Assembly: GCF_025602895.1 (NCBI RefSeq)
Contig: NW_026516218.1
Span: 806,001-870,000, forward strand
Length of the DNA: 64,000 bases
DNA from: Polychytrium aggregatum
Lineage: Eukaryota > Chytridiomycota > Chytridiomycetes > Polychytriales
Direction: 5' to 3'
In this document: positions 1 to 64,000 of the stretch, one piece after another
Numbering within the stretch: position 1 is the stretch's first letter
How the letters are laid out: every line of letters begins with the position of its first letter
The notes under the pieces: model-generated
Database searches by the model: none
What the model was told of the DNA's origin: nothing
Seen by the model: only the letters and a program-made list of their open reading frames with translations
Made by a program: the position numbers and the translations under genes

Positions 1-1413
1 TCCCTCGACGCAAGGATTGCCCGAACGAGCAAAGCTGGTCCAGGCCCGCTGCATCCGAAGCGACAGCTCGGCGAGCCGGGAGTCGAACCAGTTCATCGAA
101 AAGAGCATCTTGCCCAGCCCCGAGCGCAGCGTCCCAAAGACCAGAGGCAGCTCGGTGGTGTGGGTGGCGTTGCCGCCGAGGAGCTCGACGAGCTTGGATC
201 GGTGGTCGCAGCGATACATGAAGACGGCGGCGTGCTGGGCCTGGGCCGAGGCAAACTGGATCGTCGGGATGGTGAACATCAGGTCGCCGCCGAGCCGGAC
301 ATGCGCCGTCTTGGCGGGGAAGCGCTCGATGTAGTCCTGCGTCAGCTGCTCGGTAAAGAGTAGGAGCTCGGACTCTTGCATGTGGATCTGCGAGCTGAAG
401 AATGCATCGAGGTCGTCCTTGTGGATCGGGATGATGGGCTTGCGCTGCAGCTGGAAAAACTCACCCTCGCTGTGGTTGTAGCCGATGAGCAGCGGGATGT
501 CCTTGGCAAAGCCGGCCTGGATGGCATCGAGCGGATGGTGCGGCAGCCAGTCGCCGTCGACCACGGGCAGGAAGCCGAACTTGTGGTTCTTGGGGACAGA
601 AAGCGCCGCCAGCTTCTCGGCAGGAATCTCGCGCAGCTCGGCGTATTGCTCGGGCTCCAGGCCAAGGTGCTCCCTGACAAAGTCGCGCGATGCTTGAACT
701 GCATCGCTCCGGGACTGGCGGACGGCGGTCGGGGCTGGGCTCTGGGCGATGGCCTTGTGGAAGAGCCCTCGGGCGGCAGGCACCGCAAGCAGCGTCGTCA
801 CGGATATGCCTCCGGCCGACTGCCCAAAGATCGTGACGTTGTCGGGGTCGCCGCCAAAGGCTCGGATGTTGGCCTGGACCCACTGCAGGGCCAGGACCTG
901 GTCCTTGAGGCCCAGGTTCGAGTCGAAGCCCTCGGCCGTGTCGCCCAGGAAGAGGAAGCCCAGGGCACCCAGCCGGTAGTTGAGCGTCACGACGACAACG
1001 TCGCCATTCGTGGCCAGGTGCTCGCCATGGTAGAGGTCCTGCGAGCCGCAGCCGATGACAAAGGCGCCGCCGTAGATGAACACCATCACAGGCTTGAGCG
1101 GCGACGTCTCTGGATTGGAGGCATTCCAGATGTTGAGGAACAGGCAGTCTTCCCGCGGCGGCGGCTTGGAAATGGGCGGCACCGGGAGCCACTCTGGCAT
1201 GAACGGCGGCTTGGGCTGGGCTGGAGCGGCCTCGAACGAGTGAGCCCTCAGCACCCCGGGCCATGGATCCACCGGCACCGGGTTTCGGAAGCGAAGGGGG
1301 CCGACAGGGGGTTTGCCGAACCGAATGCCGCGCCAGACGTACATGCCATTCTCGACGAGGCCCTCGATGAGGCCGAGCTGGGTGCGGACGGTGGTGGTGA
1401 CGGTGAAGGGCAT
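1..1413 (-). CDS. Type-B carboxylesterase/lipase, 3' end beyond the window
   Basis: A single open frame runs from the ATG at 1413 to the window edge (471 codons), so the C-terminus is missing. It begins MPFTVTTTVRTQLG and contains the family signature EDCLFLNIW, the oxyanion-hole region VFIYGGAF and the nucleophile elbow FGQSAGG with the catalytic Ser. A likely acid residue lies in NHSEGEFF, and NATHTTELPLVFG matches the usual position of the catalytic His in the bacterial-like GxxHxxEL version. The alpha/beta-hydrolase fold is therefore complete as far as visible. No signal peptide is obvious, so a cytosolic esterase is more likely than a secreted one (inference). The substrate cannot be told from sequence. 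No intron is visible. Confidence 0.9.
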   Translation of the reverse strand, partial: MPFTVTTTVRTQLGLIEGLVENGMYVWRGIRFGKPPVGPLRFRNPVPVDPWPGVLRAHSFEAAPAQPKPPFMPEWLPVPPISKPPPREDCLFLNIWNASNPETSPLKPVMVFIYGGAFVIGCGSQDLYHGEHLATNGDVVVVTLNYRLGALGFLFLGDTAEGFDSNLGLKDQVLALQWVQANIRAFGGDPDNVTIFGQSAGGISVTTLLAVPAARGLFHKAIAQSPAPTAVRQSRSDAVQASRDFVREHLGLEPEQYAELREIPAEKLAALSVPKNHKFGFLPVVDGDWLPHHPLDAIQAGFAKDIPLLIGYNHSEGEFFQLQRKPIIPIHKDDLDAFFSSQIHMQESELLLFTEQLTQDYIERFPAKTAHVRLGGDLMFTIPTIQFASAQAQHAAVFMYRCDHRSKLVELLGGNATHTTELPLVFGTLRSGLGKMLFSMNWFDSRLAELSLRMQRAWTSFARSGNPCVEG

Positions 1414-2138
1414 GCTGATGCAGAGCGGCGGGCGGGCTGCGGGCGGGAAGCAAGCGCTGCAAGCTCCCTTTTGACCCCTCTCGAAAGAACATCCGGTTTG
1501 CCGCCTTGCCCCTCCCACCAGTCCGGGTGGGATCGGCGCCAGGCCGATGGCCTTGCTGGTGGGGCTGGCTCTTGTTGGGGCCTGTCATGAGCGACTGCTG
1601 CAGTGGTGGAGAGAGCCGGTTCGGAGCCGCATCGACTTGAGTTGCCCGCGGTGCACAGCCCAGCCCCAAACGACGAGCGGCATCTGCCTCCGATGCTCGG
1701 GCAGTCTGGTCATGCAGCCCAAATCCAGGGTCGAAAAGTCAATGTGGCACTTTGATATTGTATTTGACTGACGACGGGAAAACACAGATCCCGCCGGGTG
1801 CCAGGGGAAGGCTAATCGGGTGCACCATGCAATCCACGAACAATGAGGAAGGAAAAGCCTGGCCAGTCAAACGCAGTAGTATCCCGCTTGTGGGTGAGTG
1901 GGTTGGTTGTTGGGAGGGAGAGGGAGAGGACATGACAATCAATGGACGGAGGGATACGATGAGCAAGCGAACGGAGAGATTGAGTGGACATGACAAAGCA
2001 GAGTAGAGCAGAGCCGACAGAGAGACGGAAAAATGCAAGCTGGCTGCGGCCTCGAACGAGAGACTTGGCCGAGCCTGGCCCGCACCCAAACTTGATTACT
2101 TGAAATGTGAGCAACGGGTGTCAAGAGACCAGGAGGCA
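1414..2138. other. Intergenic, no gene seen
   Basis: This stretch lies upstream of the carboxylesterase and downstream of the lysophospholipase stop. Short open frames exist on both strands but none shows a domain, plausible splice sites or codon bias. It presumably holds the esterase promoter. Confidence 0.5.
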
Positions 2139-2175
2139 CATCCATCCATCCATCCATCCATCCATCCATCCATCC
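2139..2175. repeat. (CATC)n microsatellite
   Basis: About nine perfect CATC units lie just downstream of the lysophospholipase stop codon. Confidence 0.95.
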
Positions 2176-2210
2176 GTCGCGGCTACAACGCCGTGTCGGT
2201 GGAGAGCCGT

Positions 2211-5110
2211 TTAGCTGCGTCGCAGGAGAGGCTGGCGGTCCTCGACAGAGCCGCTTCTCATCCAGAGACCGTACTTGAAGGCCGTGATGGTGATCACAAA
2301 GACAGTGATGAGCAGCACCGTTGCCCAGAAGGAAGGGAGAGCAGAATGGCTCTTGGGCTTGTCCTCGGCGGGCTGGTCTGCAGCCGGGGTCTTGGTCTGG
2401 CGCTCGGGAGCAAAGTCCGAGACGTGCTTGAGGCGGTCCTGGGCAACCGGGGCCGGGGGGTTGCTGGGCTCCCAGCAGGCGGCCTTGAGGCAGCTCTGGC
2501 ACTGCTCGGTCGGCTGAGAGTTGCCGGCGCGGTGAATGAGAGCACAGGCAAGGCAGGCAGACCAGTCGTCGACCTCGGAGGCAACGGTGCCCTGGGTCTC
2601 CTTATCGGCAAGGAGCGAGAAGCCGTTGCCGATGTAGCTCTTGGCAAGATCGCGCTCGTAGGCACGCTTGAAGGTCGAGGCGTTCGAGGGGAAGGTGCCG
2701 AAGCGGTTGGGGACGTAGACCAGGAGAGGAGGGAGCGAGCCGGTCTTGGGCTTGTCCGCCTCGTTGAGGTAGCAGCCAAAGAACGTGGTACGGTCGATCA
2801 GACCCTGGTCCTGGTACTCCTCGGCGTGCAGCGGGACCGGGGGGAAGGGAATGTTGCTTCGCTTGGCGTATTCGGCGGTGGAGATGATGGACGAGCCGTT
2901 GGGCCAGCCGCCCTCGTAGTAGCTGACGGTGCTATCGACCGCAAAGACCACATCGATCTCGCGAGCGGGCTGGATGAGGGGCCACAGAGGCACGTTTTGT
3001 CCGTCCTCGCCACCATCAACCAGCTCAACCTCTTGGATGCTGGAAGTCTCGTTCTCAACGCCAGCGAGCTTGTAGAAGGGGTTAGGGACCAGAGCACTGT
3101 CGACGTTGGCATCCGAGAGGTAGGTGATGACCTGCGAGAGGAACGAGCCGTTGGAGGCCTTGTTGATGTCGTTGAGAGCCTGGTTGAAGATCGACGAGGA
3201 AATGCCGAGATGGAAGGCAAAGTGGTCAAAGCCGACGACGCACTGCTTGTTCGAGACGGGCTTGCCGTTGTCCATAGAGGTGCCAAGGTAGGTGGTATCG
3301 ATGAAGGAGTTGACAGCGGGGCTGAAGCTGCCGGTCTCGAAGAAGCTGGTTTCCCACTGGAGACATGGACGTGTGCGACCATATGGTGAGGACAGCAGTC
3401 GGTAAGACATAACCAGATGCCACACGGGACGAGGAAGAGTTGGATTAGTCTGGGTTGACAGGGGTTGCGCCACCAGAGCGGCCCTGGACTGAGGCAGCCC
3501 ACCCGAGGCGTTGGAAGTGGCCAAGGCAAAGCAGGGCCACCGGGCGGACGACAGACACCCGAGCTGAAGCAGCAGGACGTACAATGTTGGAGTACTCAGA
3601 CACGTCGTTGTCGTAGTAGCGGCGCTGGTCCCAGACCACGATGGGGAAGGGGGTCTGGTGGTTCTTGAACGACGACGAATCGGCCAGGCCCGAGAAGGTC
3701 TGCGAAACACCATAGTTGGAGTGGTTGGTGGTGTGAACACTGCATAGGCGACAGAATGCACAAGAAAGCGTCAGTCGCACTGGCAGGGGCAGTCCAATGA
3801 CAGAGACAGAGACAGGGACAGGTGGCCGCCACAGAGCGACGATGCCACCAAGAGACGATACATACGCAACGAGGCGACTCCAGTAGTCGGTGATAGAGGT
3901 CTTGAAGCCGGCGCGGGTCTTGTCAGCAACATCCTTTATGAACTCGGCGTAGATGCCAATGTCGGAGATGGCATCGATCGAGGCGGGGGTGGCGACATCA
4001 ACATCGATCTTCCAGACGTTATCGAAGAGCCAGCTGACGGTGGGGAAGTTGGTCGTGAACATGGAGCCGACGAGGAAGGAGCCGCCTGGCAACGGGAGAG
4101 CCGGGACGCATGAGTACTGATCGCGAAGCAAGCACCGGCGCCTGTTACAGGAGAGCCGCTGCGGCAGAAGAACGAAAGCCACCTCAGTGGGCGCTGCCGA
4201 AGGCGAGACGCACGGGCCAGATACCTACCCGAAAGAGCCGAGACATAGGTCGACATCTGAAGGATACCGCCGGTCTTTGACGAGACGGCCTCGGGGTTAC
4301 GCTCATCCAGCGATGAGATGACACCAGCGCCGACAAGCATAGCACTGGGGAGAAGTCGCGGGTATGCACGGGTTAGCGCAGTGGGCACTGAGAGTCGAGC
4401 TTGGCTGACCAGGAATGCCTTATTGCACAGATGCAGATTGCGGCTCACCGGTTGCCGCCGCCGCTCATGGCAAGGCCGATGCGGGGTAGACGCTCGTTGG
4501 CAGCGAGGAAGGCTTCGACGTCAAAGTCCTTGAGACCAACACGCTGCAGGTAAGCCCTCCAAGCATCGCGGACCTCGGTTTCTCGTCCGGCGACCCAGTC
4601 AGACTCCTGGACGGCAAGTGTTTGCTGTGAAAAGAGAAATCGAGGAGAAGGGTAAGTCGAGATGGGGCCGGGGGGGAGCGGAAACAAAGCTCCAGAGATA
4701 TGCGGCGAGAGCTGCCACAGGCAGAACCAGCGAACTTGCCTGGCCCTTGATCTGACGAACGATGGGAGAGCTGGGGCACTCGACTCGGCGGGGAGCGAAG
4801 GGGCTGTAGGGATCAAAGTACCAGTACTTGATATCTGTAGATGGGCACCGAAGCGGTTGTTAGCCAGGTACGGGCTTGGAGAGCTGGCGCTCCGGTTTGT
4901 CAAGATGCCTCGATGCAGGATTCGGCGGTGGGAGGATTCGGCGGTGGGGGAACGAGTGGCATGCACTGGCAGCGACATTGCGGCAGAGGCAGACGACTTA
5001 CAGCCCAGGACGATGAAGAGGACCACGAACAGGGCAAACGAGATGACGCCCTGGCACACTTTCTTGGTGTGCGGGCCGTGGTGGGGAAGAGGCTCCAGGT
5101 TGACTTTCAT
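2211..5110 (-). CDS. PLB1: Lysophospholipase / phospholipase B (7 exons)
   Basis: Exons (minus strand): 5110-5002, 4834-4740, 4624-4449, 4344-4229, 4085-3866, 3739-3583, 3356-2211. They join in frame to 672 residues, the usual size for fungal PLBs. Visible family motifs are AMSGGGNRAML (the Arg of the oxyanion site), ALSGGSFLVGS (nucleophile Ser; codon split by intron 4) and VDGGEDGQNVPLWPLIQP (catalytic Asp). The enzyme releases fatty acids from lysophospholipids and phospholipids. A hydrophobic stretch near residues 22-36 looks like a signal anchor, and a second one near the C-terminus (FWATVLLITVFVITITAF) precedes a short basic tail. The protein is therefore probably an integral membrane enzyme rather than GPI-anchored (inference). 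Intron 2 uses a GC donor (GCAAGT). A TATA-like site lies about 70 bp upstream. Confidence 0.92.
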
Positions 5111-5175
5111 TCTCGGATCAGGACAGGCAGAGCGAGACGAACGAGGATGCAGGGCGGCCTGGCGCAGAGGCCGTG

Positions 5176-5183
5176 TTTATATA
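5176..5183 (-). promoter_or_regulatory. TATA-like box of the lysophospholipase gene
   Basis: On the minus strand this reads TATATAAA, 66-73 bp upstream of the ATG at 5110, a sensible core-promoter distance. No experimental support. Confidence 0.5.
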
Positions 5184-5520
5184 GGTCGCGATCCATACAG
5201 AGGCACGCCTCGGTCGGTGGTGGTGGTGGGGAACGGCGGCAAGAACGACGGCGGATGGCCGCGACGGAGGGACCCGGGGTGGCGGGCAATGGTCTGCGGG
5301 ACGCAGGAGGAGGATTGCAACCTTGGCCAAACCTTGGTGTTGTATTTGCGATGCAAAAAATGCAAAATGCAAAGAAAATGACAATAATGCAGCAATGAGA
5401 TCGGGGCTGCTATTGCAGACCGATTCTGGACAGGAGCAACGGGATGCGATAGGCGTGAAATGCAATGAACATGAAATGCGGCTGGCGAGTTCGCTGGCTG
5501 GTCCGATCCAGCAACAGCAG

Positions 5521-5979
5521 CTACTGCACGACGCAGGCCCCGCAGAGACCCCCCAGAACAGCGCTCGTCGGCCAGTCCTGCTCGATCGCCGAATCGGTCG
5601 TGGTGCCGTCGTCATGGCCCTCGGCTGGGCTGCGATCGATCATCGACCGACCGACAGGCTGGTATTGGGACGACGATGCCATGGTTGGACCCGGTGTAAT
5701 CGATGTGCTTGTCGAGACCGCTGCGATGCTGTTGCCGGTGTTGCTGGCGCTGGCTGACGGACCATCATCCAGCCGCAGCTCCTTGTATCTGGCCGGACCG
5801 GATGATGGCTTGGAGGTCGAGACGGGAGAGTCGTCGAGCTCGTCCTCATCGAGGGTACGAAGGCGATTGGACGAGATGTCGATCGAGAACCGACCAATGT
5901 CCTGGGGTTGGAGCGGCTTGGGTGTTGCCAGAGCCGAGAGCTCCGAGGACTGTGGCTGAGAGCCGAGGGCGTGCGGCAT
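5521..5979 (-). CDS. Hypothetical low-complexity protein
   Basis: An open frame of 152 residues starts at the first true ATG of a longer frame (MPHALGSQPQ). The sequence is Ser/Thr/Pro/Asp-rich (for example RTLDEDELDDSPVSTSKPSS) with no recognisable domain, and it ends in GGLCGACVVQ. The frame is open upstream as well, so a 5' exon is possible. It sits between the lysophospholipase and mS23 genes on the same strand. It could be the tail exon of a gene or a chance frame. Confidence 0.35.
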   Translation of the reverse strand: MPHALGSQPQSSELSALATPKPLQPQDIGRFSIDISSNRLRTLDEDELDDSPVSTSKPSSGPARYKELRLDDGPSASASNTGNSIAAVSTSTSITPGPTMASSSQYQPVGRSMIDRSPAEGHDDGTTTDSAIEQDWPTSAVLGGLCGACVVQ

Positions 5980-6221
5980 CTGGAAAGCGGGACGGTCGTG
6001 GCTGCAGTTGGTGGGCGAGCAGGGAGGTGGTTGTTGGCGGAACGAGCGCAGATCTGGTCGATCGATCGGATTGACAAACGGGTGGAGGCCATGGACAAAC
6101 GCCAAGCTCTTGGCTGGTGGGCGTTGGATATGTGGCGTGTGGGACTTTGACCGTCCCCAGCGACAGCCACGGAAACTGGCGATGTGGAGGGACAAGTGGA
6201 GACCGACCAGGCGACTACATC

Positions 6222-6330
6222 AGATACATCAGTCGCATCAGATACATCGGATACATCAGATACATCAGTCGCATCAGCCATATCAACCATATCAGTCGCA
6301 TCAGATACATCGGATGCGTCGGATACACAG
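6222..6330. repeat. Imperfect ATACATCAG/TCGCATCAG tandem repeat
   Basis: Nine-base units built on CATCAG repeat with point changes for about 110 bp. It lies between the unknown ORF and the mS23 gene and has no other visible function. Confidence 0.85.
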
Positions 6331-6437
6331 CCAATGGCACCAAGCCAGCCGCCGTCCCGTCGCCACCACAGCTCTAGATATCCGACGCAGGTGATGTAAA
6401 TGTGTATTGGGCCCCTGTGCGTGCAAACCAGTTCGGC

Positions 6438-7920
6438 TCACTGAGCCTTGGTCTGGTTCTTCTGGTCAAACTGGGAGAGCTGTCGGTTGGCTTCCTCGCG
6501 GAGTCGTCGCCTGGAAAGAAAGGTTGCATGCAGTCAGCACAGGGCTACACATCCAGATCACTTTGCCCCGGCCAGGCGATGCTGCACATATCGGATCGGA
6601 TAGCCAGCCAGCCAACCAGCCAGCCACCGATTTCCCTCCCCTCTTCGTGCTCGCTCGATGACACAAGCTATACTTACAGCTCGGCTTGCTTCTCGGCAAA
6701 CTTGGCCGACAGCGCGACGTGCTGGGCTTCCCACTCCATAAACTTGGTTGTGTGGGGATGGGTGATCTTGCGCTTGGCCAGATCGGACTCGGTCTGCTCC
6801 AGAACTTGGGCCTTCAGCGAGTCCCGGGAGTTTCGGTAGTGGCTGAGGGTCTTGGCTGTGCTTCTGTCGCTGTTGCGCAGACTCAGGTTGTATCGCTGCG
6901 CCGTTGAGCCAGGAGTGCTGGGCGGAAGGCCGTTCGGGCTCTCTGCGGCAGCACGGGTGGCCTCTGCCTCTGCCTTGGCACGCTCCTCCGCCTCGATCTT
7001 TTGAATCTGCTTGGCAATCTCTTCTTTGCGTGCGCTGGCCTCGGCCGTATCCTGCATGCGGCGAACGCGGTAGAACTCGCTGACTGCTGTGAAATATGCC
7101 TCTTCCTCCTTGAGCTTTTGGTTTTGCATCAGGTATTGCGCACGCTTGAAGATGCTGAGGGATGATGGATGCGAGGATTGGACGAGGGTTAGACGAGTAC
7201 AGAGGACCGGGCCAGGAGAAGTCAGTCCCAGCGGAGAAGGGCGAGCTCGCCGGTGGCGATTGAGAGTCGGAAATCAGCATATGGCCGAAAACAGGTGGAT
7301 ATCGCCGTGCAGTTCAATAACAGAGCCGTTTGCCGGCGATTCGCAACCCGATTCCGGCAAAAGCATCTCGGTCCCGACATATCGATCCCGGGGATCGGCG
7401 CTATCCCACATGCCCAGAAACATCTTGGCGCCGAGTCCGGGTATCCATGCGCATCGGGCACCTACTTGTCGGCCGAAAACTCGATGGCATCGGGATTGAT
7501 GGTCTCCCAGCGATCGAATCCAAGTGCCTGGGTGTCCTCGACCAGGTTGAAGGGCTTTGACAGCTCAAAGGGATGATGCTTGTAAAAGTCCTCGCGAAGA
7601 CGATCTTCCGGATATACAATAACGGGCGGCTTGTCGGCATACTGTGGCTTCTTGGGTTTGCTGCGATGCACCAGGCTGACCGAGTTGACCTGGCTCAGTC
7701 TGGTCCTCTGCACCTCCTCTTGGTCGACAAACTGGCCGACCTCGGACGGAATCACGGTCTTGAGCACAAACGACGCCGAGGGCGGGAACATTTTGACAGC
7801 CGACATCCACTTGGGCTGGGCCGACTCGGCCGAGCCGGGTGCCTTTGCCGCCAGCGATCGGTTGGCAAAGTGGATGATGCGTAGCGGATTGAGCTTGACG
7901 GTTTTCGGCGGCGCTCTCAT
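6438..7920 (-). CDS. RSM25: Mitochondrial ribosomal small-subunit protein mS23 (Rsm25-like)
   Basis: Exons: 7920-7466, 7154-6678, 6510-6438, joining in frame to 334 residues. The N-terminal part has PKWMSAVKMFPP, like the P-x-W...FPP motif of mS23. The family hallmark follows: PPVIVYPEDRLREDFYKHHPFELSKP. After the first intron comes NIFKRAQYLM, matching the QRQxYLM region of fungal Rsm25. The C-terminal half is helical and charged (AYFTAVSEFYRVRRMQD then a Glu/Lys/Ala-rich segment). It is longer than yeast Rsm25 because of this tail. The role is structural, in the mitoribosomal small subunit. The start was chosen at MRAPPKTVKL; an upstream in-frame extension exists but looks non-coding. Confidence 0.85.
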
Positions 7921-8650
7921 ACTGGACGATGGATTTGTGGAGCACAGACGTGTCTTCTGGAGCACACACCAGCATATCGACGACAGACAGCGGCATGAGC
8001 GAACTTGGGTGTCAGCAGGAGCTAGTATCGCATGCGTCCGACCAAAGGCGACATCCGGCCATCGCAATCGAGCCGATCCTGTGGCTCTGATGCAGAGCCC
8101 GCAGAGCATGCACAGCCGACAGAGCGTCCCGATGCGCACTACTTACAGATCGCACCGGCCGATCGTGTGTCTGTTTGCCTGTCTGATCTGCAAATGCTGC
8201 TGGTCTGGCGCTCGTCGCGGCTGCATTTTCGTTTTCGCTTTTTTTTCCCAGGGCGATTAGGTAATGCGACACGTGACTTGCCATGTCGGACAGAGCACTC
8301 ATGAAACCGCTCCCGCCTCGCCGACCCTGGCGAGGATGCGTCTGTCCGCCTCTGCTGGTGCTGAGAAGCGAGAGCCCGTCTGTGGGCGAGTGCCTGTAAT
8401 GTCTCAGGGAAGAGAAGGAGGAGCCCATTGTGCCGATGCCACAAACACGCGACATGGAATCATGCCCAAGTGAGCCGTGAGCTGCGAGGTACTTTATTGG
8501 AGCGGGGAGATGTGCAGATATGCAAGATGAGAATGGAAGAGTGCAACCAGGGGTTGAAAGGGTAATGGAAGCATGGGCGAAGCCAAAGGAGACAAGAGAC
8601 AATCAGGCTGGTCTCAAGCATTGCCCAGAAGCCGTTTGAAGCTGCTGCGC
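7921..8650. other. Intergenic, no gene seen
   Basis: The spacer between the 5' end of mS23 and the 3' end of dUTPase holds only unsupported short frames. Confidence 0.5.
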
Positions 8651-9413
8651 TCAGACGTCGCTCTCCTTCAGCTTCTTGACACCGGTTGAGCCAAAGCCAC
8701 CCTCGCCGCGCTCGGTGTCGTCGAGTTCCTGAAGCCCGAATCAGCCAGGGTGTTAGATCACAGGGACGCTACTGGCGGGTCGAGGCTGGAACGCGCCGAC
8801 GTCCAATGAACCGCTCTCGATCTGTGCCGACTGCAGAACTTGCGCAGGAAATGAAAGTGCAGCGCTTTGGCTGCAGAATACTTGCCTCGACTTCCTGAAC
8901 ATCAGCAATCTCGATCTTTTCCAGAATCAGCTGGGCAATGCGATCGCCTTGCTCGATTTTGAACTCTTGCTCGCCAAAGTTGAAGAGCACGATGCCGAGG
9001 GTGCCGCGGTAGTCCGAGTCGACGACGCCAGCGCCAACGTCGATAAAGTGCTTGACGGCAAGGCCGCTACGGGGAGCGACACGGCCATAGGTGCCGGGAG
9101 GCAGGGCGATGGCAATGTCGGTCGGGACAACAGCACGGCTGCGGGGAGGGATCGACATCGAGGCAGCACTGATGGGCGACGAAGCCAGGCACAGATGCGG
9201 TGAGAAGCCATCGAGGCAGCAACGAACAGCGACGACGATCAACGGCGACACAGCTAGGCTGGCACCGTGGTCGGATCAGGATCGGGAGACAGCCCCGTCG
9301 ACGACCGGCGGGACATGTGCGCACCTGTAGAGGTCGTAGCCGGCCGCGCCAGGCGAGCCGCGCTTGGGCAGCTGGGCGTTCTTGGAGAGCTTCTTGACAA
9401 GGAGAGGACGCAT
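8651..9413 (-). CDS. DUT1: Deoxyuridine 5'-triphosphate nucleotidohydrolase (dUTPase)
   Basis: Exons: 9413-9325, 9168-8886, 8728-8651, joining to 149 residues, the normal size of a trimeric dUTPase. The five family motifs are present in order: [10 protein letters not shown] (motif 1, built across intron 1), PRSGLA (motif 2), [13 protein letters not shown] (motif 3, with the catalytic Asp), GDRIAQLI (motif 4) and [10 protein letters not shown] (motif 5, the glycine-rich tail that closes over the substrate). It hydrolyses dUTP to dUMP, keeping uracil out of DNA and feeding dTMP synthesis. There is no mitochondrial or nuclear leader at this start. Intron 2 has a GC donor (GCAAGT) and an AG acceptor, the second such intron in the window. 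Confidence 0.96.
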
Positions 9414-9682
9414 GGTGGGCTCGGAGGTCAGCATGGCGTAGGCGGCGGCGGCGGCGGATCAGACGGCGACGGGACGGTGGATCGGGGGGAAGAGAGGAGA
9501 GGCAAGGCCGAGCCAGATATCGGCCGCGACGGATTGCAAATGCCAAAAGCGGGTAGATGTGCGCAGCCACGGGGTCATGTGCGCAGCCACAGTCATGTGT
9601 TCGGCCGGCCCGTGTTGGCCCGCTGGGGCTTTGGCTCGCCGGGGCGTCCCTGCCCTGTGCTCATCCAACCCGCATCGCAACC

Positions 9683-10670
9683 ATGCTGCTGCTCGGGCTG
9701 ACGGGCGGAATCGCATCGGGCAAGTCGACCGTCTCGGGCTTCCTCACTGCGCAAGGCGGCGTGGCCATCATCGACGCCGACAAGATCGCCCGCGATGTCG
9801 TCGTCAAGGGCCGGCCGGCGTACCGGGAGATTGTCCGCATCTTTGGAAGTTCCATCCTCACCCCCGAGGGCGAGATTGACCGCGAGAAGCTTGGGGCCAT
9901 CATCTTTGGAAACGACAGCGCCCGCAAGCTCCTGAACGGCGCCACCCATCCACACATCCGTCTCGAGATGCTTCGCCAGACGCTGTGGTCGTTCCTGTGT
10001 CTCAAGTCGGTCGCGATCCTGGATACCCCGCTGCTGTTTGAGAGCCACCTGGACCGATATGTCCACTGCGTCATCGTGGCCTACTGGTAGGGCATCACAC
10101 CGTCGGTCCTGGGCACTGCTGAGGGTCTATTGTGCGGCTGCATGTTGCGGGTCTATTATGCAGCTGCATTCTGTGACTGCATGTTGTGCCCTTGAGCCCT
10201 GCACTTGGCTGGTCGGCTGTCTTGCTTGGCTGCCATGGCAAAGTGTGGCAAGACATCACTGTCGTCTGGCTCCTCAGTCCATCATCGACTGTTAAGCTCT
10301 CACTGGAAGCCATTGTCTGCGGCCACCAATGTCAACCACCAACAGCTGCAGCTGACTGACCTGTGCTCTATCCAGCCCAGTGCAGACTCAGAAGACACGG
10401 CTCATGGCCCGCAACAGCTTGGACTCGGAGGCCGCCGAGCGACGGATTGCCTCGCAAATGTCGATCGAGATCAAGCGCGAAAGGGCCGGCATCGTCATCG
10501 ACAACTCGGGCTCGCTCGACGACACCCGCCACCAGGTCGAGGCTCTGTTGATCAAGCACCGCCCGTCGACCTTTTTCAATATCTTCTGGTGGATCGTGCT
10601 GCTGAAGCCGGCCCTGGTCTCCTACATTGGCGTCGTCTCGTGGCAGACCATCCGCTCGCTCTTCAGATAG
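9683..10670 (+). CDS. CAB5: Dephospho-CoA kinase
   Basis: Exons: 9683-10086 and 10376-10670, joining in frame to 232 residues. The start MLLLGLTGGIASGKST is the P-loop (GxxxxGKS/T). IIDADKIARDVV is the CoaE DAD motif and ILDTPLLFE is the Walker-B-like DxPLLFE motif. After the intron come RLMARNSLDSEAAERRIASQ (lid/Arg region) and VIDNSGSLDDTRHQV, both standard for CoaE. It phosphorylates the ribose 3'-OH of dephospho-CoA in the last step of CoA synthesis. The C-terminus carries a hydrophobic segment (FFNIFWWIVLLKPALVSYIG), as in fungal and animal dephospho-CoA kinases that attach to membranes. It is transcribed divergently from the dUTPase gene with about 270 bp between the starts. Confidence 0.95.
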
Positions 10671-11090
10671 CCGGGCACTCTTTTTCTTCCCAACCTCTAA
10701 TGAGCAAAATGGACTCGCGAGAGACTCTGACAAGCATCGCACCGCCGTCAGCTGAAATATAATGTATCTTTGAAGCAGAACATATTGTTGTCCTTCGCGC
10801 TCTGATCACTCCCCCCCCCTCGAGGTGTGTGTGCCAAAAAGCTTTGCCAGCTCGGTCCCGGTTGCCAGCCAAGGAATGCATGTGTGTGCATCCGCAACAA
10901 ATCCCAGCAATGTCGAAGCGTCCGTTGTGCCAAGCCAACGATTCGGTGACATGCCTCCAAAGACCCCGCAGGAGCGAGCAGAGCCCCGGATTCTGGTTCT
11001 TCCCCACATCTGGCTTCATCGCTGCCCAACCACAGCTTCGACTATCTTCCAAGCGACTCACGGCGCAACTCCCCTTGCTTCTCTCGCACA
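10671..11090. other. Intergenic, no gene seen
   Basis: The spacer between two plus-strand genes holds only short frames without support. A C-run at 10811-10818 may mark a mutation-prone site. Confidence 0.5.
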
Positions 11091-13591
11091 ATGCAACTAT
11101 CCCGGGTAGCAGCCAGGGTTGGCGGGTCCCGCTTCCCCAGGGCTGTGGCTCTCGACCGACACATCGCTGCCCACGATCCACTCAGCCTGGCAACGGCACA
11201 CCGCCTTGGCGGACTCACTATCGACGGGAGGATCGCCGCGAGACCGTACTCGGGCCCGAGTGCATCACCGCAGAGCACCGGTGCACCCGAGAAGGATCAG
11301 TCTGCAAGCCATGCCGACTTAAACTCGTCGATGGGCGGCGTGTTCCAGATCCCTGTTGCCAGCAGCGAGGCTCCCGAGGCCGAATCGATTGACAACGACG
11401 CAGAGTAAGTCTCGCTCTTGCGTCCTTAGCAGTGCTGGAAGTGTCAACGGACACCTATTTGAGCGGGACGCTGCGACGCCGTCGTCGTCCTGGTGGTGCA
11501 TTTCGTCGATCGAGCTGCGGAGGCTGACCATCCCGACCCTGCCGTGTTGTTCGTAGCTCATTCAACCCACAGACCATCAACCTCAAAGGTGCGATCCCGG
11601 CTGCACTCGAGCGGACATGCACTCGAATCGAATGGGAGGGGGGGGATTGTATCTCCAAACCGAACGAGATGCTCGATCATCCATATCTATATTCAGATCC
11701 ATGTCCACCCCCTTGCCCAAACATGGACTCTATGATTCCAGCGCTGGCAGATTGGTCCTGTCCCCAGACTTGCATTGCTCTCGCTTGTCTGCTTTCCCCG
11801 TTCTGGTCCCATGATGCTGCAACAGGGCGAATCGCCACGCATTTTCGATATCACACTCATGCTTTCCTTTCCTGGGCACAGTTGTTCTCCCGTCGGACTC
11901 ACTCCTGGAACGCATGCGATCGGAAAAGTACACTTCCCTGACAGCCAAGCAGCAACGCACCATCGCCGCGCAAGTCAAGGCCGATCTGGTCGATTCGATC
12001 GCCGGCAAGGGAGCATCGCAGTCGATCCTCGTGGAGACAGTCAGCAAAGGCAAGTCTTGGGTCCAAGTGCGCCTCCCGCCTTTGGTGTGCGTCCATGCGG
12101 CCAACTGAGCTGCGAGAATGGCAATGTGCGTCAGTCCAACATATCGAACTGGAAATACCGGGCCAGCCAGTCGGGAGCCTTCGATTGCTGACGGCTCATC
12201 CTCGCTGATCACCCAGGAGAAATCAAGGATGCCCTGTTTCTTGCCAAGCTGCTGTCCAACCACTCGAAAGGTAGGATCCGGGACGTTTTGCCAGTAGTTA
12301 CATACCCGAGCCGACTTGGATGAGAACAAACTGACCGACGAGTGTCTATCCGAATTCCTCTGCGACTATCCGCGCTGGATACTCAACTCAATTCACAATC
12401 GGTCGGTGCCAGAGGGCCAGCCGTTAGGATTCCATCTGTATCAGCGCATCGGAGAGCTGGGTGAGATGGAAGGCGAGTTCCGATGTGCCCAGCTGCTGTC
12501 GACTGGATACCAAGGCCAGAAGCGAGATCTCTCCAGGGCGATGGAGCAGATCCAATCCCTTGCGGAGCGAGGACATGCCGTCTCGCAGTATCTGATGGGC
12601 GAGTCGGCCTTCAAGCGCGGCGACAGCGCCAGCGGACTGGAATGGATCCAAAAATCGGCCGATAACGGGTATCCCACGGCCTACGTGCAGCTTGGTAAGC
12701 AGCGATTCAGATGCAGGCACGACATCCGACCTGTCCGCTGAAGTGGTGGATCCCGGCGATGGTGACTGATGTGCGACGGCAGGTCATCTGTATCGCAGCG
12801 GCCACGGATCCGTGCCGGTCGACCAGTCCAAGGCATTCGAGTGTCTGAAGAAGGGATCCGAGTTGGGTGAGTCTACGCCAGACGCACTCTTTCTTTCCTT
12901 CTTTCTTGATCCGTGCCACTCTCGATCTCCCCGGAAGCTCGGTGTCAATGTTGTACTGTTACTCACCAAGTCGAATCAAACTGAACCATACGGCCGCAAT
13001 TGAAGGTGTTGTCGAGGCCACCTATCTACTCGGAATCCACTACCAGAGCGGACTCGGAACCGCAGTCGATGCCCAAAAGTCCTTCGAGTGCTTCCAATCC
13101 GCAGCACACGCAGGTGAGCCGACAGATGCTGCTACTCTTGCGCGAATCTGGCTCCATTTTTCTGATCGAACCACTGCGATGCACCGCTAGGTCTGTCGGC
13201 GAGCCAGCATAATCTCGGAGCAATCTACTTTAGTGGCCAGCCCGAGATCGGAGTCGAGCGAGATCTCTGGCGCGCGATGGAGTATTGGAAGATGGCCGCT
13301 ACCCAGGGCTTCCAGCAGTCCCAGATGAACCTCGGACGCCTCTATCTCGAAGGGAGCGTCGACCAGAAGGACCCGACAAAGTCGCTCCAGCCCGACTGGG
13401 ATGAGGCACGACTGTGGTTTGACAAGGCAGCCAAGGGCGGCGATCCAACTTTCCAAGAAGAGGCCAGACTGTTTCTGGGGATGATGAGCGACCATGAGCG
13501 CTCAAAAGTTGGTGGTGCCGAAGCGGCAGCTGAACCAAGACCAGGACCAGTCACCCAGCATCGAGACAATCGCAGTTGCAGCGTCCAATGA
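11091..13591 (+). CDS. Sel1-repeat protein with probable mitochondrial leader (8 exons)
   Basis: Exons: 11091-11404, 11557-11588, 11882-12049, 12217-12270, 12311-12694, 12783-12866, 13006-13113, 13191-13591, all joining in frame to 514 residues. The N-terminus MQLSRVAARVGGSRFPRAVA is basic, amphipathic and free of acidic residues, like a mitochondrial targeting sequence (inference). From about residue 190 on there are Sel1-like repeats, for example AYVQLGHLYRSGHG, ATYLLGIHYQSGLG, SQHNLGAIYFSG and SQMNLGRLYLEG. Such alpha-solenoids scaffold protein complexes; in fungal mitochondria similar proteins help assemble respiratory complexes. The C-terminal tail after MMSDHE is disordered. Intron 3 uses a GC donor. 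No specific orthologue is recognised. Confidence 0.85.
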
Positions 13592-13660
13592 TACGAACAG
13601 TCACAGAGCCATAAACCTGCCGCTTGGTATATGCGGGAAGATATTTCACATGCTCTGCTT

Positions 13661-13705
13661 GCCGTGTGGATGCGGATGTGGATGTGGATGCAGATGTGGA
13701 TGCGA
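13661..13705. repeat. GGATGTGGATGC-type hexamer repeat
   Basis: A run of GTGGAT/GCGGAT units lies in the short spacer between two Sel1 genes that converge. Confidence 0.85.
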
Positions 13706-13977
13706 ACACGCTTTCATACACGGCGCCCCTCCCCTGATCCAATAGCCACGACTGATCTCACACACCTCAAAGTAGCGGAGGGGCATGGCGTGGATGTAGA
13801 ACAAGCAGACGATGGATTTGTCACCAGCAGTCGAAACTTTCGTATGGATATGCTCGCGGCCGCTATCAAATATCCGTGGCCATTTACAGAAGCTATCGGT
13901 GTGCATACTAGAGAACTCGTGGAACCAAGACAGCATCTGGGTGCGCCGCGGGTCCGGGAGCGGACCAGGCTGGGTCA

Positions 13978-14511
13978 CTACTCCAGAAGACGGTCATTGA
14001 GCATCTCCTGGAGCATGATCATGGCATCGGGATGTGACTGCGCCGCTGCCTTCTTGACCCAGGAGAGAGCAAGCATCCGGTCGCTCGACACGCCGGTGCC
14101 GTGCAGGAAGCAGTAGCCGAGGGAATACTGGCCCTCGGCATTGCCCAGCTTGGCGGCCCGTTCGTAGAGCTTGAACGCGGCTTTGGAGTTCCTGGTGACG
14201 CCTTGGCCCGAGTAGTAGCAGTTGCCCAGCTGTACCAAGGCGCACTCGCAGCCCTCCTCGACGAGGACTCGGTTGATGCCAGCGGCCAAGACCTCATCCA
14301 CACTGGTGCCCATACCCGAGAGGTACCACTGCGCCAGGAGGAGCTTACAGAAAGTGTTGAAGGGGGAACCCAGGCAGCACCACCTGAAGAAGCGCTTGAA
14401 CTCGGGAACGATCGACGCTATGTTTTTGGGGAATCCATTTTGACCACTCGTGTTTGGCGCTCCGCTCTTGGGCATCTCGCCATGATCCTCTGCACACGCT
14501 CTCAGAGCCAT
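13978..14511 (-). CDS. Small Sel1-repeat protein
   Basis: This is a single-exon frame of 177 residues from the ATG at 14511 (MALRACAEDHGEMPKS). It contains three to four Sel1-like repeats: LLLAQWYLSGMG, ALVQLGNCYYSGQGVTRNSKAAFKLYERAA and GQYSLGYCFLHGTGVSSDRMLALSWVKKAA. The spacing A-x3-LG-x2-Y-x2-G is clear. There is no leader or membrane segment. It converges with the neighbouring Sel1 gene, but the repeats differ, so they are not a recent inverted duplicate. It is probably a soluble scaffold; partners unknown. An in-frame extension upstream has only a TTG start. Confidence 0.8.
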   Translation of the reverse strand: MALRACAEDHGEMPKSGAPNTSGQNGFPKNIASIVPEFKRFFRWCCLGSPFNTFCKLLLAQWYLSGMGTSVDEVLAAGINRVLVEEGCECALVQLGNCYYSGQGVTRNSKAAFKLYERAAKLGNAEGQYSLGYCFLHGTGVSSDRMLALSWVKKAAAQSHPDAMIMLQEMLNDRLLE

Positions 14512-14614
14512 GTATTGTCCAGGATCAGTCCAAGGTAGCAAACCAAACCAAACCAAACCGATGTGTCAAGCACCAACCGACCGCCTGATCCAGAGGACTG
14601 CCACATTCTGGCGC

Positions 14615-16626
14615 TCAGTCGCTGTGGTCGAACGACCACACCTTTACGGTGCAGTCCAACGAGCCTGTGACCACTCGGCTGGCATCCGTCTGCAGACACG
14701 AAATCGGCCCGTGGTGGATCTTGATGCCCCGGCTGCGACAGCCATCGAGAAAGAGGCGCTTCTCGATCGGCACGCAGCTGCGGGCTGAAGGAATCAGCGG
14801 CGTGGTCGCAGCCTTGGCCTCCTCCGAGTCTTGTTGCCCGCCTTCATCCGCCGCAAGGTCGGCTTCGCTCAGAGCATTTGATGGCGAGCGAATCCAAACG
14901 GTGTCGCCCGAACACTCGCTCGACCACTCGTTGCGGGTCTGCGGTCGGCTTGAAGCGGTGCTGGAGGTCATATTTCCCAAGTCGAGCAACCGCAGAGTGG
15001 CATCCCATCCACCGGCAATCACTCGGCGGGCATCTTCGTCCCAGACCATGGCGCTTATCGTTTCGAGATCCCACTCCTGCTCGAACTCGTCGCCCGTGAG
15101 AAGGTCTGGGATACTCCAGGGCAAGGACAGAGTCGGAACGACGGGCACCGACTCGAGCGACCCATCAAGCGACGGCCCAACCGAGTCCAATGCTGATGAG
15201 GGATTTGACTGCAACCCGCGGCTGCTGGCCTGGGACTGGCGATTGACAGTCCAGTGCCGGACAGTTCCGTTTTCCGAGCCAGTGAGAAACCGCACGACCG
15301 ATGGTTTGTGGCGGATGGACTCGGAGAGCTGGACGCTGTAGAGCTCGTGGCTGCTGGCCCAGATCCAGCACTCGGCCGCTCCGCGAACAAGATCCCAGAG
15401 CATTGCAGTGCCATCGCCGCCGACCGTGACGAGGGTGTGGTTGATGAAATGCAGATCGTATATGCTGTTGGTATGGCCTTCGAGCGAGTGCAGCGGGAAA
15501 GAGGCGTTGATGCCAGTGTGGAGCCGCCTCAGATCAAAGACTTGAACAATCTCGTCTGCCCCGGCGCTGACGAGGTAGTTGTCGGTGGACTGCAAAGCAA
15601 AGATTTCGTCCTGGTGCGCCTCCGAGATCTGATCGTCGGACAGCGGATCGGAGCCACAGCGCATGAACATGTAACAGTATCGATGTGCAAATATCAGCGT
15701 TTTGAGCGACGGAATGGGGCGGGTGGGTCAATGGAGGAATGGCGGGGCCGTCGCCTCCATGCACAAGTGCCGATCAAACATGTCTTCCGCATTCATGGAT
15801 GCAATTCAATCGATAATGTCACACTAACCTCGAACACTGGCTGCCGCAGCGACGCACGCATATCCCACAGTCTGATGCACTTGTCTCGGCCCGCAGACAC
15901 AACGCTGTACGGACTGGCGCTGCTCTTGGTGCGCAGGTCTGATGGCCCCTTCTGCGAGTTCAAGTGAACGATGGAATTGACGCCGCCTAGGTGAGCATTG
16001 TGTATGAGATGGGTTGGAATGGGCTGGCGCGAGCCTGGGTCGGCCCCGGCTCTGCCCAAGTCCCAGATCTCGATGAAAGGCGACTCGGATGCAACAGCGA
16101 GCGTCGTCTGGGAGAGCGCAAGACTGGTGATTCCGCTCTCCGAGAGGGTGAGAAACGAGGCGGTGATTCGCGGCTGGGCCATCGTCCAGTTGCGGTAGAT
16201 GCGAAGGTAGTTTGGTGGTGTCCAAGACCGGCAATCCGGTAGCGAGCTCCGATGCGAGGAGATGTTGCTTATAGGCTTGGGTCCGGAGAGATCGGATGCA
16301 TCTCCATGAGTGAGTGTGATATCCCTTCGAGCACTGTGCCTCCGAGCGGACGGTTGGACTTTTGGATGACCCAAGGCAGAAGTGTGCATCGCGAAGGATG
16401 GTGCTGAAAAGTCATAGCCGCTCCTCTGAAATCCGGTGGCTACCCTCCAGATGCGATGGTCGAATGCCAGGTCGTAGAGTCGTCGCGAAGAGCGACCGGC
16501 CCGGCAGAGTTCCCTCGGATGGAGGTATCCGAGGATCCGGAACATCACCTCGGTCGGGAGAAGGAGGAGAGAGCTTGAGAGATCCGGAGGCGCCATAGCG
16601 GAGGCAGGATCCCAGGCTGGGTTCAT
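14615..16626 (-). CDS. F-box / WD40 protein
   Basis: Exons: 16626-15829 and 15628-14615, joining to 603 residues. An F-box lies near residues 20-65 (LLLLPTEVMFRILGYLHPRELCRAGRSSRRLYDLAFDHRIWR). It is followed by degenerate WD40 repeats, for example ITSLALSQTTLAVASESPFIEIWDLG, YSVVSAGRDKCIRLWDMRA, DEIFALQSTDNYLVSAGADEIVQVFDLR, TNSIYDLHFINHTLVTVGGDGTAMLWDLV and ISCLQTDASRVVTGSLDCTVKVWSFD. F-box/WD40 proteins are substrate receptors of SCF ubiquitin ligases: the F-box binds Skp1 and the propeller binds the target. The target is unknown. It resembles the FBXW9 layout in having a long linker, but I do not claim orthology. Confidence 0.88.
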
Positions 16627-17611
16627 TACTGGCTAGAGTGACTTGGGCAGTCCGTTTGAGAGAAGAGGCAAGCTCGGGCGGATGCGAATCTGGCTGGAGC
16701 AGTTTGTTCAGTGCAGATATTGGCTTTGTTGGATGACAGGAAGACAAAAGCAAGCACGGCTGTTGTCCGATCAATGGAGATCAACGGAGTTCGATGGAGT
16801 TCAATGAAAGTCAATGGAGATCAGACCCTTTGATAACTTGGATGCGACTCGGCAGACGCTGCTTGGTCTTTGGTCTTTGGGTGGCCCCGAGACGCAGCCA
16901 GGGTCGATGCCGAGAGCGAGAGAAAGAGTGGTGTGAGGAAGCAACGGCGAGCCCTTGGAGAGGGTTTTTGTGGTGTCTGCCTCGGGCTGTCGGAATGGAA
17001 GCGCCGTCGATCATCTTGTGGACAGCCGATCCTGGGACAACAGTACTGGCGGGTGTACATGGCAGAACGCTGTGGGAGCGCCCGAGGTTCGGACATGCCG
17101 TGTGATTGTCTGGGTTGGCTGTTGCTGCGACGACTTGTCAAGTTGTGCAGGGGGTTCAGCCACAAAGCGATCCGGCCCGCCTGATCGTCGATGCATGGGG
17201 AGGCATCGTGGAGGTAATTCCGGACTCGTCGCAGATCACGAATCCCACGCGGAGTGGGTGATGATGGTGCGATGGATGTCGCATGCAGGGACGGTGGGCA
17301 GACACATACCTGTTCCCTCGATATCCGTGTGTGCTGATCGTTCCTGCTGGATCTCGGCCCTGGAGAGGGGCCCATGATGGCGATATGCTTGAGGCAGCAA
17401 CGACGGGTTATTTGGTGGATTCTTCGCTGATTGAGAGCCCCGGCGGACTGGCTCTGTCCTCTTTGGCGGGAGCGGCTGCCCGCCTTCCCCTCGCTTGCAC
17501 CCCCGATATCCAGAGCAACCCTGGTCATTGCTCGGCATTGATCCGCCACCGCCGCCCTGCAATCCTCATCCCGCTCCCCTTATCGTCTCTCGACCCCCCC
17601 CCAACACTGCC
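16627..17611. other. Intergenic between divergent genes
   Basis: This ~1 kb between the F-box gene (-) and the Nudix gene (+) has no supported gene. It should contain both promoters. Confidence 0.5.
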
Positions 17612-19122
17612 ATGTCGCTGCTCTCCATGATCGACAAGAAAGCCATGCTCGAGGCACGCGAGGAGCTGCCCGTCGTTGGCGAGGAGCGAGTCTACAAGCG
17701 GTATCTCTGCATATGGAATCGCCAGGTGGAATATCCCGACGGCCGGATCATCGACTGGTACATTCTGGTCCTGCCCTTTGGCTGATATTCGCCGTCCTGC
17801 TCGTTTGCCGGGCCTGTTGATGGCTCACTCGATGCAAGAGCTGCATCCATCATCTTCGCCATAGCAGTCGATCGGCCCGACCCGCGGGTTTGTCTTCTGC
17901 TCACATTTGGAGCCACTCGCCGTCTCTTGCACATAGGGACATTGCTGGCCACAACATCCAGATCCAGCCATGTTTCTCGGTGACTTTTCCGTTCAACACT
18001 GAGAAGGTAAGCGGTCGGCTTGGAACACAAGCAGCACAGGACGCCATCGCCGAGGCAGCGACCATATTCCATGACGCTTATTCCATGACGTCTATATCCG
18101 CGAACGGGGCGATGCTCTCTCTCTTGCAATGGAATCCTGAACAACCGTGCATCCCTTGTCTCGATTTGACTCAGAAAACGACGACATTGGTGATCGAGTA
18201 TGCCCAAGGCGTCAACCAACTGGTACGGCATGCAATCGCTGTATCAAGCTGTGGACCGGCTTGAATGCTCCCTGCTGACGCCTGCTCTTTACCGTAAACT
18301 GGACGGGAATCGCAGAAATACACTTTTGCCGCCGGTGGGTTTGATCCCAAGAAGCACAAAGAGTAAGCTGGAGCAGACTGGCGCGGCCGCTACGATCGAC
18401 CGCTGACCCGCAATGAATGGATGCTTTGAAGGATACACTTGCTGATTGCTCTGCCACGGATAGCTTGCTAGAGACGGCTCAGGCCGAGCTCTCGGAGGAA
18501 GCCCGTCTGAAAGGCGGAGAGTGGATCGCCCTGCTACCCGAAGGCCACGGAGGTATCTCGGAGGTACAATAGCCGCAGACTGACCGATGTGGTCATGACG
18601 CAGACCAACTGGGTCCAAAGCAACGAACGGGTGCAGCGCCTGCAAAAGATTCATGCTGGGGAATGGATAGAATCGGAGCACTGACTCGTTGACGATCCGG
18701 CTCGCAGCTCAAGTGGTGCCGGAACCGATTCATTCCCTATCTCGTGCTGAACCCGCAGATCGACGACACTCCCAGCCCGCGGGACGCAGAAGGTATGAGC
18801 GATTGCAGGGATGGGTGAATGAAGGAATCAATCGGATGGACCGATAGATGGAGATTGCATCGAGCCGCAGGGCCTGGGAATGCATGTGTGTGGGGAATGC
18901 ATGTGCGGGGAATGCATGTGCGGGGAATGCATGTGTGGAGCATCATGGCTCCAGGTCGTTTGCTGATCCGATCATTCTCGGTCTGCAGAGTTCATGCAAG
19001 TGATCTACGACGTCCCCTTGGACGAAGTGCGAGATATTGTGATGCGCGGCGACATGATGCTGCCCAGCGTGCAGACCTGGGTGATGGGCGAAGCATACCT
19101 CCGCGAGCACGGCCACATCTAG
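17612..19122 (+). CDS. Nudix hydrolase (7 exons)
   Basis: Exons: 17612-17757, 17937-18006, 18175-18222, 18316-18362, 18464-18563, 18708-18792, 18989-19122, joining to 209 residues. The fold is clear: VYKRYLCIWNRQVEYPDGRIIDWDIAGH, then VTFPFNTEKKTTTLVIEYAQG, AAGGFDPKKH and the Nudix-box core ETAQAELSEEARLKG. In the box the usual Arg of REUxEE is Ala (AELSEE), while both metal-binding Glu residues remain. The overall pattern (EY-x-QG, A-x-G-x-D-P-x-K) matches fungal Nudix enzymes of the ADP-sugar pyrophosphatase-like group, but the substrate cannot be assigned. It ends in MGEAYLREHGHI. Confidence 0.85.
18876..18937. repeat. GGGGAATGCATGTG tandem repeat inside an intron
   Basis: Four 14-16-base units lie in the last intron of the Nudix gene. 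Confidence 0.9.
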
Positions 19123-20013
19123 AGCCTGGCCGCATGGCTGCGTTGCATGGCTGCGTTGCATGGAGCGATGCGTTGGTCAACAGAGATTTGTGATTGCGGC
19201 GAGGCCCTGGCCGGCATGCTCCTCGCCCCAGGGAAGTGGATGCGCACGCACGCGGCGCTGACCCAGATTGTGCGGATGTGGATCGGCACGGGCAGGGGCA
19301 GCCGCTCACGCCCATGGCCGACACAGCCCTGTGCGCCGGCGTGCGTGTCGCGGCCGCGGCCTTGTGGGCCTGCTTCGGGGTCGCACGGGGACGGCGATCG
19401 CGGGTCTTGTGCGACGTCGCGCTGTAACGTGCTGTGCTGTGCTGTGTGGGACTGTGCTGGCGTGTGGGACTGTGCTGTGCTGTGCAGTTGAGTTGTGTGC
19501 GATTGAGCGGCGTTGAATGGCAAATGCGATGTGTTGAGCAGGTCGAGTGCATGGTTCGCAGAGATATACATCAGCACGACATTACATCATACCATTGCAT
19601 CGTGAGAATACACCATGGCATTACACCATGTCATTACATCATGTCATTATATCATGTCATTACATCATGTCATTACATCATGTAATTATATCATGTCAGC
19701 ACCATCAACACACTCTGCCAACCCACACGCCCGCTAATGCAGCCACTCCTCCACCCTTGCTCCCTGTGCGCTCCTCGTCTGTCCAACGGCCGTGGTCGTC
19801 GTGCGCCTGGGCCTCGCCGCCCGTTCGCACCGCCGTCCCCATCCACTTTTTTTTCCCTCCTCTGCGTCTCCTCTGCGTCTCCTCTGCGTCTCTGTCGCTT
19901 TTGTCGATCCCATCCTGGTCGTCGGTCTTGGTCGTCTGTCTTGGTCGTCTGTCTCCCCCTCTCTGCTGGTGTCTCCCCTCGTCCATCGACCCACTCCCCT
20001 GATATCGCTCGCA
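19123..20013. other. Intergenic with CATTACATCATGT repeat
   Basis: There is no supported gene. Positions about 19617-19698 hold a tandem repeat of 13-base CATTACATCATGT units. The part from 19740 is pyrimidine-rich and probably forms the promoter and 5' UTR of the downstream gene. Confidence 0.6.
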
Positions 20014-22228
20014 ATGAACAGCATAGGTGGGTCCCGCTATATCGCACCATGGCTTCCCCCAAAAAACTGTCCTCATCCTCCCAGACACACAATCGTCCCG
20101 CACCGGCCAGCTCGGTCCCATGCATCGCTGCCTACCCACCCTCCACTCTCCTCGATCCCAATCCAATCCATCCCAGTCCATCCCAGTCCATTCCACTTTG
20201 CCTCCACTCACGCTTGCTTGTGCTTTTCCCTCGCCTGTGCCGGACTGAATCCACCAACGACCGCCAGACGAGCAAGACGGAGCCTACTCCACCTTCCTGG
20301 GCTCCTCCTACCAGGAGTCGTCCTCGTTCCTCTCGAATCTCCTCCGCAGGAATCCGTCCTCTCGACGCAACCGCGACGGTAAGGCTCCTTCCGCCCGCTT
20401 TCTCTCATCCTCCTGCTCGCTCCCCTGAGTCGCTACGTCCGGCCGTGTTGGTCGCAGCCAGACGGCGCCATCTCTCGTCAACCCGCATCCATCCCATCCC
20501 TCCACTTGGCCTGCTGTTGCGCCTTCCCACTTGTTTCCGCTTGTGCCCTTCCGTGCCTGCTGTTTCGCTTAGGACGTCATCGCCCTTGGGGTTTTTGCTC
20601 GAGTGTGCCCCGCTTCCCAGCCCCATTTTGTTTTCCGCCGCATCCTGCCCTTGATTGTCGTCGTTGCTCGGCTATCCCGCAGCGTTTGGCTCGCTCCTAC
20701 CACATCGGCTTTCAGCTGTCCTGATTTGCCCAACTCTGCGTGCTCGGCCTTATAACCGCTCTGCTCGCCATGACAGGCTTTGGCGACTTTGGCTTTGGCC
20801 ATCGACGAACCCCGTCCAAGCTCAGCACCGAAGTCGCCTCCGGCGCCGGTGTCCACGATGCCTCGGCCGCTGCTCCTCTGCCAACCAACGCCTGTGGCCG
20901 CTGTGAGGGCCGTGGCTTCGTCCACACCTCCAAGATGAAGCACGACAGCAACGCCAAAACCATTCGCTGCACATTCTGTGCCAACTGCGAACGTAAGTGT
21001 GGACTCGGGGGGAGGGGATTCTGGAGGTGCAGGTAGCCCCCGCACATCGACGATACTGGTCCCTGTTGATTCCATATGGGCCTCCTGTCCCATGGAGGCG
21101 TCCGCCCTCGTCTGCTGGTTTCCCTCATCCTCGATCTCTCGTCTGTCTGTATCCCCCATCTATTTGCATCTCGACGGCGATCCCTCACCCACTTACGCTC
21201 GGTCTCACATCGACTCTCTGTTGCCGCCGCAATCGCAGAATGCCATGGCAAGGGCATCCTGTTCAACCGTTCGCGAGCCATCTCAAGCCCATTCGAGTCT
21301 CCCTCACCCACTCCCCCGCCAACCCAAACACGCACCCTGGCCAAACCAAAGTCCTCCTACAATCTCTCCAAGGGCAAGGCCATCTTTGTGTCTGTCCCCA
21401 ACTCGCCTGCCCTGTCGGAACGTCTGCCGCTGGACTCGCCGCCGCCGAGCGCCGGCCACAGATCTGCCTTGGCCGAGCACGACTGGCCCGTACCAGCCCA
21501 CGAGGACGACTCGATCTCGCCCTGTGGCAGCGGAACTACCACGCCCAACGGCACCCTGCTCAAACAAAAGCTGCGACCCGCCGCCATTGTCGACTTTGCT
21601 GCTGTCCGCGAGCAACTCAGTGCGCACCCAAACGTCAGCGTGTTGCGCGAGAATCTGCCCGAGACTGCGGAGCACGACGACCCGATCCAGTCCGAGGACG
21701 CCGAGGACGCCGAGGCACATCCCGGCCATGAGACCTATACCGTGTGGGTGTCGCCCAAGCGGACGACCATCCGGAGCTCGATCTCGAGCCACGCGAGCGA
21801 GCGGTACCGGTACACACCGCACAGCACCCCCGGCAGCCACCCGCACTCAATCCCGCACTCGCCGCATCCGCTCCAGCACTTCCACTACCCGAGCAACGAG
21901 GCCGGCGAGCACGAGGACAGCTGCTCCCAGGAGCCGTTTGGAGCAAGCGATCCCCATCGCGGCAGCTCGCACATCTCGGTGGCCTGGACTCCGTCGCCCA
22001 GGCTGTCCAAGCTATCGCCTCCCCCGTCGGTGCATGCCAAGGTTTCGGACCAGTTTGACCGCCACGACCAGCTCTCCAACACCAGCATCCGCTCGAGCGT
22101 CGACATGATCCGCCGGATCGTAAAGCCGCACTACCCCTCCAGCCAGCAGTCGAGCATGAACGGCAGCAACTCGGATGCCGAGTCGACAAAGTCGCCCACG
22201 GCCAGCATCGACTTTGACGAGACCTTCA

Positions 22229-22265
<37 letters not shown>

Positions 22266-22706
22266 GCACCACCACACGCATACCAGCCGCAAGGGCCAGC
22301 TCGGCGTGCACCGGTCCCAGTCGAGCTCCTCGCCGCGGGTCAACAGCGCGTCCAAGTTCCGGACACTGCAGAGCAAGATTTCGAACCCGATCAAGAACGC
22401 CTTCTCGTCGCTGCGATTCTCACTCAACCCGCAGACGGTGCCCTGCGTGACCTGTGGCGCCCTGGGATTCCACCACATTGGTCCAGGCGAACACTCGACC
22501 GAGCACGACAATGCGTATGTGTGCCAAGCAGTGTCTCGTGCGGCGTGGGCGGGGGTGCGTTGGGATGTGGGCCGGACAAGTGGTTGTGGTGGGCCGGGTG
22601 AGTTGCGATGTTGGTTCTAACTGCGTCGCCTGCTCCATCCAGATGCCCCGATTGCCGCCTCTGTCCGCACTGCTTTGGAAGCGGCCAGATCTTCAGACTG
22701 CGTTAG
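20014..22706 (+). CDS. Bipartite CxxC zinc protein with disordered centre (5 exons)
   Basis: Exons: 20014-20026, 20268-20378, 20777-20992, 21239-22514, 22643-22706, joining to 559 residues. The N-terminal part has CGRCEGRGFVH and, made by splicing, CTFCANCEQCHGKGILF. The C-terminus has CVTCGALGFHH and, again across an intron, CPDCRLCPHCFGSGQIF. Each half thus holds a CxxCxGxG-like knuckle plus a CxxCxxCxxCxGxG cluster, resembling the zinc knuckles of DnaJ. The ~430 residues between are Ser/Pro/His-rich, with a 12-residue Gln run before His residues (near 22230-22275), and are probably disordered. There is no J domain. The first coding exon is only 13 nt. The function is unknown; two zinc modules folding together is a reasonable guess. 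Confidence 0.8.
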
Positions 22707-24074
22707 GGAGCTGCCCGGCAGATCCCCTCACTCGGACGATGCGCCATTTCCAGCCGCGACCCGCATTGCAACAACCCAAGTCATGGCACGAGTCGGCTCC
22801 CCTCCTCCCCTCCTCCCCTCTCCTCTCCTCTCTCCCTCCGCCTTATCCGAATATCGAAGAAAAATGCGCGACAACCAAGCATCTATAGAGTCGCGACCCC
22901 ACCTATTATTACGCAGCCAAGGGAGACGAGAAGAAGGCCTGGATGGAAGAATGTGCGAGTCCGCTCTACTTCCCTGCTCAAAGTTGGCTCCATCCGCCCG
23001 CCGCCCATCTGTCTGCCCTCCTCAACATACCCGCACCGTTCTTTCTTCTCCCCTCCCCCTCCTCCCCTCCTTTTGATTCCTTCCCCGACACCTTCACGAG
23101 CATCCCAAAAGCACCAAATAATTGCCATGAGAATCGCATCCGCAAGCATGCGGCCTATAGTTAATTAATGAATTGGAACATCCTAGTTTTACAGCACCTT
23201 TTGTTCTGGATGCGAATACACACCCGTCCATCCATCTACTCATCCATCTATTCATCCACCCATCCATCTATTCATCCACCTGCCCTCCTGCCCTCCTGCC
23301 CTCCTGCCCTTCCCGTATCGACCGTTGGCCTCGGTGTCGTGCCACCCTGGTCTGGCTGGAACGATTTCCCACCAGCCATGCACGGTTTCGCACAAGGCAG
23401 CCCGACGCGCGGCGCCTGCCTGATTTGGACACGGCCGCAGCAGCACGCGACGCACACAGACAGTGCAGAGGAGCGTGTCACGTGACGATCTTCCAGCCAG
23501 AACGCCCATCAGAACGGGGCTGCATTGGGTTGTGCGTTGTGGGTTGTTTGAATGCTGTTTGTGGGCAGAGTTGGGGAGCGTCGTCAGTCGATAAACATGC
23601 CGTTACTGCGAAGATTCCAAGTACACACTCCAACTATCCACTCCAAGTACACATCCCAAGTACACACTCCAAGTACACACTCCAAGTACACACTCCAACA
23701 GCTCCAAGTGCACACTCCAAATGCATCCACATCCACGCGCGCGCTGTGCAGCCGCCGTGCGACCCTCCGTTGCCCGTCGCGTCCGCAGAACTTCCCATAG
23801 TCGTCGTCGCCGTGTCGGTGCGGTTTCCTTCACACCGTCGATCGCATCCGTCGATCGCATTCGTCGATTGCATTCGTCGATTGCAGTACCCGTCTCCCAG
23901 CCTCCCCCTGCCGGTGCTGCCCCATCTTGCATCACTCGCTCCCGTCGTCTCCGTTGCCATCCCTGGCTGTACTGTCGTCGGCCAAGCCAAGCCGTCCCTC
24001 CCTCCCTCCTCCCTGCGATCGTCCTCCTCGTTCGTCCTCTGTCGCATTTCTGCCGCATCCCGTTTCAAGCCCAG
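22707..24074. other. Intergenic, repeat-rich
   Basis: No gene is supported. The stretch contains a CATC-type repeat (about 23221-23300), CCAAGTACACACT units (about 23617-23720) and GTCGATCGCATTC units (about 23830-23890). The pyrimidine-rich part before 24075 is likely leader of the next gene. Confidence 0.6.
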
Positions 24075-27000
24075 ATGGACTCTTCCGGCTCGCCCCGCAA
24101 GGTCCCATTCGCCATTCGCCGTCGAACCAGCGATCAACGACCCATGCCGACACCCGTCACCGCCGGCACCTCCAAGCGGCACGCCTCGCAGCAGCGCATC
24201 AGCCTGCTGGGGTTCTCGTTCCGCTGGAGCCTGGTCCGATTCCTCGTCGGCTCGGCCGTGCTCTTTTTCGCCATCTACCTGCTGGGCATGGCCTACTTTG
24301 TCGGCAGCTGGTCCGACTCCAAATCGACGGCCCCCTCGGAATTCGTCAAAAAGCCCGTCGATCTGCATCAGCTCGAGGCAAAGTTCCATGCGCTCAATCT
24401 GTCGGATCTCTCGCCCGAAGTTGCCACAATGCTCAATGGTAAGAAGCAAATGGCTCCCCATCCCCCCCCGTTCTGCCCCTGCCCCTGCCCCTACTCGCCC
24501 TGCCCCTGCTTCTGATGCTCTGCATCGATGTCTGGCTCTCGCTCGTGGATCGCACCCTCGTTATTGGACCGGAGTGCCGTTCCTGTCGATTGGGAGGCAT
24601 CATCGGCACGCACGATCGGGCTGGCTGGAACGAACGCGACGTATCTAATCCTTCCTGTCTCGCTCCCCTGCCCCAATCTCTCCCCCCTGCATCACCATAT
24701 CCAACGCTTGTGCATCACTGTCATGTCGGATCGCCCTGTCTTGCTGTCCCTTGCGACCCAGATATGAAGCGCAAGCTCTACGAACAGCGCGAAATCATCA
24801 ACTACCTCGAGCACCACGGCGGCCAGCTGCCAGCGAGCGAGGATGGCTTTGTGCAGCCCCCAGAGCTTTCGAACCACTCCCAAGTCAATCCCGAGTTCAT
24901 CGACATTGGCGAGCCCAAGAAAGAGGCCATCAAGATCGAGCGGCTCAAGGACAACGAGGAGCCGCCCCATCTCGAAGGCAATGCCGGCTCCCCCGTCACC
25001 TCCAACCCCAAGGTGGCAACGGCATCGCTTCCCTCGAGCTCGGACTCAAGCCCGAGCCCAAGCTCGAGCCCCAGCGAGACTGAGACAAAGGGTAACAAGG
25101 TCGATCATTCCTACGACGAACCCCCGAGACGTCCCAGGCCCAACGGTCCCGACACCGAGTACGATCCGCGACAGGAGCCCTCCGAGGAGCTGCTTGGTAT
25201 GCTGCCGCCATGCAATCGTGTGTGCAAGGTTGAGGTGATGGACCAAAGTCTCTACTCACTTGCTTCCAGTCCCCCATCTCCCATGACTTTGACATGTCAT
25301 GATATCGCTGCAACGTCATGCAGCACATTCGTTACGGCTCACCCCCTCGTGTCTCCCTTGGATCCGATTTCGTTCTTTTGCAACTACTTGCTCTGATTCC
25401 ACCATCTGATGCTATTTTGAATCAAAATGCATCGTCCTCTGCTATTCTGGTTGCCTGACGCCGTTTCGCTGCTGTTTTGCCCGTGCTTCAGACAACGGCC
25501 GTCCCAAGAAGCGCGCTCACCGTTACAAGATCGACGAAAAGGACAATACCCCCATCTACATCTGGCGAACTGTTCCGTCGTCCTCGGTCTGGTGCGAGGG
25601 TTCCAATCGGGCTGAGCGGTAAGCACCACCGCTCTTGGCTTCTCTGTCTGCTGAACCACAACGTCTCCCCTTCAGCACCGTGCGCGCATGGTAGATGTTG
25701 TCGCTGACGCAACTGTCGCTACTTCATGCCCGCATGTCGGGGGTCCGTCGCCGCTGTACCTATTCTTTCACGCCCGGTTGCTAGCGTGTGCAAGTTCCGC
25801 AATCTGTGCTATGCTCCGCAATACGAGCGCTGGTTCATCTTCAAGACCAACCGCACGGTCCTGCACGGCGTCCCAGAGAACCATCACACCACGGCTCTCC
25901 TCGAGATGACCACCGTCACCAGCCACACCGCCATCTTCTTCAACTACGAAGAGGTCAATCCCTTCTCTCCAAAGTTCCGCAATATCCCCATCCGCTACGA
26001 GGAAGACCTCCATTTCATCACGATGCGCCTGCACCCCGAGAACATCATGCACAACTTGCACGACGACACCTTGGGCCTCTACTTTTTGATCAAGCAGTAC
26101 GTTGGCCAGGGCTCGGCCGCGCTGGACATGCCCTTCTCACTCGACACCCACCGTATCCTTGTCGATGACGGCTTCCTCGCCACCAACACCGAGCAGCCTC
26201 TGCGCTATCTCTCGAGCCGACCCATCCGCTATCGCAACTACCTCGACCAGGAGCCCGACGTCATCACTTGCTTCCGCGATGCTGTCGTTGGCAACCGTAA
26301 GCTCGTCAACTGGTATCAGTACGGCTTCACGGAGCCCCAGGGCCCGATCAAGGACAAGCATGTCAACGGCATGCACATCCGCGAGATTTCCGAATGGTAC
26401 GCTCGCCGCATGAAGCTCCCCCTCGACCCAGAGGAAGACTACCAGCAGATGCTTTCCATCAGCGAGGCTCGCGAGAAGCTCGAGGAGAAAAAGCGGCAGG
26501 AGCTCACCCTGAAGCGCGAGATTGAAGAGAAGCGGCTGCAGGAGCTGGAGGAGCAGCGGCGTGCCGCCAACCTCTCCGTCGAAGCCAGCGGCAACGCCAC
26601 CGACTCTGACACCACGTCCTCGGCGCTGCCACCGGTCCCCACAAGCTTCCACCCGGGCACGCTCATTCCCGGCGTTCCCGAGAACTACGACCCGACCTTG
26701 GACCCCAACATGGACCCCATCAGCACCGATATCATCGTGATTCTCTCTCGACGGGGCAACCGCCTGATCGTCAACGAGGACGACCTTGCCGAGCGGCTCC
26801 ACGAGCGGTACGGCCTCGAGGTGGTCTTTGTCCGCAACGAAGACCACGGCTTTGAAGAGCAGGTCGCGTTCATGCGCCGCGCCCGTGTCGTCCTGGGCAT
26901 GCACGGATCGCTGCTGATCATGGGCATGTTCTGCAAGCGCGGCGCCATCATGATCGAGCTGTTCCCGTATGGAGTTCCGTCCGAGAACTACACACCCTAC

Positions 27001-27782
27001 CGCACCATGGCTCATCTTCCGGGGATGCTCGTTTCGTACCGTGCTTGGGAGGTAAGGCTCTGCGTGTACGCTATGCCGTGCGTTATGCTGTGCTGTGCGG
27101 GCGAGTGTTGCGCGAATGTGGCATGCGTGGGTGTTTTCCGAATATGTGGCATGAGCGAGTTCTGGTTTTTGGCCAGACAGAACCTTTGTCGACGTGGCTG
27201 ACTAGTCGGCTGACGCTTCTTTGATACCAGAACAAACACAAGAACAACACCATCAGCCATCCCGACCGACACGCCCTCTTTGGTGGCATCAAGCACCTGA
27301 GCGAGGAAGAGCAGCGCGAGATCGAAGAGAGCACGACGATTCCGCCGCACAAGTGCTGCACCAACCCGCGGTGGCTCTATCGCATCTACGCCGACACCAT
27401 TGTCGAAATCAACGAGGTGATCGGCCTGATTGACGATGCCGTCAAGGAGTCACGTCTGATGCGCTTCAACAACTACCTGCGCAACTGGGAGGAGCCCGAC
27501 ATGCTCGAGCTTCCGACTGTCGAGACGCCCGTTTGCCTGGACGGCCCCGGCCGCAAGCCCGGAGAGCTCTGGGCGCGCTGGGGCAACCCCTTCAGCGGAG
27601 CCAAGGTTGACCGGTGGTCCGTCATGGTCGAGGAGAAGCAGACCGAGTACATGGCTATATATGGCCCATTGGTGGCCATCAGCGGCTTTGAGCCGGGCAC
27701 CGAGGTCGTCTTCTGGGTCCGCCCGACCTACCCGGACGGACGGAATGGCGAGTTTGGCAACCGAGGAAAATGCCCCGTCTAG
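24075..27782 (+). CDS. GT61-family glycosyltransferase, POMGNT2-like (5 exons)
   Basis: Exons: 24075-24438, 24762-25196, 25492-25618, 25785-27051, 27231-27782, joining to 914 residues. A type II membrane anchor lies near residues 52-76 (LVRFLVGSAVLFFAIYLLGMAYFVG), followed by a low-complexity stem. The catalytic region starts at VCKFRNLCYAPQYERWFIF. It contains the GT61/DUF563 signatures ILSRRGNRLIVNED and ARVVLGMHGSLL. After it comes a domain resembling fibronectin type III (ELWARWGNPF...FEPGTEVVFWVRPTYPDG), the same order as in animal POMGNT2, which adds beta-1,4-GlcNAc to O-mannose in the ER. A charged coiled coil (AREKLEEKKRQELTLKREIE and onward) interrupts the transferase domain. The donor and acceptor are not proven. 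Confidence 0.85.
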
Positions 27783-28738
27783 GAAACAGCCGAGAGCGAG
27801 CGGGGTCCAGCGGCCCTCGGCCGTGTTGGCTCCTGCATGCGCTCGCCACCCCAATGTCTATGGCACTCGCTCACGCTCTCGACTGGATCCGCTGGACTCT
27901 CTGGCACCTTTGTCCCGCCCTGTTTTGCCGAACCGATCCGATCTGATCCGATTCGATGCTGTCTTGACTTGTGGGCTTGCATGTTTCTGATATGGCGGGC
28001 GGATGGATGGAGAATGTCGAGAACATGGCAAATTAGTCAATGGTCAACCAGACATCCAGATAGCACATCTGGAGAGGGAAGCTGCGGTGAGCGGGCAGCG
28101 TTCATCGTGGGGGAGGGGAGATATCTCATTGAGGCGTGTCTCGTGGAATCATCATATCGTCGCCGTTGCCAAGTTTGCTTCCGTTGGAGTGTCCATGGTT
28201 TCCGCATGTCCATCGACTGCCGCAAAGTATGCATGGGCAAGTACCGGCAGTGCACAGCACACTGAGTCTATGCACCGTCGGCTCGCCGAGATCAACCGAG
28301 CCCGCAAAGCCCGCAAAGCCCGCCAGATCCAGATCCAGATCAAGATTCCAGGGCCGAAACGTGCGGCCCTTGGCCTCTTATCGCTCGTTTCTTTGTTGCG
28401 CCCCCGCTCATTGCTCAAGATCAGCACCGCTGGCCCCGCAATCCGGTCCTGGATCGCAAGCCATCGCCGAAACCCGAGCCAGCAATCCTCTGCCTGGCCA
28501 AACACACGAGGTCGCAGCCTGCCCCTTCCATATCGGCTTCACCTTCTCTCTGCTCCCGCTCTCCTTCCTGGAGTCGTCGTTGGGACTGGCCCATCGAATC
28601 TCGAATCAGCTTGATCGTCGCCTCCAACGACCAGGAACGTGTATCTGTCCGCCTTTCGCCTGAAGCCCTCGCCCCGGTCGTTTCGCTGCATCTTACCTCG
28701 CAACCTCAACCACCACCACAAAAGCTGCCCTCCTTGCA
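27783..28738. other. Intergenic, no gene seen
   Basis: The spacer between two plus-strand genes has only unsupported frames; the end near 28738 is pyrimidine-rich and probably leader. Confidence 0.5.
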
Positions 28739-30231
28739 ATGTCGTCGCCTCCGTCCGCCCCAGCGTCTCCGTTTCCGCCCCGGACCGAGCCGCCAACGCC
28801 AACCAGCATCGTGAAGCGACTCTACTTTTGTCGGCACGGCGAGACCGCCATGAACGCCGCGGGCGGGCTCCAAGGCCAGGGCTCCAACTACGAGCTGAAC
28901 GACACTGGGCGAGAACAGGCCCGCTGCATGGCCCAGGTCTTCAAGGACCTCGAGGTGGACTATTTTGTCAGCAGCGATCTGAAGGTGAGTGCACGACTCC
29001 CGAGGCTGGAGAGCAGGCCATATGGGTGAGATCTGCAATGCCAGCGACCCAGTCGCCGGGATTATACAGGATCTCCATCGGCAAGAGTCGGCTCTGTTTC
29101 TGTGCTTTTGTTGCTGATGGATCTGTACATGCCTGCAGCGTGCCATTCAAACGGCCGAGGTTTCGCAGAAGCTCTATCCCAAGGAGATCCCGCTGACGGT
29201 ACGAATGAACGACCCCTTCCCCTATCGATCAGTGGAAGATGACCTCGTTATCTCGGATAGAGACAAACATTGTGGCATTTGACTCTGAAGCGCCGCTCGG
29301 TGTATAGCAGCGCCGATGGGACCCCGGCCCTGCCCACTCTGGCTCGGCATTGACGCTCTTGTCGCTCTTGTCGCTGCCCACATCACTAGATCGAGCCGGC
29401 TCTGAAGGAGATCAGTTGGGGCGTCTGGGAAGGCACACGCACTTCGGAACTGGACGAGCTCGTCAAGAGCTGGGACCAGGGCGACTACAATGGTAGGGAC
29501 GTCGCTTCGACGATGTGTTTTTTTTTTGGATTGGATTGGCTGCCTTGTTCCGGATATCGACGACCGAAATTTACTTCACTCACTCACTCACTCACTCACT
29601 CACTCACTCACTCACTCACTCACTCGCCCTCTCTCGAAACGTAGCAAGCGCCCCAGGCGGAGAATCACCCATCCAGGTTGAGGCGAGGTGCATGCCTGCG
29701 GTATACGCCCTGTTGAAGAACAGGCCCGAACAAAATATCGTGGTGGTTGGTGAGTGGCCTGGACAGAGCAGATCGCCCGCTGCCCAGGATGCAGCCAGTC
29801 TCGACCGTTGGGTCGCTCCTGATACTGACGCCGATCTCGTCCACGTCTACCGCTTCGGATCTCCCGTTGACTAAGTGCACGGACGGCTCCTGCGGATCCT
29901 GCTGTCGTCGCTGATGTTCCGAAACCTCGACTACATGAGCACCCTGACCCACCACAACTGCTGCATCAACGTGGTTGACTGCATCATCGAAACCGACCCT
30001 AGCCGCATCTCAAAGTCCGAGGCGGCCGAGCCCGGTCCCCAACTGCCGTTTGCAAACCTGTCTCGTCTCCCGGATCCGCATGTCCTCGACTCGCCTCGCG
30101 GAAACACATGCCACGCCTCAGCTCATCGCCCTTCGCAGCCCACGTTTTCCCATCCCGTGGGCATCAAATGTATTCCGCGAGTCTTGGACTATAGAGCTCA
30201 TCTGCCGGAACACATGAATGGATACATCTAG
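28739..30231 (+). CDS. Histidine phosphatase (phosphoglycerate-mutase superfamily), 5 exons
   Basis: Exons: 28739-28984, 29139-29198, 29390-29492, 29645-29749, 29876-30231, joining to 289 residues. It has RLYFCRHGETAMN (catalytic RHG), LNDTGREQARCMAQ, VSSDLKRAIQTAE (second Arg) and ISWGVWEG (acid residue region). The second catalytic His, in IVVVVHGRLLRILL, is built across an intron. This is the small fungal branch related to fructose-2,6-bisphosphatases and broad phosphatases. The substrate is not predictable. The C-terminal ~80 residues show no domain, so the last exon could in truth be cut by another intron. Intron 3 contains a (CTCA)n run (29573-29628). Confidence 0.85.
29573..29628. repeat. 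(CTCA)n microsatellite in an intron
   Basis: About 13 units lie in intron 3 of the histidine phosphatase gene. Confidence 0.95.
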
Positions 30232-30720
30232 CGGACACCTCCAACAGCATTGTGTCCCAGGACTTGCTCAGTCGTAGGGCACCAATAGAATTGGACTGTG
30301 TACATTGCGACAATCAGTCTCCGAATACAGTCAGTCCGATGACCTATAGCACTGTGCGCCAAGTGGGAGGGAGGAATATTGGTTTGGGGAAGAGTTGATT
30401 GGGTACTGAGTTCTGGGTGATGGAAACGCACATGCTCATGCCCGACTCACAAGATCCGCTCCCCTTCATCCGAGCACAGCAAGCATATGAGCCGAGTATA
30501 CTCGCTCGGGCATTAGTATTTTGAAGAGCTGCCCTTCCACCCCTTATTGCCACTACCGTATGGACAAGTGAGTTGTTAAATTGACGACGGGGAAAATAGT
30601 TTTGAGAACGCAGTGGCAATTTCACCAAAGCGTAAATTGAAACAAGGGCAGTGACCGCAGTGAACCTTTGATAACGCCACCAATGGCACTATGGATGGCC
30701 GAGATTCGCACGATTCGCCT
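30232..30720. other. Intergenic, relatively AT-rich
   Basis: No gene is supported. Base composition shifts towards AT here and stays so through the neighbouring GTPase gene. Confidence 0.5.
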
Positions 30721-31494
30721 TTAACCGGATGATAAATTCAAAACAGAGATCATTCCTGCTGTGGCTGCAAATGCACCTATCTCAGGAAGTAACACCACAG
30801 CAACAACAAGACAAGCAACCAATAACAAAATCTTCTTATAAACACCTTCGTCGAATTGCAGATTTACTCCCTTAGGAATGACAAGCTCCAATTTTTCTTC
30901 GAAATCCATAAGTTTCTTTTGATTTTCGTTGAGTTCAAAGAGGACATTGTCTTGATCGTATCCATGCGCCGAGTGGTTTATGAATCCAATATAAACTCCA
31001 AGATTTTGATTGAAACAGGCTTGCATGACGATATTAATAACCTTTTCCAGGACATGATCCTTGCCAGCGGGGACTCGATTTATGATGATCCAATCCTCGT
31101 TTGCTCGCTTTGGGAATTTCTTCTTGACAGCGGAAAACACCGTCAAGACGGCAGCTAAATCTGACTCTACAACCCGTCCGGAGATTGTGTTGACAAACCC
31201 TATCAGTCTCGTTGGAAGTCCCGTCGAGATTGCCGCCGAAAATTCATCGAGATTCTTCTTGTATTTATTCTCTCCAGCCTCTTGGAGTCCGGGAGTATCG
31301 ATAACCAAGACATCGCCATGTTGATGAATCTGGCGATGCTGAGTTAGACTGGTACCGTTGTATGCAACCCCAGACTGAAACACGGTTTTGCCAACCATCG
31401 AATTGAGGACTGCTGACTTTCCCGTTCCGGGATTACCGAAAGCAACAATGGCTCTCTTGGGCTGGATGGGGATGTCTTTCTTTCTTTGACTCAT
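30721..31494 (-). CDS. AT-rich orphan GTPase, AIG1/TrmE-like P-loop domain with membrane tail
   Basis: This is a single-exon frame; the first true ATG gives MSQRKKDIPIQPKRAIVAFG and 257 residues. The G1 P-loop is GNPGTGKSAVLN, a G2-like Thr lies in NGTSLTQHRQ, and G3 is VIDTPGLQEAG. The following text (GFVNTISGRVVESDLAAVLT, then INRVPAGKD) fits a septin/AIG1-like GTPase, with G4 unclear. The C-terminus is hydrophobic (KKILLLVACLVVAVVLLPEIGAFAATAGMISVL), probably a membrane hairpin. The codons are clearly more AT-rich than those of all neighbours, and there are no introns. Horizontal acquisition or a young mobile gene family is possible (inference). The cellular role is unknown. Confidence 0.75.
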   Translation of the reverse strand: MSQRKKDIPIQPKRAIVAFGNPGTGKSAVLNSMVGKTVFQSGVAYNGTSLTQHRQIHQHGDVLVIDTPGLQEAGENKYKKNLDEFSAAISTGLPTRLIGFVNTISGRVVESDLAAVLTVFSAVKKKFPKRANEDWIIINRVPAGKDHVLEKVINIVMQACFNQNLGVYIGFINHSAHGYDQDNVLFELNENQKKLMDFEEKLELVIPKGVNLQFDEGVYKKILLLVACLVVAVVLLPEIGAFAATAGMISVLNLSSG

Positions 31495-33385
31495 GAAGTC
31501 TGAGGAATCCAAGTTGAGGATGCGGAGTGGTAACGGAGGTGAGCCAGGAAGTCCAAGGAGATCAAGGGTACGATATCACTCCGGTCAAGGAGGTGACTTG
31601 GGGCGGGAGAGTTGAGTACTTTGGAGTAAGCGGTGTTGGCTTGACAATGCGAAGAGGGCGGAGAGATTCAGCCACACAGCTGGTTGTTCGATGCGATGTC
31701 GGCTCGGTAATGCCGCTGCCAGACCTGATACAAGCTCGGGAGGGGATGGGTATTTATCAAGGAATGGCAAAGTTTACGAAGGTGGCGAGGGTATCAAGAC
31801 GGGACAATGCGAGGGAGGATTGCCCCAGCCAGGAAGCTAGCAAGCGCATCGTCAATGGTAGTTCAGTCATGATGTGAGCCAGGAAAGGCCCACGGTCAGC
31901 TCCTCGGTGCGATTGGTGAGGCCCTGTCTATATTCAGCCCAGGTGCTCCAAAAAAAGAAATGCATGCTGAACACGCAAGCGTGCTGGATAGGATGTGATG
32001 ATACAGAAATGTGAAGTGCACGTCTGCCACCGGTGGTGGCGTCGATGGAGCCGACCTTCGCCGCCAGAGTTGCTCCAGCAGCGATTGGTCCAGCCGCAAG
32101 GGTATCAGTAAATTTCGCCACATCATCGCAAATGGTAAATCAAATAGGGGCCGCCGTCACAAATTTGGAGCCCAGGGTAGCTGTGGAGAGTCAAGGAACC
32201 GAGCCCGCCCAAAGGTATCGCCCCCATTTCGGGGTCATCCATTTCACAAGCAAGATCGGGGCATCGTCGCGCTTTCTTGGCTTGGATTGCATCTTCCTGG
32301 TGTCGTGGCCAGAGGCGTGCAACCGGAGGGTATCCATGCCCCCCCCCCTTTGTACCCTGCATCTCGCAGCCGTGCGTTAATGTCGGGATCCCGCGGCCCC
32401 GGCACCACTGTCTTGGGATTGGTTGACAGGCCGTGCTTGGTTTGCTCTGTGTGACGCGTCCACACACGTGGACAGCGTGTGTCCCCGTGACCAGAGCCGA
32501 CCAGGCCCCAAAACCCTCGCCTCCTTCCTGGTCCTTCGGAATGCTCGTTGGGACGAGATCGATCCACAGCAGGCTCCTGATCCCAGAGACAGATTGCGAC
32601 GCTCTCTGCCTTTGGGAGAGGACGGAGACCCTTAGCCAAATCTGAGCCCCTGGCCTTGATCAAGCAATCGACGGCCTGCTGCTCTCGCTCCCATCCTGAG
32701 ATCACGGATCGTATGGCAGCGTGATGATGATAACCAGCCCAGTTGAGGCCATTTATCGCGGCGGCGAGCGTCTGGCTCGCGGGTTGCGATCCGCCAAGGT
32801 CATGGCTCGACTCCCCCCCAGAGAACAGTCAGAGTCGAGCAGCTGGAAAGCAGGTAGGTCTCGATCCCCCGCTCTATTTGGCCAGGACGCCACTCTTCCG
32901 CACTGGCAGTGCGCCGATGCAAGACTGACAAGCCATCCGCTGTGCTGACTCCTCCACAGCTCCTCGATGCGCTCCGGGGGTTGAACCAGCCGTTGCCCGG
33001 TGGCATCGCTATGCCTGCTCGGAGCCCGCTCGCACGCACGCCCGGCCGGTGATCTGGAAATTAGTTTTCAATCTGACTGCCCAATATGTACATGTGCGGG
33101 GGCTCTGCCGTGGCGATCTGTGCTGGCGGTGATGCGCTCGGACATCAGGTCTGCGCTGAAGCCCAGCAGTCAGCCACAACACCCCGCACATCGCCCGTTC
33201 CAGTTCCTGGAGACCGATGCCGATAATCTCGTGAACGAGAGGTTTATTCAACGTAACTATACATGCAGGACAATATCAGAGACACACCGAGGAACTTGTA
33301 GCCCAGCAAGCTGCGTGGAAACGCTGGCCGTCGATGTCATCTCTCTCAATACACGACTACTTGGGCAGCGACCCAAGGGAGGTAT
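31495..33385. other. Long intergenic stretch, no supported gene
   Basis: About 1.9 kb hold several short frames on both strands, none with a domain or a convincing splice pattern. A minus-strand stretch near 31867-32121 (FTDTLAAGPIAAGATLAAKVGS) looks protein-like but has no context that would let me call it. Confidence 0.5.
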
Positions 33386-34531
33386 TTACTGGTTGGCCTT
33401 GGAGATGGCGGTCTCGAGATCGGCAGCCTTGGCGCCAACAATCTCGGTCTCGAGCTGGCCGTTCTTGTAGATCTGGGAGGGAGGGGAGGCAGGGGCGTGG
33501 TCAGCGCACGATCGGATGAATTGCGAGGAGATATATAGCCAAAGCGCTGCGCTTCATCCTTCAGCATCATCGCTCTGCGATGCGAGTCCCAGCCTGCCCG
33601 CACAGATGGAATTGGCCACAGGCGGTGAACAGATCGCTTTGCAAACACACCTGGAAGGTGGGCATGGCACGGATCTTGGCCTGCTCAGCAACGTCGGGGA
33701 GCTCATCGACATCGACCTTGGCAAAGACGACGTTGGTGTAGATATCAGACCACTTGGCGAACGAGGGGGCGCTATTGAGAGAGGGCACAGTGTGGTCAGG
33801 TCGGACTCGTTGGAAATGGCCTAGCCCACAGAGGGGCCAGCTGGCTCAAACCGCTGCCTTCAGCGTCAGTATCCCACACACCACGCTGAGGAGAGCAGAG
33901 ACGGAAATGCGCTGGAACTCCAAGGAGACAGAGGGGCCCCAATCCAGATAATACGTACATGACCTTGCAGGGACCGCACCAGGTGGCGTAAAAGTCTGCA
34001 CGTTGGGCGAGAGAGCGGTGATGAGCAAGCGGACGAGCGAGAGCGGCTCCGGTGAACGAAGGCAGTGCAAGTCACTGGCGAGGCATGTTTCCACGATTCT
34101 CGGCCGATATGACGGTCCAGATGACTCACCAACTGTTGCATCAAGAACGTCCGGGGTGGCAAGACGGAAATGTCAGGGGAGCCAGCCGGGAGAGAATCAC
34201 CAGACATGATTGGGGAGCAGGCAGCATATCCCGGGTGGTGGCAACAAAGCACCCCGGAGCCCACCGACGATGGTGCAAACATGCATCCGGGGGGGGGAAG
34301 TGAACAAGCCAAGGCGACCATGAGATGCGATATCGGATCAGTGCTTGCCACCGGCGAGCCGCCAGGCGGATTGTATCAGCGAGGATGGACTGGCTGCATC
34401 GATAGCGCTGCAGCAGAGCAAAAGCAGAAGCAGAAGCAGAAGCAGACGCCAGCAGAGACCGTACCGACGGCGACGGGGAGGCTGATGGTGGCGTCGAACT
34501 CGGCCTTGGAGGAGATGATCTTGGGAGCCAT
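33386..34531 (-). CDS. Thioredoxin (4 exons)
   Basis: Exons: 34531-34465, 33995-33959, 33771-33651, 33472-33386, joining to 103 residues, the classic thioredoxin length. DFYATWCGPCKVIAP carries the redox-active WCGPC motif on the small second exon (37 nt). FAKVDVDELPDVAEQ and the cis-Pro loop AMPTFQIYKNGQ follow, and the protein ends VGAKAADLETAISKANQ. It is a cytosolic disulfide reductase acting with thioredoxin reductase; there is no targeting peptide. Intron 1 (~470 bp) is long for this window and holds an AGCAGA run (34420-34446). Confidence 0.97.
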
Positions 34532-34633
34532 GGCGATAGAGGATGCGACTGGAGATGTTGCGGTTTGATGGGCGGTTTGATGGGCGGCGGCTTGGAACGG
34601 CACAGAGACGATGCAGGAAACGGGCGAAAGAAG

Positions 34634-34642
34634 CCTTATATA
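34634..34642 (-). promoter_or_regulatory. TATA-like box of the thioredoxin gene
   Basis: The minus strand reads TATATAAGG about 103-111 bp upstream of the thioredoxin ATG. Confidence 0.55.
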
Positions 34643-34649
34643 CCAGGTG

Positions 34650-35993
34650 CGGCGCGACTGCTGGCCAGCCATCGACTGGCTATAGGCTGGCTGTTGGCTC
34701 GGCTGGGGTGTCCCACAAATGGCAGCATCGCACAAGGCGAATGCGACACCCGCTGCCCAATCGGCGCCGGCAGAGAGCTGCGCTGCTGACTAATGAGCTC
34801 CATTGGCACGACGCCGCGCATTTCTCAGCTCGCGCAATGTGCGCAGCCGCTGAGATACTGCCGGGACGGATGTGCGCAGCAGCAAACCGCAGTGTGGCTG
34901 GCCCGCCTTGCGCCACGCGTTCATTCATCTATCCAAATGTGGGCGTGTGTGACGGCGATGTCCGAATGCGGTATTATCGATTCTCCCTCCCCCCGGCGGG
35001 ATCCACCACGCCCAATCCAGCAAAATCACCTTCCAAAGATCGCCTAATCGATTGCACCTCTTCGCTTTTGTCTTTGCCGGCCCTTCCCCTCGCTCGTCCT
35101 GCGTCCTGCCTCGGGCGTCTCGCTCCCAGGACACAGAGCCCTCAGAGTCCTTCCAGAGCTCTTCCAGAATCCTCCGGTGACCCACCCAGTCGCTCGGACT
35201 GCCATCAGCGCCATTGCCCTCGCTCCTTCCCAGAGCCCAGCTTGGTCGCCACGCCGCCTTTGCGTTGCAGCGTGCGTCTCTCGACAGTGTTGCACTCGAG
35301 ACCGTCTCTCTCGCTCCGAGGTCGTGTCTGTCTGTCTCGACTGCAGCCGCATCTACTGCTCCGGTCTGCTGTACCATTCGAGCAGTACAAAGCACCAAAC
35401 AATCACGCCAAAGGCGGATAACTCTGTCCGCTCGTTTCTGTTCGCCCCTCAAGCGTTCGGCGGCGTCAACGGCGTGTACCGACATCTGCGCACTTTGTGA
35501 TTATCTGTCGTGTTGCCCGGATTCTCGTGGCGTTCTAGTTGCCGTCACCACAGCCCAATCGAGCCCAGATACCGGCACGCCCATTTCTTCGGAAGACAGC
35601 CCTCTGGCACGCATTCGCTTCGACCTTCTTGGACACGTCCCAAAGTTCATATCCAGATCCCCGTCCGCTGTCGCTCTGTCAGCTCACCAAAGCGTGTCTG
35701 GAGCTATTGCATAGACCTTGGCTCGCAACCTGGGCCAACTGAAAGCTGCACTAGAAGCCTATAGATCATCTCTCCGCCTGTCCGATACCAAGGCAAGTGG
35801 CCTGCGGTCTCGCTTGCCGACTCGTGTCGGACGCGACAAATGCAATGTCTCTCGAGGTCGCCGATCGCGGGGTTTCTTTGCTCTGGCTCGTGCAGCAACC
35901 TGCTCAATCTGTACTGACTTGTCACCCCTCGTTTCCGACCACTGCAGGCCACAACCACCTGCCGAAACCAGCAAACCACCGCCGACCGCCCAG
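34650..35993. other. Intergenic between divergent genes
   Basis: This is a long pyrimidine-rich stretch upstream of the homeobox gene. The homeobox frame stays open upstream to about 35718, so part of this may be 5' UTR or an unannotated 5' exon. No independent gene is supported. Confidence 0.5.
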
Positions 35994-37613
35994 ATGGAAA
36001 CCAACGACTCTGCTGCGGTATCAGCACCCGGATACCCACCATCAAGCCCGCACTCTGGCACCGCGGCGACATCACCACCGACACTTGCGCCCTTGCTCCC
36101 TGTCCCCCTGGCATCGTCGTTTGCCCCTGAGAATTCGGGCTCGTCTTCACACATGTCTGGACCACCGCTAACCCCGTCGTTCACCTACAAAAGACTCAAC
36201 TGGATCAACTCCCAGCCACACCATTTCAATCCTGACGACTCCTCCATCATCGGCAAGAAGCGCCGCAGACGTACCACCCAGGACGAACTGCATGTTCTTG
36301 AGTCGTACTTTGAATCCAATCAACTTCCGAATGCCGCCATGCGCGAGAAGCTTGCCAAGGAGACCGGCATGACCACCCGTGCGGTGCAAGTTTGGTTCCA
36401 GAACAAGCGCCAAAGCTTGAAGAAGAAGCAATGTTCCCAGCCGCCCGTCTCCCCGCCGCCGTACCACGCGAGGCCCTTGGAGCTCAGCTCGCCGATCCGG
36501 GTGTCGAATCCGCTGCCCCTTCCCGCCAGCATAGCGTCCAGCCCGTCCAATCCATCCAATCTGCCGAGTCCATCAAATCCATTACAGGCCTATTTGATCG
36601 GCTCACCTGAAGTCGAGTCGCCCCAGAAGCGCTCGGGAACCAAGGCGACACCCGTGTTCCAAAAGTTCAAGTTCCACACTTACAGCTCCCCATCCTCCTC
36701 AGCATCAAAGATCGCCGTCCCTGATTCGCCCGCAGAGCTCACGGCCATGTCCCCGAGCAGGCGCCCCATGTCTCAGGCTCATCACTCTCCTCTGAAGCCG
36801 CCGGCTCCGTCAGCTCGCAGAGCTCACTCTCACCTTTCGCCATCGACACCGACCCGTCCCGCTGCCCAGATGCCGGCGAGTGTCCAAGACGACGACCTGG
36901 CGGCGATTGCTCTCGTCGATTTGTCCCAGTCACTCTTCAACTCGCCGACCCGGCCCCGTGTTCGAGCCACAAAGACCCCACAGAGCCGTCGTGCCGTACC
37001 CGTTGGCAGCTCCGAAAAGCGAAGCGGCCTGCCATCCGACCATCACGAGCCCTCTAACCTGGTGCCCCAACTCACCCTTTCCGACTCTCTGCTTTCGTGC
37101 GTTTCATCGTCATCGTCGAGCTCTTCGCCGCCGAGCTTGATATCTGCCCTCGCTGCTGCATCATCGTACGACTCGGATCGCGGGCCGCCCGGCCTGGCCC
37201 TGGACTCGGCCAGCTCCTGTGACTCTGTGGATCTGTCGGATATGGAGTCGTTCAAGGCGAAGCGAACAAAGACATCTGGCCTTGACAGAGCACCCAGGTC
37301 CTCGGTGGCAAACGATTCTGGCGAGGACACTGAGTCGGATGCATCCACCGCATCCACCGTTGTGCTTTCGAGATCAGACTCGTCTCTGCCAGCAAAGCCG
37401 GTCTGGGCACCGAGTCCCCCAGTATCCGGAGCAAGTGTTGGCACGCTGCAGGCGGCACCGACGCTCACCTCGTATATCTCGTCCAAGGAGGAAGAAGAGG
37501 CTCTGGCGGTGCTGACGTCGCTGTCAGGGTGTGCTGCCGACAATGTCGGCCCCACAGATGCAGTGGCCGAGTCTCCTCTCGATGTTGATGGCCCCTCAAA
37601 TCGATCGTCGTGA
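35994..37613 (+). CDS. Homeobox transcription factor
   Basis: Single exon, 539 residues from METNDSAAVS. A typical 60-residue homeodomain lies at about residues 88-147. It opens KKRRRRTTQDELHVLESYF, and the recognition helix is TRAVQVWFQNKRQSLKKKQ with the invariant WF-x-N-x-R core (Asn51, Arg53 equivalents). There is no three-residue loop extension, so it is a typical (non-TALE) class. Residues 150-539 are Ser/Pro-rich and acidic near the end (SSKEEEEALAVLTSL), possibly an activation region (inference). Targets are unknown. The open frame continues upstream of the chosen ATG with a different composition, so I placed the start at the ATG nearest the homeodomain-bearing part. Confidence 0.88.
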   Translation: METNDSAAVSAPGYPPSSPHSGTAATSPPTLAPLLPVPLASSFAPENSGSSSHMSGPPLTPSFTYKRLNWINSQPHHFNPDDSSIIGKKRRRRTTQDELHVLESYFESNQLPNAAMREKLAKETGMTTRAVQVWFQNKRQSLKKKQCSQPPVSPPPYHARPLELSSPIRVSNPLPLPASIASSPSNPSNLPSPSNPLQAYLIGSPEVESPQKRSGTKATPVFQKFKFHTYSSPSSSASKIAVPDSPAELTAMSPSRRPMSQAHHSPLKPPAPSARRAHSHLSPSTPTRPAAQMPASVQDDDLAAIALVDLSQSLFNSPTRPRVRATKTPQSRRAVPVGSSEKRSGLPSDHHEPSNLVPQLTLSDSLLSCVSSSSSSSSPPSLISALAAASSYDSDRGPPGLALDSASSCDSVDLSDMESFKAKRTKTSGLDRAPRSSVANDSGEDTESDASTASTVVLSRSDSSLPAKPVWAPSPPVSGASVGTLQAAPTLTSYISSKEEEEALAVLTSLSGCAADNVGPTDAVAESPLDVDGPSNRSS

Positions 37614-38068
37614 AGAATTTGGTGGCTCTGCTTTCTTTATCACTATTTTTTCTTGCTTCCTCATGATTTTTTTTTTTGGAACCTTCACAAATTGGCTCTG
37701 GGCCTTGACCCGCGACGATGATGCCGACGTGCCCCTGATGTATTCACTTTCGCTTGTTCGACCTGTCCGAGGCCTGCCCCCCCCCTTGGCCATCACATGA
37801 ACGACCTGGCAGCCAGCAACAGGGCGCAGCCGTCTTCGTTTCGGTTTGTAATGCCATGTAATTGGTGACAATCTGTTTTGGAATGGCCCGTCGCCATTTT
37901 CTGGAGCCTGAATACACACATATCTCGAGAGCTTCCAGGATCGGAATCGTCGCCAGGCTGACCAGAGTCGCGTCTGGTGGTCGCTGTCGAGATACCGCCC
38001 CCTCCAAATGCAAGCCCAGGCTTGGCCTCCCATCTCGCCTTCATCTCGTCCATCGCATCCCAGCCGCC
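37614..38068. other. Intergenic, no gene seen
   Basis: The spacer between two plus-strand genes includes T-runs after the homeobox stop that may serve 3' end formation. Confidence 0.5.
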
Positions 38069-39091
38069 ATGAGCAACCCTGACGGCTCGGCCATCCGCGG
38101 TCTCGGACTCGACCAGTTCCTGCTCTTTGGAGACTCGATCACCCAGTGGAACTATGATCCCTCGAACCACGGCTGGGTTGCCTCCTTGGCCCACAAATAC
38201 ATCCGTCTGGTCGATATCGTCAACCGCGGGTTCTCGGGTATGGATTCCGGGAGTCCTTAACTGCGTTATCTTTGGCTCGCTGGCAAATCTCGCAGGAAGA
38301 TCCTGTGGATCCTTCGTTCATCTAGAATACGAGCAGGCGTGCGCTTGCTCTACGATTCCAACATCCTACTCTCCCCATCGCCCACTTGCGCAATCCGACG
38401 CATCTTGAGATCCGGCTGATGGTGTATCTCTTGCTGGCGACCAACACAACCTACTTTCTGCCATCCAGGCTACAACACCGAGTGGTGCCTCCCGATACTG
38501 CCCTCGATCCTCGAAACCACCCTCCCCAGCCAGGGCAGAAACAAGATCCTGCTGGTTGTGCTATTCCTCGGGGCCAACGATGCAGCATTCCCTGCCACCC
38601 ACCGCCAGCATGTGCCTCTCCAGCAATACAGCGACAATCTCACCAGCATGATCCGCATCGTGCGGGCCCACCACCCCGAAGCCCGGATTCTGCTGGTGAC
38701 GCCCCCGCCTGTCTTTGCCGACGACTGGGAGGTCAACTGCGTCGCGAAGGGCCGCCCACTGGACCGCACTGCCGACATAACCTTCAAATACCACACAGCC
38801 AGTCTGCAGGTTGGCCAAGCGACGGGTGTGCCCACGCTGGACACTTGGAAGCTCTTCTTTGGCCCCGAAGGCCGGTACGACCCCGTCGTCGCCAAGTCGG
38901 TTTTGCACGATGGGCTTCACTTCAATGCCAAGGGCAACGACATTTTTGCCGCGGGCATCCAGGACCGCATTGCGACGCTTTGGCCCGAGTTGACCCCAGA
39001 GCAGCTCTTCAAGGATCTGCGTCTGCCATGGCACGACCAGCTGGATGTCGACGACCTTCCCGAGAGCCTGTTCCGTAACGAACGCAAATGA
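38069..39091 (+). CDS. IAH1: SGNH hydrolase, isoamyl-acetate esterase-like
   Basis: Exons: 38069-38237 and 38469-39091, joining to 263 residues. Block I is FLLFGDSITQ (catalytic Ser in GDSI), block II is NRGFSGYNTEW (Gly, formed across the intron), block III is LFLGANDAAFP (Asn) and block V is VLHDGLHFNAKGNDIF (the Asp/His pair D-x-x-H). The set and order match yeast Iah1 and animal IAH1, which hydrolyse short acetate esters. There is no signal peptide, so it is probably cytosolic. Its 3' end lies ~120 bp before a Fanzor-transposon relic. Confidence 0.93.
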
Positions 39092-39212
39092 AGGCCATCC
39101 CACCGATAATCACTGCCGATCGGAGGGGCAGCACGAGCGACGACGCTGTCGAGAGGAGAGATCCGTTGACAGTGCCAGATTCCACAATGGCCGTAAACCA
39201 CGTCGAAAAAAT

Positions 39213-39457
39213 CCGATCCAATAAAAAACGGGAAACCCTTGATTTGACCATTGATCAAAAATTTGTTGTCCTAGACCATCGCGCGCTGGCCATGACCATT
39301 CTGTGATTTGAATCAAGGACGACACCCAGGCGACCAAGTCCCAAGATTCCCGGGATGGCTTTCTTGCAATACATTCGCCATGTGTCCGATGGAGACATGC
39401 TGGATAAACAGCTGTACTCCAGCCTGACCCGGCGACGGCGATTCAAGCAACTCGATC
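39213..39457 (+). mobile_element. Internally deleted relic of the Fanzor-carrying mariner-like element
   Basis: Positions 39213-39238 match the transposase-side terminal repeat of the element at 51,944-55,598 in 24 of 26 bases. The start of the transposase frame follows (an ATG at 39292 in the same context, then a stop after three codons). The sequence then jumps to a part of the Fanzor coding region (39332-39457, translating YIRHVSDGDMLDKQLYSSLT) that corresponds to about 52535-52660 of the intact copy, in the opposite window orientation. The transposase body, most of Fanzor and the other terminus are missing. Confidence 0.9.
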
Positions 39458-40052
39458 TATTTCGAGCAATTCATCCATGTGTGCCAGGACGGGAAGGGCT
39501 GGCTGAACGGAAGACTGGCCGAGTGAGGGACATGGAGCATTGGGGCAGGTCCAAGCCAAAGCGTTCGTCTGGCTGGCGGGGCACCGGTCAAATTTGCACT
39601 CCTTGCAAGGAGAGCGGCCCGCACTTTGCTTGCCAGGACAAGTGCAGCTATGTTTGGGCACAAGAGGAAAGCGCTTGTTGGCGGTGGAGTGCTTCTTGGG
39701 CTCATGGAACCCGGCTTGCTCGCAGGAGGCCGCTGTGCGTGTCGAGAGCAAGGAGCAGCGGGCGGCTGTTGACAAGCACCGGCCAGAAGAGCCGCGTCTC
39801 CAATAGGGGAAGTCCGCGATGTACAAGGCAGGCACAGCAAAGTGCCCACGCTCGCACAGCAGGGCATACTCGTCTGTACTCCAGATCGGCCTGGGCAACA
39901 AGCGATCGCCGGCCATGGATATCCCTGTGAGGTCCTGTGCGTCCGCGAAAACGCAAGAGCGATCCGCGTGCCTGGCGGTGGGGGCGGGTGGGCCCGACAC
40001 AAGACAGCTCCTGGACGGCCGATTTCCCACACGAGGGCGGCTGGTGCAGCGA
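39458..40052. other. Intergenic, no gene seen
   Basis: The spacer between the transposon relic and the chitinase promoter holds no supported gene. Confidence 0.5.
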
Positions 40053-40060
40053 TATAAAGG
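40053..40060 (+). promoter_or_regulatory. TATA-like box of the chitinase gene
   Basis: TATAAAGG lies 74-81 bp upstream of the chitinase ATG at 40134. Confidence 0.55.
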
Positions 40061-40133
40061 CTTGCCCCCGAGCGCAACATTCGTAGGGGCAGCACTGTTG
40101 CTTCCTCTCGCCATCCTCGCAACCGCTGTCGCC

Positions 40134-41987
40134 ATGAAAATCGCCTTGGCCCACCGCTTGCTTGCCCTCTCCGCGCTGGCCTGTGCCGGCGTCGCTGCCC
40201 GCACCTCTCCTTCGGCCACTTGCCAGGAGTGGAGCGCTGCCGGCTCCTATGTCTCTGGCGACTGCGTCGAATATGCCGGCAGCTCCTGGCACTGCGCCAC
40301 CAGCTACTGCGTTGTTTCGCCCGACAGCCATGGCACCGGATGGGAGCTTGCATCCAGCGGGGATCTGGTCGCCGCTGCTGCAAAAACGACCAAGACAACC
40401 AAGACCAAGACAACCAAGACCAAGAATACCAAGACGACCAAGACCAAGAAGACCAAGACCACCAAGACAAAGCCCACCAAGACAACCAAGACAACCACCA
40501 CGAAGAAAACCACCACCACTACCACCACCCCTGCTCACACCACCACTACAACGACCACCACCACTCCCGCTCGAACCACGACCACCACCACCACCACTCC
40601 GGCTCGCACTTCAACCACCACCAAGGCCGCAACCTCGACCACCACGACCACGACCACCCCGGCTCGCACAACGACGACGACGAGCTCGGCCGGCCCCGCC
40701 CCGACCGGCACCCTCCCGACCTGCCACCAGGCCTGGGTTGCCGTCTGGACCTACCAGGGCGGCTCCATCGTCAGCTACAACAACGTCGACTTCAAGAACA
40801 GCTTCTATGCCAACGCCGGCGACGAGCCCACAAAGTCAAACAACTGGGTCTCGCTCGGCCCGTGCGATCCAAACGGCATGCCCGACGGCCCTGGCCGCGA
40901 CGGCGTTCCCACCCTCGCCCAGGCCCGCGCCTTCGAGGCCTCCCAGACCAGCTCGGACCTGTTCCAGAAGATCAAGCGCTCGATCGCCACCCTCGACAAC
41001 TCGGTCGTCGAGCAGGTCGCTCCCGGCAAGGCCTCCAACCCGCCCAACGTCAAGCGCGTCGAGCAGATCATCCCCCAGAGCAAGTGGAACTACTACTTCT
41101 CGGTCGCCAACCCGCTGTACACCTACACCGGGTTCCTCCAGGCCGTCGCAAAGTTCACGGCCTTCTGCGGCGACTACTCGGACGGCCGCGACGCCAACGC
41201 CATCTGCAAGCGCTCGCTGGCGGCCATGTTCTCGCACTTTGCCCAGGAGACCGGCGGCCACAGCGTCCAGCAGTACGGCATCGCCGAGTGGCTGCAGGCC
41301 CTCGTCGCCGTGCGCGAGAACGGCTGTCCCGAGAGTCCCGGCTGCAGCTACAACAACGGCTGCGTCGACCCTGTCTGGAACTACATCTGGACCTGCGGCA
41401 AGAACCCCGACGGCTCGTTCATGAACTACTTTGGCCGCGGCGCCAAGCAGCTGACCTACTTCTTCAACTATGCGCCCTTCAGCCAGATCATGTTCAACGG
41501 CGACCCGACCGTGCTGCTCAACGACCCCGATCGTGTGGCCACCTCCTGGCTCAACCTGGCCTCGGCCGTGTTCTTCTTTGTCTACCCGCAGCCGCCCAAG
41601 CCCTCGATGCTGTTTGTCGTTGACGGCACCTGGGTGCCCAACGCCGACGACATCTCGCGCCAGCTCGGCAACGACTTCCCCACCACCATCCAGATCATCA
41701 ACAGCGAGTGCCAGGACTCGCCCACCAAGGCCGCCGCCCAGAACCGCATCAACTACTACCGCAACTTTACCGCCGACCTCGGCATCGACATCAGCCACGA
41801 CAACCTCAAGTGTGCCGGCATGGGTCTCTTCAGCGGCCAGAGCTCGGCCGCGCTGTTCATCTACTGGGACAAGGCCGACTCGCCCTTCACCTGCAAGCTG
41901 GTCAACTACCAGACGGCCTTCAACGCCCTGATCGACGACCAGTATGTCTCTTGTGTTGAGCACAAGTGGAACGTGACCCTCAAGTAA
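40134..41987 (+). CDS. Secreted GH19-type chitinase with two N-terminal binding modules
   Basis: Single exon, 617 residues. The signal peptide is MKIALAHRLLALSALACAGVAA. A Cys/Trp-rich chitin-binding-like module follows (CQEWSAAGSYVSGDCVEYAG then WHCATSYC). Next is a ~100-residue linker almost wholly Lys/Thr then Thr with short PART segments, then a second module (CHQAWVAVWTYQGGSIVSYN...NNWVSLGPC) of CBM5/12 style. The catalytic domain contains AMFSHFAQETGG (the proton-donor Glu helix of GH19), NYFGRGAKQLTYFFNYAPFS (the family signature) and DPDRVATSWLNLASAVFF. It cuts chitin with inversion of configuration. Growth on chitinous matter or wall remodelling are both possible roles. A TATA box lies upstream. 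Confidence 0.92.
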   Translation: MKIALAHRLLALSALACAGVAARTSPSATCQEWSAAGSYVSGDCVEYAGSSWHCATSYCVVSPDSHGTGWELASSGDLVAAAAKTTKTTKTKTTKTKNTKTTKTKKTKTTKTKPTKTTKTTTTKKTTTTTTTPAHTTTTTTTTTPARTTTTTTTTPARTSTTTKAATSTTTTTTTPARTTTTTSSAGPAPTGTLPTCHQAWVAVWTYQGGSIVSYNNVDFKNSFYANAGDEPTKSNNWVSLGPCDPNGMPDGPGRDGVPTLAQARAFEASQTSSDLFQKIKRSIATLDNSVVEQVAPGKASNPPNVKRVEQIIPQSKWNYYFSVANPLYTYTGFLQAVAKFTAFCGDYSDGRDANAICKRSLAAMFSHFAQETGGHSVQQYGIAEWLQALVAVRENGCPESPGCSYNNGCVDPVWNYIWTCGKNPDGSFMNYFGRGAKQLTYFFNYAPFSQIMFNGDPTVLLNDPDRVATSWLNLASAVFFFVYPQPPKPSMLFVVDGTWVPNADDISRQLGNDFPTTIQIINSECQDSPTKAAAQNRINYYRNFTADLGIDISHDNLKCAGMGLFSGQSSAALFIYWDKADSPFTCKLVNYQTAFNALIDDQYVSCVEHKWNVTLK

Positions 41988-42456
41988 ACCAAGCGGCAGC
42001 AGGCGCCGTGCCGTTCCACTGACGAGCATGCATATGAGCATGCATATGAGCATGTAGATGGGCATGTGGATGGGCATGGCCTGTGGCAGCGACCTGCTGG
42101 TGGCCATGGCTCGTGGCAGCGATCTGCCGATGAGCGTCTTCATGGCCCTGCTTGTCTCCCCGGCCCTGCTTCTCTCCCCCCCTAATCCTCCTCCGTAATC
42201 GCCTCCGAAACTGTAATAAACGCCGTTCCTATGGACACACATGCTGCTCCGTCCCAGAGCGGCTGCTTGGCCGTGTCTGCCTCCCGCGCTCGCCCAATGA
42301 GGCATCCAGGATCTCATCCTCACCACAGACACATGTGCCTGATGGCGCTCGTGTTGGGGGACAGCAATCTCACGACAGCCTCGAGACTCACTCGCTCGAC
42401 TTCATGGTGCTGTTTGATGGCACTGGGATCAGCACATTGCCGTGGCGCATCGGACA
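41988..42456. other. Intergenic between converging genes
   Basis: It includes ATGAGCATGCAT-type short repeats (about 42027-42078). No gene is supported. Confidence 0.5.
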
Positions 42457-45400
42457 TCAGTTGCGGCCAGTGCGGGTGACCACGCTGGTCTCGGGATACT
42501 TGATCTTGAAGGACGAAGACGGGTCCAGGGGATCGCCCAAGAAGCGAACGTGGTGCAGATAGCTGAGACACTTCTCGACGACCTCCTCCAGCGAGGGACA
42601 GGGAGTCGGGTAGATCGAGCGGGTGTTGGCGTTGTCGATCGTGAAGGACATGTCCATCATGATGTGCATGAGCGGGAACAGGGCGTTGCTCTCGACGGCG
42701 GGATGGGAGTGGAATGCCTCTTTGAACTGCTCGCGGGTCTCGAACAGGATCGGCCAGCCATGGTTCCTGACAATCTCAAACAGCCGGGTCTCGGAGAGGA
42801 CACTGTGGTGAGTGAGTGAGTGAGTGAGTGGGTGAGTGAGTAATCAGAGTCGGAATCCACCATCCACACCACATCGCACACCACATCGCACTTCACACCA
42901 CATCACACACTCCTCACCTGTGCTCCGAGTCGCTGATGTGGAACACAAACTTGGACAGGGCCTCCTCCGAGCCGGCAATCTCGGCAACCACCTTGGCGAC
43001 ATGGTCGACGGGATCCATGGTCATCGTGACGAGAGTGGCGTGCGAGGGAGCAACACCGAGCTGAATGCATCCCTTGACATATCGCCAGATGTAGTCATCA
43101 GAGTTGGACACTGGAGCGATGGAGGGTGTGAAGGCGTCAGTTGATGTCAGTTGGTGGATGAGTGGCACTTGACAATCGAGACCATCGATTCATGGCCAGT
43201 CCATGTGACGATTGAGACATCTGCACCACACCACACCACACCACACCACACCACACCACACCACACCACACCACACCACATCACATTCGACTCACCTCCG
43301 TACTGGCTGTCGCCGGCAATGACGGCTGGGCGAATGATCGTCGCAGGTACTCCCCTCGATCGTGCCTTGTTGACCAGCTGCTCAGAGACCCACTTGGTCT
43401 GGCCATACCCGCCAGAGATGTTCCAGGCCGAGTAGATCTTCTCCTCGAGCGGCTTGTCTGCCTTCTTGGCCATCGGGATCGTGCCGATGGTCGAGATGTA
43501 GTGCAGCGGCTTCAGGTGGTGGGTTGTGGCCAGTCTCAGGGCCGTCGCCGTGCCGAGGACGTTGGGTCCCCTGAGTCTGTCATAGTCAAACAGCCAGTGG
43601 ACCTCGGCGCCATTGTGGACAATCATGTCGGTCTCCTCGCTGATCTCCTTCCATCGCTCGTCCGAGAGTCCCCACTTGTCCTGCGACAGGTTGCCGCACA
43701 GTCCAACGAGTCGAGACTTGAGGTTGTGGTCAAGGAAGGCTCTCTGGCTCGGATCGAGGACCAACTTCTGAGCCGTGTTGATGATGCGGTCGATGGCGGC
43801 CTGCTCGGTCGGGGCTCGGACCAGGCAGTTGATCTTGGCCCGAGGGAACTTGTGTGCCAGCTCAAAGACCAGGAAGGCACCGAGGAAGCCAGTGGCACCG
43901 GTCAGGACGATGCCGCGAGGGTCCTTGGGATAGACAAACGGAGGGAGACCCTCGGCCGTCACACTCGCATCGTCGAGCTTGGCGGCCTCAGCAGCCAGAT
44001 CAACTGTCGGCGGAATCATCGGTCTGTCGTCGAGGATGTCGACAACCAACTGGGCGACATCAGTCGGTGTCATTCCGTTCGACAGCAAGATCAGCGGCGA
44101 GATCTCGACATTGAACTCGTCCTTGATGGCGAGGGCCAGACGGCCGACACTCAGCGAGTCAAAGCCGACGCCGCCGATGTAGTAGTTGCGGCCGTCGAGG
44201 GCGGGGTTGTCGATGATCTGGCTTCCAAGTGTGGAGATCTTGGCGGCAGTGCGGGACAGGGGAGTGTTGGCGAGTTTCAAACGAGGGTACTCGACCGACT
44301 TGCCGAACTGATCGACATTCTCGGCGATGCGCCTGAGCTTCTTGAGGTCGCGCTTGCCCGAGTCGTTGAAGGGGAACTCGTCGAGCTCGAAGCAGTTGTG
44401 GATCGGGAACTTGGCGACGTTCGTCAGCGCAAACATGTCCTCGGTCAGCTGCAGAAGCTCGGCAGGAGTGGGGTTGACCTGAGAGCCGCTTCTGCGGACA
44501 AAGAGCATCACGATCTTCTTCTCGGAGGTCTGGATGAAGGCACAGTCCGAGATGACCTTGGACATGTTTTCGTTGGCCAGCTCCTCGAGGGCGTTGAGGT
44601 CGACATAGACGCCGTTGACCTTGATCTTCTGGTCGAATCTGGAGTGATGGTGTGGAGTGAGGGAGTGGATGGCGTGAGTATCCGGGATACAGGAGTGGGA
44701 TGTGTCCTCAGGGTACCGGATGTGCACTCGCCATCAATGAGAGATGCAACACCCAGCCATTGACTCACCTTCCAACCACAGTGAACTGGTTCTCGCCAAC
44801 CATCTCGACCCAGTCCATGGTGCAGACACGGGGCGAGCCATCCTCAAGGAAGCCGAAGGGTGAGAGTTTGTTGTTTGGATCGGCATTGACAAAGTTGGGG
44901 TGGTTCTTGATGGGATGGTCCTTGTCGACGGCAAAGACGAGCACACCAGTCTTCGAGACCTTCTGGTCGACAATGTTGCCCTCCTCGTCAAAGAGGAGAC
45001 AGCGCACACCGGGTTTGACGAGCTTGTAGACCAGCTTATCAGGAACATCGCTGTTGGCTGGAAGGAATGCCACTGAGAGACCACCCACAAGCAGCGACTG
45101 ATGATCGAGATGGAGTGAGAAACAGCCTTTGTTCCGGAAAGTCATGTCAACCCAGATTTGGCTCTGCACTTACCTCACTGGATGCATAAGCAAGCTGAAG
45201 TTCAGCATTGGGGAAAACCTGTCTCGCACTCTGGACAACACTTGACGGAACGAGCTCGGAGCCGAGGCCGATGATTTTGGCGGCCGCCCACTCCACATCC
45301 GAGCGACCGGACTGGGCCATGCTGATGATCATCTTCATGAACGAGGGAGTCTGACCGATGAGAGTGACAGCACAATATCGTTCGTCAGCATCCATATCGT

Positions 45401-46948
45401 GAACGACTCCTCCGAGGCAGGTTGACAGCTTACCAGGTAGAGGTACCACACGCCATCATCCAGTGTCCGTATGATACTCTTGACCTTGTCGACAGTGTTG
45501 TGTGTTGGCTCAGGCATCCATAACGAGCCCTTCAGATTGAGCGTGCCGAGCAGCAAGGTCATTGTTGCCACAAACGATGGCGTCTGACGGCCACAGCGAT
45601 ATCATTGGTTACAAGGCCGAGTGTCGAGCCATCTGGGCTGCAAAGGTCGGCCATCTCACCTGACAGATCCCAGTCCTGATTCCGGCAAGACGGATGGAAT
45701 TTCGAATTGCGATTCCTCCGGTGTGCGAGAACTTGAAGCTGCATCGATGGATGCGAAACCCAAATGGGATCAGGTCGGGTGCTGAGGCTCCTCCACTGGG
45801 ATCCAGAGGCGAGAGTTCAAACATTGCAATATGTGATCAACTGTCTCAGGAAGACTCACGACTTGGGGATGCCTGTGGGATCGGCCCCGAGACAAGATGG
45901 ATCAGCGTCACGGATCGGAAATGCGTCGTCGACACAACATCATCCTCAGCCTTCCTGCTGTGACATCCACTCAGCCTGGCAGGTGTACCTGTTGTTCCGG
46001 AGGTGCATTGGATGGTCACAAACTCATCAAGCGGCCCACAGACATCGAGAGACGGGGACGGAATGCTGTCCAGCACCGGGAAGGTGGCGGCATCGATCAG
46101 CGTCACACCCTCGGTGCGGCCGGGTTTGGTGTGGTGGTGGAGAATGTACTTGGTCGCATGTCTGTCAGTTGGTGGTGAAGCGAGTGTCAGATCGGGATCG
46201 GGCATAGCTGGCCCGATTCAAACCTCGGACCAGCCTGCTCATCCTCACGACAACAGGACAGGGACATGCCTCTCGCACAGGGCCTTGCGGGCTGCAGGAG
46301 GCAGGTTGAGGGCAAAGTTGAGTGTTTTCCTGGATGGCAACAAGAGACAGGTGAGACTCGACCCTTGTCATGGAACGGAGCAAGGGTTGGGCATGTGATG
46401 TGGGTTGTGAATATCGCCTCGAACAAGCGACAACATCACAACATCACAACATCACAACATCACAACATCACAACATCACAACATCACAACATCACAACAT
46501 CACAACATCACAACATCACAACATCACAACACCACAACATCACAACATCCCACCAGACCAGCGACACTCACTTGCCCAGCATCCACACGGCGAGCGAGTC
46601 GATCACCCAGCTGGCTTCGGCCTCGCAGAAGGTGCCGATGACCTCGTGGTCGTCGTCGTCCCAGCCGGGAAGAGCCTTGAGAGCCTGGGCGACCGAGTAC
46701 GCCTGCTTCCACACACGGAGATAGCTGAGTCGCTCCGAGGCGCCGCTCTCGTAGGTGTTGATCAGGAGGGAATCGGGTTCGTCGCGGGCAGTGTTGACAA
46801 GACACTCGACGGGATGGAGCCAGGGGCCAAAGGGATCGAGCGGAGAAGGGAAGGTTGGCTGCTGGGAGACAGGGGTCTGCGACGAGACATCTCGGTCGCT
46901 GGATGGGACGGCGAGTCCCCCAAAGCAACAAGAGATTGCTCTGAGCAT
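42457..46948 (-). CDS. A-T-R adenylate-forming reductase (NRPS-like carboxylate reductase), 10 exons
   Basis: Exons: 46948-46572, 46329-46249, 46161-45976, 45738-45660, 45583-45434, 45350-45174, 45097-44769, 44638-43296, 43110-42918, 42802-42457. All junctions keep frame, giving 1,086 residues. The adenylation domain has TSGTTGTPASFKFSHTGG (A3, spliced through a GC-AG intron), RTGICQTPSF, AYASSE and FTVVGRFDQKIKVNG (A8-like). The carrier domain has GGVGFDSLSVG, with the phosphopantetheine Ser near residue 621. The reductase domain has VLTGATGFLG (NAD(P) binding, near 706), HYISTIGT and YGQTKWVSE (catalytic Tyr/Lys). Such enzymes activate a carboxylic acid as AMP ester, load it as thioester and reduce it to aldehyde. 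At this length it is not a normal LYS2 (~1,400). The substrate is unknown. The frame is also open upstream of the chosen ATG. Confidence 0.88.
42805..42842. repeat. GTGAGTGA microsatellite in an intron
   Basis: A run of GAGT units lies in the last intron of the A-T-R reductase gene. Confidence 0.9.
43223..43280. repeat. (CACAC)n pentamer repeat in an intron
   Basis: About eleven ACCAC units lie in the intron between the two main reductase-domain exons. Confidence 0.95.
46433..46552. repeat. CATCACAA tandem repeat in an intron
   Basis: About fourteen 8-base ACATCACA units lie in intron 1 of the A-T-R reductase gene. Confidence 0.95.
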
Positions 46949-47599
46949 GGCGGGGTTGGGTGAGGGAGTCAAGAGACGTTTGGTTCCAAAGACGTGCAGA
47001 TGAGGTCCAGAGAGTGAGGGAGAGCCAGAGGGCGAAAGCAGAGGGAAGGGAAAGCCGAAAGGAAAGGACAGACGCTTTCCCCCTGTCGGGTTGGCAAGCC
47101 AGGAGACGGCCTTGGTGTGGCCGTTCTGCCAGATTGCATCGTGAGTGCTGTTGTGTTCACTGGGCTGCTGAGTCTGCCGATGTGACTCTGTGCTTGGGCG
47201 GTGGATCTGGCTGGTTGTCTCCTCGATGCTGTGCTGTTGCCCTGCTCGGCAAGCCTGCTGTTCCAGCACTCGGCTGTTGGACAGTTCACTCAAGCTGACA
47301 TCGTCAGGCCGTTGGTGAGTGGTTTCTTTGGTGAGCAGCTCTGATTGTGGATATCGTGTCTTGTTCTGTCGAACCACCTCGATGCTCTGTCGGTCGACGC
47401 ACCCGCAGTCATGCTTCTCCATCAACTGCATTGCGATGGTAAGCTTCTGGACCGTTGTGGAGTGCAGTGTGGGAGCTGCCGATACCGACATTGGCCTTGC
47501 ATCTCGTCCTGCCATCTCATGAATCGCATCTTGCAGAACGATGGTGAGGGCCACCATGATCTTGCACTCGGGGTGTGGTTTGGGGTTGTGGATAGCGTT
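46949..47599. other. Upstream region of the A-T-R reductase
   Basis: The minus-strand frame of the reductase stays open up to 47557 with an ATG there, but the sequence is low-quality (Gln/Ser/His-rich, no domain), so I treat it as promoter or leader. A 5' exon cannot be excluded. Confidence 0.4.
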
Positions 47600-47843
47600 G
47601 CTGCTCGCCCAGGCTTCGTTCGACTCCCCTCATCCGAGACAGCAGAGCGGATGACATCAGGTTTGGAGAAGACGAGTGTCTGGCAAATGAATACGGGACG
47701 ACTGCCAGCTCTGATTCACCCGCATCTCGCAAGTTCTTCAACCTCTGCCAGCTGGAATCGGACCGAGACTGGTTGTGCAGATATTTCATTGCTGTGTGTC
47801 TATTTCATGGATTCGGGACCATCGAGGACCACAGCAGGTAGGC
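47600..47843 (+). pseudogene. Degenerate Sel1-repeat fragment, relative of the 48,970-50,127 gene in inverted orientation
   Basis: The plus strand encodes TPLIRDSRADDIRFGEDECL and later RKFFNLCQLESDRDWLCRYF then IAVCLFHGFGTIEDHSR. This is clearly related to TIRDNQSDDFKLGEDECL and KFFELCQSGSDRDWLCSHLM of the intact Sel1 gene 1.5 kb away. Upstream, the match decays (a shortened GRGTPLDKQ region) and no start is evident. A GT donor-like site follows the fragment. It is probably a decayed paralogue, though an exon of an unrecognised gene is possible. Confidence 0.65.
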
Positions 47844-48969
47844 AAGCTGCTGGACCTGCTCAGTTTCGATCGCACTCCCCCTCGCAGTCGCAACCCTCCC
47901 GCACTTGGATCACTTGTTGCTCATGTATCCGCTCCCCGCACTGCCTTCCGAGCATTCGCACTTGGTGCACACCCTGCACTAGCACCCACTCCCACACTCA
48001 GTGTAGTCCCACCCTTGCAGTCTCCCCCTGCACCCTCATCACAGCGTAGTATAGTGCCAGCATTTGCCACTCCACCACCCTGACCTCCCTTCGATCCTGC
48101 TGTTCCCTTGTGGGAACTGCTTGAAAATGTGTTGACCCGCTTGGTCTCTGACCTTGTGGGCAGCTGAGGCAGCACTAGGCTGCAACAGGAGTAAATAGGC
48201 TTGCCTGTGTACTCAACGTGCCGGGGGTACCAACCTGTTGAACCTGATGATTTGTCTTCTTGAATAAAGTTGACTATAGTAACAAATATAATCGAACATC
48301 TTCAGCGCTGGCCACGGGATGGATGGAGGGTAGGGTCATCTGATCACGGCGACTCTGGTGGGTGAATGATCAATTGCTCGCCAATGCGAGAGAGTATTCG
48401 AGAGACTGGTTGGCTCTGTCGACGATGATGGAGTGGTCAAGCCCTGCTGGCGATACGATGCGATGTGGTGCGACGGCCCGCGCCATGTATGTGGTTGGAA
48501 GGGGGGAGGTTTATGTGCCGAGAGGAACTGATCTGGTCGTGGGTCATGTCGGATCGAGGGAAGATGGTCTTGGTGTCGGGGAAGGCTGGTGGCTGGTGGC
48601 TTGCTGCCTGCTTTCTTCCTAACGATGAGGCGAGGGATGGTCTGGGTCGTGCTCATCATCTATGGCTGCAGAGCGGGTATCGATGAGTGAATGTTGATAA
48701 TGGCGTTTTCGAGTCATTCGATGGTTCTGTAAATCAATATGAGCAACGGATGTGGGACAGCACTCTTGTATATTGGATGTATTGAATGTATTGGGTGTAT
48801 TGGTTGCCAAATACAACATCACTCGGCCATTGCCACAACATCGGAATCACTTTGCGAGCTCACTCTTTGGTATCGCGCTGTCTGGGGTGGGTGTTGGTGC
48901 AGTTTGCTCGGCTGCTCTGGCCATAGGCTCGGTGATGATGATATGGCAGTTGGGAATGACAATCGATAA
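47844..48969. other. Intergenic, no gene seen
   Basis: It contains several ATTGGATGTATTGAATGTATTG-like short repeats (about 48770-48805) and no supported gene. Confidence 0.5.
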
Positions 48970-50127
48970 TCAGGGCCACTTGCCGAGATACTTGAGGGTG
49001 GTGATGGCATCTCTGTTTCCCTGGTCGGCGGACTGTTGCCACCAAAAGATGGCAGAATCAATGTCCTTGGGAACGCCGTCACCTTCATTGCGACACCAAC
49101 CAACCCAACACTGTCCGTACCGATTTCCCTGTTCAGCCGACTTGCTGAACCACTCGAATGCCTTTCTTCTGTCCTTGGCAACCCCGCGCCCATAGTAGTA
49201 GCATCGACCAACCCTCCACTGTCCATATGAGTTGTCTTGTTTGGTCGACTTGCTGTACCACTCAAACGCCCTCACCAAGTCCCGAGATACTCCATCGCCG
49301 TAATCGTAACTCATTCCGATCCACACCTGGCTGTCACTATGGCCGTCGTTGGCGAGTTGCTCGAAGGTTCTCGCTGCTCTCGTCTGGTCCTGGGTGGTTC
49401 CGAATCCATGAAACAGACACACAGCCATCAAGTGGCTGCAGAGCCAGTCTCGATCAGATCCCGACTGGCACAGTTCGAAGAACTTGTGGGCTGTGGGTGA
49501 TTCCGACTTGACATTGTTCCACCACTTGACAAGGCACTCGTCCTCCCCGAGCTTGAAGTCATCCGACTGGTTGTCGCGGATGGTCTTGATTCCATTCTGT
49601 TTGTCGAGGGGTGTGCCCCGGCCAAGATAGTGCATCCACCCGACCATGTGGGTGGCGATGGGCTTGAGAACCGGGTCGGTGGACTTGCTGCTGACTTCCT
49701 GCCAGAACCAAAGGGCGCGGCGGTCGTTCTTGACCATTCCTTCGCCCAGGAATGCGACCCAGGCCATCTGGAAGGACGCTTCGAGGTTGCCCCGTTCGGC
49801 GGCGGCCTTGAACAACTGAGCGGCGAGCTTCCACTCATTATGGTCGATCGGGAGACCCTCTGAGACCAACTTGGCAGCATCGAAACAAGCAGAGGGATCA
49901 CCTTGCTTGGCGCGAGAGACGAGTGAGTCAGGGAGGCGAGTGGCTGAGGAGTAGATGCCATCAAACTTGAACTTGGCAGAACGACTGGACCTGGACGAGG
50001 AGCAACTGTCCCTGTTGAGAGTGGCCGAGTCGCTGGCATGAAGGTCGACCGAAGAGGCCTCGATGGTGGAGAGAGGGGGAGGGACAGGGACTTCAGGGTC
50101 CGTGGGAACGAAGGCTTGGCTTGCCAT
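48970..50127 (-). CDS. Sel1-repeat protein
   Basis: Single exon, 385 residues from MASQAFVPTDPEV. The first ~65 residues are Ser-rich and disordered. About seven Sel1-like repeats follow: ACFDAAKLVSEG, ASFQMAWVAFLGEG, HMVGWMHYLGRG, LMAVCLFHGFG, SQVWIGMSYDYGDGVSRDLVRAFEWYSKS, GQWRVGRCYYYGRGVAKDRRKAFEWFSKSAE and GQCWVGWCRNEGDG. The last three are regular and nearly alike. There is no leader or membrane segment. Sel1 solenoids bind other proteins; the partner is unknown. A decayed inverted relative lies at 47,600-47,843. An open minus-strand frame at 50,140-50,495 upstream is not supported as a separate gene. Confidence 0.88.
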   Translation of the reverse strand: MASQAFVPTDPEVPVPPPLSTIEASSVDLHASDSATLNRDSCSSSRSSRSAKFKFDGIYSSATRLPDSLVSRAKQGDPSACFDAAKLVSEGLPIDHNEWKLAAQLFKAAAERGNLEASFQMAWVAFLGEGMVKNDRRALWFWQEVSSKSTDPVLKPIATHMVGWMHYLGRGTPLDKQNGIKTIRDNQSDDFKLGEDECLVKWWNNVKSESPTAHKFFELCQSGSDRDWLCSHLMAVCLFHGFGTTQDQTRAARTFEQLANDGHSDSQVWIGMSYDYGDGVSRDLVRAFEWYSKSTKQDNSYGQWRVGRCYYYGRGVAKDRRKAFEWFSKSAEQGNRYGQCWVGWCRNEGDGVPKDIDSAIFWWQQSADQGNRDAITTLKYLGKWP

Positions 50128-50519
50128 ATTGGAGCGATACGATGGACAGCGTCGAGTTCAAGTGAGAAGAGATAGGCGACAACGGTGAATGTCGATACCA
50201 CTTGATGGTGCTCGCTTGGGTCGGAGAAAGCCCTTTTCTCGGAGTGATGAGCGAAAACGGGCGGATACTCGTTTGGATGACGCAACATCACAGGGCGTTT
50301 CGGAGGATTGGGTCGGCTGGGGTCGTTGTTGATCTTCCAATCATACACAAGATGCTTTGATTGAGCCCATTGGGCAACATCTCGAATCAATATGCCGTGG
50401 CCTTGAAGTGGCTCGAATGAGCCAACCGCTACTGTATTCAGGGGGAAACGGGACACGCTCACCATCCCACATGCCAGCGTAGTATGCGATGGCATGCATA
50501 AAGCTCAGCCATAAGAAAC

Positions 50520-50790
50520 GGAACAGATCACTTTGGCAGCCTCCGAGTGAAGACCTCCAGTCGCTCTCCGGTCACCACAATCGACCTGCACACAGTGATC
50601 ATGCTGTTCTTGGACACATTGAAGATGGTGGCGACCTTGGTACTCTGCGGAGCAGCGAGTAGCATCGCAGTGCAGCGATGCGGAAATCGATGGTACTGCG
50701 TTTGGTCGTGACAAGCGATGAGTGGGTGGGTATTCAGGTTCCAGAAATAACATCAGTCCTGTCTCAAAACGAGTGTCCTATTTAGTTTTG
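50520..50790 (-). mobile_element. Degenerate Tc1/mariner-like transposase N-terminus
   Basis: The minus strand reads TTKRSTIDFRIAALRCYSLL and, after a frame change, STKVATIFNVSKNSMITV. This matches SDFRTAALRCYALIHSLRKV and ASIFSVSKSTIHRW of the element at 55 kb, i.e. the helix-turn-helix part. A terminal-repeat-like GGACACTCG lies just outside at about 50780 (minus strand). The DDE domain is absent. It is a relative, not a copy, of the Fanzor element's transposase. Confidence 0.7.
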
Positions 50791-51943
50791 AAACGCTCAA
50801 GAGATCCTCCCAGTTTGGGTAGTTGTTGAGAATGGCATCGACTGCCTCGTTGACGACAGGGCCTTTGCAGGGCGGCGCTGGTTCATGTCGTCACCGGGCC
50901 GCCACATCATCAGCGGGTTGTTCTCGGATGGCAGGGTGCAGTCCGTGAAGTAGTATAGGGGTATATCGGTGACTATACCGTTTTTGAGAGATGATGTAGA
51001 TGGGGAAAAACGGTATAGGCGTTAGGGTAGGGGTAGACGTGGGGTGGGGGCTGTGGAGGACGGTAGGGTTAGCGTAACCTAACGGAAGACGGGGTAGTCG
51101 TAGGGGTACGGCGGGGTAGGGGTAGATGATGTGGTTGGCGGGGGTGGTGGTAGGGGAGGACGGTAGGGTTGGGGTAGTTGGGGTGGATGTGGTAGTGGTG
51201 TTAGTGGTGGTAGTTGTGATATTTGTGGTATATGGTGTTTTATTGTGAGGGTTTAGGTTAGGTTAGGTTAGGTTTAGGTTAAGTGTGGTTGTGGTTGTCG
51301 TGGTAGTCGTGGTAGTCGTGATAGTCGTGATAGTTGTGGTGTTGTGGTAGTCGTGGTTGCTGTGGTTGCTGTGGTTGCTGTGATAGTAGTGGTAGTCGTG
51401 ATAGTAGTGGTAGTCGTGATAGTTGTGATCGTCGTGGTAGTCGTGGTAGTCATTGGGTTTGGACGTCCATCGGGTTTGGGGGGAATTCGTCCTCTTTTAT
51501 ATTTCTGTCGTCTGCTTGCGTGTGGCTTGGGTTTGTGTGGTCCGTGTGACTTGTGTTATCGGGGGCACAGTGTGGTAGATACCGTATCTGTTGGGTTCGT
51601 TGGAATTTGGTGTGGGATGTCGTCGAATGTGGAATATTGATATATCGTTGTTATTGTGGTTTGTTGATGGTTCCGTGGTATCCGTGCGCAGTTGTGTTTC
51701 ATGTCTGTTTGTGTGGTGTCCGTTGGGGTTGTGAGAATGGTGTTATCGGTGTGTATGTTCTGGGATGGTGGGTATTGTGGTTCGTGGTGTTGTTTGGTGC
51801 TGCGCTATCATCGTGGGCACTCGTCGATGGCAGATCTTTCTGCTTGGTCGAACATGGTGGTGCGTGAGGCTTTCAGGTCGCGTCTACATGGTCGTTGTGG
51901 GTTCATGTTGACGCTTGAGGAATAGCATATTGGTCGTACTGTA
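50791..51943. other. G-rich, low-complexity stretch with TTAGG repeats
   Basis: About 50,950-51,240 is strongly G/T-biased on the plus strand (GTAGGGGTAG-like words). Positions 51,251-51,280 hold repeated TTAGG/TTTAGG units, and 51,296-51,450 a GTGGTAGTC-type tandem repeat. No gene is supported. The Fanzor element is inserted at its right edge. Confidence 0.8.
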
Positions 51944-51973
51944 CAGTCAAACCAGAAAGAAACGGGACAGTCA
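51944..51973. repeat. Terminal inverted repeat, Fanzor-side end
   Basis: It begins CAGTCAAACCAG and contains AAACGGGACA. The last three bases (51971-51973) are the Fanzor stop codon on the minus strand. Confidence 0.92.
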
Positions 51974-54670
51974 CTTCCTGGCATCAGCGACACAGGTCTG
52001 CTGATCCGTAGACCCCAGTGGGCAGGTCGTGCGATTGTTTCCCGTCCTGGTTGGCAATCTCTTTGTTTTGGGTGGGTCCGGAAGCACAGTCTTGAATACA
52101 CCCGGTCGATCTCCTGTGGCGATGATCGACTGGCATACCGAGATCATATTCCTGGCTGCATTGATGTCTCGATCCCACAGCGTATGGCAGCTTGCACAGC
52201 TCCGGACAAAGTGTGGTTTCTCGACATCAAGATGCTCGACCTTCTCGAGTCGCTTGGCTTCCCGACAATGTGAGCACACCTGGGATGTGTTGAACTCGTT
52301 CACCGAGCACACATGGATCTTGGAGACGGATCGGTCTGGTGGGCCTCTCTGGTGGTGGTGGAACTGCTCAAAGTACTTGGCGAACCTGAGTCTCCTGGGA
52401 CTGGAAGCATATCCCTTCCCCTGTTTCCAGGATGCATTCCCAAAGGCAATCACCACTTCGGTCTCCCTTGGTGCCTGGTCAATGACTCGCTTGCACATCT
52501 CGTGGACGGTGCGCTGTCGCTTGCTGTGGAGATCGAGTCGCTTGAATCGCCGTCGCCGGGTCAGGTTGAAGTACAGCTGTTTGTCCAGCATGTCTCCATC
52601 GAACACATGGCGAATGTATCGCAAGAAGGAAGCCAACCCAGGGATCTTGGGACTTGGTGTGGTGCTCATCCATTGCTGCAGACCAAGGATCTTGTGGGTG
52701 CTCTGGATCCACTTGGTCGCTTGGGTGGTGCCAGTTCGATGCTGGTACTCCTTGTTGGAGAACGACACGATCTTCTCGTTGGCGCGCTGTGCCTTGGTCA
52801 CCTTGACACCGTCTTGCTCCTGGATGGATGGTTGACCGGGAGCTCGAATGACAGCGGTGAAGATCGATCCCACACCAGGGTCGATCCCGATCCATGTGGT
52901 CCGAGAGTCGTCAATGGGACCGACTCTGGCCTGGATCTTCTTCTCGAGAGTGAGCTTGGGTGTCTTATCGTCCTTGTCTGTGGTTTCTGGTTTGGCATCA
53001 GGATCCTTCTTCTTCAGAATCTTGTACCTGAGTGTGGTAATCGAGCACCCGACTCCATCGGTGGTGATCTCGCAACCAAAGAGCTGCTTTCCCTCCTTCC
53101 TGGCACCAAAGAGTCTCGGATCCAGCTTGAAGTTGGTCTGCCAGAAGGTCTCTTGCCTTGTGGTGCCATTGACCTTGGTCTTCAGGTCGTCCCACTTGAG
53201 TCCAGTGCCAGTCTGGTATCCAAGGATTTCCCACAGTGCTTTGGTGTCGAGCTTGACATACTTGGCTCGGGCATCGCAGAGCGGGACCAAGGTGCACTGT
53301 GCTCGAGGGACATTGTGTCGCTTCTTCGTCTGGGCAAGCCGGTCGGTGAGGCGCTTGATCCGCTTCATGTTCACAGCGATCTTCTTGTCCACCTCCTCGT
53401 GCTGGGTCTGGAGTGCGTTGTGTTGATCCAACTGCCTGCGTTCGATAGCGCGACACATCTCCTCGTTCAGTCGTCCGCGCTCTCCTTTCAGATCATCGGT
53501 ATCCCTCACGAGCCTGGGGATGATTCTGTTTCGAATGGTCGCCACGAACAGTGTCTCCTTTCGGTGGGTCAGCCGAGAGACTTCACTGGCCAATACTGGT
53601 ACGACTTGATACAGGTCCTGCTGGCTTTCGTACCGAAGCTCATACAACTGGTCGGCATGGTGGGCGAAGGATTTTCTCAGATCACCGAGGAGTGTCTTGG
53701 AGAGGGGATTCTCCATCAACTTGACACAGTTGTCGACGTGTGTGTGCCGTTTCACACCCTTGGGAGCAACCAGGACCAGATTGCAGAATCGGCGTAGAAG
53801 GGACCAATACCGATCGAGAATATGGGTCTCACAGTTGACGGCATAGGCCTTGTCAGCCAAACCAAGGACCTGTGAACCAGTGCCCTTTGGGAGGATTACA
53901 GGAGGTAGGGCACACGATCCACTCCATGTACTTCGATACAGCTCATAGGTGTCGAGGAGGTGCTTGTCTTCTTGGATCGTGCCATTCTTGACATCTGTAG
54001 CTCCGGTATGCACCATGTTGAAACACTTTCGAACGAACGAAGGGTCACTCGACGACACAGTGGGGATGGTGATGCCCTCGTCCAAGCATCGCCTGAGATG
54101 CAGCTCCAGGAGCCGAGATGCTTCGTACTGCACATGGGTCATGGCCCGGACAGTCTCCTCGATCTTGTCGTGCAAGGCGCCGTTCTTGATGATGGCGTCA
54201 AGAGTGCACTTGATGATCGAGTACTCGGCCTTGGCATACTCGTTTGGACCACAGTCGGGCTCGGTAGAGCTCCAAAGGGGGTTCTTTTTTGAACACAACG
54301 AGCTGCTGCTTCTGGCATGACCCTCTTCCCCACATGTGGTACATACAGGGACTTTTGGTGCAGGCGTCTCGACCACGAGGGCCGGAACGGCGATGTCTTC
54401 ACTGGACTCGTCTGGAGGGGGTGCTTGGCAAACGGCGCCAAAGGCAGACGCCGAGTCAGAAGGGGGGCCCAACTCGGTTCGGGCCTTGCATTTCTTGGTG
54501 AATGGCTTGACGTGGTTGGTCAATCCACAGGCACGACATGATTTGATGACGGGTTTTTTGGCAGCAGGTGCGTCACTGGGTTGTCCAGGATCTGGATTTG
54601 GGTCAGGCGGGGATTTTTTCTTGCGGGGAGCCATCTGTCGCGATTTCGACACCCCGCTGGTTCTACCCAT
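51971..54670 (-). CDS. Fanzor (TnpB-like, predicted RNA-guided nuclease), intact
   Basis: Uninterrupted 899 residues from the ATG at 54670. The N-terminus has basic runs (APRKKK) and two zinc knuckles with identical spacing C-x2-C-x4-H-x7-C (Cys45-Cys61 and Cys110-Cys126). The C-terminal third is the RuvC nuclease: GIDPGVGSIFT (Asp597), VVIAFGNASWKQGKG in place of the usual RuvC-II Glu motif, VNEFNTSQVCSHC (Glu792, candidate alternative Glu), a zinc ribbon CSHC...CASC, and DRDINAARN (Asp835). This pattern is that of Fanzor1, shown in Spizellomyces punctatus to be an RNA-guided DNA nuclease. The gene is intronless, on the same strand as the transposase, and its stop lies inside the terminal repeat. 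An alternative start is MAPRKKK at 54634. Activity and guide RNA are untested here. Confidence 0.93.
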   Translation of the reverse strand: MGRTSGVSKSRQMAPRKKKSPPDPNPDPGQPSDAPAAKKPVIKSCRACGLTNHVKPFTKKCKARTELGPPSDSASAFGAVCQAPPPDESSEDIAVPALVVETPAPKVPVCTTCGEEGHARSSSSLCSKKNPLWSSTEPDCGPNEYAKAEYSIIKCTLDAIIKNGALHDKIEETVRAMTHVQYEASRLLELHLRRCLDEGITIPTVSSSDPSFVRKCFNMVHTGATDVKNGTIQEDKHLLDTYELYRSTWSGSCALPPVILPKGTGSQVLGLADKAYAVNCETHILDRYWSLLRRFCNLVLVAPKGVKRHTHVDNCVKLMENPLSKTLLGDLRKSFAHHADQLYELRYESQQDLYQVVPVLASEVSRLTHRKETLFVATIRNRIIPRLVRDTDDLKGERGRLNEEMCRAIERRQLDQHNALQTQHEEVDKKIAVNMKRIKRLTDRLAQTKKRHNVPRAQCTLVPLCDARAKYVKLDTKALWEILGYQTGTGLKWDDLKTKVNGTTRQETFWQTNFKLDPRLFGARKEGKQLFGCEITTDGVGCSITTLRYKILKKKDPDAKPETTDKDDKTPKLTLEKKIQARVGPIDDSRTTWIGIDPGVGSIFTAVIRAPGQPSIQEQDGVKVTKAQRANEKIVSFSNKEYQHRTGTTQATKWIQSTHKILGLQQWMSTTPSPKIPGLASFLRYIRHVFDGDMLDKQLYFNLTRRRRFKRLDLHSKRQRTVHEMCKRVIDQAPRETEVVIAFGNASWKQGKGYASSPRRLRFAKYFEQFHHHQRGPPDRSVSKIHVCSVNEFNTSQVCSHCREAKRLEKVEHLDVEKPHFVRSCASCHTLWDRDINAARNMISVCQSIIATGDRPGVFKTVLPDPPKTKRLPTRTGNNRTTCPLGSTDQQTCVADARK

Positions 54671-54721
54671 AGGCAAGAAAAAACCAAGGGTGATTTTGAC
54701 GCACTTTTTCGATGGTATGAT

Positions 54722-55515
54722 TCACGCCCAGAAACACATCGCGCGCTCAATCAGCCGTGGGAAGACATCTGGAAGCACCCTCCGAACGGCAGACTCAAAC
54801 AGGGTCACCATCCCGACTCTGAACCCCTCGGACGCATTCAGCGCTGCTGCCTTCCTGTACTGATGCTTCACAATCCCAAAGAAGTTCTCGATGGGATTGA
54901 AGTCGGGCGAGGCAGGTGGGGTGAAGATCACTGACCATCCTCGGTGCTCGATGCAGTCCAGGACAGCCCTTGTCTTGTGCATGCTGACATTGTCCATCAC
55001 AATCACAGAGTCGTCTGGGAAGCACCCTTCGGTGAGTATCCGTAGAGAGGGAAAATGGATCTCCTGATCCCTGTCTCGTCGACAAAAACAAATCGCCGTC
55101 GGGGTCGATGGAGCGGACCCTGGTCCCTGAACTGTGCCACTCGCTCATCCAGTCGCTTGGACTTGTAGAGGTGTGTTGCCCTCTTGTGTGAGAGACCTGC
55201 TCGGTGGATGGCAGTGTGGCAGAGTGAGAGCGACACTTTCCTCTGGAGGATGGACTCGAGCTTGCATCGCAACACAGGACCAGTCTGGAACGGGTCCTGT
55301 TCAATCAGGGTGCGAATGACTGGACATGCCTGCTCGAAGAAAGTGGATCTGCGAGCCGGGACCCGGGATGGGTCATCCAGCTTGCATCCTCGGTGCCATC
55401 GATGGATGGTGCTCTTGGATACACTGAATATGGAGGCGACCTTACGCAGGCTATGGATGAGGGCGTAGCATCGCAATGCGGCGGTGCGAAAGTCGGATGT
55501 GTGGCGAATGGTCAT
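54722..55515 (-). pseudogene. Tc1/mariner-like DDE transposase, internally deleted and frameshifted
   Basis: The frame starts at ATG 55515 (MTIRHTSDFRTAALRCYALI) with a helix-turn-helix (ASIFSVSKSTIHRW). It reaches FVFVDETGIRRSIFPLYGYS (first catalytic Asp) and stops after PKGASQTTL. A second frame then gives SVIVMDNVSMHKT (second Asp) and SPDFNPIENFFG (third acidic residue) and ends at 54722. Only about 30 residues separate the first and second Asp, where this superfamily normally has roughly 85-95, so a segment of about 180 bp is missing and the frame is shifted. The enzyme should be dead. The longer upstream frame has only a TTG start. Confidence 0.9.
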
Positions 55516-55568
55516 GGTCAGCGCGCGATGGTTTTGGGTAACAAAATAATCGATCAATGGTCAAAACC

Positions 55569-55598
55569 TGGGTGTCCCGTTTTTTATTGGATTGGCTG
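55569..55598. repeat. Terminal inverted repeat, transposase-side end
   Basis: Read outward-in on the minus strand it begins CAGCCAATCCAA and contains AAACGGGACACCC. It is followed at 55599 by the TA duplication. Confidence 0.92.
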
Positions 55599-55600
55599 TA

Positions 55601-56625
55601 AAATGATGGTCCGGGGTATCGACGTCATGTGGGGGCTGGCCCTGGCCCCATGGCGGGATGAGCACATCCTATAGGAGTGATTCGTGCTGGCGGGTATTGG
55701 CGGGTTGGCTTTGGCGGGCTGGGTTTTGGCGGGCTGGGTTTTGGCGGGAATCCTGGCCCATAAATTCGGCTCGTTCTGATGGTGCTGTTTGCTCCCCAGG
55801 CAGTTGGGCAGCAGCAAATCTCAAGACCGTAACGTAAGTGCATTTCCTTCCGTGATGATACTCCATGCATGTCCGTGTGTCATGCTGTGCGATGGCTAAC
55901 ATGACTCGGCACCTCCAGTCTGCACGTTCCATTCGCAGAAACCAAAAATGACAATCACAATCATGCTCCTCCTGGCCTTCGTCCTCTGGCCCATTGCCCA
56001 CTGCCTACTTCATACTGCCTCTTCTACGGCCTATACTATCATTGCCTACATTGCCTATATTACCTATATTGCCTGCTATCTTCCGGCACAAACCATCCTA
56101 TCCATCGCATTCCGCGATTACTACGCGTCGCACGTCACCATCGACGCCTCAAGACACTCCTGCCCATCCATGGCACATCCGAGACCATTCCTGTCTCTAT
56201 TGATCCACTCGAGCCTCGCTCGCGACACCAAGACCACCAAGCTCGATACTCTCCCGACTCAAATGGGAACCACTCCTGGAACATGACTCTGTTGATTTGA
56301 TATGATTTGATAAGCCCTCTGCCGCCGCCCATCACCAACTGGTTCGCCAGTTGAGACCTCCAGCTTTGTCTGGAACCACCGTGGCTCCGGCCACACGCGA
56401 GACTGGTTCATTGGTCTTCGCTTCAACGACCATTGTGGTCGGGTTTGAACGCAAATTTGGCGGCGGCAGAGGCGGACCTATGCCCAAATTCACACGGCAT
56501 ACGGACACCATGTATTCAATATTTCGCATGCAATACATTCCAATTGCACTTGCGTTCTTCCCACACTACTTGCGGAACCACTTGAACAGACCCTTCGGTT
56601 TGGCTTGTTCTTCGGTGACTCAAGC
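55601..56625. other. Intergenic with GGCGGGCTGGGTTTT repeat
   Basis: A tandem repeat of about 15 bases lies near 55690-55750. The rest has short frames only. No gene is supported. Confidence 0.6.
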
Positions 56626-59600
56626 TTACTCATCGACTGCTGTTCTTGCCACTTCGAAAGCGGCAGTGATGGCTGGTCGAGCTTCGATGTATCTGGCAAC
56701 CTCGGCTCGGATCTCTCGGGTGTTGAGGTAGATTGGCTGTGGTGGTAGGAGTGTTAGTTGAGGGACTGGAGGAGTGGTGACAAGTGGCTGGACTTACCAG
56801 GATGATGACTGGACGGTAGGGTGTTTCAAGGGACAAAATAGCAACCCCGTCGGATGGAGTGAAGACACGTTCCCTCCAATTATCAAAGAGGGAGTGTGGG
56901 ACCTTGGTGATGTGGATGCCATGGCGGATCCATTGGGGAGCGCTGCGTCGGTCGATTTCGGTCCACTGGGACGATGCATGTGGGTTGGATGCGGCGGTAA
57001 AGTTGGAGGGATCTTCGTCGGAGCGAACCCACTCGTCACCGCGACGGACCCAGAGGATTTGATTGCCACCCACGTCGCGAGACAGAATTGAGTTGCCATC
57101 GGGCGAGATCGCCACAGAGAACACATAGTCTGTGTGTCCCTCGAGGGTGTGCTTCACCTGGCCTGTGGTGGCATCCCACACCTTGATGGTCTTGTCCTCA
57201 GAGCCAGAGGCAATCCACTTGCCATCGGGTGAGATCGCCACAGAGTACACATAGAGTGTGTGTCCCTCGAGGGTGTGCTTTAACTGGCCGGTGGTGGCAT
57301 CCCACACCTTGATGGTCTTGTCCATAGAACCAGATACAATCCACTTGCTATCGGGTGAGATCGCCACAGAGTTCACACTTCTTGTGTGCCCCTCGAGGGT
57401 GTGCTTCACCTGGCCTGTGGTGGCATCCCACACCTTGATGGTCTCGTCCCCAGAGCCAGAGACGATCCACTTGCTATCGGGTGAGATCGCCACGGATCTC
57501 ACACTGCCTGTGTGCCCCTCGAGGGTGTGCTTCACCTGGCCTGTGGTGGCATCCCACACCTTGATGGTCTCGTCCCCAGAGCCAGAGACGATCCACTTGC
57601 TATCGGGTGAGATCGCCACAGAGTTCACACTTCTTGTGTGCCCCTCGAGGGTGTGCTTCAACTGGCCAGTCGTGGCATCCCACACCTTGATGGTCGTGTC
57701 CTCAGAGCCAGAGACAATCCACTTGCCATCGGGTGAGATCGCCACGGATCTCACACTGCCTGTGTGCCCCTCGAGGGTGTGCTTCACCTGGCCTGTGGTG
57801 GCATCCCACACCTTGATGGTCTTGTCCTCAGAGCCAGAGACAATCCACTTGCCATCGGGTGAGATCGCCACAGAGTTCACACTTCTTGTGTGTCCCTCGA
57901 GAGTGTGCTTCAACTGGCCAGTCGTGGAATCCCACACCTTGATGGTCTTGTCCTCAGAGCCAGAGACAATCCACTTGCCATCGGGTGAGATCGCCACAGA
58001 GTTCACACTTCTTGTGTGTCCCTCGAGAGTGTGCTTCACCTGGCCTGTGGTGGCATCCCACACCTTGATGGTATTGTTGTCACCAGAGCCAATAATTGAC
58101 CCGGACCCAGAGACAATCCACTTGCCATCGGGTGAGATCGCCACGGAGAACACAGTATTTGTGTGTCCCTCGAGGGTGTGCTTCAGCTGGCCTGTGGTGG
58201 CATCCCACACCTTGACGGTGTTGTCTTTGGAATCATGTGATCCAGAACCAGAGGCGATCCACTTGCCATCGGGCGAGATCGCCACAGAGTTCACATAGTC
58301 TCTATGCTCCGTAAGTGTCATCACACACGGATCCCAGGTGGGTGCTGGACCGCAAGTGACCAGGAACGGGATCTTGTCCTCGAGTTGGTCAGCATATGTC
58401 TTGTAGATCGCCGTCTCCTTCGGTGTGAATGCATATCCCGAGTTGTACACCTGTGGTGCACTCTTGATGATCGGGTCGGCAAATTCGCGGATGAATCGAT
58501 ACGTGTCCTTGACCAGTTCCTTCGTGGTGTCGTCGACGATGGTGCTGGGTGCCTTGGCGATCACTCCTCGCAGCACAGCCAGTTGCTCGGCAATCTCCTG
58601 AATACGATGTGTGAGTGACCCACACTCGAGCCAGTGGAACACATGGGTCGACATGAATTGGGTGAGAGACGGGGCCAATTCTTCGAAGGATTGTGTCTCA
58701 AAGGGACCATCCAACTCAACACCATTGACCTTGGTACCCTCAATCAGATGGGTGACCCAGTGGGCGACGCTGTATCGCAGCGACGGTGTGATGGTTTTGT
58801 TAACCCTGTCCTCGAGGTCTGGGATCTTGTCGTGAAAGTCGAAGATCTCGCAGATGTTGACCACTGGCTCGTGCGAGAGGATCACACCGAGACATCCCTT
58901 GGCAAACACCGTGTGGAACGAGCTCGACACATGCCATGGCTCATTCTTGGACTCGTCGCCGAGGAGATAGTCCGCCACCGACTTGTGGTTGAACTTGACC
59001 TCGCCATCGTCGGTGGATCCGTTGGCACCAGGAGCGAGAACCAAGTTGAGACTCCTCAGGCATTCGTGAACTATGCGGAGTGCATATCCCTCGGCCACGT
59101 TGCGGAAGAAGACCCCGGAAATCATATTGGGCGTGAGGATGGTCTGCGATGTGGCGATAGCCGAGATCACGGTGATCAGTTCGCCCTTACGGCTCGACCC
59201 GGAGTGGATCTTGGTGAATGTGATCCCGTAGAGCTGCTTGACATCAGTGGCACTGTCATTGAGCTCCCTGATCTTGGTGAGTGTGATGGCTTCGCTCTTG
59301 GCCTGCTCCTTGAGCGTGTTAAGGATCAGGTTGATCCACACGAATGTCTTGGATTTGTCATCGTCAGCCGAATCCTTGGTATCAGCTGGCTTTCCATGTT
59401 CATTCGACTGAGCCGGGTTGTGGAGGATGATCTCGATGGCCTGATCTCTATCGACCTCGGTGAGTCCCTTGTGCTCGTTGGTGAGTCGGTGTCTGATGAA
59501 TACCCTCAAGTCGGCGATATTCTCATCGCTCGAGGGCTCGATTGTTTTGGCATTCACTCCATGGAATGCTGCCTTGATGTCGTCCTCGGGACGAGATGTC

Positions 59601-62254
59601 AGCAGCAGCTTGAGCCACGGACGGGTCTTGTTCAGCTCGACGAACCGCCAGGCAAGCAGACTGAGCAGCTGGTCGCGTGGAGAGCACTCGTCGAGTGCAT
59701 CCACCAGGATCATCACCGATCCCTTGGGTCTGTATTTGCCGATGGCCTCGAGTGGATCGGCAATCACAGCCTTGAACAACTCGGGGATGGGCATCTTGTC
59801 GAGACTGTCCTTGGAGTGGCCAGCATCGAGCAGCTTGCGGCCAATCGGGGCATACCACTGGCACAGGCCGTATGCGATCGTGCTCAGCACGGCCCGCGGA
59901 TCGCTCTTGCGGGTGTCGTTGTACTTGAGGAACAGCGCCGACACCAGCTGGTTCTTGCCCCGGAGGAAGCTGGCCAGCTTGGCTGCGGCAACAGACTTGC
60001 CCACACCAGCAACGGCATTCACCCACAGGACAGTGTCTTTGGTGTCTTCGTTGACCCAGTGAGTGACTTGGTCGAACAGCCACTGGCGGGTACCCTCGAC
60101 ATACAGATCCTCAAGGTCGTGCTGGTCCTGGGTCGAGTCGACGGGATCGAGGAGGGATCGCAGGAGCGAGTCTTGTTCGGCGGTGAGGACGACACTGCCG
60201 CCTTGTGTGTACACGTCGCCCTCCTTGGCGGCAGTGGAAGTCTTTGTTATGAGCTCGTGAATATTGGGCACTAGTCTGTCGAATATCAAGAGTGTGAGAT
60301 TGTATCGATAACATGATATACAACAGTGATACGCTTACCTCCGCAGTGCGTTTCCGTCCGAGGCATCAAGAGCCTGTAGCTTCATCAGCTCGGCAAAAGT
60401 TTCACGGATCGACATTGGCTTCCCATCGAACAACGGGCTCTTCTCGTGGATCGGAGGGTAGTCAGGGAGCTCTTTGATGGGCGGGAAGTACTTCTTCTGG
60501 AATGTCTCGCCATCGATCTCTTTTGAATACCACATGAAAATTGGCTGGATGGTAACGGGGTTGCCACTCTTCTCGCCATCCTTCATTCTCTTGAGAGCGT
60601 GCTGGATCTATAGACACAATGGATGTGAGACTGCGAGTTTGAGGGTAAAGAGGGAGAAGTGAAGATACGTACCTCGAGAAATTGATTGTCTTTCTCATTG
60701 TGCGCGTTGTAGGTTTGATCGAGTCCAGCCTCGGAGAGAACTAGGACAATCACGTCCGATTGGTAGAGACCATTGATGAAACCTTGTTCCCAGGGCATGC
60801 CGTCACAGAGACAGAGACTGTCGAGATAGGGATGAAGTGCCATTTGGCCTCGCGGAGTGACAGCGAGGGTTCCATGCAGGGCAGTCGCATTGCTGGCGTC
60901 ACTACGGACTCGGTAACTGTGGGGGCACATGTTAGCTGGGTGAAATGACGTGGTTGCGAACGAATCACCGCTTACCTGATGAAGACGTCGTGCTTCACAT
61001 AGTGTGTTTTGCACTTCCAATTCTGGGTCGGTTCTGCCGGAGTGTACTCGCTTGGATCCAGGAGACGTTTGGGCGGAACAATAGTGGGTTTGGAAGGTTT
61101 TGTTGGCTCCTTTGGTTTATCGAGTCTGGGTGAACCATGCTTTTGTTGTGCAATTTTGAGTTTCATGATGGCACCATCATTCAGGCCGACCTTGGCAATC
61201 TGGATATCATCGAGAGCAAGGAGCTGTGGAGTGCAAGGGTCAGTAACGCACTTGGTTGATTCTATGGATGGTAAAGGATACCTACCACATCGACGGTGTC
61301 GTAATCGCGTTCCTCAAAACGGCCTTTGAATTTAGTGAGTCCGTTGTCCTCAAGGAATTTATGGAACGTATTCGAAGTATTGCGTAGTGGCTCCTCGTCT
61401 GAGGCAGTTGCTTGGATAGGCTCTGTCTGAATGATATCGTTGACACTGGTTTGGTAATCTGGTGGTGGAGATGTCAGAATGTTGTCCAGGGGCGTTTCAT
61501 CACCCTCCACTTTGATATCCGATTTGGGTTGGGGAGTGGCTTCTTTGTCTTCAGTAACATTTGTTTGCTGGATAGTGGAAGTGGATGCTGGTGCCGGATT
61601 GGAACTGGAGGGGGAGGCAAGAGCTTGACGATGCCTTTCCTGCGCATTCTTGAGGGTTTTGATATGACCAATCTTCAAGCCAATATCCTTCATCTCTTTG
61701 CCATCTAAGGTGAGGAGCTATGGTGCACACGTTAGCAATGCGGGTCAAAGTACCGAGGATTGGAGCCGAGATCAAGCTTACTAATTCGATAGAATTCAAT
61801 CCGTTTTCGATGAAGCAATCTCTTTGCTCATTGAGGCCATATTTCTTAAGGAATTCATCAAATTCTTTAGACTCCTCTGTCAATTCGGTCTCTTCGTCTT
61901 CATTAGAGGTCCTAGCGGTTTTGGATTGAATGTCGCCGGGTTCCTTGGTGTTAACTTGGGGGGTGTCATCTTTGGATCGAATGAATGAAAGTCAGATCAC
62001 ATGACAAACCAATCCAATTCGAACCACACTGGATCCGTGGCTCGATCCACGATCACTCCGATGACGGGGGTTCGATTCCCGACATCGCCATTTTACCGAG
62101 AAGTCGTCCTGGTTTATCTCCAATCCACGACCATTATTGTTCAGAATCGATTCAGCAATCAACGACACTGACCTGGTGCTTGTTTCTTCTGGTGCAACCA
62201 CCAGAGGGACAGCAGTCCAACGAGGGCTGATATGACGATGATCCTTTGGAGCAT
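56626..62254 (-). CDS. Membrane-anchored SAM-SAM-TIR-NACHT-WD40 receptor (STAND NTPase), 8 exons
   Basis: Exons: 62254-62173, 61969-61782, 61717-61286, 61223-60976, 60916-60673, 60607-60339, 60275-56798, 56736-56626, all in frame, 1,683 residues. Residues 1-25 (MLQRIIVISALVGLLSLWWL) form a signal anchor. SAM 1 is near 63-115 (FDEFLKKYGLNEQRDCFIEN) and SAM 2 near 205-262 (FHKFLEDNGLTKFKGRFEER). TIR starts HDVFISYR near 312 and includes CDGMPWEQGFINGLYQSDVI and KDNQFLEIQHAL; Glu398 aligns with the SARM1 NADase Glu. NACHT has VAGVGKS (578-582) and MILVDALDEC (Walker B). From ~1140 to ~1570 lie ten WD40 repeats, mostly SVAISPDGKWIVSGS...TIKVWDATTGQ. Predicted role: ligand-triggered oligomerisation activating TIR, i.e. 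immunity, regulated cell death or non-self recognition (inference from NLRs and SARM1). Confidence 0.88.
57118..58300. repeat. ~126-bp tandem repeat encoding the WD40 blades
   Basis: Nine consecutive units of 126 bp or slightly more are nearly identical at the DNA level and encode 42-residue WD40 repeats. The differences cluster at a few codons, such as the two residues after GHT and the EDK/GDE/EDT/MDK triplet. Confidence 0.95.
62045..62095 (+). tRNA. tRNA-like remnant (B box only) in the receptor's first intron
   Basis: The plus strand has a consensus RNA polymerase III B box (GGTTCGATTCC at 62069-62079), a tRNA-like 3' end (CATCGCCA) and then TTTT. No matching 5' acceptor strand or A box is visible upstream, so this is not a complete tRNA. 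It could be a tRNA-derived fragment or SINE piece. Confidence 0.3.
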
Positions 62255-62618
62255 CGTGGATGAGATCAGGGCGATGGGGGAAAAGGGAGGACCGGGGGTT
62301 GGGTGGATGCTTTATACTCCCCATCCCCGGGTGGATTGGGGACCCGAGCCCCCAAACTCGGCCAGAGTCGCGCGATGCGAAAGGGGAAGGACGGACGCCA
62401 TCGACAAAGCAAAATGTAAAACACCTCGTCAAGTCGGATACAACGGTAAATGTCTGTGGATGGCGATAAGCTATCGAGCCGCACAGCACGAGCCTGCTGC
62501 GCTGACAGGCGGTGCCACAGGCATGGCACAAGCTGCGCGCGAACCCGATTGGATAGAATGGCCGGGCATCAAAGGCCGACTTGGGCTCGGAGAGGGAGCG
62601 AGGGAAGCAAAGATCCGT
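62255..62618. other. Intergenic, probable receptor promoter
   Basis: The region lies directly upstream of the SAM-SAM-TIR-NACHT-WD40 start. No gene is supported. Confidence 0.45.
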
Positions 62619-63083
62619 TCAAGATAAGACTTGTCTCGAAATGAGACGTGAGGAACACTCAGAGAATAACGTAGAAGGCACTTTATTTAGTCCTATTTTG
62701 AACGCTGAGGTTCGACTACACATCGCGGGGGTCAGGCTATTTACAGGCAAGCCCGGACTAGGCAGCGATGGGCAGCCAAGGGATGGAAAAGTGGGCGATC
62801 GAGCAGGGCGGTGCTTCTCAAGCCAGAGCCGGAATCGGTTCACTTTGGTGTCCAAAATGAAGTTTGCCTGCTTGCATACCAGTCGCAGATTCCCGATAAC
62901 TGTGAGTGGAAGGGAGAACTGGAAAGAGTCGTTGCAGCATATGATGGTGAAGATGTCGGGGACAAGGCCCCGATGAACCGGCTGGACAGGGTTGAGGTTC
63001 GCGGGGCTTGTACCCGCACCGGCTAAGGCGAGGGCTCGACGGGTCTGCGAGCGGGTCACTCGGCGCTCAGGAGGGCTCGCCAT
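62619..63083 (-). CDS. Hypothetical protein, weakly F-box-like
   Basis: An open frame of 154 residues from MASPPERRVTRSQTRRALAL. The segment LVPDIFTIICCNDSFQFSLPLTVIGNLRLVCKQANFILDT has the hydrophobic pattern of an F-box-type start (L-P-x-I-F ... LRLVCK), but the motif is not convincing enough to name. The C-terminal part is Pro/Ser-rich. No intron is visible. It lies between the receptor and a Sel1-like gene, on the same strand. Confidence 0.45.
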   Translation of the reverse strand: MASPPERRVTRSQTRRALALAGAGTSPANLNPVQPVHRGLVPDIFTIICCNDSFQFSLPLTVIGNLRLVCKQANFILDTKVNRFRLWLEKHRPARSPTFPSLGCPSLPSPGLPVNSLTPAMCSRTSAFKIGLNKVPSTLFSECSSRLISRQVLS

Positions 63084-63321
63084 ATTGGCTGGATGGGAGA
63101 TGGGAGATTGTCGCTGGAGCTGGGGAGGCAGGGGGGAATCCGCATCCAACCCGAGACGAAGATCACCGAGCCTGTCCGAACCGCGGATCGAATCGGATCC
63201 AGCCGGTTCACGTGGTTGCTGGCAAGGATTCGACCTGTCACTCGTCCCACAAGGACCGCCAAACACAAAGACTCCATGTCCCATCACCCAGAGTACATGT
63301 ACACGGATCAAAGCAGTGTCT

Positions 63322-63999
63322 TTATTCAATCAATTCATCCTCAGAGTCAGAAGTCAAGTCAAAGATCGCACCATTGAGCTCGGAGGGAATGGAAACAGAA
63401 TCATCCAGCACAAAAACATCACCATCATCGTCAATGTCCATCGATTCACTGCAGAAATCCGCCAATTCATCATCCGACATGGAGTATTCGTCTTTTTCAA
63501 ATTCGGCCTCGTAAAAGTCGTTCGCCCGGTACCATTTGTACAAACGTCGGCTCTCCCTGCCACTCAGAGGCTTGAAATCCGGGTGATCCCTGAAGCACTT
63601 GACGTTGTGGGCGATGAGGTCGACGATGGCTTGGGGAATGCTGATGACGGATGTGTGAGTGACGACCTCCCTTCTGTAGAACCTGCGGACGGACGCCCAG
63701 TGTTCAGCACTCTGTGTCCACTGGGCGTTGAATAGGAGCCTCCAGAACTTCATTTCCTTTCGATTGCCTCGATGGTAGAGCCACTTGCGTCGGTAGATCG
63801 TAGCGAGAATGGCGGTGGCAAACGGATACCCGGCGGCACTCGCATTCTCGAGTCTGGGAATCGCCTTCTCCTCGACAACATTGTCCGAGTATATAACCGA
63901 GAGGCCGTATCGACTCAGATATCCGATGCCCAGCATATACACCGCGACAGTGTCCCCGAGTTTGGCGGCATTTTCGACGGCATCGTAATAAGTCTTCAA
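63322..63999 (-). CDS. Sel1-like repeat protein, 5' end beyond the window
   Basis: This is the C-terminal 225 residues of a frame that probably continues past the window edge. Sel1/TPR-like repeats are seen near the start: AVENAAKLGDTVAVYMLGIGYLSRYG and AIPRLENASAAGYPFATAILATIY. The remainder has no known domain and ends in an acidic tail (DDDGDVFVLDD...TSDSEDELIE). The true start cannot be seen. Part of the window's Sel1 family. Confidence 0.7.
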   Translation of the reverse strand: MKTYYDAVENAAKLGDTVAVYMLGIGYLSRYGLSVIYSDNVVEEKAIPRLENASAAGYPFATAILATIYRRKWLYHRGNRKEMKFWRLLFNAQWTQSAEHWASVRRFYRREVVTHTSVISIPQAIVDLIAHNVKCFRDHPDFKPLSGRESRRLYKWYRANDFYEAEFEKDEYSMSDDELADFCSESMDIDDDGDVFVLDDSVSIPSELNGAIFDLTSDSEDELIE

Positions 64000-64000
64000 T

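Follow-up and report, generated by a model that had tools for sequence, protein, structure and literature searches.

Introduction

Plant TIR-NB-ARC-LRR (TNL) receptors combine a TIR effector with a STAND NTPase switch and a repeat sensor. In the fungus Podospora anserina, the HNWD proteins HET-E, HET-D and HET-R carry an N-terminal HET domain together with NACHT and with WD40 repeats of high internal conservation. Codons 7, 9, 25 and 27 of these repeats are under diversifying selection and map to two top-face elements of the propeller, the d-a loop and the b-c turn (PMC2873952, PMC1805685, both in part). Fungal NLRs as such, the kinship of HET and TIR, the conservation of the repeats and the diversification of the propeller are established (PMC4986451, PMC12222747, PMC1805685, all in part). 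For SARM1 it is reported that Glu642 is required for NAD+ hydrolysis and that fusing the SARM1 SAMs to plant TIRs enables NADase activity and cell death (PMC7282519, in part).

For chytrids, a 2014 survey detected no NLR (PMC4986451), and a 2025 survey gives Chytridiomycota species with NLR counts from one upward (PMC12258605). A sequence-only reading of the present locus had noted TIR at some fungal N-termini. For Chytridiomycota NLRs TIR domains are stated in print, and the same source annotates SAM_Ste50p in fungal NLR N-termini (PMC9815663, in part). NACHT-WD40 genes of Mortierellomycota have been ascribed to transfer from endosymbionts (PMC11291939, in part).

Results

Gene model and domain content

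The window, i.e. the whole 64,000-nucleotide stretch of DNA analysed here, is C68:806001-870000 of a 64.7-Mb genome in 418 contigs. This genome encodes flagellar Radial_spoke_3 as well as fungal-specific transcription factor domains (Fungal_trans), which together point to a flagellated fungus. On the minus strand at 62254-56626 we found a SAM-SAM-TIR-NACHT-WD40 gene of eight exons and seven GT..AG introns without internal stop, whose spliced product has 1,683 aa plus the stop. The sequence-only reading had joined the same eight exons in frame over 56626..62254; its exon count, coordinates, length and domain order were right.

Exon 1 (62173..62254, minus strand like all others) encodes MLQRIIVISALVGLLSLWWLHQKKQAP, a predicted N-terminal signal anchor, and the copies on contigs C57 and C301 encode the same peptide. 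Exon 2 (61782..61969) contributes a linker and, on the basis of SAM_1/SAM_2 matches, the N-terminal half of SAM1. Exon 3 (61286..61717) continues with the C-terminal half of SAM1 (~61717-61634), an acidic/proline linker and the N-terminal half of SAM2 (~61375-61286), and exon 4 (60976..61223) with the C-terminal half of SAM2, a linker and the first TIR strand (HDVFI). The TIR core (YRVRS ... VLVLSE ... DNQFLE) lies in exon 5 (60673..60916), the final codon of which is Glu398, and the C-terminal part of the TIR (IQHAL...IQPIFMW) in exon 6 (60339..60607) together with an extension toward NACHT. The NACHT-type NTPase, a post-NACHT region and ten WD40 repeats are all encoded by exon 7 (56798..60275), and the C-terminal tail PIYLNTREIRAEVARYIEARPAITAAFEVARTAVDE with the stop by exon 8 (56626..56736).

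We searched Pfam with the whole protein, for which 25 of 64 families were listed, and also with N-terminal pieces. The matches listed include SAM_1 in two stretches (6.5e-10), NPHP3_N, which is of the NACHT type, at residues 549-716 (~60094-59591; 1.4e-27) and WD40 in ten stretches (2.9e-132). Within residues 1-302, SAM_1 and SAM_2 were the only families above the Pfam cut-offs. The NACHT carries a Walker A motif (GVGKS) and a Walker B motif (ILVDALDE), and the WD40 repeats are C-terminal and superstructure-forming; this is the composition by which fungal NLRs are defined. The two SAMs, the NACHT and the ten repeats of the sequence-only reading were thereby recognised directly, and of the proposed check of the protein with HMMs only the TIR part fell short, with 22.8 bits for TIR_2 against a cut-off of 28. 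The final 113 residues, including the exon 8 tail, matched no Pfam family. Neither the TIR nor the NACHT matched any NCBIfam family, and phmmer with the window NACHT returned three antibody matches only, by chance.

In the open frame of exon 7 the first Met stands at frame residue 180 and Walker A earlier, at 109, i.e. the NACHT-WD40 part has no ATG start of its own ahead of Walker A. Splice dinucleotides were compared across family loci at eight junction sides, from the start of exon 3 to the end of exon 6; the rows include the window copy (L003), the twice-read loci L004/L066 and L005/L067, and haplotype copies. AG was found at the start of exon 3 in 24/24 rows, of exon 4 in 34/34, of exon 5 in 37/38 (the exception being L024) and of exon 6 in 38/38. 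The corresponding counts for GT at the exon ends were 11/11, 36/36, 36/36 and 32/32.

Pairwise pN/pS values, which are mutually dependent and are not codon-model estimates, were taken for the window gene against each of eight paralogs. They span 0.15-0.44 in exon 5 and likewise 0.15-0.44 in exon 6, 0.15-0.46 in the NACHT part and 0.40-0.81 in exons 3-4 (SAMs and linkers). The higher values in the SAM exons indicate that these look coding yet are under weaker constraint. At the level of the sequence, the observation of one eight-exon SAM-SAM-TIR-NACHT-WD40 gene is confirmed.

Tandem SAM domains and a putative anchor

SAM domains are often polymer-forming modules. In the window gene both SAMs are split by an intron at a common position and phase, which points to the duplication of one SAM unit. 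We built a profile from 14 SAMs of the family, each joined across the intron at the identical place. Its best structural match was the tandem-SAM protein Caskin-1 (1.8e-12); other SAMs matched as well, and the SARM1 SAMs weakly (0.012). SAM_1 in turn matched 13 of the 14 at E <= 0.1. By these profile comparisons the SAMs of the window family are genuine SAM domains and not specifically of the SARM1 kind, and with Caskin as the best and the SARM1 SAMs as a weak match, a SARM1-like ring assembly is without support from the sequence. A genome search with PF00536 gave seven matches, none of them at the listed NACHT places, presumably because introns split the SAMs.

The hydrophobic segment of exon 1 is followed by two lysines and reaches a maximum mean hydropathy of 1.83 over 19 residues, which is a borderline value. 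An N-terminal signal anchor is plausible. The membrane anchor proposed earlier thus stands as a hydrophobic stretch and as a prediction, to be read for a subset of the family. The N-terminal architecture was judged by eye at 16 loci from the three coding-strand frames. L001 has an anchor, a SAM and the TIR, and L018, L022, L029 and L030 have a Met directly ahead of a single SAM; L015 and L065 have a TIR, and no SAM could be recognised in the DNA examined there. In a comparison of segments, both SAM segments were common to the window gene and L012, L013, L014 and L017, and the second alone was found in L007. Judged from these loci, the tandem SAM and the anchor belong to a subset of the family and not to all members.

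The TIR domain and the Glu398 column

Taken alone, the window TIR matched TIR_2 with 1.4e-4 and 22.8 bits, i.e. below the Pfam cut-off. Among the sampled family TIRs, TIR_2 matched 14 of 14 at E <= 0.01 (best 1.3e-8). A profile from the alignment of these 14 TIRs (A1), searched against the PDB, found SARM1 first (E 3.3e-7). The matches under other names were led by an uncharacterised protein at 0.013 and TcpB at 0.014, and plant Roq1 came after these with 0.15. The TIR identity is thus settled by the family profile, the score of the single protein being insufficient, and the TIR claimed in the sequence-only reading holds through its family. Pairwise, the window TIR is 34% identical to the printed SARM1 TIR stretch.

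Single searches were less productive. With the window TIR, phmmer against the PDB gave one match only, ribosomal and by chance. A six-frame genome search with PF01582 gave 0 matches, and one with PF13676 gave 38 places at E <= 1, nine of them above the cut-off; the window TIR is absent from this list, presumably owing to the introns that interrupt it. A close bacterial source was rejected on weak evidence: when bacterial and archaeal genomes were scanned using the TIR alignment, 35 stretches matched by one peptide pattern and 0 of them were confirmed. Elsewhere in the genome a TIR is joined to NB-ARC (L042; NB-ARC 6.4e-6, TIR_2 1.6e-4, the latter below cut-off).

Residues 561-648 of the SARM1 chain 7knq_A (724 residues) match profile positions 11-104, and by the residue numbering of this chain SARM1 Glu642 falls on profile position 98, which is window Glu398. 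The Glu398 column is invariant in A1. Over 45 stitched rows it holds a letter in 41, which is Glu in 41/41; among the four other rows L025 has apparently Gly, L028 breaks off earlier, and L048 and L049 diverge. Glu360 was considered as the catalytic residue and rejected, since column 360 corresponds to SARM1 residue 604. The distribution in that column (Glu 39, Ala 4, His 2 over 45 rows) has no bearing on catalysis, and the idea of catalytically dead family members, which had been drawn from it, was dropped. The SARM1 Trp four residues before Glu642, which we take to be at the active site, is replaced by Asn in 42/42 family rows with a letter, such that substrate or activity of the family TIRs may differ.

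Variation within the WD40 array

The putative sensor (57030..58312, minus strand) is built from 42-residue repeats. In the seven full-length standard repeats of the window gene 33/42 positions are invariant, and variation occurs mainly at repeat positions 5, 6, 8, 24 and 26, in a register that was set by spacing and flanking residues. When columns are taken four at a time, 4 of 111,930 combinations have a summed entropy as high as that of positions 6, 8, 24 and 26. Between three close copies pN/pS, again pairwise and not from a codon model, was 1.92 at these four positions vs 0.17 elsewhere, where the background comprises the 35 repeat positions that remain once the seven variable ones in print are set aside. 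With seven genes the values were 1.22 and 0.24, i.e. the excess weakens with divergence. The nearest repeat was found in the same gene in 20/25 cases for three genes and in 32/56 for six genes, each count being reached by 0 of 500 shuffles. The mean repeat identity was 0.888 within genes and 0.877 between genes.

Paralogs and genomic setting

A genome search with the residues of the N-terminal half and the NACHT found NACHT at no fewer than 66 places on 50 contigs, the window included, and a search with PF24883 gave at least 106 matches, of which at least 90 score 86 bits or higher. Several NACHT loci are paired with equal scores, and Radial_spoke_3 occurs on two contigs, again with equal scores. 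Apparently both haplotypes were assembled, such that the haploid number of NACHT loci is perhaps half. The notion of a lone oddity in architecture was thus rejected in view of dozens of paralogs; neither these nor SARM1, a tandem-SAM-TIR protein, as the best structural TIR match had figured in the sequence-only reading. At the 35 NACHT loci read (L001-L030 and L061-L065, of 66 listed) TIR sequence lies upstream of NACHT in the same orientation in 35/35, the window included, being partial in L028 and lacking an exon 6 match in L065. Most of the listed NACHT places have open frames of >1,000 residues, and some copies are short, e.g. 349-375 residues.

In the copies on C57 and C301, the ~1.2 kb upstream of the gene, the SAM and TIR parts and the bulk of the NACHT share 95-100% identity with the window gene; the exception is a C57 segment (59500-59251) with 79% and 66 gapped columns. 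Among the three copies the SAM-TIR-NACHT part of the gene is mostly 96-100% identical. Below ~59000 and through the WD40 repeats, all 250-base segments but one have 84-92% identity to the window gene, with 85-91% for the WD40 stretch taken alone, and ~97% is reached again at the 3' end. In L007, protein identity to the window gene is 100% for SAM2, 54% for the next linker, 99% for the TIR exon, 76% for exon 6 and 100% for the NACHT block. This pattern indicates a mosaic of exon blocks, as gene conversion or recombination among paralogs would give.

Contig C377 is 98-99% identical to the window over 40509 to 50948 and diverges beyond 50948; in its 8 kb past the divergence point no SAM, TIR or NACHT of the family was detectable. 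The gene at this place may thus be present in one haplotype only. A Fanzor-like/DDE element adjoins the gene in many family copies. A tRNA search with ARAGORN in the bacterial setting found none.

Discussion

The domains and their order, the exon structure, the family, the conservation of the Glu and the pattern of diversification are directly supported. From the sequences we consider it probable that the gene encodes a fungal NLR in which the diversifying WD40 repeats sense, the NACHT switches and NAD+ cleavage by SAM-clustered TIRs kills or signals. The product would be a STAND/NLR-type receptor acting inside the cells of a flagellated fungus, with the C-terminal propeller as sensor for a partner or invader molecule and with top-face residues that would diversify between repeats and between paralogs. 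Upon recognition the NACHT NTPase would act as the switch by nucleotide exchange and oligomerisation. The SAM-SAM-TIR block would be the effector: the SAMs would help to assemble the TIRs, and these, with the catalytic-type Glu398, would cleave NAD+ or a related nucleotide, possibly to a cyclic product, resulting in cell death or a signal. The hydrophobic exon 1 probably tethers this family subset to a membrane inside the cell. We infer that a ligand is bound, that NTP serves the switch, that the SAMs assemble, that the TIR is an NADase, that the protein sits at a membrane and that it has a role in defence or non-self recognition. The interpretation in the sequence-only reading, a sensor, a switch, oligomerisation domains and an NAD-cleaving effector, is partly supported.

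The TIR may alternatively serve as an adaptor, with SAM and TIR building a filament or ring onto which a distinct executioner would be drawn, as with animal TIR adaptors. The Asn in place of the SARM1 Trp in all 42 readable rows would fit such a scaffold, as would the frequent polymer formation by SAMs and the tandem-SAM Caskin as best structural match. We nevertheless regard it as unlikely, given that Glu398 stands in the catalytic column and is kept in all 41 readable rows and that the TIR exons rank with those under stronger constraint. In addition, SARM1 as the best structural relative is an NADase (PMC7282519, in part).

Very improbable, in our view, is a recently duplicated family that is decaying or transposon-carried, whose copies spread with mobile DNA and of which few are used. 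The element beside many copies, the divergence of the allelic contig C377 at window position 50948 with no gene in the next 8 kb, and the short frames of some copies are in line with it. It is opposed by the frames of >1,000 residues at most listed NACHT places, by the conservation of the splice sites, by a pN/pS that is low for both TIR and NACHT, and by the confinement of replacement-rich change mainly to a few propeller positions. Neighbouring SAM-SAM-TIR and NACHT-WD40 genes merged into one model would also explain the locus, exons 6 and 7 being separable in principle. Given that the exon 7 frame has its first Met only after Walker A, that splice sites are conserved through the GT donor of exon 6, and that TIR and NACHT are co-linear at every NACHT locus read, we rejected two separate genes as exceedingly improbable.

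Within the preferred reading of a diversifying NLR that acts by NAD+ cleavage, a more specific version is put forward tentatively: a SARM1-type cassette of anchor, tandem SAM and NAD+-cleaving TIR might be the effector of a large NLR repertoire, with exon blocks reassorted by conversion and with WD40 repeats diversifying at the face used in Podospora allorecognition. If this is true, SAM-TIR death signalling predates animals or arose anew and independently outside them, and NLR immunity with rapid diversification exists near the base of the fungi. If the receptor acts as proposed, fungi brought cell death by TIR together with fast-evolving sensors at an early stage. A large, apparently diversifying receptor family with a SARM1-looking effector occurs in a flagellated fungus, where few such genes were expected. 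NADase activity, membrane targeting and propeller diversification are directly testable.

Comparison with known systems

Both the TIR of chytrid NLRs and the occurrence of a SAM among fungal NLRs are already in print, and the likeness of our gene to the fungal NLRs of PMC9815663 lies in these two features; the available text of that paper describes neither tandem SAM-TIR-NACHT-WD40 nor a large family in a flagellated fungus. In the literature accessible to us, which mostly excludes subscription papers, we found no description of the SAM-TIR-NACHT-WD40 combination or of its expansion. Both are apparently undescribed, which is short of proof of absence.

The kinship with HET-E/HNWD-type proteins suggested by the sequence-only reading is borne out by NPHP3_N, by WD40 and by the variable positions, whose spacing is equal (codons 7, 9, 25 and 27 there; 6, 8, 24 and 26 here). 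High internal repeat conservation, repeats that are closest to those of the same gene and repeat numbers that vary between copies are further likenesses. The N-terminus differs, a HET domain there and SAM-SAM-TIR with a possible anchor here, and the window gene has several introns and resides in a flagellated fungus. Strict HNWD membership was rejected for want of a HET domain: Pfam found none in the N-terminal pieces of the window protein, which match SAM families and TIR_2; a HET search of the genome gave no match either, but its own control was also unmatched.

With SARM1 the window protein shares tandem SAMs followed by a TIR, the Glu398 in the Glu642 column and the best TIR match in the PDB. 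Both have an N-terminal targeting segment, mitochondrial in SARM1 (PMC8494770) and predicted in the window gene. It differs in having no ARM match, an internal TIR with NACHT-WD40 after it, and Asn instead of Trp four residues before the Glu; membership was rejected for the missing ARM domain and for SAMs that are not specifically SARM1-like. Plant TNLs resemble it in joining a TIR effector, a STAND NTPase switch and a repeat sensor (PMC7282519, in part) and differ in that the window protein has NACHT rather than NB-ARC, WD40 rather than LRR, and additional SAMs. The natural order SAM-TIR-NACHT mirrors the laboratory fusions of SARM1 SAMs with plant TIRs (PMC7282519, in part).

Surroundings of the receptor gene

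The DNA flanking the receptor gene (window 62254-56626, minus strand) was compared with C377, an apparently allelic contig of the same genome that matches window positions 40509-50948. At window position 50948 (locus L068) C377 departs from the window sequence, marking a haplotype breakpoint, beyond which it carries different DNA that consists partly of mobile-element sequence and, over the next 8 kb, lacks the receptor gene. On the window side the stretch 51971-55560 (minus strand) holds a Fanzor-like frame of 916 residues, with a Cas12f1-like TNB domain detected by Pfam (1.3e-9), and immediately adjoining this frame a DDE_3 transposase whose sequence spans two frames that overlap. This element is present in many copies in the genome, several of which are 92-95% identical across about 3 kb, and its transposase part was found on C377 as well.

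Near the 5' end of the gene, a 240-bp repeat at 62571-62810 recurs with approximately 95% identity at at least 28 further places among the 43 matches listed. The plus strand of intron 1 contains, at about 62020-62094, a sequence that resembles the T-arm of a tRNA (GGGGGTTCGATTCCC...CGCCA). For this interval ARAGORN at a relaxed setting returned only two weak calls, both on the strand opposite to the T-arm sequence, and a stricter run gave no tRNA call.

Genes or remnants related to a Sel1-repeat protein adjoin several TIR/NACHT loci, being seen in the window at 62811-62993 and 48976-49959 as well as at L040, L046, L047, L064, L066 and L067. Such neighbours may be coincidental, as would be possible with a large family, or may mark a linked partner.

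Variation and arrangement of family members

At three loci (L040, L042 and L043) one long exon joins TIR-like sequence to an NB-ARC-type NTPase, as seen from the frames of all three and from Pfam for L042 only. In this genome TIR thus occurs in combination with each of the two STAND classes. Within the TIR alignment, column 360, which corresponds to SARM1 residue 604 and is distinct from the catalytic Glu, holds Glu in 39 of the 45 rows and Ala or His in L012, L013, L014, L017, L048 and L049. The NACHT-WD40 frames of L013, L014 and L017 are also shorter (821 residues). In the catalytic Glu column itself L025 apparently carries Gly; its near-identical partner L027 has Glu there.

Family members furthermore occur in two head-to-head pairs with 10-12 kb between the partners (C57:815119/826243 and C179:600448/613251), an arrangement that is known among paired plant TIR receptors.
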